A stretch of 64,000 bases of DNA from Bolinopsis microptera (taxonomy: Eukaryota > Ctenophora > Tentaculata > Lobata > Bolinopsidae). Positions 1 through 64,000 of the stretch are shown in pieces; the stretch's first letter is position 1, and each line of letters opens with the position of its first letter. The notes beneath the pieces were generated by a model. It made no database searches. It saw only the letters and a list, made by a program, of their open reading frames with translations, and was not told where the DNA came from. Position numbers and translations under genes: made by a program. Location of the stretch: assembly GCF_026151205.1 (NCBI RefSeq), contig NC_087074.1, forward strand, positions 17,460,712 to 17,524,711, written 5' to 3'.

Positions 1-85
1 GTTGCGACACTGTTTCAAAAGTAGGCACAAAGTTAGCACAACTATTTCTGGTGAAAGTTATAGCTAGCAAGGCCTTCAGAGCTTA

Positions 86-316
86 ATGAACTGTGCAACT
101 TTTGACAAACTTAGACTAAGGATGCGGCAGCAAAAAAGAAACGTAAGATTCGTGGATCTTCCATGCTCGTCTAATGAAATAAGGCAGCATATTCGAAGGG
201 CATATTTCCAAGCAAGGTTGTGGCTCGAAGCTGAAACAGGGGATGCATTTAGAATCTTTGATGTTACAGAATATCGATACGACAACAACTTATCTCCTAC
301 TTGGTCCGCACTATAA
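86..316 (+). pseudogene. C-terminal fragment of a repeat-associated 'ADTR'-type protein
   Basis: The 76-residue open stretch contains DLPCSS, then IRRAYFQARLWLEA. That resembles the usual end (LPP...H..RA.YQ..IW) of large repetitive proteins common in cnidarian and other invertebrate genomes, whose middle part carries an EADTR...VRT motif. A middle-part fragment of the same kind is at 12754-13002. There is no upstream remainder here. The family assignment comes from remembered motif similarity, not a search. The fragment is too short to be functional. Confidence 0.3.
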
Positions 317-352
317 TGTATTGCCATTTTCAAACAAAATTTATAATAATAT

Positions 353-2620
353 TATATCCTTCTTGTCTTTGAATTATTCTTTATCTTTCTTTCTGTTTTT
401 ATTCTTTTTTATTATTTGTATCCTTTTTTTCTTTGCATTCATTTTGATTTTATCATGGTATGTTTTTCTTTCATTTTCTTGAATGACTTCTCAACGCCAC
501 GTTTCTTGACAGAAAAATAATAACCCCGCCCAATTTTTATTTTTAAGCCAATCAAAGCTTGATTTGAAAAATGTTGACCTACTAAACGTATCTTTACAGG
601 TTTGGTTCGAAGAACAGGAGCGAATAATGTATGACTTTATTGGTAGTTAGAGATCAAATAAACATGGAAAAGTAAATTTTTGCTGTTCCTTACACATGGC
701 AGGTTGAAATTTTACCAGTTTATTAAAACTTAACCGGGTTCACCAGAAGAAAGTTTTTAAAAAATCATACTTATCCCGTATCCCCCCAAAGTAGTTTGGG
801 GCGTACTATTTGGAACAAGCTATAAAATCCGAAGAATGAACCATTCAAAACATCATACCAAACAATATGTAATATTGATGTTAACAGAGGGCCAGTAAAT
901 GATTGCATCAAGCCGGGTACTTCCATTCAAGGTGCAATTAATAACTTTAACCATAACGAAAGAACTCCAACTGGAGTCACTCAAACCATTAGTGCAGGCT
1001 GATGACTCGGATCTGCAAATTGGAGACTAATAATATTTTACTACTTTTATAAATTTGTAGTAAGCTGAGCGGTGCTAAGGAATATTGTAATTTAAAACAT
1101 GATAATGATTTAATCTTTATAATATTATATATCTTTTTTGTCAGAAAAGTGTTGAAGAGGAGCACGTTGAACAGGATCAGGAGCAGCAAGATTTCACACA
1201 AATGCAGTGTGCGAATTGGATCAATATATTATGGAATGATATTATCATTTTTCATAATAGAAATAAGACCCACGCTAAAAATGTAGATATATTGTATATT
1301 ATTTTTTAATATACGATTATGACTTCTGTTTTGCCTTCAAAAATTTGTGTCCACGGTCACAATACGTTCAGTTTGAACGACCTTTTTATAAATGTAATTT
1401 CTTTCATCGGTAAGCTACAGTTGTTCTCTACAGAGAATCCAGAGAAGCTGGCGGTAAGTTATAATATGGTACTTAAAATAACAAATAAGACGGCATATTA
1501 TATTAATATTCTATTACTATATTGAAAACCCAAACTGATATTAATTAAATATTATAACTTCTAAAATTATGAAAAAAAATTCGTCATGATTCTATACTTT
1601 CTCTTTTATTTACGTTTACAATAAAAAGATTTTCGTTTTGATTAAACACTTATTATCACAGTTCCTGTCCCAACCCGTTTGCACTGATGCGAGGACAGGT
1701 GAACGGACGTCAGCTACAGAACCCGAATGCAATAAGGAGGATGCTGACATCACGCATCTTCGAAGGCAAGGCAAGGATCCTCAACGTGATGCCCGGAGAT
1801 AGGAGTTACCAGCTAGAGTTTGATGTTCGTGGGTGGCGCTACACCACCATCATCAAGAAGAAGCGCCCCACTTCGAGTGGATGGAATATCATCTGCAGCG
1901 TGGGTTGCTCACTGGAGCAAGAGTAGTCCTCGCGGCATCGAATGCAGTCCTGGGGTTCACAAGCTATATCCTTCTTATCTTTAAATTATTCTATCCTTAT
2001 CTTTCTTTCTGTTTTTATTCTTTTTTATTATCATTATCCTTTTTTTCTTTGTATTCATAATGGTTTTTATCATGATATGTTTTTCTTTCATTTTCTTGCA
2101 TGACTTCTTAACGCCACGTTTCTTAACAGAAACATAATAACCACGCGCAATTTTTATTTTCAATCCAACCAAAGCTTGATTTTAAAAATATTGACCTACT
2201 AAACGTATCTTTACAGGTTTGGTTCGAAGAGCGGGAGCGAATAATGTATGACTTTATTGGTAGTTAGAGATCAAATAAACATGGGAAAAGTAAATTTTGG
2301 CTGTACCTTACGGATGGTAGGTTGAAATTGTACCAGTTTATTAAAACTTACCCGGGATCATGAAAAGAAAGGTTTTTAAAATCATACTTATCCCGGATCC
2401 CCCCCCCCCCCCCCCCCGAATAGTTTGGGGCGAACTATCTGGAAATAGCTATAAAATCCGCAGAATGAACCATTCAAAACATCATACCACACAATGTAAT
2501 ATTGATGTTAACAGAGGACCAGTAAATGATTGCATCAAGCCGGCATATTATATTACTATTATATTACTATATTGAAAACCCAAACTGATATTAATTAAAT
2601 ATTATAACTTCTAAAATTAT
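353..2620. repeat. Two direct copies of an unclassified repeat
   Basis: A block at 353-916 is repeated at 1965-2543 with high similarity, including the shared stretches TGACCTACTAAACGTATC and GAGCGAATAATGTATGAC. The second copy runs on to 2620. That extra tail matches 1491-1570, so the first copy looks interrupted by about 575 bp at 917-1490. The second copy has a run of C at 2401-2417 where the first has only six. A T-rich tract (TTTTATTC-type) lies at the start of each copy. An open stretch at 1687-1926 lies between the copies after an AG acceptor-like site. I do not recognise its product. No transposase was seen, so the family is unknown. Confidence 0.6.
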
Positions 2621-3701
2621 TCGGCTAATATTCACCTATCGATATAATGCAATCCACTACGTCTTTACCTACAATAGAAAATAATCTCGCATTCTACAAG
2701 CGGTAACTATAATGAAGGGGTAAATTACCAAATGTAGGGAGCTGAACCGATATTGGTACAAAAATATTGGTCGTTAAAGAAACAGCCAAACTAAGTACGA
2801 GATAACGTACCTCAAACTGTGTCCCTCACTCAGCCACATTCTTCCTCAACAGGCGGGGGGGAGGGCTTATGTATTCGACCAGCTAAATCTCATTTACTAA
2901 TGCATTCCACCAGCTAGATCTTCTCACTTCGTTGCTCATCTCCGAATGAATGTTTTTATGAACCGTAGATCATCTGAATTTTACATGCTAGATTTCTAGA
3001 GAAATTGAATTATCAATTCATTTCATCGGTTTATCATCAATCATAAAATCAAATCTTTTATAAGAATTAAATGAACGGACTAGAATTTTATATTTGGAAG
3101 TGTTCTGATCGTGTTCAAGATTGAATTGACCAAGTTAAAATGCTCAAGTATTTGAAGAAAATAGTATAAGTTTATCAAATATAATACAAACAAAACTCCA
3201 CAAAAACTATAATATATATGTTTCAGCAAATTGGGGAGAGCATGTATAGTGTATACAATACATTAAACGTCCAATTAAACGAGTAAATAAATGAATTATT
3301 CAAAGGACCTTACTATTCAGCAAAAACAAAAAGCATAGTAAACGGTTACATGATCTTGAATTCTGATAAGTTAAAGTTCCATATATAAAGAGAATACAGA
3401 TACAGAAGCAAGGGATAGATGACACGTATTTGTGGGGTTTTCATGAAGATTTCAGTTTCTTCATCTGATACAGGTATGTCATGCCGTGTGGGATACTCTG
3501 AAATTTCAGTGTGTTAGAAAATCATCTGTTATATTATAAATCTTAGATAATTTGTTGATGTTAATCAAATGTTTATCAAAGTTGCTTGGGATTTGAGTTC
3601 TCTTAAACCTTTATAAAATTTAATTTCAAGGGTCAATACAATTAGGTATATTACAATAGTTTATAATATGCGATTACAGCGCGGATGAGATATGTTAAAT
3701 G

Positions 3702-4249
3702 TTAATTTATTGACGCTGTCCGAATGCGGTTGAAAGTTATTAAGTATTGAACCGCGGTAATACCACCACGGGAGGGGAAGAATAACTCAAGAAAGTTTAC
3801 CCCGACGCAAAGGTAGATTGTACCAAGGTAGGCAATAACGGCGATAGCAAGGAACAGATCGAACACTGCTGGTTTTACACTGAAATATGTCAGGTTAATG
3901 AATCTGGCACCTAGTTTAGCAAGTTTTACACTAACAATTGTTTATTCGTAAATCGTTATTATCAAACAATCAAGAATAATAAAAAATAAGAGCACATTGT
4001 CAATGTTTAGATTATATAACGGAATGCCACAAAATTGATTATGTAATATTTGAACGGTCCCTATAATAACAATAACAAGGTTAGTGGATGCCAACACTTA
4101 CTTGTTAAAGTAACCATGGTAACCTTAACCGGTACTTACTTGTACGCGAAGAGTTTCGTTTCAGTCTGATCGTAAAACTGGAACTCAGGATCCCTCTTGG
4201 ATGCTTTCAGTTCAGATACAATCACCTCGGAAGCGTATTTGGACAGCGT
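3702..4249 (-). CDS. NCLN: Nicalin exons 11-12 (C-terminal helix and anchor)
   Basis: Exon 11 (4249-4140) encodes KASKRDPEFQFYDQ, matching the conserved KRDPEF.FYDQ block of nicalin. Exon 12 starts at 3879 after TTTCAG and encodes VKPAVFDLFLAIAVIAYLG, the C-terminal membrane helix, then about 35 further residues to a TAA at 3704-3702. Both exons are separated from exon 10 by about 24 kb of repetitive DNA, which a gene finder could easily miss. A GT at GTCGGG|GTAAAC inside exon 12 could be an alternative donor. Confidence 0.9.
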
Positions 4250-7200
4250 CTGAAAAATAGGGAGTTAGTTTGGTGGGTGCTACAGAAGTGTGGGTATACC
4301 ACGTTTAAAATGTGATGTATACATACACATTAATGTAATGTATACATACACATTTATGTATTCCCAGGGGATTCCCAGTACTTTTGAGTTTAGACTCAAA
4401 ATTAACATTGGCGACGAGAATATGGGAGAATCATAACCAATTCATCTGTTTGATAATCGAACATTTGGTCAGATAGTCCAGCTAGTGATATTTTAACATA
4501 GGAAAAATTGTAAGGATCATTTTAATAGACTGATAACTTATTATGACATTGCTCAACTTATATGACATTGCTCAATGCTTATGTTAAATTTACTCATTCT
4601 CGTTATCTTTTTATTCTTTATTTTTTATTCTTTATTTTATATTCTTTCTTTTTATTCTTTCTTTTTTATTCTTTATTCTTTCTTTTTTATTTTTTTTATT
4701 CTTCTCGACTTTTTGGAACAGAGCTAAAACAATCGGACCCAGAGACTGGAATACAATCCGGTGGCAACAGAATCACAGCGGTCTAATTCTACAGGACGAT
4801 AGCTACTTACCATACGAGATGATTAGTTACATCCGTTCAAGGCTGCTTCATCTACGTATGTATTTACTGCTGGAAACCAAAGCAAAACTACACCATATTA
4901 CTTTATGCCTAAAGCGGACATTGTCGATATTTGCCAGGAATGGGATTTTAAGTATCCAACAGTTTTAGAAGATTCCCCTTGCTTTCTAACGCAACTTGCA
5001 AGATACCGCTCTCTAAGCGAGGCAAGATCTATCAAAACGAAGTTTTAAAAATTCTTTCTTTTTTATTCTTTCTTTTTTATTCTTTCTTTTTATTCTTCTT
5101 ATTTTTCTTTTATATTTTCAATATCTTATATATTTTCAATATCTTATAATGTCTTATAATATTTCACATAAAGTTATTGCTGTAATCTTATATGTATAAA
5201 AGTTTTGAATTTAACAAAAATGAATTATCCATGAAAATGGAAGAGAAACGTATGATGCCAAATTGCTCAAAGATACAAATGTATTGGACAATATTGCGGA
5301 ATATCCTAATACTTTTAGGTACCACAATCAATTTAAGAGAAGTAGTAGGTCGCAGATAAAACAGTGTTACAAGAATTATAACCACAAGTACAAACGCTGT
5401 CCTCCACCACACCTAGCTCCAGAACTAGAAGTAACTACTAGACATGAAAAGAAGGCCATTGAACACTCCAGTTCAACCTGGGAATATTTTACAAAGAAAC
5501 TGAAACCATGTAAACAGGCCGACGCGAGTGTACTCATCCGCTCAGTATAACTTGCTAAAATCATTTCTCCACATAACTTCCGACCAATCACTTGGTTTCC
5601 ATCATTTAGATTTGGGAATGAAAAAGACATCTTTGATGATGTGAACAAATTCGAGTCCAGCATGATTCGTTTTCAGAACCATTCCAGACTCGTCTGCTGC
5701 TGTAAACATTGAAAACTTTATAATTACTCTTCAGTAATGTGGTTATCAATGTTTTAGCTGCTATGTGAAGATAATAATTTTTACATATTAATAATCGTTA
5801 ATTTATTTAGAATAGTTTATTACGTCTTATTATCGCATTTCTTGCTCCATCTGGAGGCGATCGATTTTAACCCCATGGCGTGTTACACGCACCAGACGGA
5901 TATGTGTGTACAACGAGAGCTTCTCGCCATTGAGAAAGAAGGGGACCAACATTGCTGGTATTTGGCACCAGGCATTGATGGGAAGAGACGATGAAGATAT
6001 AGCAAGCGTTTTTGTACGTTTTATTAAGTTAGATTTGCATACGCTTGGACGTAAATATTCAAGCTTCAAACGCGGAAGGAGGCGGTTCGTTACACACGTG
6101 AGTAAAGACTACAGACATTAGATCAAATAAAGGATGGAACCAAATCTGGTCTACACCACACGATCAAATCTGGTCTAGACCACACGATCGCGGCCACATG
6201 ATAAAGCAGCGCCGGTTATCTAGTTTCATCTCTTTCGTCTTGTTCAATACGAGCATATAACGACAAGGTGTGTTTTTAACAAGAAAACCGGCTTTAGAAA
6301 ACTAATTATTATCATTTTACTTTGGAGAAGAATGTTCCTTTGAGTTCCAGGAATCCAGACTCCTTAAAAGAACATTGCACCATTTAGGCATTGTCCAATG
6401 TCCCCAGCCTCTTACTTGTGAAATAGTTGCCGAGATTCGCCTGATTAGTTTTGTGGCCGCATTCCGCAGGTGGGAGTCATATATTTTGATACTTTCTTTT
6501 AGTCTTGAATTATTTTATAGCTCCTTTCACGTTTACCCCTTTTACTAGTAGCAGTTTGATTTTCTGCTCTTGGGTAATTTTTAGCCTTATTTTTAGTATT
6601 TTTAAAAAACTCTAATCCTAGTTTCCCCTCCAGACCATGAGCAGCAGCCCCGAGTTTCAACCTAAATATAAAGAAAGGAGAAAGACGGGGAAGAAAGGGT
6701 AGTATTAAAGAGTATTGTATTGGATATTATATATATATAGTACGTTTAGTCGTTAAGTAGATTAGGTAAGTGTTCTTTCGGCATTTCATAGGACGCTACT
6801 TCATAGGACGCTGTAAATAAAGTGAACTAAAGAGAATTCTAACCATTCTACTTTACAACATACCAGAGATTTTGTTTTATCGTTCAGTTCCTGTATTCAC
6901 TACTTACTATACGTATCTCATTGATTTCTACAAAACTTTATCATCAATCATGATCGTGTCTCTGTTGGTTTTTATGTAAGTAAAGTACTTCAAGCTATTA
7001 CAGTTATAGTTAAGTTTGACTGTAACGAAGAAGGTATACTAACAGTAACAGCAACAGAAACATCAGGATTATTTCCCACCGGCTTTAGAAAACTAATTAT
7101 TATCATTTTACTTTGGAGAAGAAAGTGGAGGAAGCAAGTCTTATTGGGCTACCTAATATACGTATTGAAAATGGATCTGAAATAAATAAACATTGCCTCT

Positions 7201-10200
7201 AGACAACTTCCCCGCTGCTCACTAATTCCACCACCTGCTTTATATAATAAACACCCTAAGTCGAAGCGGCTGTGATTCAACATTTCACTGTCCATCAGTG
7301 TCACTTGATCACTCACGCGACTATAAAAAGACGGAAGGTAGTATGGCAGAGTTTGTGATGTACTACCATTATTTTAGGTTTTGCGGCGAAGAAAGATCAT
7401 GGGCCCGATGGTGGGCCTGATAGGGGGGAAGCCAAGGGGAAATTTGTAAATGGATTTGGTTCGAACAGCTCGGATGTGGACGTATAAGTCTCCATATCTT
7501 CAGACACCATCGGCAAAGCTCTAGACACGTTTAACAGTTTCGGACGAACAAATCCAATTTCTCCGTGACTAGAGTGGTCAAGAGAGCTATAGTGCCTATC
7601 ATTACTTTAAAACACTTGAGTTTGAACGTAGAAGTGGACATATCAATAGCCACTCCCGGCAAAAACAGGAGTCACGTAATCAACAACTCTCAACTGCTGA
7701 GAAATTACAGCACGCTCAGTTACCCTTTTGTTAAAGTGTTCAAAACTTATAAATGGTTCTTTGCGGGCACCAGGATGTTCAAAGCGTCCCAACAGGGTCT
7801 TTGCTCATATGCACACGTGACGCTCTTCCTCCACTTCCTTAGGAGAAAGAAATGGATCGACTACATTAACCCTCAAAAGGGAACAAGCTCTAACGATTCA
7901 GAATCTTTCATTCAAAGAGCTTCCTCAGTACTAGTGCAGTTCCTGTCTTACCTGTGCGACACAGATTTGACAGCACACATAATCCACCTGCGGTTAGATC
8001 CTAGTACGGATCTGAAGAGAAATCCGATATCAGGCCTCAACATCTTGGCCGTGTACGAAAATAAAAACATAGGACACAGCATGTCTTCTAAAAACTTGGG
8101 AAAATGCCAAGCAGCGTGCAGGATAATTCTCACTTCCTTATGGGCAAAGGAAGACATAGATAACAATTGTTCAATTGGAAAACTGTTCAACCGACCACCT
8201 TCTCAAGATGTGATCAATAAACTGAGCACTTCACTGGAGAAGGTAAAAGCGGAAGTCAAACTCATGTGCTAACTCCACCAGAGAATAGTCTTCACCGAGA
8301 GCATTGAGTACTTATAAAAATTTAGCGAATTTACATCAGTCAATTACTGTTTCACTGCTTAAATACCCAAATTATCCAATTTAAACATCCTAAACAAAAA
8401 TAAATCATTCCTCTTCTCATCGATTGTACTAGTATTCAATGCATAAATAATTTAGGCTTTTATAATGAAATTAGACTCCTCCTAACCACTAATCTTTCAG
8501 TAGCTACGGTAACCATGAAGACAGGCGTTTGGGCAGTAACAGAAATCTCAAACAATGAACACGTGGTCGAAACACTTCGTAGTCACTCACCAGACAATGC
8601 TTACTTTACTCTGGATCTACGGTTGCACATAACGGCTCCAAAACCCAAGTCATCTCCGAAGAAATCAGACACACCTAGGCTAATAAGCTTGCCCAAATTC
8701 GAACATTTCAATAGCAACTCCCAACATAAACAGAAGCATAGATGATACGTACGAACTCTACGAACTCCTCAGTGACAACGAACTCTACGAACTCATCAAC
8801 CCAAAATTACGAACTCTTGAGGAGTTCGTTTTGTACAACTTACGTAAAATGAAATATTGGGAAACACTTGGTGGTGGGACCCCTGAACTGCAAGAACTGG
8901 CCATTAAGCTCTTTAAACAACATACGTCAGCTTCCTTGTGTGAACATAATTGGAGCTCATTTGAGTATATATTCAATAAAAAGAGGAATAGATTGTCGAC
9001 TGATAGAGTTGAAAAGCTGGTTTACGTTCATGGAAATCTACGTTATTGTAAGTCAAAACAGGAAGTTCGCTGTTCCCATAAACATGCTTCAACAAGTCTG
9101 TTGAAGTATATTTCCGATGTTATGTCTGCTGAAAGTTAGTAAAATTTAACATTCTGTATTGCTCGTTATTTATTTATTTATACAAAAATATTATAGTTTT
9201 ATTCTTTATTTTTACCCCAATAAATATCTGAGATCATGCGAGAAATCCTGAGCTGATTACTTTTTTAAAAAACATTTTCCATGTTTTTTTTGAAAAATTG
9301 ACTAACGAACTCCAACGAACTCTAACGAACTCCAAATTTTGAACGAACTCCACGAACTCTACGCCAAAAATCAACGAACTCCGCATCTATGAACAGAAGT
9401 CACGTGATCAACAAAATTACTGAGAAAATACAGCACGCTTAATCACACTTTCGTTAAAGTGTTTAAAACATATAAATGGTTTTTCACTGGCACCAGGATG
9501 TTCAAAGCGTCCCAACAGGGTCTTTGCTCAAAAAGTATCAGTTTTTTGAAATAATTTTTACAGAATAATACAGAATACGTAATCAGCTTGTTAAGATTAT
9601 TTAAGACAATTTGTCTTCTAAAATTACCTATTTGGTATCAAAAGAATCAGAAACAGCGGACGTCCGCGTCACCAGTCACGGAGTACGACTCAAAGGGAAC
9701 ATTGTCAATAAAAGTAAGAAAGGAGGAGTTTGACAAAATTATACGTCCCAAACTAACCACTGTCACTATCCACATAACGGGAAGACACAAGAGGTCGACT
9801 GCGTCCTATTGGTAGGAGGAAGCTGTCGTATTTCATTGTTAAAAACAATCGTCGCAAACACCCTACCTAATGCATCACTGATCGAACTGATCAACGTGGA
9901 ACAAGCAGTCGCACTCGGTGCCGCCAAGCGAATTAGCCAGCTGCTGGGTAACCAAGATAGCATGGAACCAACGGAGATCACAGAAATGGCAAACCACACC
10001 CTCGGCATCAGCGTAATTGGACAATCTAAGACGGAAACTCCCCCCTCTTGTAAAGTTTTATCAAATTAAGAATTATACCGTAGGTTTACAAGGTTTACAT
10101 CGCTCTATGGTTACTTAATTACCCCAATCAAGGGCAACATATAAACGGGATTAGAGAGCACAATAAGAGAGTGCAACTTTACGTTTAATCCTGATCTCAC

Positions 10201-13200
10201 GGTATATTAACTGCTGAGTACCTTAACCCAGAACGGGTTGTTATTTACCTAGACTTAGGTTTTCAAATTTATACATTATACCCTGAAATAATGTTACTTT
10301 ACATCATTACCTTATCCAAACAGGATTTCATATAACGTGTCTCCTTTGCATTTGTACTCACTTACATATCAAACTAAATACAGCCCCCTTTAATCCAACC
10401 TGAGTAGCTCTACATAATAAACGACGGGTTCGTCCCAAGAGGAATCAAACTACCAGCTACGCGGGAGAAGGGATTTACTACCAGCGTAGTGTTATGGAGT
10501 GCGTATATCAATCTTTCATACGCTATATAATCAATATGGTACACCGTACAAGGTTCATGATTTAGTTTGGAGATTAACGGGGAAGTTCGAAAAAGGTAGC
10601 AGAAAATGGCAACGTAGGTACGATGGACCTCGTGTATTTTTATAACAACAATCTAACACTTCGTACAAAACCAAACACGTTAAAACAAAAAAGGACGAAA
10701 TAATTCATTTTAATAGACTAAAACAAGCTCACCCTGACACTGACACACTCAATAATTATTTAGACTTGACATTTATGGGGATACAAACACAGACCCTCAA
10801 CGAGAGGACACTGATGATGACATATTACCTGGAGACGAGGCTATAGTTATTGCATGCCGAGCACCACAACCTGTAGTTAACCGCCAAAATCTGCCAATTG
10901 CACGTCCTAATAACAGGCCAGCTATACCCATTAGACGAAATAGACGTGTGGGACAATATAATTTGCGGCAAAGACGTGTCACAACCAGCGTGTAGTGCGA
11001 TATGTATAGTAACAATTACTTTAATTGCAATTAAACGTATCTTAATCCACGTTTTACATGATTATATTTTTAAACAAATGATATTGATACCCTGCTTTCA
11101 TGTGACCGTGTTTTATTCTCAATCGTCATTTAACTTGTTAGTTATAGAATGTTTCATTAATCAATAATGTTATCTTTTAAGAATCTGTTCACTAGCATAA
11201 CAATTTACCCTTATTCAATTGCTCACTCTTAATACTTGACAGAACAAGTATTCAGTATTTATGAAGTACGGAATCCAAGGTTACGTAACAGAAGGCCTGT
11301 TTGAAATTGAAAACGGCTGTTTTCCGCACACGCAAGACATTCCGACGTCGCGGGATGACTGCCAAGTGGAGCCCCACTTTACTGCCATGTACAAGGATCT
11401 CAACCTGATTCTGACGTCCTCGTAATCGCACACATTGTGTTTATAATCGTATTATATATATAATTATCACCATGTAGCAATGCTTTGAGTTTTATTTTAA
11501 TTCGGTCACCAAAATGATGTCGGACTGCGGAGTGGAGATTACGTATGAAAAAACTTGGTAAGTCTTACTTCCCATAATATGACCCCCTCATTCTTTAATC
11601 GTATAACGGCATGTGTGACTCACCACCAATTATAACCTTGCCAATCTTAGTAGCATGTCGTGCACTACAAGTAGAAAGGCCGTCGTGGGCACCATGCCCA
11701 GTCGAGACAGGACGTTACGACTAAACGTCCCAAGCGAATTCGTACGACAAAAAAATTACTTACGAAAAGACCCGGAATGTTTTACGGCGGGTCAAGATCG
11801 TTGGCTGATTGGAGCGACAAGCATCCTCCTGTCAGTTGTCAATTCTTCAAGTCAATAAGCTAATAATAAATCAAGATTCTAATCGATAATCACATAAAAT
11901 AAATCGTTTTAAAATATCCTTTTATTAAAGTATTAACAGGATGATGTCACTTGTGAAGATTAAATTACTCCCGACAATTATCATGTCCACGAGCGTGGAC
12001 GAAAAGGGGACACATATGTGTAGGAAATGTAATAGGAGAAATCTACACTATAACAATTTATTTATAAAATATAATTCAGTCAAGTGTGGGGCAGCACTAA
12101 AAAGGCCAATGGTCCATTGTTACAGTTGTAACAATCTAACCCCCCAATTGAATACCTATTGCTATCATTGTGGATGAAGCACTGCCTGGCAGGTAGATTG
12201 TGTACAATATATGTTACGGAAGGAGAAACAAAGGAAGCAACCACACTACTCAACTACTGAGTAACCACCTGCACCCTGCGGCAAGGGTAGCTCGGGTTGC
12301 AGTTTGGTAAGGAGGTGGACCCTGGAGAGTGCTCGAACTTACAACAGGACAACTAGGTCCTCTACGCCGAAAAAAAAACACTGTTAACAGGTGATCTCTG
12401 TTGTAATTATACATTTGATAGATAATTAAAAATGTATTAGCGTAATATTTAATATTTATGAACAGCAGTTTAACCGTTAGTTATCAGTATGTACTTCTTA
12501 GTTCTTGTATTAAAAAGCACAGCTTTGCGGGCGAGAAGAAACCGGTGAATAACAATATGCTTTCCTGAACGAATCTTCAAAAAAGGTAAATAATACAACA
12601 ATTTCCATATTATACTACCAGTGTATGGAGTTGATAAGTCAATAAAAGGACTGTTTATGGGACGATAAGCCAAACTCGCTCGGCTCAAGGGGCTTCATCC
12701 AGCAAGAAAAGTTTCACTATAATTTTCTGAAAAACTCGGAGAACAAGAATGATATGTACGAGATGTTTATTGCTTTCTTGTACGAAGCCTCGGAAAAGAT
12801 TGATGATATAACCATCTTCATCACCTCAAACAGTGAAGTTCTGATCAACCAAGGAGAGGCTTCATTCGACGAGTGCAATCACATCGAAGCGGACACAAGG
12901 GTTGCTCAGTTTGTCATTGCATCAATCAAACTTGGCAAGACGAAAATTCTTGTCAGAACTGGAGTAGAGAGTAGAGACAGTGCTACTGTTAATCAGATAT
13001 AAAAGTTGTATTGTTTACATCGTAGAGGTCAATAATTCATCAATCATAACTTTAATGCAGAGTATTTTATTAATGTATAATTTATATCATTTCGTTATTG
13101 AGAACACACCACACCTCGTCCCGATCAGATCAGGACAAGTAGCTGCAAAACAACCGACACAGAAACCACACTGGAAGACACACCAAAACCAGATGAACTA

Positions 13201-16200
13201 CCACTGGACTTAAGGCGTATTGATGGAACGAACCGGGACCCTGATCACACACACCGGGTACCAAGTGGCCAGTGTAGTGGTTCAACTAAACCGCGTTAAT
13301 ATCTCTGCACTAACATAAAGACTAAATTGCAGAAATTGGAAGAGAACACTGCAATATACGTGGGGGCGGCAGGAGTGCCCGAAAGATAAGATCTGATCAT
13401 CTACCTTCTCGACAACCGGACATGGGTTACTGAGTTGAGAGCAAGGACATTATCAGCTATTTTCACAGACTTTTACAACTGCGATGTTTTGTGTAATGAG
13501 ATTTAAAAAAAGAAGGGGTCAAGTGTCCTGGAAAGACGGCCTGTAATTATTTTATCAATTTTATCATTAAATATTAATTATTAAATTATTATTTTTGCTG
13601 AGAACACACCACACCTCGTCCCGCAAAGCAGTAAGAGTTATTGTGAAAGAAGAGCCCAGGGGGGTCGCCATAGCAATTTTTGGCAACTTTCACCTAAATT
13701 TACAAAATTTCCGTAATTAAAAGGTTGCCAAAAGTCTTGCCTGCGAGAGTCTTTCATCAAAGAAGTCAGCAATAGAAACAAACTTGCCTTTCCTCCAAAG
13801 TGGAGATCTTACCAACTGATATTCAGGAAGCAGGGTTTAGACTGCTCTAAGAGCAGCATTACAAAGTACCTAATGGGGTCAAAGAAGGTGCTGCCCTCTA
13901 AGGGAATGGCCAACAAAATGTCAGAGATAATGGCTGTCGAGAAAGACAAGAGGGATGATGCTCTCCAGATCGTCAGACCGTCACCCTCAGCAGGCACAGC
14001 AGGTCCCAGTAGGCAGGTCCCAGTTGCCACAGCACCAGTCCCAGCACCAGTCCCAGCACCTGCCCCAGCACCTGCCCCAGCACCAGGCCTAGTAGCCCCC
14101 TCCATAAAGGCACATTTCAACATCTCAGTCAAGGAGAGGGAGGCACTCTTTGCGTTCCTAATGTGGGCGAAAACCAGTGACGATGTCAAGGACCCTGTCG
14201 ACATCCTTAAAGAGAGAACATGGTAGATGAGGAATGTGCTAAATCAGTTCCTCGACTATTCCGAGGAGACAGGGATCATCACAAAGGGTTATTGGGAGTT
14301 TATTCGTAATGACCCAATGCGGTTCATCAGTCTCTTAGAAAGATGTTATAATGTGATGTTATTAACTGTTATCATTCAGGATGTTTTTGTTAGACTTAGC
14401 AGAATACTAATCATTATATATTCATAGCATGAGAACCGGTTGAAGTTTGTAGAAAGAGGATTTATGTTATTGTAGAGTATCAACCGGTACGTATTCCTTT
14501 AAACTATATATTTACAATGATCTATATACTACTATATATTTACAATGGGTAATTGGAACTTGATACAACTATTTGAGTTTATATTATTGGTGTGATTGAT
14601 TGGGGGACTGGTCCGTAGTACCAGCCAATGTTTACTCAAAAGTAATATATAATTGAAATAAGTTAAATATTCATCCCCGAGGGGCACGCAGATTATAATT
14701 GTGATGTTATCTATTAAAACTATTCAATTAAAATTTTATTGGTCGAGTCGACTGGCCCTGATCTGCAAACATATTTGATATTAGTAACTTTATGACGCTG
14801 CCTCACCGCAATTAGGTGTGTTATCAGTGTAGATATTATGCGCTATGTGGCAGTGAAATAAGGAATGTGCTGTTAGAATGGCAGGTGGTTTGAAATGTTG
14901 TCCTGATTCAGATTGTTTAATTTGAGCTGTATGAGTTTGGTTTTGAGTGATTATTGACTATGTTCTTTGTGATTTACGTAATCCAGGTAGGTTGTGGAGT
15001 AAAAATGGTGGCCATTCGTCGTTGCAGCCAGCACTTTGCAAGTCTAGTAGTACTTTTTTTGACGAATTCTTATATATGTTGATAGAAAATATACTGGATG
15101 GGCATGTAATGCGAGTGTTATGCTCTGAAATAGCGAGCATTGGGCCTTTATAAAAGATGCTAGATCTCAGGTCAGTCTGTGAGTAAATTGATAACCAGTC
15201 TAAGTTTTGTTCGTGTGTCGTTCCTTGTTTGGGTGTGTTAGGAGGGAAAAGTTCTGAAATCGATTTAGGTAACAAACTAGACATATTTCGAACTTTGTGC
15301 AGTAAAATAAGTGCGTTTTTAACGATAACCCCTTGAACGGTTAAGACCTCGTGTTCTTTAAATGCTAGTTTTGTGTGCTCTGGCAGTTTTCCGTCCTTGT
15401 AGTAGTAGTTCACATTTCCGGCCATAACTGCCCTCATACCTTGTTTTTGTTTAGCAAAAAGAGATTCTATAAGAGATTTTGAAGCAAATCCCCAGACAAG
15501 TGAGCAGAAGTTTAAATGGGACTGAACAAAACTTTGGAAAATCTGTAAACGGGCCTTCATCGGCAATTTATGTTTTATCCTGTACATCACCCCAATAAAT
15601 CTTGACATCTTGCTCCTCAGTGCTTTTATGTGGTTACTCCAGTTAAGCTTTTCGTCTACAATTACACCAAGAAACCGAGCTTCAGTTTTACGTTCTAATA
15701 CTGTGTTTTCTATTTGTACTTTAATCAATGATGGTTCTATACGCTTTTTCGAGAAAATCATATAACACGTCTTTTTTAGATTTAGTGCTAATCCGTTGCT
15801 ATTAACCCACCGTGATAATGTTTCCGTTAATTGGTTGACCCTTAGCATTAGTTCTTGGACATTGGAACCGTTAATAATGATATTTGCATCGTCTGCATAA
15901 AGTATGAATTTTACCATCATGTTAGAAATACCGGGAAGATCGTTGATGTATATGACGAAAAGTAAGGGACCTAATATGCTCCCTTGTGGAACACCATGCA
16001 CAATAGGCTTGTGGGACGAATGTGAATTGTTTATTGCTACATATTGGCTTCTATCACTTAGGTATGACTCAAACCACTTTAGAGCTATTCCCCGGATGCC
16101 GTAGTGCTGTAATTTATTTAGCAGTGTAGCATGATCCAGGACGTCAAACGCTTTACTGTAATCTAATAATAGCAGTAGTGAAATTTGGTTTTTGCTAAGA

Positions 16201-19200
16201 GAGTGTAAAATTGTACTTTGTGCATTAAGAAGAGCATGTTCACAGGACCTTCCTGGACGGAAACCATACTGATTTTCGAATAAAGAACTATTTTTGTTGA
16301 GAAATTCTAAGACACGTCGGTGCATCAGTTTTTCGTAGATTTTTGAGAAGGAACCTAAGAGAGAGATGGGTCTATAATTTTCAACGTCAAGTTTAGAGCC
16401 TCCTTTATGGATGGGAGTTACTTTGGCAATTTTAAGGGCCTGTGGAAATATGCCTGTACTTAAGGATTCGTTGATAACTTTTGCTAATATAGCAAGGAAA
16501 CTATCGCTGGAACTGGCTACTTTTAGTGGTTCAATTTTTGTGTCAAGGGTCGCTTTGTTCTTCAAACCAATAATAATTCTTTGAATTTCGATCGTTTCGG
16601 CAGGCTGTAGATAGATTGATTGAGAACAGGATGTGGGCAGATATTCCTGGAACCCCCCAGGGTCAAAGGTCTGACGGGCACTTATCTGAGTTTTGATGTT
16701 CGTAGCAATGTTCGAGAAATAGTCATTAAACCTTTCAGCCACGGTATCTTCAGAACTCAAAATCGACCCGTCCGAACCCTTAAGTCTTAACTGCTCAGTT
16801 TTCCTGCTTCTACCAAGTAAACCGTTGATTATTTGCCATTGTTTTTTGGAGCAGTCCTGGTATTTTTCGAATTGTTTTTTATAGTATCGTTGTTTGGCAA
16901 TGTTGACATGTTTTTTACAGAAAAGTTTTAGCTTTTTATAGGCCTCTATATTATTCATTGTAGGTTCAAGTACTTTACTATGATAACTTTCTTGTTTCCG
17001 CGCACATGCTTCTTCAAGCCAGGGTAATATCCAGGGTTTAGTATTAGAACGCTCATGCTCACGGCGAATATGATTGATTTTTAGTGGATAGGCAGTGTTA
17101 TAGTGCTTGGTGTATATATCTGCAAGTTTTCCGTATTGCAGACTAGCGTCGTCTGTACTTAATATCTCTTCCCACGTTTCCCCATCGATGAGTTCCCTAA
17201 AAGCAGCATTGTTGGCCTCATTTATGACACGTGTTTCATAACTAAGTTTAGGTTGTGTGTTAGTGGGTAGCCTGAGATGTTGTTGCGAAGAGTTACTTAG
17301 TTTAAAAGTGGTAACGATAGCAAGATGATCCGATAAATCCACCGTTACAACGTTACTGCTTATTGTGTGACTTATATTATTTGTGTAGACATGATCAATT
17401 AAGGTAGCACTATGATCGGTGACTCGTGTCGGCCTTGAAACCGTCTGAACAAATCCATACTTGGCAAGGAGGTCTATGAGGTTCTGTCCAGAGATATCAG
17501 TTTTGAATTTTATAAGATCAATGTTCGCGTCCCCAAAAAACATGATATGCTTGCGAGAATGTCTGTCTAGACCTCGTAGCACCTTTTCCAAAGAATTTAA
17601 GAAGTTCTGAGTACCTTTAGATGGGGACCTGTAAAAGTTTATCAATACTTTTGTTTGGTTTGTGCCTTTGCAATTATGCACCTTAACTAATTGAAATTCA
17701 GCGCACGTGTCTTCGGGATCTGTGGTTGCCTTAAGATTTTCTATATTTTCGGGATCACAAACCCTCTTATTAATGTAAATTACAAGGCCACCACCTTTTC
17801 CTGATTTGCGTAATGGTTCCTGAACAATAGGCTCGTGAAACCCTTCAATTTTAATGTCGGAGATTCCGTTTGGTAATTTATCTAACTTCAAATTGGTTTC
17901 GTTAAGACACAAAACGTCATACTTAGTATAACTGTCGATTTCTTCACGGAAGTATGTGATGTTCTTTACTAATGATCGCACATTAAGAGAAAACACTTTC
18001 AGTTCATCACGGGAGGAACTTTTAATGTTCGATGGCTGCTGATACTTACAATTGGTTAATATATCGCTGATTTCGTTCCAGTAATGGTAACTTTCATCGT
18101 TATCCTGATCTAAAGCGTTACCAATCAAATCTAAACCATGTGAGCGGTCGTATGGATTGAAAAGAGCAGTGATTCGGCTGCTACAGTCCATAAAAAGATC
18201 ATAAGATGTCACATAATAACCTGGGATTAACGACTCACAGCACTTTATGCAGCCTAAATTATCTCTAAAACACTTTTTATGAATGTACTCATCGCACCAT
18301 GGACAAAACCTAATGTTTAATCTAGAATAACAAAACCCGTTACAGGCCATGCACTTTGTTTTAAAATTAGTCTTGTTAACACTACTTTTTTTATTCGTCG
18401 GGACATCAGAGGCATTGATTGGGAGAATTGAGCTTATGCATTCATAGCAGAACCATGGGTTCCCAGAATTTATAATGTGCCGGGCATCGTTTTTTGATAG
18501 TTTCTGGCATTTTAAATGTTTACGTTCAGCACATAGGTCACAAATTAGGTCAGGAGAACTTTTAGGGATACGAACATAGCATTTGTCGCAATTGGGCTGT
18601 GAGCCGTGTTGCCTTTGATTACTTCGCTCCACTTTCAGTGACAGAATAAAGTAAGAGTTGAAAACAGATTAAATAAATGAAACAAAAACTGAAAAAAGAA
18701 CAATTGATATTAATATATAATCTGATGGGTGTAGACAGTAGGCTGGTCAGATCCGTTTGCAAGAACTTTCAGTTCTGTGTGCAAGACAAGATCGTGACGG
18801 TTGGGCCTATTTGCTACTTAAAAACTACAGATTATCGTCTGCTCAATATCAACAGGCTCTGCAACTAGTTCTCTTAAAGAATTTGATAATAAATAACAGA
18901 AAAGATTGACTAATGCGAGGGGCGCACGGACTGTGGATCAGTCATAGTCTGTCAGAAGTCGGTAGTTGGGTAGATTGTCGATGTAATTTGTCGTTTTCTG
19001 TATCAATTGTACAATGTAATAAGATGTAATAATATACAGTAGGCCTCGTATTTTGTTTTATAAATGAAGTATTAAACGATGCGATTAAGGGACTGTAATT
19101 AGAATGACTGATAAGTGTAAAGCCGAGATTACTGATAAGGCGAGATGTTGTGACAGGTGTAAGTGAGTTGCGATAATATTAGTATTCGACGTGTTTTGAA

Positions 19201-22200
19201 ATTGTTATACTACGTTGGCTTAATTTGAAATATGATTGCAGATCAGTCCTTTTACAAATTGATCATAGTACTAGAGTAGTTGTATGTGTTTAACTCTCAG
19301 CCGAAACCGCAACTATTCATATAGTTGTTACATATATCTAAAAATGGACGTCTTAGAGGTAGTGATCCTTTACGAAATCCTAAACTCAGTAAAATCAAAT
19401 TTATCCAACATGTCGTGAGAACAGATTTGCCAGTGTTATTTAAATGTATGCCATCCCGTGCAAGGTGAGGCAAACCGAAATTCAAATTGTCAAACAAAAG
19501 AAAGTTGGGCGAGCGTAGTGAGAGATGAACAAGCAGCTCGTTCAGGTTGTTAATACTGTCGTTCAGCTCATGGTAAGGGTCTGCATTCAAGTTGACTGGT
19601 GATATGGCGTCGAAGATGAATTGAGTGCCAGAGTGACTTATGAAATGTTTTAGGTGGTCGTGCAAGGTCATAGGATCAGCATGACCGAATCTGAGGTCGT
19701 TCACTCCGGCACTGATGAGGACTAAATCAGATTGTTCTATTGAGGCTTGGTGTTGTTCTAAGTCTCTCAGATGGAAGAGATCTTCTCTGAACGCAATGAT
19801 CGGCTCTTTGAGGAGAGAGCAGTCGAATGTACGGTTCTTGGAGTCAGACAGTATAAGAACTCGCCGAAGTCGTTTCGATGTTGGGTGGTCCTTGTGTGGT
19901 GATGATAGGCCTGACGACAAGGAGCCTCGTTGGGGACGTCTGCTCTTCTTGACTGTACTGGGGTCTTCTAGCAGTCTGAAGGTAATGCTCAATCGGGGCC
20001 CCTCAAATTTCTCTTCAGGGATTCCTGGAACGGAGTGATCCCATTCATCCTGGCTTTGTCTGGACATGGTATAGAGAGAACCATGAGTAGCTGTGAATGT
20101 CTCCTTCTTGTACTCTCCAGGGATCTTCCTCCGAAATACCACTTCTCTAGGACAGCCGAGTGACAGAGTGATGATGTTACTATCCCTACTGATACTGGGT
20201 TCGTTGTCTGAGTGGGGTGGAATGCAGGAGCGGGGAGAATCGTATGAGGTGACCATGGCTGAGTTGAAATTAAGATCTGGATATTCGGTCTTAAGAACAT
20301 TAGCAATTTCACTCAAATATGACGATTTTGAAATGTCTCTAGCATGATGGGAACCGCCGGAATAGCGATATGAGAACTGACCATAGTAGGCAACACGTCT
20401 ATTAGGAAAAGTACGGTCATAAGTTACGTCATCGTTCAGCGCAGAACTCGTAAATGTGTCAAAATGCGCACCATCAAGTGTCTCAAACGGTAGTGTACCT
20501 GAGTTTGTCGAGTTACCGTGTAGTCCTGGGCTGTGTAGTCGTTGGCTGGGGGGTGGGGGGATGGGCGTCTGCTGAGGGCTGCAGGGTGGTTGAATAACTG
20601 TGGTAGTTGTTGAACTGAGAGTTTGGCTAATGTCTTTTTGAAGTCCTTTCAACTGCTTACTAGCGTCCTCCGTGTGCCTCGTAATGATTTCAGTTAAATT
20701 ATCAACGCAATTAGATAACAAGTTAAATAAAGAATCTTGTTCTTCGCCAATAAATTGTTGGAAATGCTCTTTTAGGGCCACACGAGCTTCGTCAATGTCC
20801 TTTTTACTACGAGTTTTACGTGGCAGATTCTTGATAAATTCAGGATTCAAAATGAGGTTGCTCTCCCTCATTATCTGATCTTCATCTAGCTTGTCGACTA
20901 GCTCTAGGCTGGTCAGCGCTGAGAATCCCCCTAATCGTTTTGGTTCAGGTTCCATTATCAAAAACTTACTTTACTGGAAAGTTTGTGGCAGCTTTATGTA
21001 ATTGGACGGTTCTGATTCCCGTACCGCCTAGCCTCAGTCTGTCAGTCGTAGTTAGTTACCACAGTCCACGTCACAAGCACATGCAATTTAGCTGTTATCT
21101 ACATACAGATAAGAGTGGACAAACGTACTACAGAAAGAAATGTGTGTAATAAATCCTATTTATTACAGGTTCTGTTTCTATTTCAAACCCAGCGAGTTTC
21201 TCTTGTCAACACCCAAGTCCTGTGAACACACATATTAACAGTGGTAGCAGTTCAGTTAACTTTGTGATACACGACAGAGAAGATCCACCGCATCGAAAAG
21301 GAACTCTGAAGGAGTAAGTAGAGAGAAAAGGTAATTGGAAAGTACCGAAATTGTTATAGACTGTTCAGTTAATTAGAAGAAAGAGACTAATCAAGTAGAA
21401 AGTATTGAACTGTTATATACGAAGTATTGATTCAAGTGTTGAAAGTAGTTAGAATTAAAACTCAGTGTTAGTCAGTGTACATTTGTTTGTGTCAGTGTAC
21501 AGTAGTTTTGTGTTTGTAGTAATTGTCACATTCATTCACATTATGAGCGAGAGGATACCGAATCTAGAGGATACAGCCGTTGGAAGAAAGCGGTCAAAGT
21601 GTGGCAGTTGGGAACAACAGCAAAGAAAACTCAACAAGCCAGCCGTCTGATTGGATTCATGAATGGAAGAGCGTATGAAGCAGCACTACAAATAGCACCA
21701 GCAGACTTGGTTACTTTGGAACTTGGAATCACTGTTTTACTTTGTACTGAATGGAACTGGAACCCATGCAACTGGACAACGTAGAGGATTGGCTTAGGAG
21801 TGTAGTTGTACCAGAGTGCAATGAACCGGTGTTGATTGAGCTAGATCTTTCAGACTCAGAGTAGTAAATACTTGTTTTAATAAAGGATGGGAACTGGGAA
21901 GGGCCAGAAATGAGTTGTTTTATAAATTTAAATTATTGTTCTAATTTATTAATATTAGAAGTTTGTACTTTTAGTTTTACGAATGCCTTTTAAATGTACA
22001 TTGTGCAATCCAATTAAAATACCCTTTTTTGTTTTTTTACCCAGGGTTTTAATTTAAAAAGGTTTTTCAATCGTTGTTATTTTATACAATGTACATTATT
22101 TGGCATGATAAATAACAAACAATATGTTATTTCAAATTTATATTTTGAGATGGTATTTATTGATCAAAGGCAATGTCAAAATGAAAAGAGCGTCCTTCCG

Positions 22201-25200
22201 GCATCTTTACTTCCCCCTTTCTTTTTCAACAAACTTCTGTTCCCACTTACACTTCAAATTCTGCGGGACGTCAATGTGATAATAAATATATTATTCCAGG
22301 ATGCCAAAGTACACAACATGTTCCAATTGGAAGTGCCTCTAAGGGGGCCACTAAGTGCCTAACATGTGGAACAACCAAAGAAAAAGGGGAGAGCCAGGAT
22401 GTATTGCCAGGCGACTGGAAGAGTGGGTGTGGGACAAACAACTTCGCAATGACCTGTTACAGCTGCAAAAGACCCAGGAGAGCCAGAAAGTAGACTTAGA
22501 GGCCGAGAAGACATAGTTTTTCATCAATTTGTCTTTATTTTTAATTGTAGTTATGTTTTCCTGCTTTCCCGCGGTATCTAAAATTCTGGGGTAAAGTTAA
22601 CGGGAAATCACTATTTTTGGCAACTTTTGGCAATTTTTCGCAATTTTTCGCAACCTTTCACATGAATTTTCAAAATTTCCAAAAAAAAGGTTGCCAAAAA
22701 TTGCCAAAAATTGCTATGGAGACCCCCCAGCCCAAGTTGCTCGCAACGCAATCAAAACACCACAACAAGCTGTGAGACGTCCTATAACCTGGCTGTTCAA
22801 AGACACACGATTCTACTCAGCATACACAAATTTTAACAAAGATGAGGTAACTTTCTGCCATCAAATTAGTTCCAATGTGTTGTCACTTTCTAAGCCAGAA
22901 TCAAAAAAAAAATAATAAATTAAATAAAATAAGTCAGATTTTATACAGCACTTTAATAACATTAAGTAGTGGTATTAAACCCGCTACGAGGAGCCTCGAT
23001 AGGATATAGCGTACGTTTATGTTATGATAATCATATATTAAGTAATATCACCGATGGGGCTGCCATTCCTGAGTCTCATGAAAGGGACAATGGTTCGTCC
23101 TAAACACGCCCAGAGAATGCCTAACTTTCGGACGAGCTATGACGTGTCCCGAATTGGTACACAAATACCAAGCAAAAAGCTAAAACAGGCGTCCCCTGAC
23201 CCCCTGGCCGAGTTGTCACCTAAAATGAGCGGATTCCGCTGCTCCGACTTTAATCCACTAGATTTCCTGGGAGTAACCTCGCCCAAACCGGAGCCAAAGA
23301 AGGTAACTTCCACACTCCCACCACTACAAGTTACAATCATCCAGAACAGGAGGACCATTATAATATGATTATTTGTTATTATTGAGTTTTCACCAATAAA
23401 ATTGTCAGTAACATCCATCCTCGCTTGGGGGCTGTTATTTTACAACTCATTTTACAAGTTCTTGATATTTTATTAATTGCATCTTCAAAACATCTCAGGT
23501 GAAGGTGACGTACATGGTAAACGGGGCCTTCAGGAAGCTGGTGAAGATCGAACTAGCAACCCTAGACAGCTGTACACGGTGTAAGAGCACCATACCAACA
23601 GAGGAGGCCTAGGTTACTATATAGCAAAAATAGAGTTGTTAGTCACGAACATGAGGATCACTATAACCACAGCCGTCTGCTTCAATATCGAGAATATACG
23701 TTATAGCATTTGGGACAGAGTAATGAGACGTCGTGCAAGAAAGTACGAATGCCAAAATGTAGCTAAAATATAATTGTTAGCTACATCCATGAGGATTACC
23801 ATTACCACAGCCGTGTGTTTTGGGATAGACACTATGCGCTATAGTGTTTGGGATCGTAAAATGAAACATATTGCAAGAAAATATGAAGGTCAAAACGTAA
23901 GTATCATTGTTCTTTATTATAGACATTATACAGCATGTTGATAGTAAGGGTGTATTGCAAGATGGTGTCCTAAATTAACTACGTTGCAGGAAGTGAAGAC
24001 AAATACGAAGTTCATGCTCGTATACCAGAACGAGGCAATGAAGTCCATCCTAAAAGACCATGGCGACTACTTGTCACACACAAAAACAACCATGTTAATT
24101 GTGTTCGTTCTCAGGAAAACTACAAAAGGTCAGCGACTTTCGGAGTTGAAGACATTCTCAGAAATGATGATCACTTCATCATAAGAACAAGAGACTTCAG
24201 TATAGAAGAATATCAATCGTACCATGCGTACAAGGTCAGTGTTACTAGACGATAAACTATAATTACTAATCTTACTGTATATAAAGCGAGACGGGTAGCG
24301 TACTGTAGTGCGACAGTGTCGATCTTGAAGGTTTCGCACTAGGGTACGTGTATGATTATTTGTTATTATTGACTTTTAACCAGTAACAATTATCGCTTGG
24401 AGAGATTAGTTTTCTAGTTACTAGCATGTCATCATCAAGGGACCTGATGAAGGCCGTTACTGCCATCAGCAGTGCGTATACCGATGACCTGAAAGAGTTA
24501 GAAGAACTCAAGAAACGCCTCAGGCGGGCAGAAAGAAGAATAAGAGACCTAAAAGTGGAATTGGAGTACTTGGCGGATCAACAGGCGGCAAGAATGGACA
24601 CCCAGCCGGCGCCCCCGCCCTATTTCCACAGCCCCACCTCGCCCAGCACAGAGCCATACAGCAGCCCTTATTAAGCTCGGGAGGACGAGGTGTCTCGCAC
24701 TGGCTGTTCTTATCATTCTTGTTTTTTATTTGTTTAATACATTTCATATTTTATATTTAAAGTGTTTTACTTGTACTCATTCGTATGGAATGGAAATGAG
24801 GATATAAAATAAAGGTTTGAATGGAAGGAGGAAAGACGGAGAAATAGGTGAGTATTGTAAATTATGATATTGGATTTGGAATAGTATAGGGTTAGGCGTT
24901 TACTTTTAAGATTCTTTCAGTATTTTATTTTTAAGGCGCGCAGAGCCGTGCTAGGGAGTAGGGTTACCTTACGGTACGCCCTGCCGTTCGTGCTTCGTGA
25001 CTAGAGCTTGACTAGCATACACTAAATACCAAGAAACTCCGTTTTCTATAGGGGCTGTCATTTTACTACTCATTTTTTTGATATTTTATTAATTGCATCT
25101 TCAAAACATTTCAGGTTTAAGTCACATATTCGATCAACGGGGCATACCGGAAGCTAGTCAAACTGGAGCTGGCAGAGCTGGATACTTGTGGCCGGTGCAA

Positions 25201-28200
25201 GAGCGTCCATTTTAGCAGAGGAGGCCCAGGTAACTATATATCTGTATATTAATAATCTGCTATATATGTATCCCAGTGTTAAACAAGGAACTGAAACCGA
25301 GGGGTCTCGTTCAGGCCCTTCACACTTTTATTTCTGCGCAGTTTTAATATATCGCTATTAATAATAACTTTAATATAAAGTAATGAATGATCTTAACAGT
25401 TGTGTTTAAAGGTATTTTGCATGATCTTAACGGTTCTGTTTAAAGGTAAACACCGTTATAATTGCGTGATCTCAATCCAATTTTAAACCACCCTACCCTA
25501 GTTAGCAAAATATCAACAGATATGCCGCGCACCCTCAAGACAAGTAGTAATGGCTACTCGAAGCTCTGTACAACTTCCACGAATGCCTCAGTTCAACTGG
25601 ATCGGTGTCACACATATGCAAACCTCGGAAATGCATCAGAGAATCCTACATCTCAACGCGTACGCCAATGGGACTCTTACTGCGTACTAAAGAAAAGAAC
25701 GTGCAGCTCGCCTCCCAGAAATCAGCAGCGAAAGGCGAACACCATCCGCACCGACAGACCAAATCCGAAGTCTCGGCAATCAACGTGCCGGTCTACCAAG
25801 TAGTGTTTGTGGAGTGGACCGTTAATGCAACTAGTGTCAAGAACCCGACGGTATCTTATATCGCAAACCACCACATTCCTGAGTCTCCTGGAAGCCTTAG
25901 CGATTCCTGACGTAGGAACCGACAAGTTGGTAGAGATCATGGAATCATTTCAGACTCAACCGCGACGCCTACAACAGAAACGCGAACAAGTCGAGGTTGT
26001 GTAAGCTAATAATAAATCAAGTTTCTAATCGATAATCACATTAAATAAATCGTTTTAAGATATCCTTTTATTAACAGGATTATTCCACTTGTGAAGACTA
26101 TAATACTCCTGACAATTATCATGTCCACGAGCGTGGAAGAAAAGGGAACACATATGTGTAGGAAATGTAATAGGAAGAATCTACATTATAACAATTAATA
26201 TAGAAAATATATGCGGGGCAGCACTAAAAAGGCCAATGGTCCATTGTTACAGTTGTAACAATCTTGAAACCAGAATAAATGACGCCCTAACATTCAAATA
26301 ATTATATCACATGCGCGGCTCGTCCGCGCGAAAAAATTTGTTTCTTTATAGGAAAAAGTACGTAAAACTAGTTGTAGAGGAGAAGATAACGAGATGTCAG
26401 CGCTGTCGATGATAAAGAGTTTTTCTAAAGACAGTAAAGAGGTTGCAAATTAGTCGAATAGACTTTGCAAAATTGGTCCAGGATTTGAATACTACCCTAA
26501 AGCTGAAAAGACAATACTGATAGTCAAAAATGCAGAGGACCTGTGTTCAGCCCACTGTACAAGGAGCTGACAAAGATACTGATGGAGCTCCCGGGGGATA
26601 GCTGGCTAGATCAATTCACCCTGGTCCGGGACACGTTAGTAACCGGGTGTTACATGTTACGTGCAGCCAGGTCAGGGGAACCACTCAGCATCTCAGCTAA
26701 TGACTTAGCTGTAGAGGTAATTGCACTACACGCCAGTTATGAAATATTAATCATCAATAAAAAGAAAGCTTATTATAATCAATGTGTTTAATAATTAGTG
26801 ATACAACATACTGTTACAGCAGTTGCGTGAATTGAAGTTTGATGTGGACGGCGAAGTTCACAAGCTATACTACTTCCAATATCCCCGTTTTGTGGAAAGG
26901 ATGCAGATACCAACCTGCAACAACACCTTAACGTGAAAAGTATAGGAAAGTTAAAGACTTGGCCTACCCAACAGGAACGCGAACAAGTCGAGGTTGTGTT
27001 AGCTAATAATAAATCAAGTTTCTAATCGATAATCACATTAAATAAATCGTTTTAAAATATCCTTTTATTAACAGGATTATTCCACTTGTGAAGACTATAT
27101 TACTCCCGACAATTATCATGTCCACTGTTGTATCTTGTTATATTCCTGTACTAATTGATTTTATTTATTAGGGGTTTATGTTTGGGAAGTAAGTGTCTCT
27201 CTTGTTATAGTGTATACACAGCAAATGGCGACGAGAAACGAGCCCTGGTGCGGTAATGCCACATATCTCAACAGCTGGTTGGAACAATTGCGTGGAAGAA
27301 AAGGTAACACATATGTGTAGGAAATGTTATAGGAGAGATCTACACTATAACAATTTATATATAAAAATATAATTCAGTCAAGTGTGGGGCAGCACTAAAA
27401 AGGCCAATGGTCCATTGTTACAGTTGTAACAATCTTAAAACCACACGATTAGGGGAGAAATGTGAGAACTTGGAAAGGGAAAACAAAGTCCTGAAAGAGA
27501 CACGGAAACCCTCAAGACTGACTACAAGGATCTTAAAACCACACGATTAGGGGAGAAATGTGAGAACTTGGAAAGGGAAAACAAAGTCCTGAAAGAGACA
27601 CGGAAACCCTCAAGACTGACTACAAGGATTTGACAGAGGTCCTTCATACAGTGAGTGAATCTGTGCGAGAAATAAAAAAGGCTGCTCTGCAAAAGCCTAT
27701 GGAGGTTGTAGTTGAGGCTTCCAACCAACTCGGCAACTCAGCCTTCCATTATCAGACTCCCCCTGGCCCTCCTGCCAAGAAATTGTGTTTGAGTGATGAG
27801 AAAGGCAAGAAAAGTGACTTGAAGCTCCCTGCCTATAAAGACGGGGGGAATTAGAGAAAGAGTTTAGACAGGTTCTTTTGGTTGCCAAACTAACCTCAAA
27901 AAAGAATTCTATCTCTTTATGGAGGGTACTCCTTGATCATCAGTACCAGAATGATCCCGACCTATTGAAGGTCATTAAGTTGCCGCCAATTTGTGGAGCA
28001 ACGAAGGAATCATTACAGGGATATGAGAACGCTCCCCATAAATACATGCATTGGGATGTAGTAATTGCATTAATTAGGGTAGCAATGATTTACCAACCTA
28101 ATGCGTTTAAAGATGTAAGAGACGCGAGGAGAAAGCTGTCAAATTTTATAGACAACTGCAAGCAGAAAAATGGAAATAAGCTTGCTTCAGAGGTGTCCCG

Positions 28201-31200
28201 CAAGAGGGCCATTGACGAGATGACCAACACACCCCGACATCCGTTTCGGCATGTGAACGATTTAAAATACAGTAAAGTAAGTATACATTATACGACTAAA
28301 ATAAACAAGTTATGGAGCCATAGTCTACACCCCCAGCAATTACATTCTGCTAATTAAAACAGAACAAAAGTACGTGACCTAATATAAGGTAATAAACACG
28401 CAGAAACTAAGTACGTTGAGACGTACCTGTTCAAGGTTGAGCATGACGGGACTGTCTCGTTGCAACAAAGTGGCTGATCTCTGGGTCTTGGCGAGGAACT
28501 CTACGGTGCGGGCCAGCAGTTGCTTGTTGGGTACCTGCACAATGTACAGTTACATTAGTAGATAGCAAATAGTGCAGTGTTGGGTACCTGCACAATGTAC
28601 AGTTACATGAGTAGATAGCAAATAGTGCAGTGTTTATATAGCAAATAGTGTTTAACTAGCAAATGTGTGCGGTCACAAAGTGGACCGTGTACTCGTGTAG
28701 GACTATTCTAAGTTAAGAAAAACTATAAAGAGTATTTGAAAAAGGAATGTTTAACGTCTGGTTGTGAAATACACGAAAGTTATCTGAAAAAAGTGATATC
28801 AAAATGAGCGACATAGATAATAGAAACTCACCAAATAATCATCGAGGATAGTGACAGATTTGTCAGAAAGGTCCGAGATGTAACGGGCAATGCCCTCCGC
28901 AATAAGATGGGTGTGAGTGTAAAGCTTATCTACATCAACTGAAATAGGATCAAGTTTCAAATGAAGGCATTGTGGATCACTCAACACTATTACAACCAAT
29001 GCTTAAAACTAATTAATATCACCAGGTTAGCATTGTCTTCACTAATTAAGAAATTAATCGTTACTGATTGGTTACATGATCACCGTGGACCCCTGATATA
29101 TGTTCAGGGGTACCTTTTGTCCCACTGATCTAATTATGAGGCAAGGGAGATGTGTATTTGCTAACTTGTCTAACTCTATTACACTTCACATTATGTATGA
29201 TCACGAGAAATAAGCCGTAAGATACACATGCCCCAATTTAAATAACGAGGTTTACTGGTATTTAAAACATGTAATGCAAATTGTACTGTTGTGTTACACT
29301 GTTAACCTGTTTACTAGGTTACTAGGTTTGTTACCCTGTTTACTAGGTTACCCTGGTTACTAGATGTGTTAACCTGGCTACTAAGTTACTGGTTATTAGA
29401 TGTGTTGGTTGCTAGGTAACTGGTTACTAGGTTACTAGGTTACTGGTTACTAGGTGTGTTACCCTTGTTGTCGAAAGTGTTGAGTCTGCCGAGAGAGTTA
29501 TAAGAGAGGTAGTTGGAGATAGTTGCTGCTGAGAGACGCTTTACTGTGAAGATCTCGTGGTGCCAAGCAAACAGGGGGTTACCCAGGTTCACCTGAGGGG
29601 GGGGGGTAACATTATAATACATATAATTAGTTAATATACAATATACATTTCTGAAAATGCTTACACTGGGCAAGTATTTAGTGTGGAGTGTGGACAATGA
29701 CTGGAATGTAACTGGCTAATTACAGGAAGCTTATATAAGGTATACAGGAAGCTGAAGAATGTTAGAAGTTGTAGCGTGGTTAATTATAAGTTTACCAGGC
29801 TGCTTTCACCCATGGATTCGTTACACGTGTACATCCTAATTCGACTTGGGTAACTAACTCTATAATAGAGGTTTACTGATCGGTATATTGCCAGCGTTAT
29901 ACAAAACACTACCAACCCTTCTAAGTCATGAGCTGCTTAATAAACTGCTTAATAAACTGCTTAATAAACTGCTTAATAAACTGCTTAATAAACTGCTTAT
30001 GAAAATGCTTATGAAACTGCTTAAAAACAGAGTGAGATCATACTTTGATGATAGACGCCTGTTTGTTGAAAACGTGCTGAAAATATTTACCTTCTTTGGA
30101 ACGGTGTTTACTGATATGTTGGGGTTGATGAGAGCAACAGCTTCTTCAATAGCCATCAGCATCTTATAAGCTGCTGTTCCTGTAAATATTACAGGGTTGA
30201 TCACCTTTGAGAGTGGAAAACACAATAAATATGAGTTATGAACAAATAATTTAGTATTACTAGATATTTTAGGCGATGACTGCTTATTCTATCCAACAGA
30301 ATTAATTGTTACTTTACATTCTGGACAATAGAATGGCTAGAATCATTTCGCAAAACCTGAAAGCGGATATTACATATTATTGTGATGAATTATCAAATTG
30401 ACGAACCTTCTTTTGGCTGCTTTGAAACGTGGACGTTAAATCCGTCATTACCAATACCATCCAGACACAGCACAAACTCCACCTCATTCAACAGAACTGT
30501 TTCTAGGGAGTCAGATGAGAGCTTCTTCTCAAGCCAGGTTTTAGAGGCCAGATAGTTTAGTTTCCCTCCACTTGATAGCAGGAATAGCACGTCGTATTTT
30601 GGGGTGTTGCCTGATTTACTATATAACCTGATGGTGTTCAAATTTAATTAATTAGATGCTAATTACTTTTATTATCTAATGTCTCGTTTACAATAATATG
30701 TTTCTGTAGTGGAACAAATATCGACACGTTACATGCCATCATAACTAGCACGATGTATATAGTGATAAAACTGCTTTAAAGCTTACTTAGAAAGAAGTCT
30801 GGATATTTCTAGTAGAGCTGCTACCCCACTACCATTACCATTAGCTGACTTAGCTAGGTGAGGAGCTATACCGTAGCTGTCAAAGTGGGCTACTATCGCA
30901 ATACTGGGGTTGGTTTCTCTTCCTTGGCTCAGCATCTTACCCTGGACAAGGTAATAAGCTTTAAATATTTGATACATAAATATGGCCATGCTTCTGAGTT
31001 CTGCACAAAAAAAACCTGCCGAGACGCGACTAAATCGTAATCAATAAACTTAAATAAACAATGTTGTGAGGAAGGGAGTGTAACTACCTGTATAGTATAA
31101 AGGGAAGATTTGACAGGAGCAGGAGTAGTTCCGTACGTGACTATCTGGTAGCCGTTAGAATGGAACACGTTACCAAGTGCTGCAGCGGCCGTGGCTGCAT

Positions 31201-33796
31201 GGTCACTATTCAGACCAGTCCGTACCTGACATTGAATCATCAGATGAGCCACAGTTAATAGTCTTTTCAAGGTTAGATTGTTTAAACTCTAAGAAGCACA
31301 AGCAGTTTATAACAAGGATTTAAATATGTTAATTGCCTGATATCATGTTGCCCCCCCCCCCCCCCCCCCCCCCCGGCCGCCCCCCATAATAATATTAGAA
31401 TCTCACCTCATGGTATATACTCATGAGTTCTGGTTTCTGATAGGTGAAGTAAACACTTGTGTCAATTGCTTGCTCCATCAGTACCTCTTCAACCTCATTC
31501 CAATTGTCGATCTCATCTGCAAAGTTTGCATTGTTTACAACTTTTAAAAGGTTATCAATTACATCAATTATATCAATATACCAACCACCTTTTTTGCAGA
31601 ATTTGAAACAAAGATGTTAAACTCAACGCACTTAAAAACGGTTTAATTCACTTCAACGTTCTAAGAAATGGTCCAGGCTTCTGCATATTAAGTAAAATAG
31701 TATAAACTAGTAACCCGCTAGTCGAAAGCTTTGTTCGAGGAAATTAAAAAAAATCAGTTATGTTTTAATTTCTCTTCATCATCTAGCTCTGTTATACTGT
31801 AAGAATTATGGATTTTTTTCGTCAAGTTTAAAATATAAATAGATATATTCTCGATAGTATTGCCTGAATAAATAGTATCTGGAGAGAAGATTTGTAGGAT
31901 ACAATACTTGAGTAGGAACAGTGCAAGTGTGCCTCGTGACGTGTAAAGCTGTAGGTACTTCGCACGACAACAGCTGGATAACGCAACATTGTTCACACAC
32001 GTGTACTACCTTGTTAGCTTAACAATTACAGTAAATCAGCAAGATCAGGCACTCAACAAATCAACTACCGAGAATAACCTAAGCTCCTAAGGAATAAGTA
32101 AAACTAGACGGTTAGCACACTATAACTAGTCACTATCAACCATATGCCACATTTTTCACTGTCTTCTCACTGTCAAGATAGCACAAGCAGGTGCTGATAA
32201 TACATGGGCTCAATTACTTTAATTATTTTAACTTCAAACAAAAAGTTTCCACTCCATAACTTACCAGGATTTCGTAAATCAAAAAGAACAGCCGACACTT
32301 AATAGTAACCTAACATATGCAGCTCAACTTTCCCTATTATATCAGTGTCCCATCTAAATCACTTATCGTGCCATCCTGACAGCACATTCCATATTTCACT
32401 GCCAACTAGCGCAAACCTATACCTCTATACTGATAAAACACCTACGACAGTATTATCAAGTAAAGAATTGTATATAAACGTTTAAGCTTTTAAATGTGTT
32501 TGCAGATCAGGGTCATCAGAATCAACTGATAAAATCTAGATGAAATAACTATGAGTTCGATGACATGTAATTTGCGTGCCCTTCGGGGATTAATATTGAT
32601 TATTACAATTATTATATATTTTGAGTAAACGTTGACTGGTGTAAAAGCCAGCCCCAAACAAACAAAAGTGAATGGGATATTGACTTTGAGTAGGGAATGT
32701 TAGTCGACATGATTGGATCTTGTGATATAAAGTAAGAATTGCTCATCGCATGTAATCCTCAACAAGTTAATATATTTTTACTACAAGCTCGATAGACTCG
32801 GCCAGGGTAAACTGCCTTATAGAGCGAAACATAATATCTATTCATTCCTATAGCTCATCTTATATACATCATATTCACGCTGTTATCAATCTACCTTTTT
32901 GTTCGTATTGATTCGTGATCAAAGGGACAGGTTCAATAATCAATATTCCGTATATTATTACGACCTGTTCCTGACCATACATTTTTCTTGTACGATTTTA
33001 AAGCTTTTTTCGAGTATGAGTGTTGTGCCTTATAATATGATAAACACTGAGTTTTCTGCCTACCTAGATCATAGGCTTCCCCAAACCTGTACACCCGCTA
33101 GCTAAAAGCTTTATTCAAGAAAATTTAAAATCAGTTATGTTATAGTTTCTTGTCATCATCTATCTATCTATGATCTAGCTCCGTAATATAAATTGTATGG
33201 ATTTTTATTTGCCGATAACGATAAAGGTTTTATTTAAGTATTCCCTAGTCGATACTTTTTACTGCATCAAAAAACATCCATCACAACCAAAGGGGGGATA
33301 TAGTATAGATGATAAAAATGGAACCTTTGGTAAGGGACGAGGTATCTTCAGGGATGGCAATGAGGATGGAACCAGCCTTGTTTTCAATCAGCTCTTTCAT
33401 TCTGTCCACCGATATTTCACCCATCGACATGAGAACACAACGCCGGGTAACTATGTTAGCGTTGACAGCACGAGCCTCAAAGTTAACCTGTAACGATAAA
33501 TCATCAATTAGTAAGATTTTTAGAACATTTAAATCCAAAACTAATGTCGTAACACAGTATATAATTATAATCAATTCAATACGAGGCCGAGTACGATGAG
33601 GTAAAAAGTAAGACCTCAGTTAACTAACCATGTTTGACTTGCAACCATAGTCACTTCCACTGAGAGTGTACTGGTTCATTCTGTAGGCGGTGAACTCGTG
33701 GACAGCTAGAGCTGCAGGGGCACATACCACCAGGATGGAGACAATACCCCACATTGATCCCAGGGATCTTGTGAAATCGTTGAGGGTTTCCAGCAT
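3702..33796 (-). CDS. NCLN: Nicalin, complete 12-exon gene
   Basis: Nicalin is an ER membrane glycoprotein that works with NOMO and TMEM147 near the Sec61 translocon; it has an M28-aminopeptidase-like fold without a full catalytic set. Exons, in gene order: 33796-33629, 33487-33325, 31516-31407, 31225-31088, 30941-30787, 30627-30407, 30179-30091, 29592-29463, 28938-28832, 28534-28427, 4249-4140, 3879-3702. Every boundary has AG/GT and the phases chain without conflict to 1,677 nt, 558 aa plus stop, close to the 563 aa of human nicalin. An N-terminal hydrophobic segment (about residues 13-32) precedes HEFTAYRM. The M28-like core has AHFD at about 211-214 and NGNGSGV; a C-terminal membrane segment lies at about 504-525. 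The ATG at 33796 gives the family's MLE start. Intron 10 is about 24 kb and full of mobile elements. The last residues after the membrane segment are longer than in human and are the least certain part. Confidence 0.95.
4309..4420 (+). other. Possible end of an LTR with primer-binding site
   Basis: A segment with internal repeats of TGTATACATACACA ends in ...AACA, followed by TGGCGACGAGAA at 4409-4420. The same 12-mer occurs at 27226-27237, again just after a TG...CA-bounded segment. TGGCGACGAG is a primer-binding-site-like leader seen in many Gypsy-type elements. No polyprotein follows, so this would be a relic. The call is weak. Confidence 0.25.
4609..5111 (+). repeat. Two TTATTCTTTCTTTT microsatellite tracts
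   Basis: Imperfect TTTATTCTTTCTTTT arrays lie at about 4609-4702 and 5052-5111. The roughly 350 bp between them holds short open stretches with no family I recognise. The two similar tracts may be the flanks of one insertion or independent expansions. Confidence 0.6.
6287..7123 (+). repeat. 46-bp exact direct repeat, 0.8 kb apart
   Basis: ACCGGCTTTAGAAAACTAAT and the following 26 bases at 6287-6332 recur exactly at 7078-7123. Between them are a TATATATA tract, an AATAAAG near 6819 and a repeated CATAGGACGCT. An identical pair at this distance may mark the edges of a decayed element or a local duplication. No protein was seen. Confidence 0.6.
7424..8272 (+). pseudogene. Trf4/TENT4-like noncanonical poly(A) polymerase pseudogene
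   Basis: Noncanonical poly(A) polymerases (Trf4/PAPD5-7, TENT4) add short tails to RNA. The copy is intronless. A GFGSNSSDVDV stretch at about 7454-7486 matches the GS..SD.D catalytic signature and is followed at once by a TAA. A frameshift near 7555-7570 leads into a 235-residue open frame. That frame has AIVPIITLK, VEVDIS (third catalytic Asp), LLRNYSTLSYPFVKVFK, GLCSYAHVTLFLHFL and a PAP-associated region with NIGHSMSSKNLGKC. The domain order matches the TENT4 core and PAP-associated domain, but the stop and frameshift argue against function. It could be a decayed retrocopy, or a gene fragment carried by a mobile element, since a second copy lies 1 kb downstream. Confidence 0.6.
8737..9391 (+). 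mobile_element. Internally deleted hAT DNA transposon (655 bp)
   Basis: The element is flanked by the 8-bp direct repeat AACAGAAG (8729-8736 and 9392-9399). It starts CATAGATG and ends with its complement CATCTATG. Many ACGAACTC subterminal motifs sit within about 100 bp of both ends; such motifs are typical transposase-binding sites of hAT elements. The interior keeps only the C-terminal dimerisation part of a hAT transposase. The 8-bp duplication, subterminal repeats and transposase remnant agree on the superfamily. Confidence 0.88.
8831..9139 (+). pseudogene. hAT transposase C-terminal dimerisation domain
   Basis: The 102-residue open frame contains YWETLGGGTPELQELAIKLF, then SLCEHNWSSFEYI, KKRNRL and LVYVHGNLR. 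This is the hAT family dimerisation region, with its conserved CE.NWS and KRNRL.......LVY..NLR signatures. The DDE catalytic core and BED zinc finger are missing, so the element cannot mobilise itself. The frame lies within the 655-bp hAT element, in the orientation of its left end. Confidence 0.85.
9686..10068 (+). pseudogene. HSP70-family (HSPA14-like) pseudogene fragment
   Basis: Two overlapping frames are separated by a shift near 9810. The first has GTLSIKVRKEEFDKIIRP, the helical region before the phosphate-2 loop of HSP70. The second has GGSCRISLLKTIVAN and VEQAVALGAAKRIS, matching the adenosine-binding GGSSRIP and the DEAVA.GAA motif. The pattern is nearest to the divergent HSPA14-type proteins. 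Only the end of the ATPase domain is present and there is no host-gene structure around it. Confidence 0.5.
10530..10995 (+). pseudogene. Ty3/Gypsy integrase C-terminal fragment
   Basis: The plus strand reads YKVHDLVWRLTGKFEKG, then a broken stretch, then IIHFNRLKQAHPDT, and ends with GQYNLRQRRVTTSV and a stop at about 10,995. This is the usual end of Gypsy integrases (KVGDLVWL......, VHFNRLKPY, a basic RR-rich tail). An in-frame stop near 10,644 and a shift near 10,780 break it. No reverse transcriptase, protease or LTR pair was found next to it. It is an isolated 3' fragment of a polyprotein gene. Confidence 0.6.
11261..11425 (+). CDS. Small unrecognised open frame, possible exon
   Basis: A 54-codon ATG-to-stop frame begins MKYGIQGYVTEGLFEIENG and ends LILTSS. 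Its codon use looks less AT-rich than its surroundings. KYGI.GYV loosely recalls OB-fold segments of exoribonucleases, but the match is too short to name it. It may be a captured exon within the nicalin intron. Confidence 0.2.
   Translation: MKYGIQGYVTEGLFEIENGCFPHTQDIPTSRDDCQVEPHFTAMYKDLNLILTSS
11857..12137 (+). repeat. Zinc-ribbon repeat, copy 1
   Basis: This roughly 280-bp unit begins AAGCTAATAATAAATCAAG and recurs at 26003-26264 and 27001-27434. It holds a 78-codon open frame (11941-12177) with two cysteine pairs, CRKC and CYSC...CYHC, spaced like a small zinc ribbon. In the other copies the frame is broken, so this copy is the best preserved. An acceptor-like TTAACAG precedes the frame. 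The function is unknown; it may be a piece of a gene carried by a mobile element. Confidence 0.55.
12754..13002 (+). pseudogene. Middle fragment of an 'ADTR'-type repeat protein
   Basis: The open frame has HIEADTRVAQFVIASIK followed by TKILVRT. That matches the EADTR(V/I)..H....... ..(V/I)(I/L)(V/I)RT(V/P)D(T/S)D signature of large repeat-associated proteins of unknown function in invertebrates. After VRT the usual VDTDV is replaced by GVESRDSA and a stop. The fragment starts near 12716. It is probably the same family as the fragment at 86-316. Confidence 0.35.
13099..13623 (+). repeat. 25-bp exact direct repeat
   Basis: TGAGAACACACCACACCTCG and the following five bases occur at 13099-13123 and again at 13599-13623. 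The second copy ends 35 bp before the left end of the 9.07-kb inverted-repeat element. The flanks of the two copies differ. It could be the trace of an insertion or slippage event of about 500 bp. Confidence 0.5.
13873..14226 (+). CDS. Unrecognised open frame with Pro-Ala repeat
   Basis: The 117-residue frame begins MGSKKVLPSKGMANKMSE and contains a PAPVPAPAPAPAPAP tract (about residues 56-72) from an imperfect CAGCACCTGCCC minisatellite. Upstream the frame stays open (FIKEVSNRNKLAFPPKW) towards the left end of the inverted-repeat element. After its TAG the same kind of sequence goes on (NQFLDYSEETGII) to about 14,350. It may be an original gene of the 9.07-kb element, cut by a stop. I do not recognise a domain. 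Confidence 0.3.
   Translation: MGSKKVLPSKGMANKMSEIMAVEKDKRDDALQIVRPSPSAGTAGPSRQVPVATAPVPAPVPAPAPAPAPAPGLVAPSIKAHFNISVKEREALFAFLMWAKTSDDVKDPVDILKERTW
14958..18632 (-). CDS. LINE-A ORF2: zinc finger, endonuclease, reverse transcriptase
   Basis: This 1,224-residue protein nicks target DNA and reverse-transcribes the element RNA. A PHD-like finger (C-x2-C ... H-x2-C ... C-x2-C) lies at about residues 16-65, followed by a second Cys/His cluster (CMAC...CPWC...HKKC). The APE-type endonuclease has FSLNVRSLV, LCLNETN, FFGDANIDL, LIDHVYTN and the catalytic SDH. The reverse transcriptase has GFRPGRSCEHALL, LLDYSKAFDVLDH, GVPQGSILGPLLF and YADD. The length and motifs fit the CR1/Jockey group. The frame is uninterrupted. 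The start is the first ATG, which begins just before the PHD cysteines. Confidence 0.92.
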   Translation of the reverse strand: MERSNQRQHGSQPNCDKCYVRIPKSSPDLICDLCAERKHLKCQKLSKNDARHIINSGNPWFCYECISSILPINASDVPTNKKSSVNKTNFKTKCMACNGFCYSRLNIRFCPWCDEYIHKKCFRDNLGCIKCCESLIPGYYVTSYDLFMDCSSRITALFNPYDRSHGLDLIGNALDQDNDESYHYWNEISDILTNCKYQQPSNIKSSSRDELKVFSLNVRSLVKNITYFREEIDSYTKYDVLCLNETNLKLDKLPNGISDIKIEGFHEPIVQEPLRKSGKGGGLVIYINKRVCDPENIENLKATTDPEDTCAEFQLVKVHNCKGTNQTKVLINFYRSPSKGTQNFLNSLEKVLRGLDRHSRKHIMFFGDANIDLIKFKTDISGQNLIDLLAKYGFVQTVSRPTRVTDHSATLIDHVYTNNISHTISSNVVTVDLSDHLAIVTTFKLSNSSQQHLRLPTNTQPKLSYETRVINEANNAAFRELIDGETWEEILSTDDASLQYGKLADIYTKHYNTAYPLKINHIRREHERSNTKPWILPWLEEACARKQESYHSKVLEPTMNNIEAYKKLKLFCKKHVNIAKQRYYKKQFEKYQDCSKKQWQIINGLLGRSRKTEQLRLKGSDGSILSSEDTVAERFNDYFSNIATNIKTQISARQTFDPGGFQEYLPTSCSQSIYLQPAETIEIQRIIIGLKNKATLDTKIEPLKVASSSDSFLAILAKVINESLSTGIFPQALKIAKVTPIHKGGSKLDVENYRPISLLGSFSKIYEKLMHRRVLEFLNKNSSLFENQYGFRPGRSCEHALLNAQSTILHSLSKNQISLLLLLDYSKAFDVLDHATLLNKLQHYGIRGIALKWFESYLSDRSQYVAINNSHSSHKPIVHGVPQGSILGPLLFVIYINDLPGISNMMVKFILYADDANIIINGSNVQELMLRVNQLTETLSRWVNSNGLALNLKKTCYMIFSKKRIEPSLIKVQIENTVLERKTEARFLGVIVDEKLNWSNHIKALRSKMSRFIGVMYRIKHKLPMKARLQIFQSFVQSHLNFCSLVWGFASKSLIESLFAKQKQGMRAVMAGNVNYYYKDGKLPEHTKLAFKEHEVLTVQGVIVKNALILLHKVRNMSSLLPKSISELFPPNTPKQGTTHEQNLDWLSIYSQTDLRSSIFYKGPMLAISEHNTRITCPSSIFSINIYKNSSKKVLLDLQSAGCNDEWPPFLLHNLPGLRKSQRT
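19297..20961 (-). CDS. LINE-A ORF1: AlkB-like dioxygenase and SGNH esterase
   Basis: This 554-residue protein would be the RNA-particle protein of LINE-A. Residues about 1-120 are helical and probably self-associating, followed by a Pro-rich linker. An AlkB-like Fe(II)/2-oxoglutarate domain spans about 185-332. It has H250-S-D252, a distal H309 (WDHS) and R323-LSITF-R329, that is, the two metal histidines and aspartate plus the 2OG-binding arginine block. An SGNH/GDSL hydrolase spans about 366-525, with the Ser block LSDS (S374), GVND (N421) and DGIH (D503, H506). Unlike ORF1 of LINE-B and LINE-C it has no PHD finger. SGNH domains are known in CR1-like ORF1; the AlkB part is the unusual addition. 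The frame is intact. Confidence 0.85.
   Translation of the reverse strand: MIMEPEPKRLGGFSALTSLELVDKLDEDQIMRESNLILNPEFIKNLPRKTRSKKDIDEARVALKEHFQQFIGEEQDSLFNLLSNCVDNLTEIITRHTEDASKQLKGLQKDISQTLSSTTTTVIQPPCSPQQTPIPPPPSQRLHSPGLHGNSTNSGTLPFETLDGAHFDTFTSSALNDDVTYDRTFPNRRVAYYGQFSYRYSGGSHHARDISKSSYLSEIANVLKTEYPDLNFNSAMVTSYDSPRSCIPPHSDNEPSISRDSNIITLSLGCPREVVFRRKIPGEYKKETFTATHGSLYTMSRQSQDEWDHSVPGIPEEKFEGPRLSITFRLLEDPSTVKKSRRPQRGSLSSGLSSPHKDHPTSKRLRRVLILSDSKNRTFDCSLLKEPIIAFREDLFHLRDLEQHQASIEQSDLVLISAGVNDLRFGHADPMTLHDHLKHFISHSGTQFIFDAISPVNLNADPYHELNDSINNLNELLVHLSLRSPNFLLFDNLNFGLPHLARDGIHLNNTGKSVLTTCWINLILLSLGFRKGSLPLRRPFLDICNNYMNSCGFG
22300..22493 (+). CDS. Short cysteine-rich open exon
   Basis: After an acceptor-like TTATTCCAG the frame reads ATKCLTCGTTKEKG and later NNFAMTCYSCKRPRR, then a TAG. 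The two CxxC pairs recall the zinc-ribbon repeats at 11.9, 26.1 and 27.2 kb, but the sequence is not an obvious copy. It lies near the right end of the 9.07-kb inverted-repeat element and could be one of that element's own exons. Confidence 0.3.
23054..23368 (+). CDS. Unrecognised open frame, low-complexity Pro/Lys-rich
   Basis: A 104-residue ATG frame begins MGLPFLSLMKGTMVRPKHAQ and is rich in Pro, Ser and Lys. Its 3' end overlaps a sequence (TATGATTATTTGTTATTATT) found again at 24349, directly before the coiled-coil frame there. The base composition is more GC-rich than the flanks, as for coding exons. There is no known domain. Confidence 0.3.
   Translation: MGLPFLSLMKGTMVRPKHAQRMPNFRTSYDVSRIGTQIPSKKLKQASPDPLAELSPKMSGFRCSDFNPLDFLGVTSPKPEPKKVTSTLPPLQVTIIQNRRTIII
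23650..23912 (+). repeat. Tandem duplication encoding MRITITTAVCF peptides
   Basis: Two adjacent copies (about 23650-23770 and 23789-23912) start MRITITTAVCF and continue with RYS(I/V)WDR and ARKYE. The first ends in a stop. The second reaches a consensus donor (CAAAAC|GTAAGT) and can join in phase to an exon at about 23990 (EVKTNTKFMLVYQNEAM). That next exon is open in two frames over about 130 nt and ends near AAG|GTCAGT at 24235. This looks like a recently duplicated first exon. Confidence 0.4.
24426..24674 (+). CDS. Small coiled-coil protein with Pro-rich tail
   Basis: The 82-residue ATG-to-stop frame has a charged coiled coil (KELEELKKRLRRAERRIRDL and on to LADQQ, about residues 20-60) and a tail PAPPPYFHSPTSP. 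It is GC-rich against AT-rich flanks, as real coding sequence would be. It lies in the duplicated-exon cluster at 23.0-25.3 kb. It could be a structural or adaptor protein of an unrecognised element. No catalytic motif is visible. Confidence 0.35.
   Translation: MSSSRDLMKAVTAISSAYTDDLKELEELKKRLRRAERRIRDLKVELEYLADQQAARMDTQPAPPPYFHSPTSPSTEPYSSPY
26003..26264 (+). repeat. Zinc-ribbon repeat, copy 2
   Basis: This is about 85-90% similar to copy 1 at 11857-12137 but lacks about 20 bp near AGTATTAACAGGATGATG and carries disabling changes (AACAATTAATATAGAAAA). The 24 bases before it, AACGCGAACAAGTCGAGGTT and on, are shared with copy 3, so copies 2 and 3 are the more closely related pair. Confidence 0.55.
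26543..26937 (+). CDS. Two-exon unrecognised small gene or fragment
   Basis: The first open stretch (PLYKELTKILMELPGDSWL to SANDLAVE) ends at a donor-like GAG|GTAATT at about 26715. After TTACAGCAG an open stretch LRELKFDVDGEVHKLYYFQY continues to a TGA near 26,936. Joining them is in phase. I do not recognise the product. It lies between zinc-ribbon copies 2 and 3 and may belong to the same mobile unit. Confidence 0.3.
27001..27434 (+). repeat. Zinc-ribbon repeat, copy 3, interrupted
   Basis: This third copy of the unit at 11857-12137 is split at 27125/27291 by a 165-bp insertion. Its outer halves match copy 2 almost exactly. The last bases (CAGTTGTAACAATCTT) run directly into a 98-bp tandem duplication. 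Confidence 0.55.
27126..27290 (+). mobile_element. Insertion resembling an LTR end plus primer-binding site
   Basis: The insertion in zinc-ribbon copy 3 begins TGTTGTATCTTG. It has a possible LTR end TGTATACACA at 27211-27220 and then TGGCGACGAGAA at 27226-27237, identical to 4409-4420. That order (TG...CA, then a TGGCGACGAG leader) is what the left end of a Gypsy-type element looks like. About 50 bp of possible leader follow. No clear target duplication is visible, so it may be a fragment. Confidence 0.35.
27432..27627 (+). repeat. 98-bp perfect tandem duplication
   Basis: 27432-27529 and 27530-27627 appear identical, starting ATCTTAAAACCACACGATTA. The unit encodes a coiled-coil peptide (GEKCENLERENKVLKE). 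Since 98 is not a multiple of three, the duplication shifts the reading frame. Identity of the copies implies a recent event. Confidence 0.8.
27530..28276 (+). pseudogene. Coiled-coil protein fragment with single frameshift
   Basis: The coding sequence reads GEKCENLERENKVLKE, then VLHTVSESVREIKKAALQ, then PAYKDGG. A slip at the six-G run (27843-27848) moves the frame, and it continues LEKEFRQVLLVAKLTSKKNS, LWRVLLDHQY and FKDVRDARRKLSNFIDNC to a consensus donor AAA|GTAAGT at about 28276. The order suggests an N-terminal coiled coil followed by a helical domain. I do not recognise the family. The upstream frame also appears shifted near 27595. Confidence 0.35.
28427..33796 (-). CDS. NCLN: Nicalin exons 1-10 (lumenal domain)
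   Basis: These ten exons encode the signal/anchor and nearly the whole lumenal M28-like domain. Recognisable family segments in order are HEFTAYRMNQY (exon 1), TRRCVLM (exon 2), SVYFTYQKPELMSIY (exon 3), GYQIVTYG (exon 4), IAIVAHFDSYGIAP (exon 5), SSGGKLNYLASKTWLE and FVLCLDGIG (exon 6), VPKK|VNLGNPLFAW across exons 7/8, and HTHLIAEGIARYI (exon 9). Introns here are short to moderate (about 0.3 to 1.8 kb) and carry minisatellites and a LINE-A 3' fragment. Exon 10 has a tandemly duplicated 3' splice site. Confidence 0.95.
28525..28630 (-). repeat. 53-bp tandem duplication of the nicalin exon-10 acceptor
   Basis: The unit from TGTTGGGTACCTGCACAATG is repeated with period 53 (28525-28577, 28578-28630), with one difference seen. 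It contains the 3' splice site of nicalin exon 10 (exon start 28534) and the first 10 exon bases. Two acceptors therefore lie 53 nt apart. Use of the distal one would add 53 nt, which would shift the frame. Confidence 0.85.
29290..29462 (-). repeat. GTTACTAG minisatellite at a nicalin 5' splice site
   Basis: About 170 bp of imperfect GTTACTAG / GGTTACTG units. On the gene strand the array begins at the donor of exon 8 (29463|29462), which reads GG|GTAACACACC. Many GTAACC units follow, each resembling a donor. The array lies entirely within intron 8. Confidence 0.7.
29931..30020. repeat. 12-bp minisatellite CTTAATAAACTG
   Basis: Five or more units of CTTAATAAACTG are followed by degenerate units (CTTATGAAAATG, CTTATGAAACTG). 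It lies in nicalin intron 7. The matching open frames on both strands are repeat artefacts. Confidence 0.85.
31351..31374. repeat. 24-bp run of C
   Basis: An uninterrupted run of C between nicalin exons 3 and 4. Similar homopolymer runs occur at 2401-2417 (C), 35369-35385 (G) and around 58013-58037 (G). Their lengths in an assembly are often unreliable. Confidence 0.8.
31708..33250 (+). repeat. Pair of ~140-bp direct repeats flanking a LINE-A fragment
   Basis: 31708-31860 and 33092-33250 share ACCCGCTAG, AAAGCTTT, AAAATCAGTTATGTT and ATCTAGCTC in the same order, with small indels and a short ATCT microsatellite in the second. Both lie in nicalin intron 2, on either side of the LINE-A-type 3' fragment at 32.06-32.67 kb. 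The family is not known. Confidence 0.5.
32060..32670 (+). mobile_element. 5'-truncated LINE-A-type 3' end
   Basis: The sequence from ACAGCACATTCC through TTTCACTGCCA, TGTTTGCAGATCAGGG, GCGTGCCCTTCGGGGAT and TTGAGTAAACGTTG to CCAGCCCC matches, in the same order, the 3' untranslated region of LINE-A (minus strand, about 14,900-14,590). It is a second, diverged copy with no coding sequence left. Orientation here is plus, antisense to nicalin, in intron 2. Confidence 0.6.
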
Positions 33797-34471
33797 GGCT
33801 ATTGTAAGTAATACAAGGTTTAACTTTAAATTTAATGAAAAGATTGTAAAGATTGTCTTAGCTTCAACATTTAACAACAGAATTTTGAGCACTATTTATA
33901 GATTAGGGAAAGTCATAAGTATTTGAGATATTCATATCTTAAGGAAATCTTATGATTCAATAAAATACTGCAAACTTTTGTAAAATATACAACACAGCTG
34001 TTTGAAACTATGGAAAATGAAAATATTGGGATGAACATCTGTCCAGCATAGCACAATGCTGTACTTATTATTAACTGCTGTTGTTTTATCATTCATTTAA
34101 GTGAACCTGAGTAGTGAGCAAAACACAGTAATTCAATATGCTTTACACATTTTAAAAGTCGTATGATAAGTACACCAGCTGTCCATTTAATATTATTATC
34201 ACAACAGTTGATATCAGTCAGGCAGCGTAAATAATAATATTTAAAATAATACTAGTTAAAGCAATCATCACAAGTGAAAAAGTTATTCTTTTCTAATTAC
34301 AACTCAATGGAGACTTCTCCCTCACTGTGGATTCTACTGTCAGTTAAACAAAGATTTAGCAGGCATGTCACCACGAAATGAACACAAGCACTTCCTGCAG
34401 CATCAATGAGCAATACAGACATAACTCTACCAAGGAGGATTGAACAGCACAGTATAGCAGATTCCATTGTC
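33797..34471 (-). promoter_or_regulatory. Nicalin upstream region, only 675 bp to the next gene
   Basis: This is the space between the ZCCHC10-like stop codon and the nicalin start codon; both genes are on the minus strand. It must hold the ZCCHC10-like 3' end and the nicalin 5' untranslated region and promoter. No clear TATA box or CpG cluster is visible. I cannot place the transcription start. Confidence 0.4.
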
Positions 34472-35275
34472 TTATTCTGAACTAGATCGCTTTGTTTTCC
34501 TCGACTTTTTTCTCCTGTGAGATCTTTCTTCAGCTGAGGAAATTGACGAATCTGATTCGGAGTCTGATGATACAGGTTTGGTTACTCTTGATTTCCTTGA
34601 GTAAGATTTTTTATTATAGTTTGACTTTGGGGATTTCCTAGATGATGTGTCTTTTATTTTTAAATTTGCAGGAGATTGAGGGTCTGGTGATACAGATCTT
34701 GTAACTCTTGATTTCCTTGAGTAAGATCTTTTATAAGAGTTGGACTCAGGCAATGCATCATCAACTTTTTCAGGAGATTGTCTTCTAGAAGGGGATATGG
34801 ATGGGGAAGAAGATTTCCTTGAATAAGATTTTTTCTTAGGTTTGGACTGAGGGGATTTTCTAGCTGATCTTTCTGTGAATGTTACAGGAGATTCAGTGTT
34901 TCTTTTAGAAGGGGATGGGGAAGATGAGGAGTCAGATTTCTCTTTCAAATCAGCCCCTGTCTGCAACTTATTGGATATTAAGTTTGATAGCTTTTTAGTC
35001 TTGCTCACCTTTTCATTATCATCCTCTGAATCTGAAGATAATGAACTCTCTGAGCTTATGACAACCTTCTTTTCTTTCTTTGGAATCTCTAAGGTTTTTG
35101 GAGGACCTTTGTCAACTTGTTTACTCCTTGGCTCCCGTTTTACATACTTGCGTTCATTCTTGCACTCATACGTCCAATGACCAGTCTCTAAACATCTCTG
35201 ACATTTGGTTGGGGCTTTTGCTTGGCCTGTCTTATTGAGAATAAACTTTTTGGTGTACTGAGCAGCAAATGACAT
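34472..35275 (-). CDS. ZCCHC10: ZCCHC10-like zinc-knuckle protein with RS-rich tail
   Basis: The 267-residue protein starts MSFAAQYTKKFILNKTGQ. A CCHC knuckle at about residues 23-36 reads CQRCLETGHWTYEC, the ZCCHC10 signature. A long Ser/Arg/Lys-rich tail follows, with repeated KSYSRKS and SSDSE motifs as in nuclear RNA-associated proteins. The ATG at 35275 lies eight bases after an acceptor (TTTTGTTTTCAG, exon start 35283), so at least one upstream exon exists and is probably non-coding. The gene is read in the same direction as nicalin, 0.7 kb upstream of it. The tail is longer and more RS-like than in the human protein as I remember it. Confidence 0.85.
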   Translation of the reverse strand: MSFAAQYTKKFILNKTGQAKAPTKCQRCLETGHWTYECKNERKYVKREPRSKQVDKGPPKTLEIPKKEKKVVISSESSLSSDSEDDNEKVSKTKKLSNLISNKLQTGADLKEKSDSSSSPSPSKRNTESPVTFTERSARKSPQSKPKKKSYSRKSSSPSISPSRRQSPEKVDDALPESNSYKRSYSRKSRVTRSVSPDPQSPANLKIKDTSSRKSPKSNYNKKSYSRKSRVTKPVSSDSESDSSISSAEERSHRRKKSRKTKRSSSE

Positions 35276-35368
35276 TTTCTTCACTGAAAACAAAATATGA
35301 AAGTTAGTGTGATATCAAATACAACAACAGCCCTGCAGATCGACTACATGGCGGGGTGACACGTCAGA

Positions 35369-37270
35369 GGGGGGGGGGGGGGGGGCCGAGGGGATACATT
35401 TAAGTGGACATTTGAACTATAAGTTTCAAGGGGGATAGTAGGCTGATGGGGCTTACTAAGCCCCTGTTCAAAAAAAGTCACTCAACAGTGTTGAAATCAA
35501 AAAAATTGGGTTAAAACCAATTAAAAAATTAAACGGATAATTGACCATCGTTTATCCTCACTGTCTATGTGCGATCAACAATCAATGAAACAAGAAGTTT
35601 TCAATGAAACAAGAAATTTAATTTTAGCACATTTTACAGAATAAAAAGATGTAAAACAATTCATAAAATATAATGCCCATTTGGTGTATGACTTTTTGTC
35701 CTTGACTGCTTGTTTGGTTTTGGAAGGACAGGTAACTAATGGGGCAAGGAATGCGCGTGCCTGGAAGCTTTTGAACACACCGAAACGCTAGTTCAGTTAA
35801 GTTTTTAGAGACAAGGCTCACATTAGGATTAGAAGAAAAATTGTTAGCAGACATTAGGGGTTCTGTTTAAGGGTTTTAATAGGTTGCAGTCTTATTGAGA
35901 CAAAAAGTCTACACTAAAACATGCTTCAAGAGTTTATATTGTGTAGTTCAAGGATTAAAAATGCAGCTTCAAGGTGGATATTGGAGAGCTGGCGAAAGAT
36001 TATGGCCTAAATTTATCAATGGTTTATAAAAATAATCACAAGATTCACATGATGGAAAAAGGTTGAAAGGGATAAGCCCAACATGAGATTCTTTGGACTT
36101 TACTAACTGCTTGAATCTAAACTAGTAAATATAGGTATAGTGTAGACAGGTCACATTCATTTTACTGATGAAATGAAAACTAATAATGAAAAATGAAGTT
36201 TTATATGTCAATTAAAAAGTAAGGTCAGGTTAGGATTTTTTTCCCTGCTCTTGCCGAAGGCAAAAAGATCGTAGGGAATAAGTAATCGGGTTTGGATATA
36301 TGAGGTGGCCCGACGGTCCTACGATGATGACAAAAGTCTGCTCCTTCGCAATATAGACCACTCCCCTATAATTATGTGTATAAAAGGAGTCTATTTTGCG
36401 CGCGCGACGCCAGTTATGTGTTAATTAATTACAGCCATAGCAGCAAAATTTTGGTGCTTGCCGACTGTTACACAGGTTTCCATCGGGTTACAATTCACTC
36501 TAATTCATTAATATAGCATATTAGTCATCTGAGCGGATCAATCATCAACATAAGTGTTATTTTGGTGAAACAAGCTTAATATTTTACCGAGTGATAATAT
36601 TCAGCAAGTCAAAACAAATTAAATTATGATATCAGCTGATAAACTCGTGGCTGATTATTTAACAGTTGATTGACACTTAATGGTAAAAAGCGAAAACATA
36701 TAGTTGAGAAAAGATGTTACTTTACATTTACATTCAAGAAGCAACTAAGATCAATATTGTGGTATGCTTTTAAAGAATCCTATATCAAATCAAAGGCTCG
36801 ATAATCGATGGTGCTGTAGATGTGTCGAGTATTCGAGTAAGCATCAAAATGTATTAGTTTATGTTAGATAATAACTAAGATGATACAGACTATTTTATAA
36901 CAGTCATTAAAGTTGGCATACAATGCAATAATATGACGTGACATGATTGATGATACGCATCGTTAACACGTAACAAAATTGCGCAAAATATGAAATGATC
37001 TACAACCAAACCACATACAGATCGACGGCGACACCTCAGATGCGCGCAGAATTTTTCAAGTTCTGCACGCCTAATATAATATAAACGATTATCACGTGCG
37101 CAAAACACCACTCTGGGATAACAATAAAGTAGAACAATTACATGGTAGGCAGTAGGGAAATTTGATCGTGCGTGGTGTTACCGCGGCGAAATTCTTGTTT
37201 AAGTTGGCCGTGTTGTACGATACATCAAAGCAAATAATATTTTTTGTTTTCACTACCACACTTTCCGATA
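35369..37270. other. Upstream/intergenic region without a supported gene
   Basis: The region starts with a 17-bp G run. A minus-strand open stretch at 35854-35700 (MSANNFSSNPNVSLVSKNLT) could be an exon but has no clear donor. A doubled AATGAAACAAGAA motif at 35583-35612 resembles one at 50822-50860. The rest is AT-rich and shows nothing recognisable. The ZCCHC10-like first exon is expected somewhere here. Confidence 0.4.
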
Positions 37271-37278
37271 TTGTTTAA

Positions 37279-37640
37279 CGGCCAGGTAGCGCAGTTGGTT
37301 AGAACGCCAGCTTTTCAATCGTGAGGTTGCGGGTTCAAGTCCCACTGTCTGCCTGGTCGTGGGGTGAGTGTCGTTGACGTTCAGCTAAGGATCCTGAGTG
37401 GTCTATGCAGCCCCCCGGTCTACTCAGCCGAATACTCGAGAAATCGGGTGTGAGGGTTAAATGAGGAGCTGCACATTGCAGCAAAGTCTCGGACAAAGAA
37501 AGTATGGTACACACTACCTTAACCGTCACTGGCTAAAAACAAATCCTTCGGCTTCCTGTAATTGCCTGGTTGCACTTGTGTAACAATGTGGCTGTTGGAA
37601 TACTCCGAAGTAAAATAAGTGTCTTGATAAAAATAACTGC
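37279..37640 (+). mobile_element. tRNA-derived SINE
   Basis: The first 75 bases fold like a tRNA: GGCCAGG pairs with CCTGGTC, an A box is present as TAGCGCAGTTGG, and a B box as GGTTCAAGTCC. The anticodon stem is mispaired (CAGC TTTTCAA TCGTG), so this is not a working tRNA; the loop recalls a UUC (Glu) anticodon. About 280 bp of unrelated body follow (TGAGTGGTCTATGCAGC, GGCTTCCTGTAATTGCC), ending near TCTTGATAAAAATAAC. Internal polymerase III promoter plus body is SINE structure. Neither the exact end nor a target duplication could be fixed. Confidence 0.7.
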
Positions 37641-38103
37641 ACCGCGCGCTGTGCAGGACATTCAAGTTAGTCAAACAGAATACCCTTTAAGAACATAGAA
37701 TTAAACATGTAGTATGTAATAAGTTATCAGTTAATAAAAACGGTACAGTGAGATTTAACATTAAACTGTGGGCATGAAGGTAACCATTAAAGTAGTACGA
37801 AAATTACATAGATATACCCACTTTGACATTTGTTGACAGAATTATGTACAATTATATACAGAGAAGTATATAGACCTTAGAGTGAAAATGGCATCAGGTC
37901 AGACGTGGTAGGCGGATAAAATAAGAGAGACATTCGCCATACAGATCTATACTTCTTCACTTAAGTTTTTAAATTTAGACTTGCAGCTTAATTTGGTCAG
38001 AAAACACATGAGACCCTGCTACTTAACTAAGACTCCGAAACACCTTTTAGTTATCATAGAGACATACATACATGTTACATGGCGAGATCTCCATCCAAAA
38101 GTA

Positions 38104-38476
38104 TTAGTCTGCGTCATCTGCGTCATTACTTTGTATTATACAACTTCGGCGGGTAATATTTCTCCATCCTTTTCGATCTGCAGCCAATCTTCTCATACAA
38201 TCAATCGTGAGTCCATTACGATCCAATCTCTGCTCAGCATCTTCAATAAATACATCATTTAAGCTCTTCCTAGGCCTGCCTCTTGATCGTTTCCCATGCT
38301 TGGGTTTCCATTCAAGTAGATAGTTAGGTAACCGATCTTCAGGCATTCTACTGACATGTCCAAACCAACGTAGCCGTTTTGTTGCTATTATGTCAGTAAG
38401 AGCAGTTATTGAAGCCCTTCTTAAAACATCTTCATTTCTTACTCGATGGAACCACCTCACTCTCAGGATTCTGCGT
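38104..38476 (-). pseudogene. RTE-type LINE, C-terminal part (downstream half)
   Basis: The minus strand reads LRRILRVRWFHRVRNEDVL, then KRLRWFGHVSRMPEDRLP and SRGRPRKSLNDVF, to a stop. This is the typical end of RTE-clade reverse transcriptase proteins. It continues directly from the fragment at 42661-43463, from which it is separated by LINE-D. Confidence 0.85.
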
Positions 38477-38601
38477 AAGCATAACATAACATAACATAAC
38501 ATTATAAATAATGCCTCTCTGGGCATCTCAAAAAGAAATTCATAGAAAATGAACACTTTACGTTTGAAACCATATAATTACAAACTTTTTAAAAAATTTA
38601 A

Positions 38602-41565
38602 CTAAATACCTTTGATATTAACCTTCTTCCTCTTAGCTACCAATGGGTTCTCTTTCATATAACTTACATAACTATTCCTATTAGACACAGACACATCTAT
38701 CCTATCAAAGATGTCATATGACAGTTCCCAGTGATGACCAAGCTTATTAGCTCGATATCCATGAAGCCGAAAGGCATCTAATCCCCTCTTGAAACCAGTA
38801 ACTGACTCACTAGCTTTCACAAGTGGTGGTAGACTGTTCCAATAGCGCAAGACCCTTTGGGCAAAGAAATCAGTCTCATTTGTGGTGAATCTATGAGTCT
38901 TTGATCTAGCAGCAACGGTCCTACCAGAACGACCAAATAAATCGGAACCATAACCCACAAAGCCTTCCTGGATCTTGAACATCTCAATGAGATCTCCACG
39001 AACCCTGCGTTCAAGCAGGGTTGTGAGGTTCAGCTTATCCAGTCTCTCTCTGTACGTCATGAGTCCCAATCCATCAATCATACGGGTGAACGATCTTTGA
39101 ACACCTTCCAATTCAAGAATCAGTGACCAGTTTCCATGCCTAGCCATTGGAGCCCATGCCTGTGAACAATACTCTATATGAGGCTTTACTAAAGACTTAT
39201 ACAAGCCCAGCATAACGCTTTTCTCCCTCGATATAATATTTCTTGTAAGCCAGGCAATGGTACTATTAGCTTTAGCAATGCACTTTCTCACATGACCCTC
39301 AAAGTTGAAGCTGGTGTTAAAGACAACTCCAAGGTCCTTCTCGCTTTCAACACATCTCAAAGGCACACCACCAAACAAGTACTGATTCTTAGGATTACAA
39401 GAACCAATTTGCATGACCATACACTTATCTACATTAAAATTTAAACACCAACGAGACTCCCAAAGTTCTAGCAACTTCAAATCAGCTGTTAGATTAATAA
39501 AAGGATTAACAATCATTTTAACATCATCAGCAAAAAGTTTGATGATAGCTTTGATTCCTTCTGGAAGATCATTTACAAATAAAAGAAAGAGCAATGGTCC
39601 CAAAACACTGCCTTGGGGCACTCCTGAAAGTATATACTTAATCTCAGAAAATTCATCTCCTACTTTAACTTTCATAGACCTCCCTACTAAAAAGTTTTCT
39701 AAAATACCAATTATCTCCTCAGGAACACCAACATTTCTTAATTTAACTAATAAACGGTGGTGTGGTACGCTATCAAAGGCCTTAGAGAAATCAAAGTATA
39801 ATATATCAGCACAGCCACCTTCAGCCAGCAAGTCATTGACAGCGTCAATAGACTCCAGTAGGTTAGATAAGCATGACCGACCCTTCATGAAGCCGTGCTG
39901 CGTGCTACTAAGCACCTGTTCAACACCGTCGAGAATATACTCCCTAAGAAGCTTCTCATAGGCTTTGCATAGTATACAAGTCAGTGACACAGGCCTGTAA
40001 TTATTAGGACTATGTACTGACCCCTTTTTGTGCAAGGCCACAACAGTGGCAGTTTTCCATACCTCAGGAATATACTGCTCAGAAGCACAGGCACTAAACA
40101 GCAACACAACCGCATCCACAAAGGAACTGTTCTCACTTAAATACCTCAGGAGTCTAGGATGAACACCATCAGGACCCATAGCTTTACTAATATCTAGTGA
40201 TCCCAAAATCTTGGCAACACTTTCAGGGTGCACCATAAATTTACTCCAGAAGTAATCATTATTACATTCTGTATAACAATTTTGAGGCAGAGGGCCAAAA
40301 GGTTCAGGTTTAAAGACTGACTGGAAAAAATCAGCTAACACTTCTGCTGTTTCAGAAGGAGACTTGGTCTCAGAACCATCATCTGTTTTAAGTCTTTCTA
40401 CAGATTTTCTTAAAACACTTTTAGATTTAAGGTAATTAAAAAGAGGTTTACAATTTAACTTAAACAATTTAGTCACTTTATTCTCATATTTGATCTTTGC
40501 CTTAATCTCAGCGTTCTGGTACATCCGCTGCTCGTACTCGGCTGCGTTAAACATCACCATCGTAGGATCCTCGTCAAAATCCTTCCATGCCCGGTCCTTG
40601 CACTTTCTTTTCCTAACCAGACTAGAGCAATCCCAGGGTAACCTCTGTAAAATCTCCCCACCTTTAGTTGTTTTAAGGTGGGTGGTTGGAACACGATCTG
40701 AAATGACACTAAGTTTTTGGTGTAATTCTTCCCACATCTCTTCGACCTGAAGATCTTCTCTAGAGTACCCCCAGCTGATGTCTGATGACTGTGTGTTAAC
40801 AAAGTCCTGATCCACCTTATACCAGCTTTTCTTCTTAGATGTAAGGAACTCGACATTGTTTTTGACTTTCAGCTCGACCAGTAGTGATACATGATCGCTT
40901 TTACCCAGAGGAGCAAGGATATCAACATTATTTACAAAACAATCATTATTGCAGAAGACCTGATCAAGCAAGGAGCATTGAGTTGTATCACCAACCTTCC
41001 TGACACGTGTCGAAGACCCAGTGACATACCACTTCAAACCTTTCCTGGTAAAGACATTCAAGAATTCTGATTCCATCAGCAACCTTCTGTCACATGAGTT
41101 TGGTGGGCGCTCGACTAAACTTTTGTCCCAGTTAACATGAGGTAGGTTCACATCGCCAACTATCACCAACTCCTCATCCGCATTAACTGGTAAACGTTCA
41201 AGAGCACCTAACAGGCCAGCATTGTCCTTCATATCAACAAGTGAAGTAGACCGATACAGACAAACAACATTGAACCTAACAGAGTCGATTACAATATTTA
41301 CCGCAAGTGATTCAAGACCAGTAAACCAATCCAATCGCTCTACCCTCAGTGCTTTGTGGACAAAGATAGCAGATCCCCCAAAACGTGTTTCATTAGGTCT
41401 GTCTGCACGAAAGAGGTTGAAATTAGGAATAGACACTTCAGCGTCAACAATATCTGAATTTAGCCAGGACTCTGTCACACAAATGATCTGAACGTCGTGA
41501 GTCTCTGACAAAACCATGAGTTCCGTCATCTTATTGTACAGGGAATTAGCATTAGTGTACAGCAT
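38602..41565 (-). CDS. LINE-D ORF2: endonuclease and reverse transcriptase
   Basis: The 987-residue frame has an APE endonuclease at about 1-230 (YTNANSLYNKM, VTESWLN, YRSTS, VGDVNLPHVNW, SDHVSLLVEL). The reverse transcriptase has KTATVVALHKKGS, NYRPVSLT, HGFMKGRSCLSNLLE, YFDFSKAFDSVPH, GVPQGSVLGPLLF and FADD. The motifs fit the CR1/L2/Jockey group. The frame is open for about 15 codons upstream of this ATG (KRVASCVKESQGIR), so the true start could lie upstream and overlap the ORF1 end. No stop or shift is seen, so the copy may be competent. Confidence 0.9.
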   Translation of the reverse strand: MLYTNANSLYNKMTELMVLSETHDVQIICVTESWLNSDIVDAEVSIPNFNLFRADRPNETRFGGSAIFVHKALRVERLDWFTGLESLAVNIVIDSVRFNVVCLYRSTSLVDMKDNAGLLGALERLPVNADEELVIVGDVNLPHVNWDKSLVERPPNSCDRRLLMESEFLNVFTRKGLKWYVTGSSTRVRKVGDTTQCSLLDQVFCNNDCFVNNVDILAPLGKSDHVSLLVELKVKNNVEFLTSKKKSWYKVDQDFVNTQSSDISWGYSREDLQVEEMWEELHQKLSVISDRVPTTHLKTTKGGEILQRLPWDCSSLVRKRKCKDRAWKDFDEDPTMVMFNAAEYEQRMYQNAEIKAKIKYENKVTKLFKLNCKPLFNYLKSKSVLRKSVERLKTDDGSETKSPSETAEVLADFFQSVFKPEPFGPLPQNCYTECNNDYFWSKFMVHPESVAKILGSLDISKAMGPDGVHPRLLRYLSENSSFVDAVVLLFSACASEQYIPEVWKTATVVALHKKGSVHSPNNYRPVSLTCILCKAYEKLLREYILDGVEQVLSSTQHGFMKGRSCLSNLLESIDAVNDLLAEGGCADILYFDFSKAFDSVPHHRLLVKLRNVGVPEEIIGILENFLVGRSMKVKVGDEFSEIKYILSGVPQGSVLGPLLFLLFVNDLPEGIKAIIKLFADDVKMIVNPFINLTADLKLLELWESRWCLNFNVDKCMVMQIGSCNPKNQYLFGGVPLRCVESEKDLGVVFNTSFNFEGHVRKCIAKANSTIAWLTRNIISREKSVMLGLYKSLVKPHIEYCSQAWAPMARHGNWSLILELEGVQRSFTRMIDGLGLMTYRERLDKLNLTTLLERRVRGDLIEMFKIQEGFVGYGSDLFGRSGRTVAARSKTHRFTTNETDFFAQRVLRYWNSLPPLVKASESVTGFKRGLDAFRLHGYRANKLGHHWELSYDIFDRIDVSVSNRNSYVSYMKENPLVAKRKKVNIKGI

Positions 41566-41597
41566 CCTGATACCCTGTGATTCCTTTACGCAACTCG

Positions 41598-42623
41598 CTA
41601 CTCGTTTTTTGCCTTCACAGCATTCTGGACAACATCTTCTTTATTATCCGCACGCTCTACATTTGTTACAGGAGCCACATCAGTTGGCAGTTCCTCTTTG
41701 GGTGGTTTGTCAGCAGTTACTTTCGTCCTCTTATCAGTTTCCAGTTTAGCATTGCGTGTGTTCCACCGGATATCTCGATCCGCCTTGATCAAGTCAGGAT
41801 TTATCCATACATCATCACTTTTCTTTTTTCCATGATAAGCAAACCCACGTCCATGGTTGTGTGTGTAAGTAGCTAACTCTTCACTCTTTAGCTTCGCAAT
41901 GACCATTCTTCCCCTGTACTTTGTACGGTTGACGTTGCCAAATACACCTATTCTCTTTGCTGATACAATGTCACTCTGGTTAAGATCTGTTGCATGTCGA
42001 CAGATGATAGCCTTTAGTTGTTCCTGACTCTCATTTTCCTTATCTTCATCAGGTAAGTTTGACAGAACAATGTTATTCTCCCGCTTTTTCCTTTCCTGCA
42101 TGTTAGCATCAATCTGTTGTGAGATGGTGGTTATTGCAGGGCCTGCTGCGTGCTGACACACTTCAGCTATCAATTTCTTCTGCTGCCCACTGGCTATCTC
42201 AGCCCAACTCTTGTGTATCTTCTTATTGGCTTCTGAAACAACATCATTTACAAGAACCTTCTGGATAGATTGTTCCACACTGGCGCTGACAGCAGTCTGT
42301 ATAACACTTGTCAGTTCTTTAGCAACGTCATCAGTAAGTTTTTCAAATTTGAGTTTCTCAGGCAAAACGAAACAAAAGTGGCAGTTCCACACTGTCAGCT
42401 TCTTGACATCTGTAACGGTTAGACCAGCCAAGCCGGCACAACTACTATGCCACCAATTCTCACATGTTGAACAACCTAGCCAAACAATCTTCTTTCTCGC
42501 AAGTGGTTCATCATACTTCTGACAATAGAAGCATATCTCCTTTCTCTCGTTAGTTTCTGTACTGGCTGGGTCACTATCGATGTGCCCCGTTTGCCCGCCA
42601 TTGTTAGCCATCCCTGAACTCAA
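41598..42623 (-). CDS. LINE-D ORF1: PHD finger and RNA-binding protein
   Basis: The 341-residue protein probably coats the LINE RNA. A PHD-type finger lies at about residues 32-84 (CFYC ... CSTC ... WHSSC ... CHFC). A helical segment with multimerisation potential follows. An RRM-like segment then has NNIVLSNLPDE and RGRMVIAKL, like the transposase-22/L1-type ORF1 fold. It has no AlkB or SGNH domain, unlike the other three LINEs here. Translation may start at the second Met (MANNGGQ). Confidence 0.85.
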   Translation of the reverse strand: MSSGMANNGGQTGHIDSDPASTETNERKEICFYCQKYDEPLARKKIVWLGCSTCENWWHSSCAGLAGLTVTDVKKLTVWNCHFCFVLPEKLKFEKLTDDVAKELTSVIQTAVSASVEQSIQKVLVNDVVSEANKKIHKSWAEIASGQQKKLIAEVCQHAAGPAITTISQQIDANMQERKKRENNIVLSNLPDEDKENESQEQLKAIICRHATDLNQSDIVSAKRIGVFGNVNRTKYRGRMVIAKLKSEELATYTHNHGRGFAYHGKKKSDDVWINPDLIKADRDIRWNTRNAKLETDKRTKVTADKPPKEELPTDVAPVTNVERADNKEDVVQNAVKAKNE

Positions 42624-42660
42624 TAAATGTAATAGATTTGTAGTGTAGTAATTAGTTTAA

Positions 42661-43463
42661 AAGCAGTACTGATGGAAAGACTCTAATCTTCTTGTCTGCA
42701 CTTGAGTCGTGTTCCATATCTCACTTCCATAGGTCAGAATGGTAAGAACAGCTGCGATGTAGATTCGCACTTTGTTGTTAATGCTTATGTTCTTATTCTT
42801 CCAAATGTTATTGAGTTGGTTAAAAGCTCCGGTTGCTTTTCCAATCCTGACACTTATTTCTTTATCGATCTTGCCATCCGATGTAATTTTGGCACCCAAA
42901 TAAGTGAATTGAGTGACCTGCTTTGCAGAGTTTCCATCGACAGTAATATCTATGGTCCTATTCTCTGGGAGTGGGTGCTGCGACGTATCTTTCCCAATTA
43001 CCATGATCTCTGTTTTCTTTGCATTAATCTTTAAACCCCCAAGCCTACAGTATTTCGCAATATTGTCCGTTGTTTCTTGCAGTCCCTCGACAGTGTCATC
43101 CATGCCTGCTATGTCATCAGCATAGTCCAAATCAATGACACATTTTTCCGGTTGTCTGGAACTTTGTCTGTACTGAAGAGTAAAACCACGCGATATATTT
43201 TTAAACTTCTCGGCAAGTTCTAATCCCCAGTTAAGTACAAGGTTGAAAATGGGAGGCCCTTGCACATCACCTTGTCCAGTCCCCGAATCGACATCAAACC
43301 ATCTTGTCAATTCCCCATTGACACGAACTGCACTTTCAGTTGCTCTAAAGAACGCTTTGAAAACATTGATGTATTTTGTTGGAAGACCATAATGTTCAAA
43401 AGCTTTCCAAATAAAGTCACGATTGATTGAATCAAAAGCAGCTTTATCATAAAGACGGAGTGT
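42661..43463 (-). pseudogene. RTE-type LINE, reverse transcriptase part (upstream half)
   Basis: Reading from about 43,460 down: YDKAAFDSINRDFIWKAFEH, DVDSGTGQGDVQGPPIFNLV, IDLDYADD, GLKINAKKTEIMV and FTYLGAKITSDGKI, ending FHQYC at the LINE-D insertion. These are RTE reverse transcriptase motifs. The copy is truncated at its 5' side, with no endonuclease, as is common for LINE copies. Confidence 0.85.
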
Positions 43464-45660
43464 AAAAATAGTTAAAGCTATTGTTAATTTCATATGATGG
43501 GACACCATTAATTACAGCCAACATAAATGAGGATTTCATCACTGCTGCGCGCAGTGTTGTGACCCCTCTTCGTCGTATTTTACACATATTTGGACATTGG
43601 CAATTTATTCAATTGATAATTTTAAAGTTTTAACATTTTTATATTAAATTCTTTTTTAATATAGTTCTAAAACGATTAAGCTTGCTTTCTGTGCAAATTT
43701 AATGTACTTTCGTAAAATAATTTTGATGTGGCAGCGATTTGAAAAAGAAATTAGTTAAAAATGATACAAAAAAATTGGACATTTTTTGATATTAAAACAT
43801 GCATAACTTGGGCTGTGTTGACAGTAGAAAAATAATTTAACCCTTGTCCGAAAGGTTTACAAAAGTTTTACGCGCCGCGCATAATTGCCGCGCAATTTCG
43901 CGTGTCAAATCCGTCTAAGAGTGAACATAATTGATGAAGGAGCACTTTGACCTTTACACCTCGTGCGTTCACTGTTCGCGCCTCAATTGCGCCCAGTTCA
44001 CTGTTGCCTCGCGTTATTCCATCATCCATATTTCTCCTCTTAGTTGCTTTATAATGTGTCAGCAGTAATCAGCCCTGCTGTATTATATATTGTGCTTGAT
44101 TGTTGATACCTAATTAATTAACTGTTAACAATGGCAGTTATGTTGGATGATGATTAATCACTCTACAATCGCCTGTCACGTGACTTCTTCAACCCGTTCT
44201 GTAGATGGCCCTAAACAACTATTCGAAACCCGGAAACCATAACCCTCTAATCAGATCCCAACCCTAACGGCCTAACCCTAACCAAATCCTTTACAAAAGC
44301 ATATACTGAAACACTATAGAGAAATTAGGCTAACTTCCTTATTGTCATATCACGTGATCGAGACAGTTTTTCGCCAATATCTCGTTAGGGGAGAATTTTA
44401 ACCTTATGTCATGGGGGTAATAGGTAAGTGCTTAGGAACCTCTTTGCTTTTATTCGAGCCTTTTATTAAATCGAAGTTACAGTTCACGAGGTTGATCCTT
44501 TGGGAGATATTATAAATCCTGTTTTACTATTATTTATAAATTCTAACGTTTAACTTTAATAATAATAAGTAAGTTTGGACGCAGACTAGAAACGAGTTTA
44601 ATCGACTAAGTTTTTGATTTTGTGTACCTTTTTATCATACAACTTTTTTATTTCAGCAAATTTTAGTTCAAGAGTAAATCAAAGTTAGCAATCATTGAAC
44701 TCAATAGTTAAAAAGGTGACTGTAAAAATAGAACTAAGATTTCGATACTTTTAAATGAACTTCTAGTTCTAATGATATAATTTTAAATCATTAGATGTTT
44801 AAATTTTCCTGATAGCTGGATCATAGTCATGTTAAACATTGTCATGCAGAAATTAGGTTGAAATAATTTTGTCCATAGAAAACACAGTCAAGCCTTACAT
44901 TATTACAAGCTTTAAAGGGCTCGTGAGTCGTGTTAGTGTTACTATTACTTTTGAGCTTGAAAGCAGACAAAACTTTGCTTATTTGTTTGTTTATTATTTT
45001 GTTTGTTATTAGAGAGTTTTAATACTTTCAACACTACTATATAACAAATAATTTGAGGATGTACCATGAATGCACAATGACCATGTATCTCTAAACTCGT
45101 TGGCAATGGGGTAGCCTGTGTGGAACCTGCAGGGGTGGTGAAACAGAAGACTTGCTGATGGCCCTGCTTGAGAGTTGAGTACTTGTTGTGCTGTTGTTAT
45201 GTAAACACACTTCACTCATCCTCACAGTCATCACAGTCACCACACCTGGAGGGCTCACAGCATAGTTTATTCATGTTGCTCCCTCCGGCCATCATTAAAA
45301 TAGTAGTGTTGAAAGTATGCGAATTGTATCTTATCTGTCTTATTGAAATATACCCAGATTTGATATTGAATAATTAACACTCTTTCGGCTTTGCTATTTG
45401 TGCTTGCCAGCCCTCACTTTCCACAACATCCTCCATACCATCCCTCACATAATCAACCATATCATCTCACTTTCATATCATTCCTGTCTACGTTGGCATG
45501 TCAGTGTGTCAGTCTATGGATTCTTATTATAATTATTTCTATATATCTATAATATCTCACATTCTTATTCACGTTGCTCATTATTATACTCTATACTACT
45601 CTTCTCTCTCCCAGGTCCTGAGGCCTGTCTGACGGGACACCACCCTGAACGGTCCACCGG
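43464..45660. other. AT-rich intergenic region, no gene seen
   Basis: The region includes a palindromic CTGCGCGCAG with TGTTGTGACC at about 43546-43564, which recurs in inverted orientation at 61.5 kb. It also has telomere-like CCTAACCCTAACC at 44269-44283 and AT-rich DNA. No open frame with recognisable content was found. Confidence 0.5.
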
Positions 45661-45681
45661 CTGCCCCCGCCTCTACTGATA

Positions 45682-47496
45682 ATGGTTAATAAGCAAACAG
45701 AAAACAACAAGAAGAAGCTCAGCCTGAATAGCCCGAAGTTCAAGACGCCTGAAATCCGGAGTCCAATGTACGGCAAATCCCAGGGTAGCACCACACGGAG
45801 TAGATCCAGGAGTGAAGGTGACCAGAAGAATGTTAACTCAACATTAGCTACCACACCGACAAGTTCAGAGAACCGAAGCCTTCTGCAAGTATCCCTTCTC
45901 AACCGCACGGGAGTATCACCAGGAATATCACCACTAGCAACCCCCTTCTCAGATACTGAAGCAGAGACCTCAGCCTCAGACAGCAACAGTGCATCACCGA
46001 AACCTAAGCCCAAGAAGAGCAAATGCCCCTGCAAGGCAACTTCAGGCGGGAAGTCTTGGCTCTTGACATGTTCGCGCTGTAACCAAGTCTGGCATTCTGC
46101 TTGTGCAAACCTTAAGGGCAGTGAACTAGCTGGCCAGAAAGCCATTGATGAAATACTTAAGAGTTGGGAATGCCCTTGGTGCTACACATGCCCTCATCCC
46201 TGCCCAAAAACACATAAGTCTGCCAAACTTGCATTAAAACTGGAGTCTTTATCAGAAGCAAATCAGGTGTCAGCATCAGTTATTGAATCTCTTGACGGCA
46301 TGCTTAAGGCAAGATTTGCAGAAATCACCCAACCATCCAACAATCTGATTGATAGTATCCAGAAACAACTCAGCTCCCTGTCAGATCAGGTAAAGTCCAT
46401 GCAGATCCCTCAGGCACCACCCGTACCCCCACCACCCTCTGATATGCCCTCCACGTATGGACAGCAGCATCATCCAAGAGCACCTCCATCAGTTCCAAGG
46501 ATTGAAGTAAAGGATACCCCCCTTACTCATAATTTTAAATGCATAGAAGGGATAAAGGAAGATTTCTTAACTCCTGATGAAGAGATGGAGCTCACAGACT
46601 TTCTCAAAGCTGAGAGTTTCACTAAAGAAGGTAAGCATGCCACAATCCAGTATGGCCAACATTACCACTACATGGGTGCAAAATCGGAACCAAAGCCCAT
46701 GCCCACCCTGATTGGCAACATCATGAAACGTCTTAACACTGAATTCTCCTCCACACACCCCCAGAAACAGTTCCACTATGACCTAAACTCCTGCCTGGTT
46801 AACAGGTATGCAGATGGGAATGAAGCACTTCCTGAACATTCAGACAACGAGGGAGACATTAATCGGGTGTCATCGATATTCACAGTTTCCTTAGGCTCAT
46901 GTCGAACACTTAGCTTTCGTGAAACTTCTACAGATAAGATTACGGAGATAAAATGTCAGGGTAGAAGCATGTACCATATGACAAAAGCAAGCCAGGAGTT
47001 TTTTAAACACTCAATCAAGCCTGAAACGTCTGATGAAGTAGGAATGCGATATAGTCTAACCTTTCGCTCAATCCACTGGTCAAATTTTAACTCCACAGTG
47101 CTTGTTGGAGATTCAAACTTTGGACAAATCAACTTTGGTACAGGTCGTGGAAAGATGGGACAAGCCACCCCTGGAGTTCGCCTCTGGGCAGCTACGGTTG
47201 AGGAGATCGATCCCTTGTCTTGTGTAGGTTACAGAAACGTTGTCATCATGGAAGGAACCAACAATTTAAAAGTAGATGGAACGGATGAGAGAGAGTTGTA
47301 TACCAAGTATAAGAACAAAATCGCTCAGATTAGGAAATACAACCCACGTTGTAAACTGATAATCTGTCCTGTGCTGCCAACAAGAGAGAGAACTGTGATG
47401 TTTATGCACTTGATGGATATTCACACTTTTACGGAGATAAACTCCAAGGCAAAGCTAAAGGCTCAGGCGTGTGCTTGTATATTCATGATTCCCTAA
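45682..47496 (+). pseudogene. LINE-B ORF1: PHD, AlkB-like and truncated SGNH domains
   Basis: This 604-residue frame has a Ser-rich N-terminus. A PHD finger follows at about 115-167 (C-P-C ... C-x2-C ... H-x2-C ... C-x2-C). An AlkB-like domain spans about 317-465, with NRY (374-376), H386-S-D388, H443 and R456-YSLTF-R462. An SGNH domain starts at about 472 with GDSN (S478) and GTNN (N527), but the DxxH block is lost. After PTRER (residue 570) the frame runs into ORF2 sequence and ends out of frame. The AlkB signature residues are all kept, so the damage looks recent or limited. Confidence 0.85.
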
Positions 47497-50291
47497 ATGC
47501 AACAATTAATGACCAACTTTGCACAATCACACCAAATTTAGAAACCCTATATGTAACTATCAACCATGGAGATAGCAAACTCAATGTTGGGGTGTTGTAC
47601 AGATCTCCAAACGGAGACTCAGTCAAATTTGATGAAGAATACACACAATTAATGTCCAAATTTCCAAAAAATGCAAAAACTATAACTCTTGGAGATTTCA
47701 ACTACGATTTGCTTAAAAATCAGAGTAATAAAAAACAGGTTCAGAATTTCGAGAACACAATGCTCTCTTATGGTTACTTTCCTCTTATATCTCGTCCCAC
47801 TCACTCAGTAAATGTAGGCCAAAGCTCCTGCATTGACAACATTTTTACTGATGAGATTGACTTGGTAACCCTCTCTGGAGTTATTGAAGACACTTCTTCC
47901 CATCATAAACCAATCTTTGCTTTCTTTGACATCAGTCATTTAACTTCTAGGAAAACTTCCCCTAAGCCTAAGCAATTGCAAAGCTATGATTTCTCAAACC
48001 GAAATGTTGAACTACTAACAAAAAACTTGCTATCTAAGAAATGCATACTAACAAACAATGAAAATCCAATTGAATTTGACGAATTTTTTGAAATTTTTAG
48101 CTCAGCTATTGACTCATGTTGTAAACTCGACAAACCCAAACTCACCAAACGAAATCCTATAAGTAACCCCTGGATATCCGACAGCATAATTGAAGCAATT
48201 GAAAAGAAAGGTCAGCTGTATGATAACTGGGTGAACTCAAAAAAGCTCCCTGACTTCAAGCCAGTTGGAGATCTGAAACTCCACAAAATTTTTCGTGATT
48301 ACAGACGCTGTCTTAAAAAGATAATAAAAAACCAAAAAGATACCTATAACTGTAACAAAATTCTTGAAAATTCTGATAGTTCTAAAAAGATGTGGGAAGT
48401 AATAAATGAGATAAGAGGGAAAAGGAAAAAAACCATCAAACCCCAATTTATGGTAGATGGAGTCCGTGTTGTTGAAAGACGGGTGATAGCCAACAAATTT
48501 AATGAGTACTTTGCCTCTATTGCCTCAAAAATGAATGAAAATACTCAAAATGGCCTTCTTTTAGAACCTCTTCCCTCTTTCCTCGAATTCATGCCACCAA
48601 AAACTCTCGATTCAATTTACTTCCATGACTGTAGTGAAGATGAAATTTCTGAGATTATAGCCAACTTGAAGAGTGGGAAAGCTAGCGACTTTCCCATAAG
48701 AGTAATCAAAAAACTATCGGGTATTCTTAGCCCAACTCTTGTTGTTCAATTTAATCGCCTAATATCTCAAGGGATATTTCCGTCAGTTCTGAAGCTTGGC
48801 AAAATAACCCCAATATACAAAAAAGATAACGAAGAACTGATTGAGAACTACAGGCCTGTTTCCACACTTCCAATTTTTGGTAAAATTTTTGAAAAGATAA
48901 TATACAAACGTCTTTACAGCTTCTTGGTTAGTCAAGGAATCCTTCACGACAGTCAATTCGGATTCCGAAAGAGTCACTCAACATCACATGCACTTAACTA
49001 CTCAGTTTTTCACATCCAAAAGGCCCTAAAGCAAGGTCTTCATGTTCTAGGAATTTTTATTGATCTAAGCAAGGCCTTTGACACAATAGACCACACAATT
49101 TTGCTTGAGAAACTTGAAATATATGGGATTAGAGGAGTGCCACTTAAGTTACTGGAAAGTTACTTGTCGGACAGAGAGCAGTGTGTGTCCGTCCTGGGCG
49201 AAGTATCAGACAGACTTCCTGTTCTCTATGGCGTTCCACAGGGGAGCTGCCTTGGGCCTCTCCTGTTTTTAATATACATAAATGACTTAACAAACTCTCA
49301 ACTCGATAACACTAGCTATGTCCTATTTGCTGATGATACAAACATATTTGTAGTTGCCAAAACTAGAGCAGAGGCCTACAATAATGCAAATAGGGTCCTA
49401 CGATCAGTCCACGAGTACACATTGGCTAATAAATTACATGTTAACGCCAAGAAAAGTTGCTACATAGAATTCAATACAGCTAAAAGAAAACTTGATGATC
49501 AATCTTTATTAATTGAAAATAGACTTTACCTCAACGGCCTACCTCTCTCAAAGGTGCAGGAAACGAAATTCCTGGGAGTAATTGTCGACGAAGGCCTAAC
49601 TTTCAATCCCTATAGAGACAAACTAGTTAGAAAACTCTCGTCCTGTTCTGGGAGGCTATACATGATTAAGGATAAAATTCCATCATCTATCCATAAGGAC
49701 CTGTACCACACACTTTTTGAAAGTCACCTATCTTATGGCATTACCGTTTGGGGAGGTGCAAGTAATAATAAACTTCAACCACTATTTGTAGCCCAGAAAA
49801 AGTGTGTTCGTATCATGTTTGGTGACAAAAAAGCATACCTTGATAAATTTATGACATGTGCTAGGACTAGACCTATCAGTGAACAGAAACTTACCAGCAA
49901 ATTCTTTGAAAGAGAGCACACCAAGCCAATTTTTGCCCGTCAATCACTCATGACATTGCATAATTTATACGCGTATCACTGCTGCAATGAACTTTTTAAA
50001 GTCTTTAAATATCGAACACCAATTGCACTATTTGAACTTTTCTGTTTGTCTAAAAGACCCGGCAAAGAAACTCTTCTTATAACAACCATGCCCTCAAACA
50101 GTTTCGTTTACAAATCTAGTTGCCTTTGGAATTCATTCCGTCAGATGTTGGCACTGAACGACCTTGAAATCACTCATGGTGTATTCAAATCAAAGGTAAA
50201 AAAAGTCATTCTCTCGTCTCAGGGTAAAGGTGACAAGAATACCTGGGCCCCTTTGGCAAACTTTCTGAACTCAGGCAGCTTGAACGACTAA
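47469..50291 (+). pseudogene. LINE-B ORF2: N-truncated endonuclease and reverse transcriptase
   Basis: The 940-residue open frame starts in the middle of the endonuclease (VCLYIHDSLNATIND). The zinc finger and the first catalytic Asn/Glu motifs are missing, and GDFNYDL and the conserved HHKPI remain. The reverse transcriptase is complete: NYRPVSTLPIFGKIFEK, SQFGFRKSHSTSHAL, IFIDLSKAFDTIDH, GVPQGSCLGPLLF and FADD. No stop interrupts it. Without its endonuclease N-terminus it cannot nick normally. Confidence 0.85.
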
Positions 50292-51440
50292 ATTTGAAAA
50301 AATAAAACTTCTTGTCTGAATGAACTATTAGAACCTCAAGAAGCTGATCCGCATGTCTCCGCTACTAAAATGTTTAATGAGCCCAATCACTCATCACTTA
50401 ACAGTTTAATCTTCAAAGTGAGTTGTACAATCTAGGTTGTTTTAAGTAGCTGTTGATAGTGTAAAACAGGAGTGACTTGATCGTTTTCATAACTTCCATT
50501 TACAATTTGTACCATAATAAAACTAGCACTGCCATGGGGTTCAAAAAGGGTCATTGTAAGCCTCCAGCGTAATGGTCCTAAGTCTCTGCCCCATGCAGTG
50601 CCTGTCAGCATCAGCTAACAGAATAGCCCTAACATAACGATCAAGCCACAAATTAGGTTCTATAATGATTTAATATTGTTGAATAAAGAGATTTGAATAT
50701 AATATTTGTTTTATTCTGAAATATTTGTTTTATTCTGAAGAGAAAGAAGACAATAGTACCTCTCGATTATTTCAGGAGAAGCTAAAAGCGCTGAAAGCCA
50801 AGAAGCATCTCCCGCAGGAGCTCAATGAAACGAAAAGTTTTCAATGAAACGAAAAGTTTTATTTTACATTCCTTTAATCATAAATAAAATAAGAGCTTAA
50901 ACCACGAACTAGTTAGCTAGAAGTAAACTTGAGGAAATATTTTTGGTGATTGTACATAATTATTTAAAAACTTTATTTGGTTGTTAGTATTTTTATTATG
51001 GTAAGTGGTTGAATTTAGTGAGACAAGGTCAGTTTCTCTATTATCTTAGAAAAATTTCTACTTTACAGTAGGCAATGCTGAGTGGCAGGAATGAGGGACC
51101 AAAACGCTTGGGGCTTATAATGGCCCATTTACAAACCACTTCAGACATGGCAGTGATGTCATTTATGCTTAATTCGTCTGAAACTGACCCTACTGCACTT
51201 CTAACATTCTATAAAAATCTCTTCTAAAATAGGTATAAAAATGCATAACACAAAACACACAAATAAAATGTTTATAATCCTTATATAATAAATTTCTATA
51301 GAACTTTTAAATTTCTATAAAACTAATAAACCTATTATATATATAATATTCATTTTGCACCCAGAGAAAGATGTGATCACAGAGGTAGTTTCGATATTAT
51401 GTTCATGACAAGGTATGGGGCTGCTGCAAGTTATATTTTG
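50292..51440. other. Spacer between convergent LINE-B and LINE-C
   Basis: This holds the LINE-B 3' untranslated region to 50739 and then about 0.6 kb of AT-rich DNA. A possible exon begins after TTATTTCAG at 50776 (EKLKALKAKKHLPQELNET) but has no good donor. A doubled AATGAAACGAAAAGTTTT lies at about 50824-50860. The LINE-C 3' untranslated region occupies the right part. Confidence 0.4.
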
Positions 51441-53216
51441 CTAAGATATTACCGCTTTTTCAAGCTTAAGTAATCTAGGCAAGGTCAATTTTAAAGTTTT
51501 TGCATTTTGTCGAACGCTGTTTAAAGCTAAGTTCCAGTCATTTGGTTCTCCTTCCTTTTGAGTGTGAGTGATGGTGATTCTTATGGATGATTTGAGGTGA
51601 TTGGGCTTATAACAGGTGAATGTAGTTAGCATGAGATTTTGTCGTACTGTATTCCATATTGTCCCTGCTCTGTATATGTAGCTGTCTGATGGTTTAGGTG
51701 TGAGAATTAGTGTCTCTTTGCCAAGTCTGCCAGATGTTTCAAAGAGGGAGTATAGTGATATAGGGGTTCTATATTTCAAGACCTTGAAGATGTCATTAAT
51801 ACAATGGTAGAAGTACAGATTATGCACATTCATGATTTCATGAGTGTTGAAGAGGGGTTTTGTATGCTCCTTTCTGTAGAATTCCTTGCCCAGGATTTGC
51901 TCCCCGTAGGGTCTGCATCGTGCACTAGTTTTAAATTTATCCAAGTATGCTTCTTTATCTCCAAACATTATGCGGGCACACATTTTCTGTGCTTTGAACA
52001 GAGGTTCAAGTTTTTTGTTAGATGCCCCTCCCCAGACAGTTATACCATATGCAAGATAGCTTTCAAACAGAGTGTGATATAGATCTTTATGGAGTGATGT
52101 GGGAATGTTATCTTTAATTCTATTTAGCATGCCACAGCAGCTGGCTAGTTTTTTTGCTAATTTCCTTCTATGTGCGTTCCAGTTTAGGTCTTCATCGATT
52201 GTTACACCTAAGAATTTAGTTTCATGTACTCTCTCCAAGGGTATGCCATTGATATTGATTTCTTGATCAGAGGGTGTATCTTTATCTTTGTTGGATCGAG
52301 AGTTTGAGAATTCAAGGTAACAGCTCTTGCCAGTGTTTATGTGAAGTTTATTGGCAAGCATGTAGCGGTGTACGGAATTTAGGACTTCATTGGCTTTTTT
52401 GTATGCTAGGTTTTTACTTTTTGCAGCGACGAAGATATTTGTGTCATCAGCGAATAGAACAAATTTAGAGTTCTTTTCAGAGTTTGTAAGATCGTTTATG
52501 TAAATTAAGAACAGAAGGGGCCCTAAGCAGCTCCCTTGTGGCACTCCAAAAAGCACAGGTAGAGTATCAGATATTTCATTGAGCACACCAACATATTGTT
52601 TACGGTCGGAAAGATAACTTTCCAGGAGTTTGTGTGCCCGTCCTCTGATCCCGTATGTGTTTAATTTTTTGAGAAGTATTGAGTGATCTATTGTATCAAA
52701 TGCTTTACTTAGGTCGATAAAGATTCCTAAAACATGATTACCGGCTTTGAGTGACTGCTGAATGTGGTGAATAGAGTAGTTGAGTGCATGTGATGTTGAA
52801 TGACCCTTTCGGAACCCAAACTGGCTATCGTGCAGTATTCCCTGACTCGAGAGAAAACCATAAAGCCGTGAGTAGATAACCTTTTCAAAAATTTTACCGA
52901 AAATTGGGAGAGTGGAAATTGGACGATAATTTTGTAAGTGTTCTTCGTTATCTTTTTTGTATATGGGGCTAATTTTACCTATCTTAAGGATGGCGGGAAA
53001 GCATCCTGTTGACATAAGGTTGTTGTATTGTATGGAAAGCACTGGGCTGAGAATGTGTGAGGCCTTTTTAATAACACTAATGGGGAAATCACTAGCTTTG
53101 CCATTTTGTAGCTCAGAAATGATATGAGATATTTCACTCTCAGTGCAGTCTGTTAAGTACATCGAATTTGGGTTAGTTTTTTGGTAAAAATTCAACAAAT
53201 GAAGGAAGTGGCTCAA
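51441..53216 (-). pseudogene. LINE-C ORF2 part 3: reverse transcriptase
   Basis: The 591-residue open frame has NYRPISTLPIFGKIFEK, SQFGFRKGHSTSHAL, IFIDLSKAFDTIDH, GVPQGSCLGPLLF and FADD, plus the C-terminal region YGITVWGGASN and CARIMFGDK. It continues part 2 after a frameshift at about 53190 (SFVEFLP / HFLHLLNFYQ overlap). Apart from the shift the domain looks complete. Confidence 0.88.
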
Positions 53217-54072
53217 TTTTCATTTCCCCATCAACTTGTTCATTCAATTTCGATGCTATTGAGGCAAAGTACTCATTAAATTTGTTGGCTATGAGTCTAC
53301 GTTCTGTGATGCGTACTCCGTCGACACAGAATTGAGGCTTTATGGTTTTTTTGCATTTTCCTCTTAATTCATTGATAACTTCCCAAGTCTTTTTGCTGTC
53401 TCCTTGATGATCCATAATCTTAGTACAGTAATATTTCTTTTTTTGACTTTTTATTACACCTTTAAGACATCGACGATAGTTTGAAAATTTTGTGTGGAGA
53501 TCAATATTTCCATCTGGACTAAATTCTTTTGACTTTTTCGAGGCTATCCAGTCATCATACAGCTCCTCTTTAGTTGAAATAGCTTCTGAAATTCCATCTG
53601 TCATCCAAGGATTGTTAATTGGATTTCTTTTGGAGACTTTGGGTTTATCTAGTTTGCAGTTAGAGTCAATTGTATGTGTGAAGATGTTAAAGAAGGTTTC
53701 AAAGTTGGTACTGTTTGCCATGATATCTTCTTTGGATTCAAGGTCTGTAATTAAAGTATCAACATTTTTCTTGGAGAAGCTGTAGTGTTGGAGTAGCTTT
53801 TTGTCTGAAGAAGTTTCGTTCATAGGCATGCAAAGGTTGAACATGGCTATGATTGGTTTGTGGTGGGAATTCATATCATCAATTACCCCAGACATCGTGA
53901 CGTGTTCAATGTCGTTGGTGAGTATATTGTCTATGCAGGAATGTTGGTGAATGTTTGTGGAATGAGTTGGTAATGAGATGAGCGGAAAGAATCCCAATGA
54001 AAGAAACAAATTTTCAAATTTTTGAGTTGTGGGATTTGTTCTCTTTAGAAGGTCAAAGTTGTAGTCTCCCAA
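53173..54072 (-). pseudogene. LINE-C ORF2 part 2: endonuclease C-terminal half and linker
   Basis: This 299-residue frame starts at the endonuclease MGDYNFDLL motif and holds SCIDNILTND and the HHKPI site. The linker follows, with RRCLKGVIKSQKKKYYC and INELRGK. It continues part 1 after a one-base-type slip near 54072-54084, in the stretch before GDYNFDL. Confidence 0.85.
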
Positions 54073-54083
54073 AATTATAGATT

Positions 54084-54851
54084 TTATGTCTTTGGGAAGA
54101 GTGACTTCAGGTGTGTCAACTCATTGAGAAACTCTTTCGAGTCCCCATTGGGTGATCTATAAACCACACCAACATTAACTTTTTTAGTCCCTTTATTGAC
54201 AGTAACAAAGAGTGATTCAAGGTTTTTAGTTGTACTGATAAGCTTGTCGTTTATGGTTGCATTGAAGGAACAGTGGATATATAAACAGACACCTGTTCCT
54301 TTTGTTTTATTTGGAATTGTATCATTATAGAAATGCGAGTAGTTGCTTAATTTGTACAGATCACCTTTGTTTTGATTAACATTTGTTTCAGCAAGAGCAA
54401 TAGCTGAGTAGGTAAGTTTTTGCATGCTCATTTCTGCAGAAAAGGAGTCAAAGTTGGATAGATTTCCATCTATATTGTAGAACATTGTGCTAAAATCAGA
54501 GTTATTAGGGACCTTTTCATGGACTGATTTAAGTTTGTAACTCTTACAGTTTTCCAAAATTGTGGATGCTTGGTTAATACAGTCAAAGGACTCCAGGAAG
54601 TCTTCTGAGTAGAACTTATCATCAGACTCTTTGTCAAGTCCTATGAGTTCCTTAAAGGGATTGTAGATCATGACACTAATACTGAAGCAGTTGGTGCATA
54701 AGTGTCCAGAGCCTCCTTGGCTAAATTTTGAATTTTTGAAGCATAATTTGTGTATTATTTTGGGACAATTTTGACATTCCAAGTATCCTTGACCAATAAG
54801 GACGTTTTTGTTGCAGCAGTCGCATATTTCTCGTTTGATTGATGGAGTCAT
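54084..54851 (-). pseudogene. LINE-C ORF2 part 1: zinc finger and endonuclease N-terminus
   Basis: The 255-residue frame has a PHD-like finger (CDCC ... CQNC ... HKLC ... CTNC, about residues 10-55). The endonuclease start follows (MFYNIDGNLSNFD, ALAETNVNQ, VGVVYRSPNGD). The ATG lies only four bases after the ORF1 TAG (TAGATAAATG), which suggests coupled re-initiation. It ends at a frameshift before GDYNFDL. Confidence 0.85.
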
Positions 54852-54855
54852 TTAT

Positions 54856-56844
54856 CTATACAGGGTTTGGTGGGCCACCTCTGAGTGCGTTAGAATATAA
54901 CCTACTGCTTGATAATTTAGTTTTACTAGATTTAAATTGAAAGATGCAGCGTTTTAATAGGACAACAAGGATGCTGGTGCCTTTTCTATTGAGATGGAGT
55001 TCATCTCCAACATCAGTCTTTGCAAGATCATAATCTAAAAGATTTGTTCGCTTGTCTAGGAACTTGATAAAACCTTCAACTAGGATAACTTTAAGGTCAC
55101 ACTGGCATAAATCTTCAGCAATAAATCTATTAAACATAAAAATTCTACGGTTCTTGTCGTGTGATTTTGTGGGAAGTACTGGACATATGAATATTTTACA
55201 TTTAGGGTTGTACTTCCTTATCAGACTAAGTTTTGTTTTATATTGCTTATAAAGTTCTTTGACCTTTTGGTCGGTAATTTTGTTCTTAAGGTCATTAGTG
55301 CCCACCATTAGCACAACATTACGGTATGATGTGCATGATAGTGGGTCTATTGAGTCTATTGTAGGAGCCCAAGATCTGAGGCCAGGGGTCGATTCACCAA
55401 GTTTACCTTTGCCGCTTCCGAATGTTATCGGCCCAAAGTTAGAATCTCCTATGAGAATAGTTGAGTTGAAGTTTGACCAATGGATGGCCCTGAATGTTAG
55501 ACTGAAGCGAATGCCGTCAGGGACAGAATCATCATCTTCTTTTTTGATGGTGTGTTTGAAGAAGTCTTGACTATGCCTAGTCATCTGGTACATGCTCCTG
55601 CTATTACATTTGACAGTCATTGTTTCGTCAGACTGCAAGTTCCTAAACTGAAGGTGACGTGGGATCCCTAGAGATATGGTGAAGATAGATGACTTTGGGT
55701 CAATATCCCCCTCATTGTCTGCGTGTTCTGGGAGAGTAGACTCCTTATCATCATACATGTTCACTAGGCAAGAGTTTAGTTTGTAGTGGTGCCTTTCCTC
55801 TTGGTGTGAAGACCCATACTCATTGTTGAGACGCTCCATCAGTTTCTTGATGGGTTCAGGCATCACCAAAGGGTTTGACTTAGAACCCATGTACTTGTAG
55901 TGCTCTCCATATTGAAGTACATTTCTTTGCCCCTCTAATGAGAATTCTGCGAGTTGAGTCTGTAGCATGTTCATAAGGTCGCTCTCTTCTTTCTCTGTGA
56001 TGTAGTCTTCTAGATGGTTTTCCACGTGCTTTATATCAGGAACCAGGTTGATTGAACTGACACTTTCTACTTGAATTGGGGCCCTTCTAGGGGGTTGTGG
56101 TGGTTGTGGGGGATTGTAGTCGTTCATTTGAGGAGGAGGAGGACGGTTAGGAGTGTTCTTTAAGGATGCTATGTTTTGGGTCAGCTCTGTCAGCTGATTT
56201 TGTATTGATGCAATGAAGTCAGTCGTGGGTTGGGTAATATGCTTCATTTTCTGCTCGACTATACCCTCCAGGGACTCAATTACCTCAGCCGAGATTTGGT
56301 TTGCATAGCAAGTTGTTTGCAATGCATTCGCTAACTTAGCCGACTTATGCTGCTTTGGTCTTGGGTATGGGGCAACAAAGCACCAGGGACAGCCCCAATT
56401 GGGAAGCAATGAATCAATCCCCTTCTGGGTAAGATCAGCACCATTCAAGTTTGCACATAGAGAGTGCCAAACCTGGCCACAGTCCTTACAGGTCAAAAGC
56501 CAAGACTTACCCCCAGAGGTTCTGCAACAGGGGCATTTGGACTTGACGACTTTAGATTTTGGCTTTGATGTGCTGGTGCTGTCATCACTAACATTTCCTT
56601 CAGACTCTGACATTGATGTTGCCAGAGGTGAAGCACGGCCATTTTTGAGGAGTGACGTCTGTAGGAGGCTCCTATTGCTGGGGGTTCTTTCAAAGGTAGA
56701 GTTTACGACTGCACTTCGTTTCTCACTTTCACTCTTGGATGATCTGGTTCTTTTCTCTGTGTGGGGGCTCATCAAGGAGGTGGGGGTCCTAGGTGAGTTT
56801 CTGTCAAGTCTTTTTCCGCTCATATTATTGAGAATATTGATCAC
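54856..56844 (-). CDS. LINE-C ORF1: PHD, AlkB-like dioxygenase and SGNH esterase
   Basis: The 662-residue protein is the complete form of this ORF1 type. A Ser/Arg-rich N-terminus is followed by a PHD finger at about 104-155, a helical segment (185-230) and a Pro-rich linker. The AlkB-like domain spans about 305-455: NMY (362-364, 2-oxoglutarate-binding type), H374-A-D376, H431 and R446-FSLTF-R452. The SGNH hydrolase spans about 460-635: IGDSN (S468), GTND (N517) and DELH (D614, H617). Every catalytic position expected of both enzymes is present. Met8 (MSGKRLD) is a likelier start than Met1. This is the best reference for domain borders in the three LINEs. Confidence 0.88.
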   Translation of the reverse strand: MINILNNMSGKRLDRNSPRTPTSLMSPHTEKRTRSSKSESEKRSAVVNSTFERTPSNRSLLQTSLLKNGRASPLATSMSESEGNVSDDSTSTSKPKSKVVKSKCPCCRTSGGKSWLLTCKDCGQVWHSLCANLNGADLTQKGIDSLLPNWGCPWCFVAPYPRPKQHKSAKLANALQTTCYANQISAEVIESLEGIVEQKMKHITQPTTDFIASIQNQLTELTQNIASLKNTPNRPPPPQMNDYNPPQPPQPPRRAPIQVESVSSINLVPDIKHVENHLEDYITEKEESDLMNMLQTQLAEFSLEGQRNVLQYGEHYKYMGSKSNPLVMPEPIKKLMERLNNEYGSSHQEERHHYKLNSCLVNMYDDKESTLPEHADNEGDIDPKSSIFTISLGIPRHLQFRNLQSDETMTVKCNSRSMYQMTRHSQDFFKHTIKKEDDDSVPDGIRFSLTFRAIHWSNFNSTILIGDSNFGPITFGSGKGKLGESTPGLRSWAPTIDSIDPLSCTSYRNVVLMVGTNDLKNKITDQKVKELYKQYKTKLSLIRKYNPKCKIFICPVLPTKSHDKNRRIFMFNRFIAEDLCQCDLKVILVEGFIKFLDKRTNLLDYDLAKTDVGDELHLNRKGTSILVVLLKRCIFQFKSSKTKLSSSRLYSNALRGGPPNPV

Positions 56845-57089
56845 AGGGATGTGCTGAGTGCCCTCTGGGCTGCCACCACCGGCGAATTAGCTGCACCTGA
56901 AATGAGTAGATCATGGGTGGACGTCTGATTTATAATGGAAAAAGGGGACATTGATTGCTTAAAACTATTTAGTAACTATTTTTTTTCATTAGATATAGCA
57001 TAAGGAAGAATTGATTTCGATTGAAACATAATATAACATAGTGAAATAAGTTGCTTTAGGGGTGGATGGTTGGGTAGGTGAGGTGGTGG

Positions 57090-57274
57090 ATGTTGTTGAT
57101 TAGATTTGGTAGTTTGATGAAGCATATGTATCGTTTGGAATTGCTTTATGGGTTAGAGGGTGGGGTAAAGGGAATTGTGGGATTCCTGGGTAAGGAGCTG
57201 TTGAATCAGCACGCTGAAGAAGTACAGAGACTGGTGAACAAGCTGATAAACTCAGACAGCAGCAAAAACTTCAA
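57090..57274 (+). CDS. Candidate exon of an unrecognised host gene
   Basis: An open stretch (LELLYGLEGGVKGIVGFLGK then NQHAEEVQRLVNKLINSDSS) ends at AACTTCAA|GTGAGC. It joins in phase to the next candidate exon at 58442-58514. Its start is unclear: a stop lies at 57075-57077, and the options are an acceptor in GGTAG|GTGAGG or GATTAG|ATTTGG, or the ATG at 57090. The composition and helical, charged sequence look like real protein. I do not recognise it. Confidence 0.4.
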
Positions 57275-58441
57275 GTGAGCTTCGTGACGTCATTGACATT
57301 ACCGTCGTTGTGACGTCATTTTCGATGTTGATCGAATGAATTTATTTGTATTCTAGAGATTCTATTTTAGCATTTGACAAGTAACAACTTTGGCTCTGTT
57401 AATTACTGTGCTGTAATGCACTGAACGACCGGGATTCCCGGCGCCGGGGGAGGTGTTTATTCCCGGCCCCGGCCAATTTTGAGTTTTTGGCCGGGAATTA
57501 TAGATTAAAAAGTCACATAAGAACATAAAAACTACTGTCTTATTTGACCCACAATTCATACTTACATTTACAACTTATCTTATATTGGTAAGGGATTAAT
57601 TAGCCGAAGTTAAAATGGAAAGTGCCAGTTTTACTTTAAAGTCTGAAGCACTGCAGAGCGTGAAAAGTGATATTAAAATGGACTCTAAAAGTGCCTGTGT
57701 CTTCATACTATGGTGTCCCGCCTCACTTCTATACTACTATAATCGAGCACAGGACTTGACAAGCCCACTAAAACAAGTTGTGTAAAAAATACCACCAGTT
57801 CACGGCCCAACCACATTGTTTATTTGTACACCCAGTGAATTATTCCTTATATGGCGCGGAACATTCCTGGCCTAACGTGTGTGCCGTGTTTCTCCGCACT
57901 ATCAGTTTACTACCATTCATGTAGTTGACTGCCACTGTACTCGCATTTATGTGTTACTTGTTTTTACGTGTTTGATTTAAATTGCTCGTGATTAGACACA
58001 CGTTCGGTGAAAGGGGGGGGGGGGGGGGAGGGGGGGGATAGTTTTCACTTTTCAGACAAGGGAAGGGGCAAGGAAACGTGTGATTACTTGATTATTGATT
58101 TTTCACGTTTTAAGTTAATCTCGACACGTGTTCAGTAATTATGTGTTTTATAAATACCCTACTGTTTACACTTTTTAAATCCCTTTAAAGCCAACAATAT
58201 AATCCACAAAACAGACTCCTGGCACTAATTTCAGGATCTAAAATAGGCCCGGGCTTTTTTTTAAGTTACTGACATGACGCTGGTCCTCACTTTTTGGAGT
58301 CTACTCCCTCATTTCCAGGTTAGTGCACTATTAGTGGGGAGGAGGTGTATCTACTTTATCAGTCACGTAACCTCATGACACTCCCCACCACGGGTAACTT
58401 GTAATGGTAACGTTGTCATGGTAACAGAAATGTGTTTTCAG

Positions 58442-58514
58442 GCTGAACAGGAAGCTGTACAACAACCGGTCTGACAAGTTACAAGTGGTGGACCTACATC
58501 ATCTAGATGTACAG
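58442..58514 (+). CDS. Candidate exon of the same host gene
   Basis: The 73-bp segment lies between TGTGTTTTCAG and GTTCGT. With two bases of the preceding exon it encodes KLNRKLYNNRSDKLQVVDLH and then HLDVQ, ending in phase 0. Both sites and the phase match the exon ending at 57274. Possible following exons start at 59903 (VQILLVRFDAVEEVEVDV, stop) or 60797. Confidence 0.45.
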
Positions 58515-58807
58515 GTTCGTTCATTTACTGATTGATAGCTATTTTAATGAACTTATTTGTTTAGATTTATGACGTGTTTCTCAATTGACAATTGTATACC
58601 CTCGAGATAATACAAAATTCTATGAAGGATACATTTTTAATGTTCAATTACATAAATGACAAACTTAAGTTGACTAAATCGCTGCCTGTATTTGGATTAT
58701 TTAAAAAAATCAATTTGGTGTGACCACAGTACCATAAGTCGCACTGAGCATAAAACCTGTGAGCGAATCACCATACTTAAAGAGTGTGTGCCAGCTCATG
58801 TCCGTCT

Positions 58808-59489
58808 TCATAACCTCTTCCCTCCACTGTCCCCATCTTGACTGCATCTCAAGACTTCAAGAGAGCCGCATTGAACTTCCCTTTCATGCTCGAGGTTTCT
58901 TTTAACTCTCTGAAGGACCTCAGCTTGTTGTTCCCGGGCGTTCATCTTCTTCCACGGTTTCTTCCATTCTCCAAAACCAATCCTTGCCCTGCTGTACGGC
59001 TGGACCATTCCTCTCACCGCTTCACAGACTAAGTCCCTCTCAGCACAATCTAGTTCCTTGTCTGGTCTCCAAACTCTCCCTGACCTGACTTGCGGTTGAA
59101 TCGCCCTTATCATGTCATCAAAAAACTGCTGGTAGAACTGATGGAGTCGACATTTCTCCAGCTTCCAAGTATCGGACAGGCTGCCGATGGGCAAGGCCAC
59201 ACTAGATGTTTGACTAAATAAGCAGATGTTACTCAGTGTATGGCATACACCCTGCCACGTCCTCAGAAAACTGTTGGCGTGCTGCCTCTGCTCTAATCCA
59301 CCGACCCAGGAACTTGATTGGCTTTTCCGCTACGTTTGGAATCACCTCTCCCCCTAGACTCAGACTTTCTTCGACGCCTCCACTTCCACTGTTCTCTTCA
59401 TACCATTCTACTACTACCCCCCTCTTCATAACCAGGGCTCTTGACTTGGAGGATTTCAACTGGATTCTGGAAACGTGACCAGTCCACAT
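58808..59489 (-). pseudogene. LINE reverse transcriptase C-terminal relic
   Basis: Two minus-strand frames: the first (59489-59229) has SLGGEVIPNVAEKPIKFLGR and the second (59200-58808) starts SLSDTWKLEKCRLHQFYQ. They match the region after the reverse transcriptase catalytic core in a LINE group common in invertebrates (GG..IP...EKP.KSLGR, then a D.....W..........K). A stop and shift separate the frames. The catalytic core is missing. This lineage differs from LINE-A to D and from the RTE relic. Confidence 0.55.
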
Positions 59490-60441
59490 ATCTCTTAAAT
59501 ATATTGAGCAGGGTTTTCATATCCTTCATCCGGGCACATGTCAAACAACTGGATGGATAACATCATTAATTATACGGCACTAATTGGTGATATAATCTGA
59601 CCCCCTAATAATTGGGGTTCCCCTTTGTCGTGCTAGCCCTTAAATGGGTCATAACTTGGCCAAATTGTGTAATCAACTTGAAATTTTGGGAATCACTTGA
59701 ATTATTATACCAAATGTACATGTGTCTGTCAACTTTGGAGTTCCTAGTATAAAGTGTTGTCATTTTATGGCGACAATAATTAAAACTAAAAGGAGAGAGT
59801 GACGTGCCACACCCTCTGAAATCAATGAAATTTGGCGAAACTTTCAGAAATACTAAGTTTGACCCACATGTGAAGGTCGCTAAACTAAATGTAATATTTC
59901 AGGTACAAATTCTACTAGTACGATTCGATGCAGTGGAAGAGGTTGAAGTTGACGTTTAAGCAGTCACCCTGCCGAACAAGAAATCAGTCAGGCAAAGAGG
60001 CTAGGTTGACTAGAAACTCAATCACTATATCCGTGAAACTTGCTGGAAGCTATGTGAGTTATTTTACCTCCTTATTTCAAATGACCTCCAAACCAATTAC
60101 ATTGAACTTTGAAGAGGTGAAGAAACCATTAATATTTACTGAATTAAATGCGACTATAAAACCGAAATAGTAATACACTGCTGACTACAAAGAAACATCT
60201 TACATGGGGCCAGGCTCATATAAGTGTGCATATGTTAGTGTTCATAGCCGTTGAAAATATGGCGGAATGACAGGCTGAATGTGGCCCATAGTAGAAGAAA
60301 AAACATTATAATTCATTCCGACCATCATAGAAATACAATTAAACTAGAATGAAACAAAGAGTATTAAATTTTTAAATTAGTCGAGTCAACCAAATTTCAC
60401 AGAGAAGCTGGAAATTTATACGACAATTTAAACGCAATGTG

Positions 60442-60506
60442 TATGCGCCGTGATCAATGGTCACGGCGCATAACCATTGCGCCGTGACCGTTGATCACAG
60501 CGCATA
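60442..60506. repeat. Long perfect-type palindrome (29-bp arms)
   Basis: TATGCGCCGTGATCAATGGT and on (60442-60470) pairs with 60478-60506 at 27 of 29 positions, around a 7-base loop (TAACCAT). Each arm is itself nearly palindromic (TGCGCCGTGA ... TCACGGCGCA), so four-way structures are possible. It is GC-rich in an AT-rich setting. Confidence 0.85.
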
Positions 60507-60796
60507 ACCCGTAAGATGCTGCGCACATTTTTTATTTTAAAATGGCGGGAACACATTTCAACTGCCATTGTTATACGATACATTGAAGTGCATAGTGGAG
60601 TGTGTGGTCTGATAGTAGACAGAGGACTTATTTGAAACATTCCCGGTGCCTTCAACTGTTCTTTGCACTGACTATTTGATTGCTTAAACGAATAGGCGAG
60701 CCTTCAAAAACATTAGTTTCAATGTTTTCATAGTTTTATGATGCAAATATGATTTTTCCATTTACTTAACTGATAATACCCCCAATATCTTTTCAG

Positions 60797-60877
60797 GTGT
60801 GGAGGTCGGACCGAAACTGTAATCAGACATTAAACATTAACGAGGACCAATTATTTTACTCCTTTAATGATGAATAA
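60797..60877 (+). CDS. Possible terminal exon of the host gene
   Basis: After ATCTTTTCAG the frame reads VWRSDRNCNQTLNINEDQLF and then YSFNDE, with a TAA that overlaps an AATAAA signal (60873-60878). It would join in phase 0 to the exon at 58442-58514. A competing choice is the exon starting at 59903. The evidence is splice-site quality and phase only. Confidence 0.3.
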   Translation: MWRSDRNCNQTLNINEDQLFYSFNDE

Positions 60878-61605
60878 AGATCGCTGATTGCTTTTACTAA
60901 TATATAGTGTTAAAATGAAAGAGAAACTGTTGAGACGAAAGAGAAAAAAGCACTCATTTATTTATAGTTTTATGTCTTAACAATGTTATTCGAAAGCTAA
61001 TTTTAAAAGCTGGCTCTGAATCCTTGCTAAATGATTTGGGAAGGTGTAAGGGCTAAATATGCCTGTAGACATCATTTTCAGTGGGTTTTATGAAGTTTAT
61101 GATTAGGGTATATTTTGGGACTGAAATAAGCGCAAGACCTTCGACGTTTCTATTCCTACTGTTTTTTTAATTTAGCAAATATACAAAAAAAATTATACTG
61201 TCGTAAAGATAAAATGTTTAGTTATCGGATAGATACTTTAAAATTAAGTATTAAAATCACCGAGCTAAGATATTCAATGTTAAACTCAAAAATGTTCACG
61301 CGTTTATGAAGAAATATCTAATTCTGCGCGTAGTTTTTTGTCACAACTATGGCAAATTTTTACCAATTTTGTTCATAATTTCAAAATGTTATTTAGTAGA
61401 CAAATTACTTTCGGACTAAATCCTTATTGTTTATTCAAATCTAAAAGAAACAACATTTATTTGACTTCAAAATTGTTCAATCTGAATACGAGCTAATTAC
61501 GACGAAGGGAGGTCACAACACTGCGCGCAGGAGTGTTCATACAATGTGAACATTTGGCCATTGGCAGTTTATATAAAAATAAAAAGCATTCAAACAATTC
61601 AAACA
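60878..61605. other. AT-rich region, no gene seen
   Basis: There is no recognisable coding sequence. Near its right end, GGTCACAACACTGCGCGCAG (61511-61530) is the inverted counterpart of the sequence at about 43546-43566, with GACGAAGGG on the matching side. Confidence 0.5.
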
Positions 61606-61608
61606 AGA

Positions 61609-61728
61609 ATTATTTGATGCGCGGCGCGGCCCAGTAGTGCATCGCGCTACAACTTCAATATTGGATGTGCATGCAACATCCGCTTTGTAGCGCGATGCAC
61701 TACTGGGTCGCGCGCGCATCAAATAATG
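61609..61728. repeat. 120-bp palindrome with 44-bp arms
   Basis: The arms 61609-61652 and 61685-61728 pair almost fully: ATTATTTGATGCGCG on the left, and CAGTAGTGCATCGCGCTACA closing the loop side. The 32-base centre contains a smaller hairpin, GGATGT-GCATGCA-ACATCC. The arms are GC-rich. It may be a foldback (MITE-like) element. Confidence 0.85.
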
Positions 61729-62488
61729 CTTCTCGCAACCGGTAGATCGGCGAAATGCACCACTGTGCCTCACCGAGCTGCGAAGGATTGACATCGTGAA
61801 TCAACATCCGTTTAAAGTTTGCACGTGCAAAAGGTGAGACTTTTACTCATTTGTGATTTAGATTAGATTATGCGTTCCCAAAATTATATATATTCAATAT
61901 TGTGTCACGTCACCAGTCACGTCGCATGACCCCCATTGTTGTTTCTAGTCTTAACAGTTGACACACGCTGTAACCCTTGTAGGTTTATAACCTACTAGGA
62001 CGCGCGCCGAGTTGGACTCGTAATAATATAATATTTTGAACAAATATTTTACGAGTATCACCCGTTATTGTAACCCCTTTTGATCGCGTGCAAAGCGCGC
62101 GCGGTCGGCTGGCCGGGGTGCACTCTTCCGGCCGTGCACGAAAAGTTCACATAGCCATGTGTCTACGCGTACTGCGTGACGCGCTTGTTTCACAAGTAGA
62201 ATCTTATAATTGCTTACTGGGCCGCGCTCAGCCTGTCATTCCGCCTAATCTCTATTTGTTGTTTACCAACATTAAAGTCTGGGGTCCTCAGGTAAATAAT
62301 TGCCGCCTTCGGCGGTCGCGCGCTACTGCAAGCGAGAGGGCTCTGGTTAGAGCAACACGAAAAGTATACATGACAACGTGTATGAAGTCGTTTCACTGTA
62401 GCGTTTCTACGATACAAGGGGGAGCCGCGCACACGTGCGCGGCGGGTCATACAACGTATCAAAACGATTATAGTTAATTAATGGCATA

Positions 62489-62623
62489 ACAGTGGCGTAA
62501 CGAAGGGCCTCGCTGACCCCGCTGTGCGAGAGGGGCATTTTAGTGCTTTATAGGTGTTAGGGGGCGCAAAATCGTCGTTTGACTGTGGGGGACAATTTTT
62601 TACAAGCAACGTTACGCCACTGC
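62489..62623. mobile_element. Short hAT-type MITE
   Basis: The terminal inverted repeats CAGTGGCGTAACG (62490-62502) and CGTTACGCCACTG (62610-62622) are the widespread hAT 'CAGTGGCGTA' type. The flanking 8-mers ATGGCATA (62481-62488) and ATGGCATT (62624-62631) match at 7 of 8 positions, a decayed target duplication. The 130-bp body has no coding content. The interior (CGAAGGGCCTCGCTGACCCC) is GC-rich. Confidence 0.8.
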
Positions 62624-62639
62624 ATGGCATTATATATCA

Positions 62640-64000
62640 ATAAAATACCAACTTGTATGAGTATAAAGTAGCATATTCAGTCAGTGATCGACATGGACAA
62701 ATATGCTTACATAAACACAAAGAAATGTTTTCAAAGGTAAAATTTCGAAATCGTTGAAATTACCTCCTTATTAATGAAATTATCAGTTTTGACTTTGTAT
62801 GTTGTAAAGTACCCTGAAATTAATCAAAAAGAGATGATATTTGACCAAAATCCACCCAGGAAACCTTACTGGTGGGGGCCTAACTTTGAAAATAAAAGTT
62901 TAAAGCATACCCAACCGTCAAACATTATGTTACAGCTAAAGTCTTTCCCAAACAAAAGTAAATGATATTTATTTGAAATTGAATGACAGTCCGCAAATGC
63001 AAAATGATACTGAAAATGAAATCGGTCGGTCGCTTTTCCCATTCATTTACGATTGTAATACTAATAGATTAAGAAGAACTACCCGAAGGCAGCTGTACTC
63101 GGCAATGCCAATAACGATTCATTAAACATCAGCTAATTGGATACTAACTTCCGCCCTTATCCCAAAATACTAGGTATCGACCCAATTCCCCGAAAGCAAC
63201 CAAGGCCGAACGAGATTTACAGCATGTGATTACTAGTACAGGGAAATCCGTCTGAAAAAATCGATCTGCTGACACACGAAGCTTTCAGAGGATTTTTGAC
63301 GTTTTTAAGTCCCATTAGCTGCCCTTTATGGCTGACCAACTTTTCCAAACTTTTCCACGTGGCTTAAGGCCACTTTTTGCCACTTTACCACTTTTTACCA
63401 CCTTTCTTGTTTGTCGAATATCTTTAGTTGTAAACATCGTAAAAGGTTGCGAATCAATCGAGTGTGTTCATATTATCAGGAAGAAAAACTTTTGTTCAAA
63501 CAATTTTTACGTCAGATAATAATTAAATTGGATAATTATCAATTAACCAATTAGCAAAATTCTAAAAAATTTTTATTGGCTTAAAATGATCGGAATAGCT
63601 TAAAACACGGAGAAAAGTAGTTTTTAGAAAAAATTGTAAAATTTTTCACTTACATTTTTTTTTCGAGACTTCGAAAAATTTCGAAAATTCAAAATATTTT
63701 TTTCCCGCCAAAAGTGATCAAATTGCATGAAACGCGGAGAAAAATGATTTTCAAAAAAACTTAGTCAATTTTTCGTTTCAAGAATACTTAAATCACCAAT
63801 ATTTTTAGTTGGAGTTCAGTAAATCTCGGCAGATTTTAGTAATAATCAGGAATTACTAACTCTAAGTGGAAAGGTCTGAAACTGAAAAACGTTAAGTTTA
63901 ACCATACGATCGCGATATAAGAGTTTCATAACTAATTACAATACAGCCTTATCGATTTTCACAGAAACTGCACCAATGGCACAGTCAAGATCGAAACGAT
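62640..64000. other. AT-rich end of the window, no gene seen
   Basis: There are no recognisable frames. Poly-A and poly-T rich motifs such as AAAATTTCGAAAATTC occur near 63,670, and related segments with AAACACGGAGAAAA / AAACGCGGAGAAAAA at 63604 and 63731 form an imperfect direct repeat of about 125-bp period. Confidence 0.4.

Follow-up and report, generated by a model that had tools for sequence, protein, structure and literature searches.

The closest described counterparts of the elements studied here are CR1/L2 LINEs with a Type IV (esterase) ORF1, such as zebrafish ZfL2-1. They resemble the ctenophore LINEs in having an SGNH esterase, a coiled-coil region and an ORF2 with APE endonuclease and reverse transcriptase (RT) but, unlike the ctenophore ORF1s, they carry no AlkB domain. 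Metcalfe and Casane (2014) classified 448 elements and listed none with AlkB, and the terms dioxygenase, oxygenase and AlkB do not occur in the available text of that survey, according to which the esterase-type ORF1 is found in just two vertebrate groups (PMC4120745). In the accessible portions of the literature, transposon esterases are described from chordates, cnidarians and sponges (PMC3905857), and PHD fingers are common in CR1/L2 ORF1s (PMC3905857; PMC4120745). A retrotransposon-encoded oxygenase of the AlkB type (2-ODD) is known from the orchid element Gypsy_Pa_2799, as described in the available part of the report (PMC9289625). This is an LTR element (Ty3/Gypsy) of a plant, with AlkB in a separate ORF2 as a recent gain in one lineage, whereas the domain described here is fused into a LINE ORF1, occurs in many divergent families, has an SGNH partner and is found in Helitrons too. 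In bdelloid rotifers, the GDSL/DEDDy/dUTPase ORF3s and the Terminons show that accessory enzymes, GDSL esterases included, are common to retroelement classes; unlike here, neither AlkB nor dioxygenase occurs in the accessible text on these elements (PMC5408684). We found no report of an AlkB domain in a LINE or a Helitron in the open literature as far as its text was available; subscription papers and Repbase reports lie outside this scope, and an unindexed report is possible.

We analyzed a stretch of 64,000 nucleotides of the Bolinopsis microptera genome (the window), in which a first-pass annotation had described a LINE ORF1 fusing a PHD finger, an AlkB-like dioxygenase and an SGNH esterase. 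Profiles, predicted fold and conservation all support this description. The element, LINE copy A, extends approximately over 50822..57197 of the minus strand, limits that it has in common with other genomic copies. Its ORF1 (54856..56823, minus strand) encodes about 655 amino acids from an ATG at 56823 in a frame that is open as far as 56886; a GTG at 56844 was rejected as the start since comparison with homologue P0002 makes the ATG likelier. The predicted protein comprises a PHD-like Cys/His zinc finger (residues ~115-171; 56374..56544), long helices (residues 181-243; 56158..56346; AF2 helices 181-218 and 222-243) presumed to form a coiled-coil linker, an AlkB-like 2OG/Fe(II) dioxygenase domain (residues ~283-470; 55477..56040) and an SGNH/GDSL esterase domain (residues ~472-652; 54931..55473), all on the minus strand. 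Directly downstream lies ORF2 (51441..54851, minus strand) with a zinc-finger-like N-terminus, an endonuclease region and a reverse transcriptase (RVT_1, E 3.6e-36). In copy A it is spread over three overlapping frames and is thus broken by at least two frame changes; ORF2 of this type is open over 1136 amino acids in the genomic copies L001 and L004. Cys/His zinc-finger-like motifs upstream of the endonuclease, seen in the ORF2 N-terminus of copy A (51441-54851, minus strand) and of a further LINE of the window, copy C (14958-18668, minus strand), would be a second zinc-finger region of the element, although Pfam matches them only at E 0.03.

Copy A ends at its 3' side in about two tandem copies of a 19-bp unit (50822-50860), and a 19-bp unit in 2.1 copies characterizes the shared 3' ends of copy A and its neighbor, copy B. 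Short tandem repeats at the 3' end are a feature of CR1/L2-type LINEs, the type to which we assume the window LINEs belong from their organization alone. The 3' ends of copies A and B face each other across about 80 bp (50739-50822), and each has its own 19-bp unit, repeated about twice.

The AlkB profile PF13532 (2OG-FeII_Oxy_2) matched the ORF1s of copies A, B and C with E values of 1.1e-20, 3.2e-18 and 5.7e-19 (75.2, 67.1 and 69.5 bits; curated cut-off 31.2). The double-stranded beta-helix implied by the first-pass reading is indeed predicted for the copy A domain (AF2); it is of the AlkB type, and its nearest matches among solved proteins, in profile as in fold, are ALKBH2/3 and neither FTO nor ALKBH5. 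Three database searches yielded 164 homologues (P0002-P0165), three of them from the ctenophore Mnemiopsis leidyi, and the profile found the AlkB domain in 159 of the 165 proteins, query included; one alignment omitted P0016, which is chimeric and includes RT sequence. Among the homologue rows covering each site, the Fe(II) triad HxD...H was kept almost without exception (H388 157/157, D390 157/157, H445 157/158), as was R-x5-R (R460 157/158, R466 158/158), whose arginines serve as 2OG anchor and as AlkB-specific Arg. E392 (156/157) and the aromatics Y330 and Y332 (156/156 each), which belong to the AlkB base pocket, were equally stable. Within the genome, we compared 43 copies, namely the three of the window and 40 places taken from 76 genome matches, all of them open and with 5 rows containing internal stops left out. 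D390, E392, H445, R460 and R466 were present in 43/43 and H388 in 42/43, conservation that in part reflects the choice of open copies; the one exception is L040 with Q in place of H388. The His/Asp/Arg residues on which the first-pass annotation had staked its reading are therefore kept in the genomic copies and in the AlkB domains of the 159 proteins, in families down to 20-26% identity. A chance motif match as source of the signal is ruled out by E values, fold and conservation. By profile, predicted fold and Fe/2OG residues, the ORF1 dioxygenase is a predicted member of the AlkB family. No close phage source emerged when the protein was compared by tblastn with 50,697 phage records, of which 3 matched the AlkB region weakly, at 27% identity.

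Next to the Fe ligand, position 391 varies among N, D, S and R with no fixed D, and this variability suggests that specificity may differ from that of ALKBH2/3. Arg occupies position 391 in one pair of related LINE families (L016, L019, L023, L024, L031), others having N or D, and offers a natural variant for substrate comparison.

The flanking parts of the protein are more weakly matched by profiles. SGNH (PF13472) reached E 7.5e-7 in copy A, just below the curated cut-off. Its catalytic residues are nevertheless well kept in the genomic copies, with S482 in 42/43, N531 in 43/43 and D628 and H631 in 42/42, the last count being without copy C, whose misaligned row reads DS by eye there. Among 145 homologue tails longer than 180 amino acids, all three SGNH motif blocks were found in 119, two in 25 and one in 1. 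Every residue that the first-pass annotation had named for the AlkB and SGNH sets was recovered, at its number plus 14. PHD-type Pfam matches stayed below their cut-offs (E 0.003-0.03 in copy A, 3.7e-6 in copy B); C118, C133, C136, H141, C144, C166 and C169 are kept in 39-41 of the 43 copies and C121 is not.

Copy B (45344..50739, plus strand) has an ORF1 that is 50% identical to that of copy A (53% in the intact relatives of copy B). The ORF1 (45649-47496) comprises PHD, AlkB and a truncated SGNH and is followed by ORF2 (47355-50291), both on the plus strand; relative to the genomic copy L005, about 0.8 kb is deleted at ~47385, so that SGNH lacks its end and ORF2 its start. Copy C (14958..20970, minus strand) is more distant, its ORF1 (19297-20970) being 20-26% identical to the other rows, with AlkB at ~19963-20463, SGNH at ~19381-19869 and no PHD. 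Its ORF2 (14958-18668, minus strand) is a frame of 1236 amino acids matching RVT_1 (E 1.9e-37) and Exo_endo_phos_2 (E 2.9e-9). A fourth LINE (38602-42656, minus strand) has a weak PHD match and is without AlkB; beside it, at 42657-43511 on the minus strand, lies a partial reverse transcriptase of another kind, with DUF6451.

The genome searched is 264.65 Mb long and assembled into 232 contigs; among them are 13, C1-C13, of 15-26 Mb each. In the three window copies and at all 40 genomic places, AlkB sits inside ORF1 and beside ORF2. The 43 copies fall into about ten families that are 20-55% identical to one another. In eight of these the closest copies are 95-100% identical, while the two represented by L019 and copy C are without a close relative in the places taken. 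At 15 of 20 loci of 8-9 kb both ORF1 and ORF2 (1126-1184 amino acids) are open, although at one of the 15, L007, some 85 residues are missing from the start of the ORF1 frame. With near-identical copies in which both ORFs are open, the families look young. For the AlkB domain, dN/dS was 0.09-0.18 in the seven of 14 pairs with usable dS; of the others, one gave 0.23 on few changes, two showed no change and four were saturated. The AlkB domain of the LINE ORF1s is thus under purifying selection. The N-terminal/PHD part is less constrained (dN/dS 0.65 in the pair L009/L036 and 0.63 in L015/L040), and the SGNH part gave 0.54 for copy B against L005, where the frame of copy B is broken. Taken together, the sequences identify a putative large clade of LINEs in a ctenophore genome with an ALKBH2/3-type dioxygenase as a fixed, selected part of ORF1.

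Individual loci depart from this layout. At L017 (625-5457, plus strand), ORF1 with AlkB/SGNH and much of ORF2 form a single open frame of 1611 amino acids. L044+L048 (contig C5) is a further LINE with a distant RT, in which AlkB and SGNH share one frame before an APE/RT ORF2 and the ORF1 part upstream of AlkB sits in another frame. In an RT tree of 15 rows, L048, copy C and the non-AlkB LINE have long branches.

Genome-wide, PF13532 gave at least 151 matches (587 candidates, 150 scored), with internal stops in one among the matches listed. We inspected L041-L044 and six rows in frames longer than 2200 amino acids; frames of 813, 1012 and 1163 amino acids are among those left out. The genome also has host-like AlkB genes whose frame includes neither SGNH nor RT. 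The six matches in the longest frames fall in giant open frames of 2225-3388 amino acids. One of these, L045:3383-7501 plus L046:3-6146 on contig C10, encodes when read through SGNH (E 4.3e-6, below the cut-off), AlkB (2.5e-21), DUF6570, Helitron_like_N (9.4e-23) and PIF1 (6.2e-22), in that order. At the five further loci (among L049-L055), the 2.5-kb downstream pieces all match the Rep/helicase part of this element, three with 99.5-100% and two with 48-50% identity. All six giant-frame AlkB loci are accordingly Helitrons, of at least two families. SGNH, checked in L045+L046 alone, precedes AlkB there, whereas it follows AlkB in the LINEs. A short frame upstream of the giant ORF (L045:2735-3235, plus strand) contains DVETNPGP near its end, which we take to be a 2A-like peptide.

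Trees of the AlkB domain were built from hand-chosen rows (33, 65 and 47) with three host genes and without host ALKBH1 and ALKBH4-8. The three were presumptively named ALKBH2-like or ALKBH3-like on the basis of motifs and Pfam matches. With E. coli AlkB as root, the 47-row tree joins the LINE domains and those of the Helitrons in a single group (99/98), as do the trees of 65 rows (98/94) and 33 rows (92/99). This group stands apart from the one ALKBH2-like and two ALKBH3-like host genes, beside both, and the order of the host branches is weakly supported (90/57). Human ALKBH2 and ALKBH3 are cellular repair enzymes without PHD or SGNH; the transposon domains differ from them as a separate group beside the host genes of these two kinds. 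AU tests did not reject a grouping of the LINE rows alone (p 0.206 with 33 rows, p 0.422 with 47 rows) or of host with Helitron rows (p 0.179, 33 rows), so the Helitron domain may have an origin separate from that of the LINE domain. Joining the host ALKBH2-like gene to the transposon group was not rejected either (p 0.208, three host genes sampled), and this sampling narrows the putative donor no finer than the ALKBH2/3-like class.

How might a LINE benefit from a dioxygenase in ORF1? We speculate that ORF1p would coat the element RNA and that the helical linker would turn it into a multimer, while the PHD-like finger would bind chromatin or a partner and the SGNH domain, in line with a proposal for ZfL2-1, would help in membrane or RNP assembly. 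Drawing on Fe(II), 2-oxoglutarate and O2, the AlkB domain would remove m1A/m3C-type N-alkyl groups. Such groups block Watson-Crick pairing and stall a reverse transcriptase; the substrate would be the element's single-stranded RNA template or first cDNA strand. We give an even chance to the reading that the ORF1 AlkB removes m1A/m3C-kind groups from the element's own template or first cDNA strand; we infer catalysis, substrate and the benefit to transposition from sequence and structural model. ALKBH3-like substrates are favored because the best matches are ALKBH2/3 and because Y330/Y332 and E392 are kept. The cycle of a LINE includes RNA and single-stranded cDNA, that of a Helitron single-stranded DNA, so one substrate class would serve both. 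The occurrence of the domain in Helitrons thus suggests that what the LINE and Helitron AlkB domains share as substrate is single-stranded nucleic acid. The presence of AlkB in RNA-copied and rolling-circle classes alike predicts such a shared substrate.

Alternatively, AlkB might erase a host mark, m6A in element RNA or 6mA or another N-methyl group in element DNA, and so let the element escape silencing or RNA decay. This would account for retention of the domain in LINEs as well as Helitrons and has a precedent in the orchid Ty3/Gypsy AlkB ORF, for which RNA binding and m6A demethylase activity in vitro are described in the available part of the report (PMC9289625). N6-methyladenine has moreover been placed on young L1 DNA in mouse ES cells, from which ALKBH1 removes it, according to the accessible text of a meeting report (PMC6015446). 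Yet the closest solved relatives are ALKBH2/3 and not FTO or ALKBH5, and, in the system covered by the available text of another study, m6A acts in favor of L1, which the eraser ALKBH5 suppresses (PMC7873242). We consider the erasure of host marks unlikely, though deserving of serious attention.

At E values up to 1, the Pfam search of the three window ORF1s returned neither RRM nor CCHC, so RNA binding must fall to something else. Binding of single strands is a property of AlkB folds, and the domain could act mainly as the nucleic-acid-binding module of ORF1p in place of RRM/CCHC, or on another substrate by protein hydroxylation or on tRNA. For mere binding, however, it would be needless to keep the full set of Fe ligands together with the two arginines across such divergence, as 157-158 of 157-158 sequences do, and we regard these possibilities as quite improbable. 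That a captured host AlkB gene merely happens to be read beside a LINE, or that the domain is a decayed passenger without a role, finds an opening in the host-like genes mentioned above but is extremely improbable, as the domain sits inside ORF1 in many families at three window and 40 genomic places with ORF2 beside it, which rules out a neighboring host gene, as dN/dS indicates purifying selection and so rules out an unconstrained passenger, and as the transposon AlkBs group together in trees.

Returning to removal of N-alkyl groups from the element's own nucleic acids, the data suggest that these elements may be equipped with an enzyme of their own for cleaning or unmasking their RNA or DNA. 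Known roles of retrotransposon particle proteins concern binding of RNA and, in some, possibly of lipids; a template-editing oxygenase would be a new LINE activity. As judged from sequence, the AlkB-SGNH ORF1 is real, widespread and under selection and represents a new ORF1 type with a predicted function. Our boldest reading, possible but doubtful, is that AlkB+SGNH, besides being a new ORF1 type, is a mobile counter-defense/repair cassette swapped between LINEs and Helitrons in comb jellies, with more than 100 loci marking an unrecognized pressure, by nucleic-acid methylation or alkylation, on the transposons of this phylum. The natural families, down to 20-26% identical, provide a ready panel for enzyme assays. 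Since transposons can make up most of what a genome search for AlkB genes returns, AlkB counts and annotations need care; four homologues (three plus one) bear the database name "alkylated DNA repair dioxygenase AlkB".

Elsewhere in the window, a 280-amino-acid open frame with a CCHC knuckle and a Ser/Lys-rich tail (34472-35314, minus strand) is probably a host gene, presumably resembling ZCCHC10.
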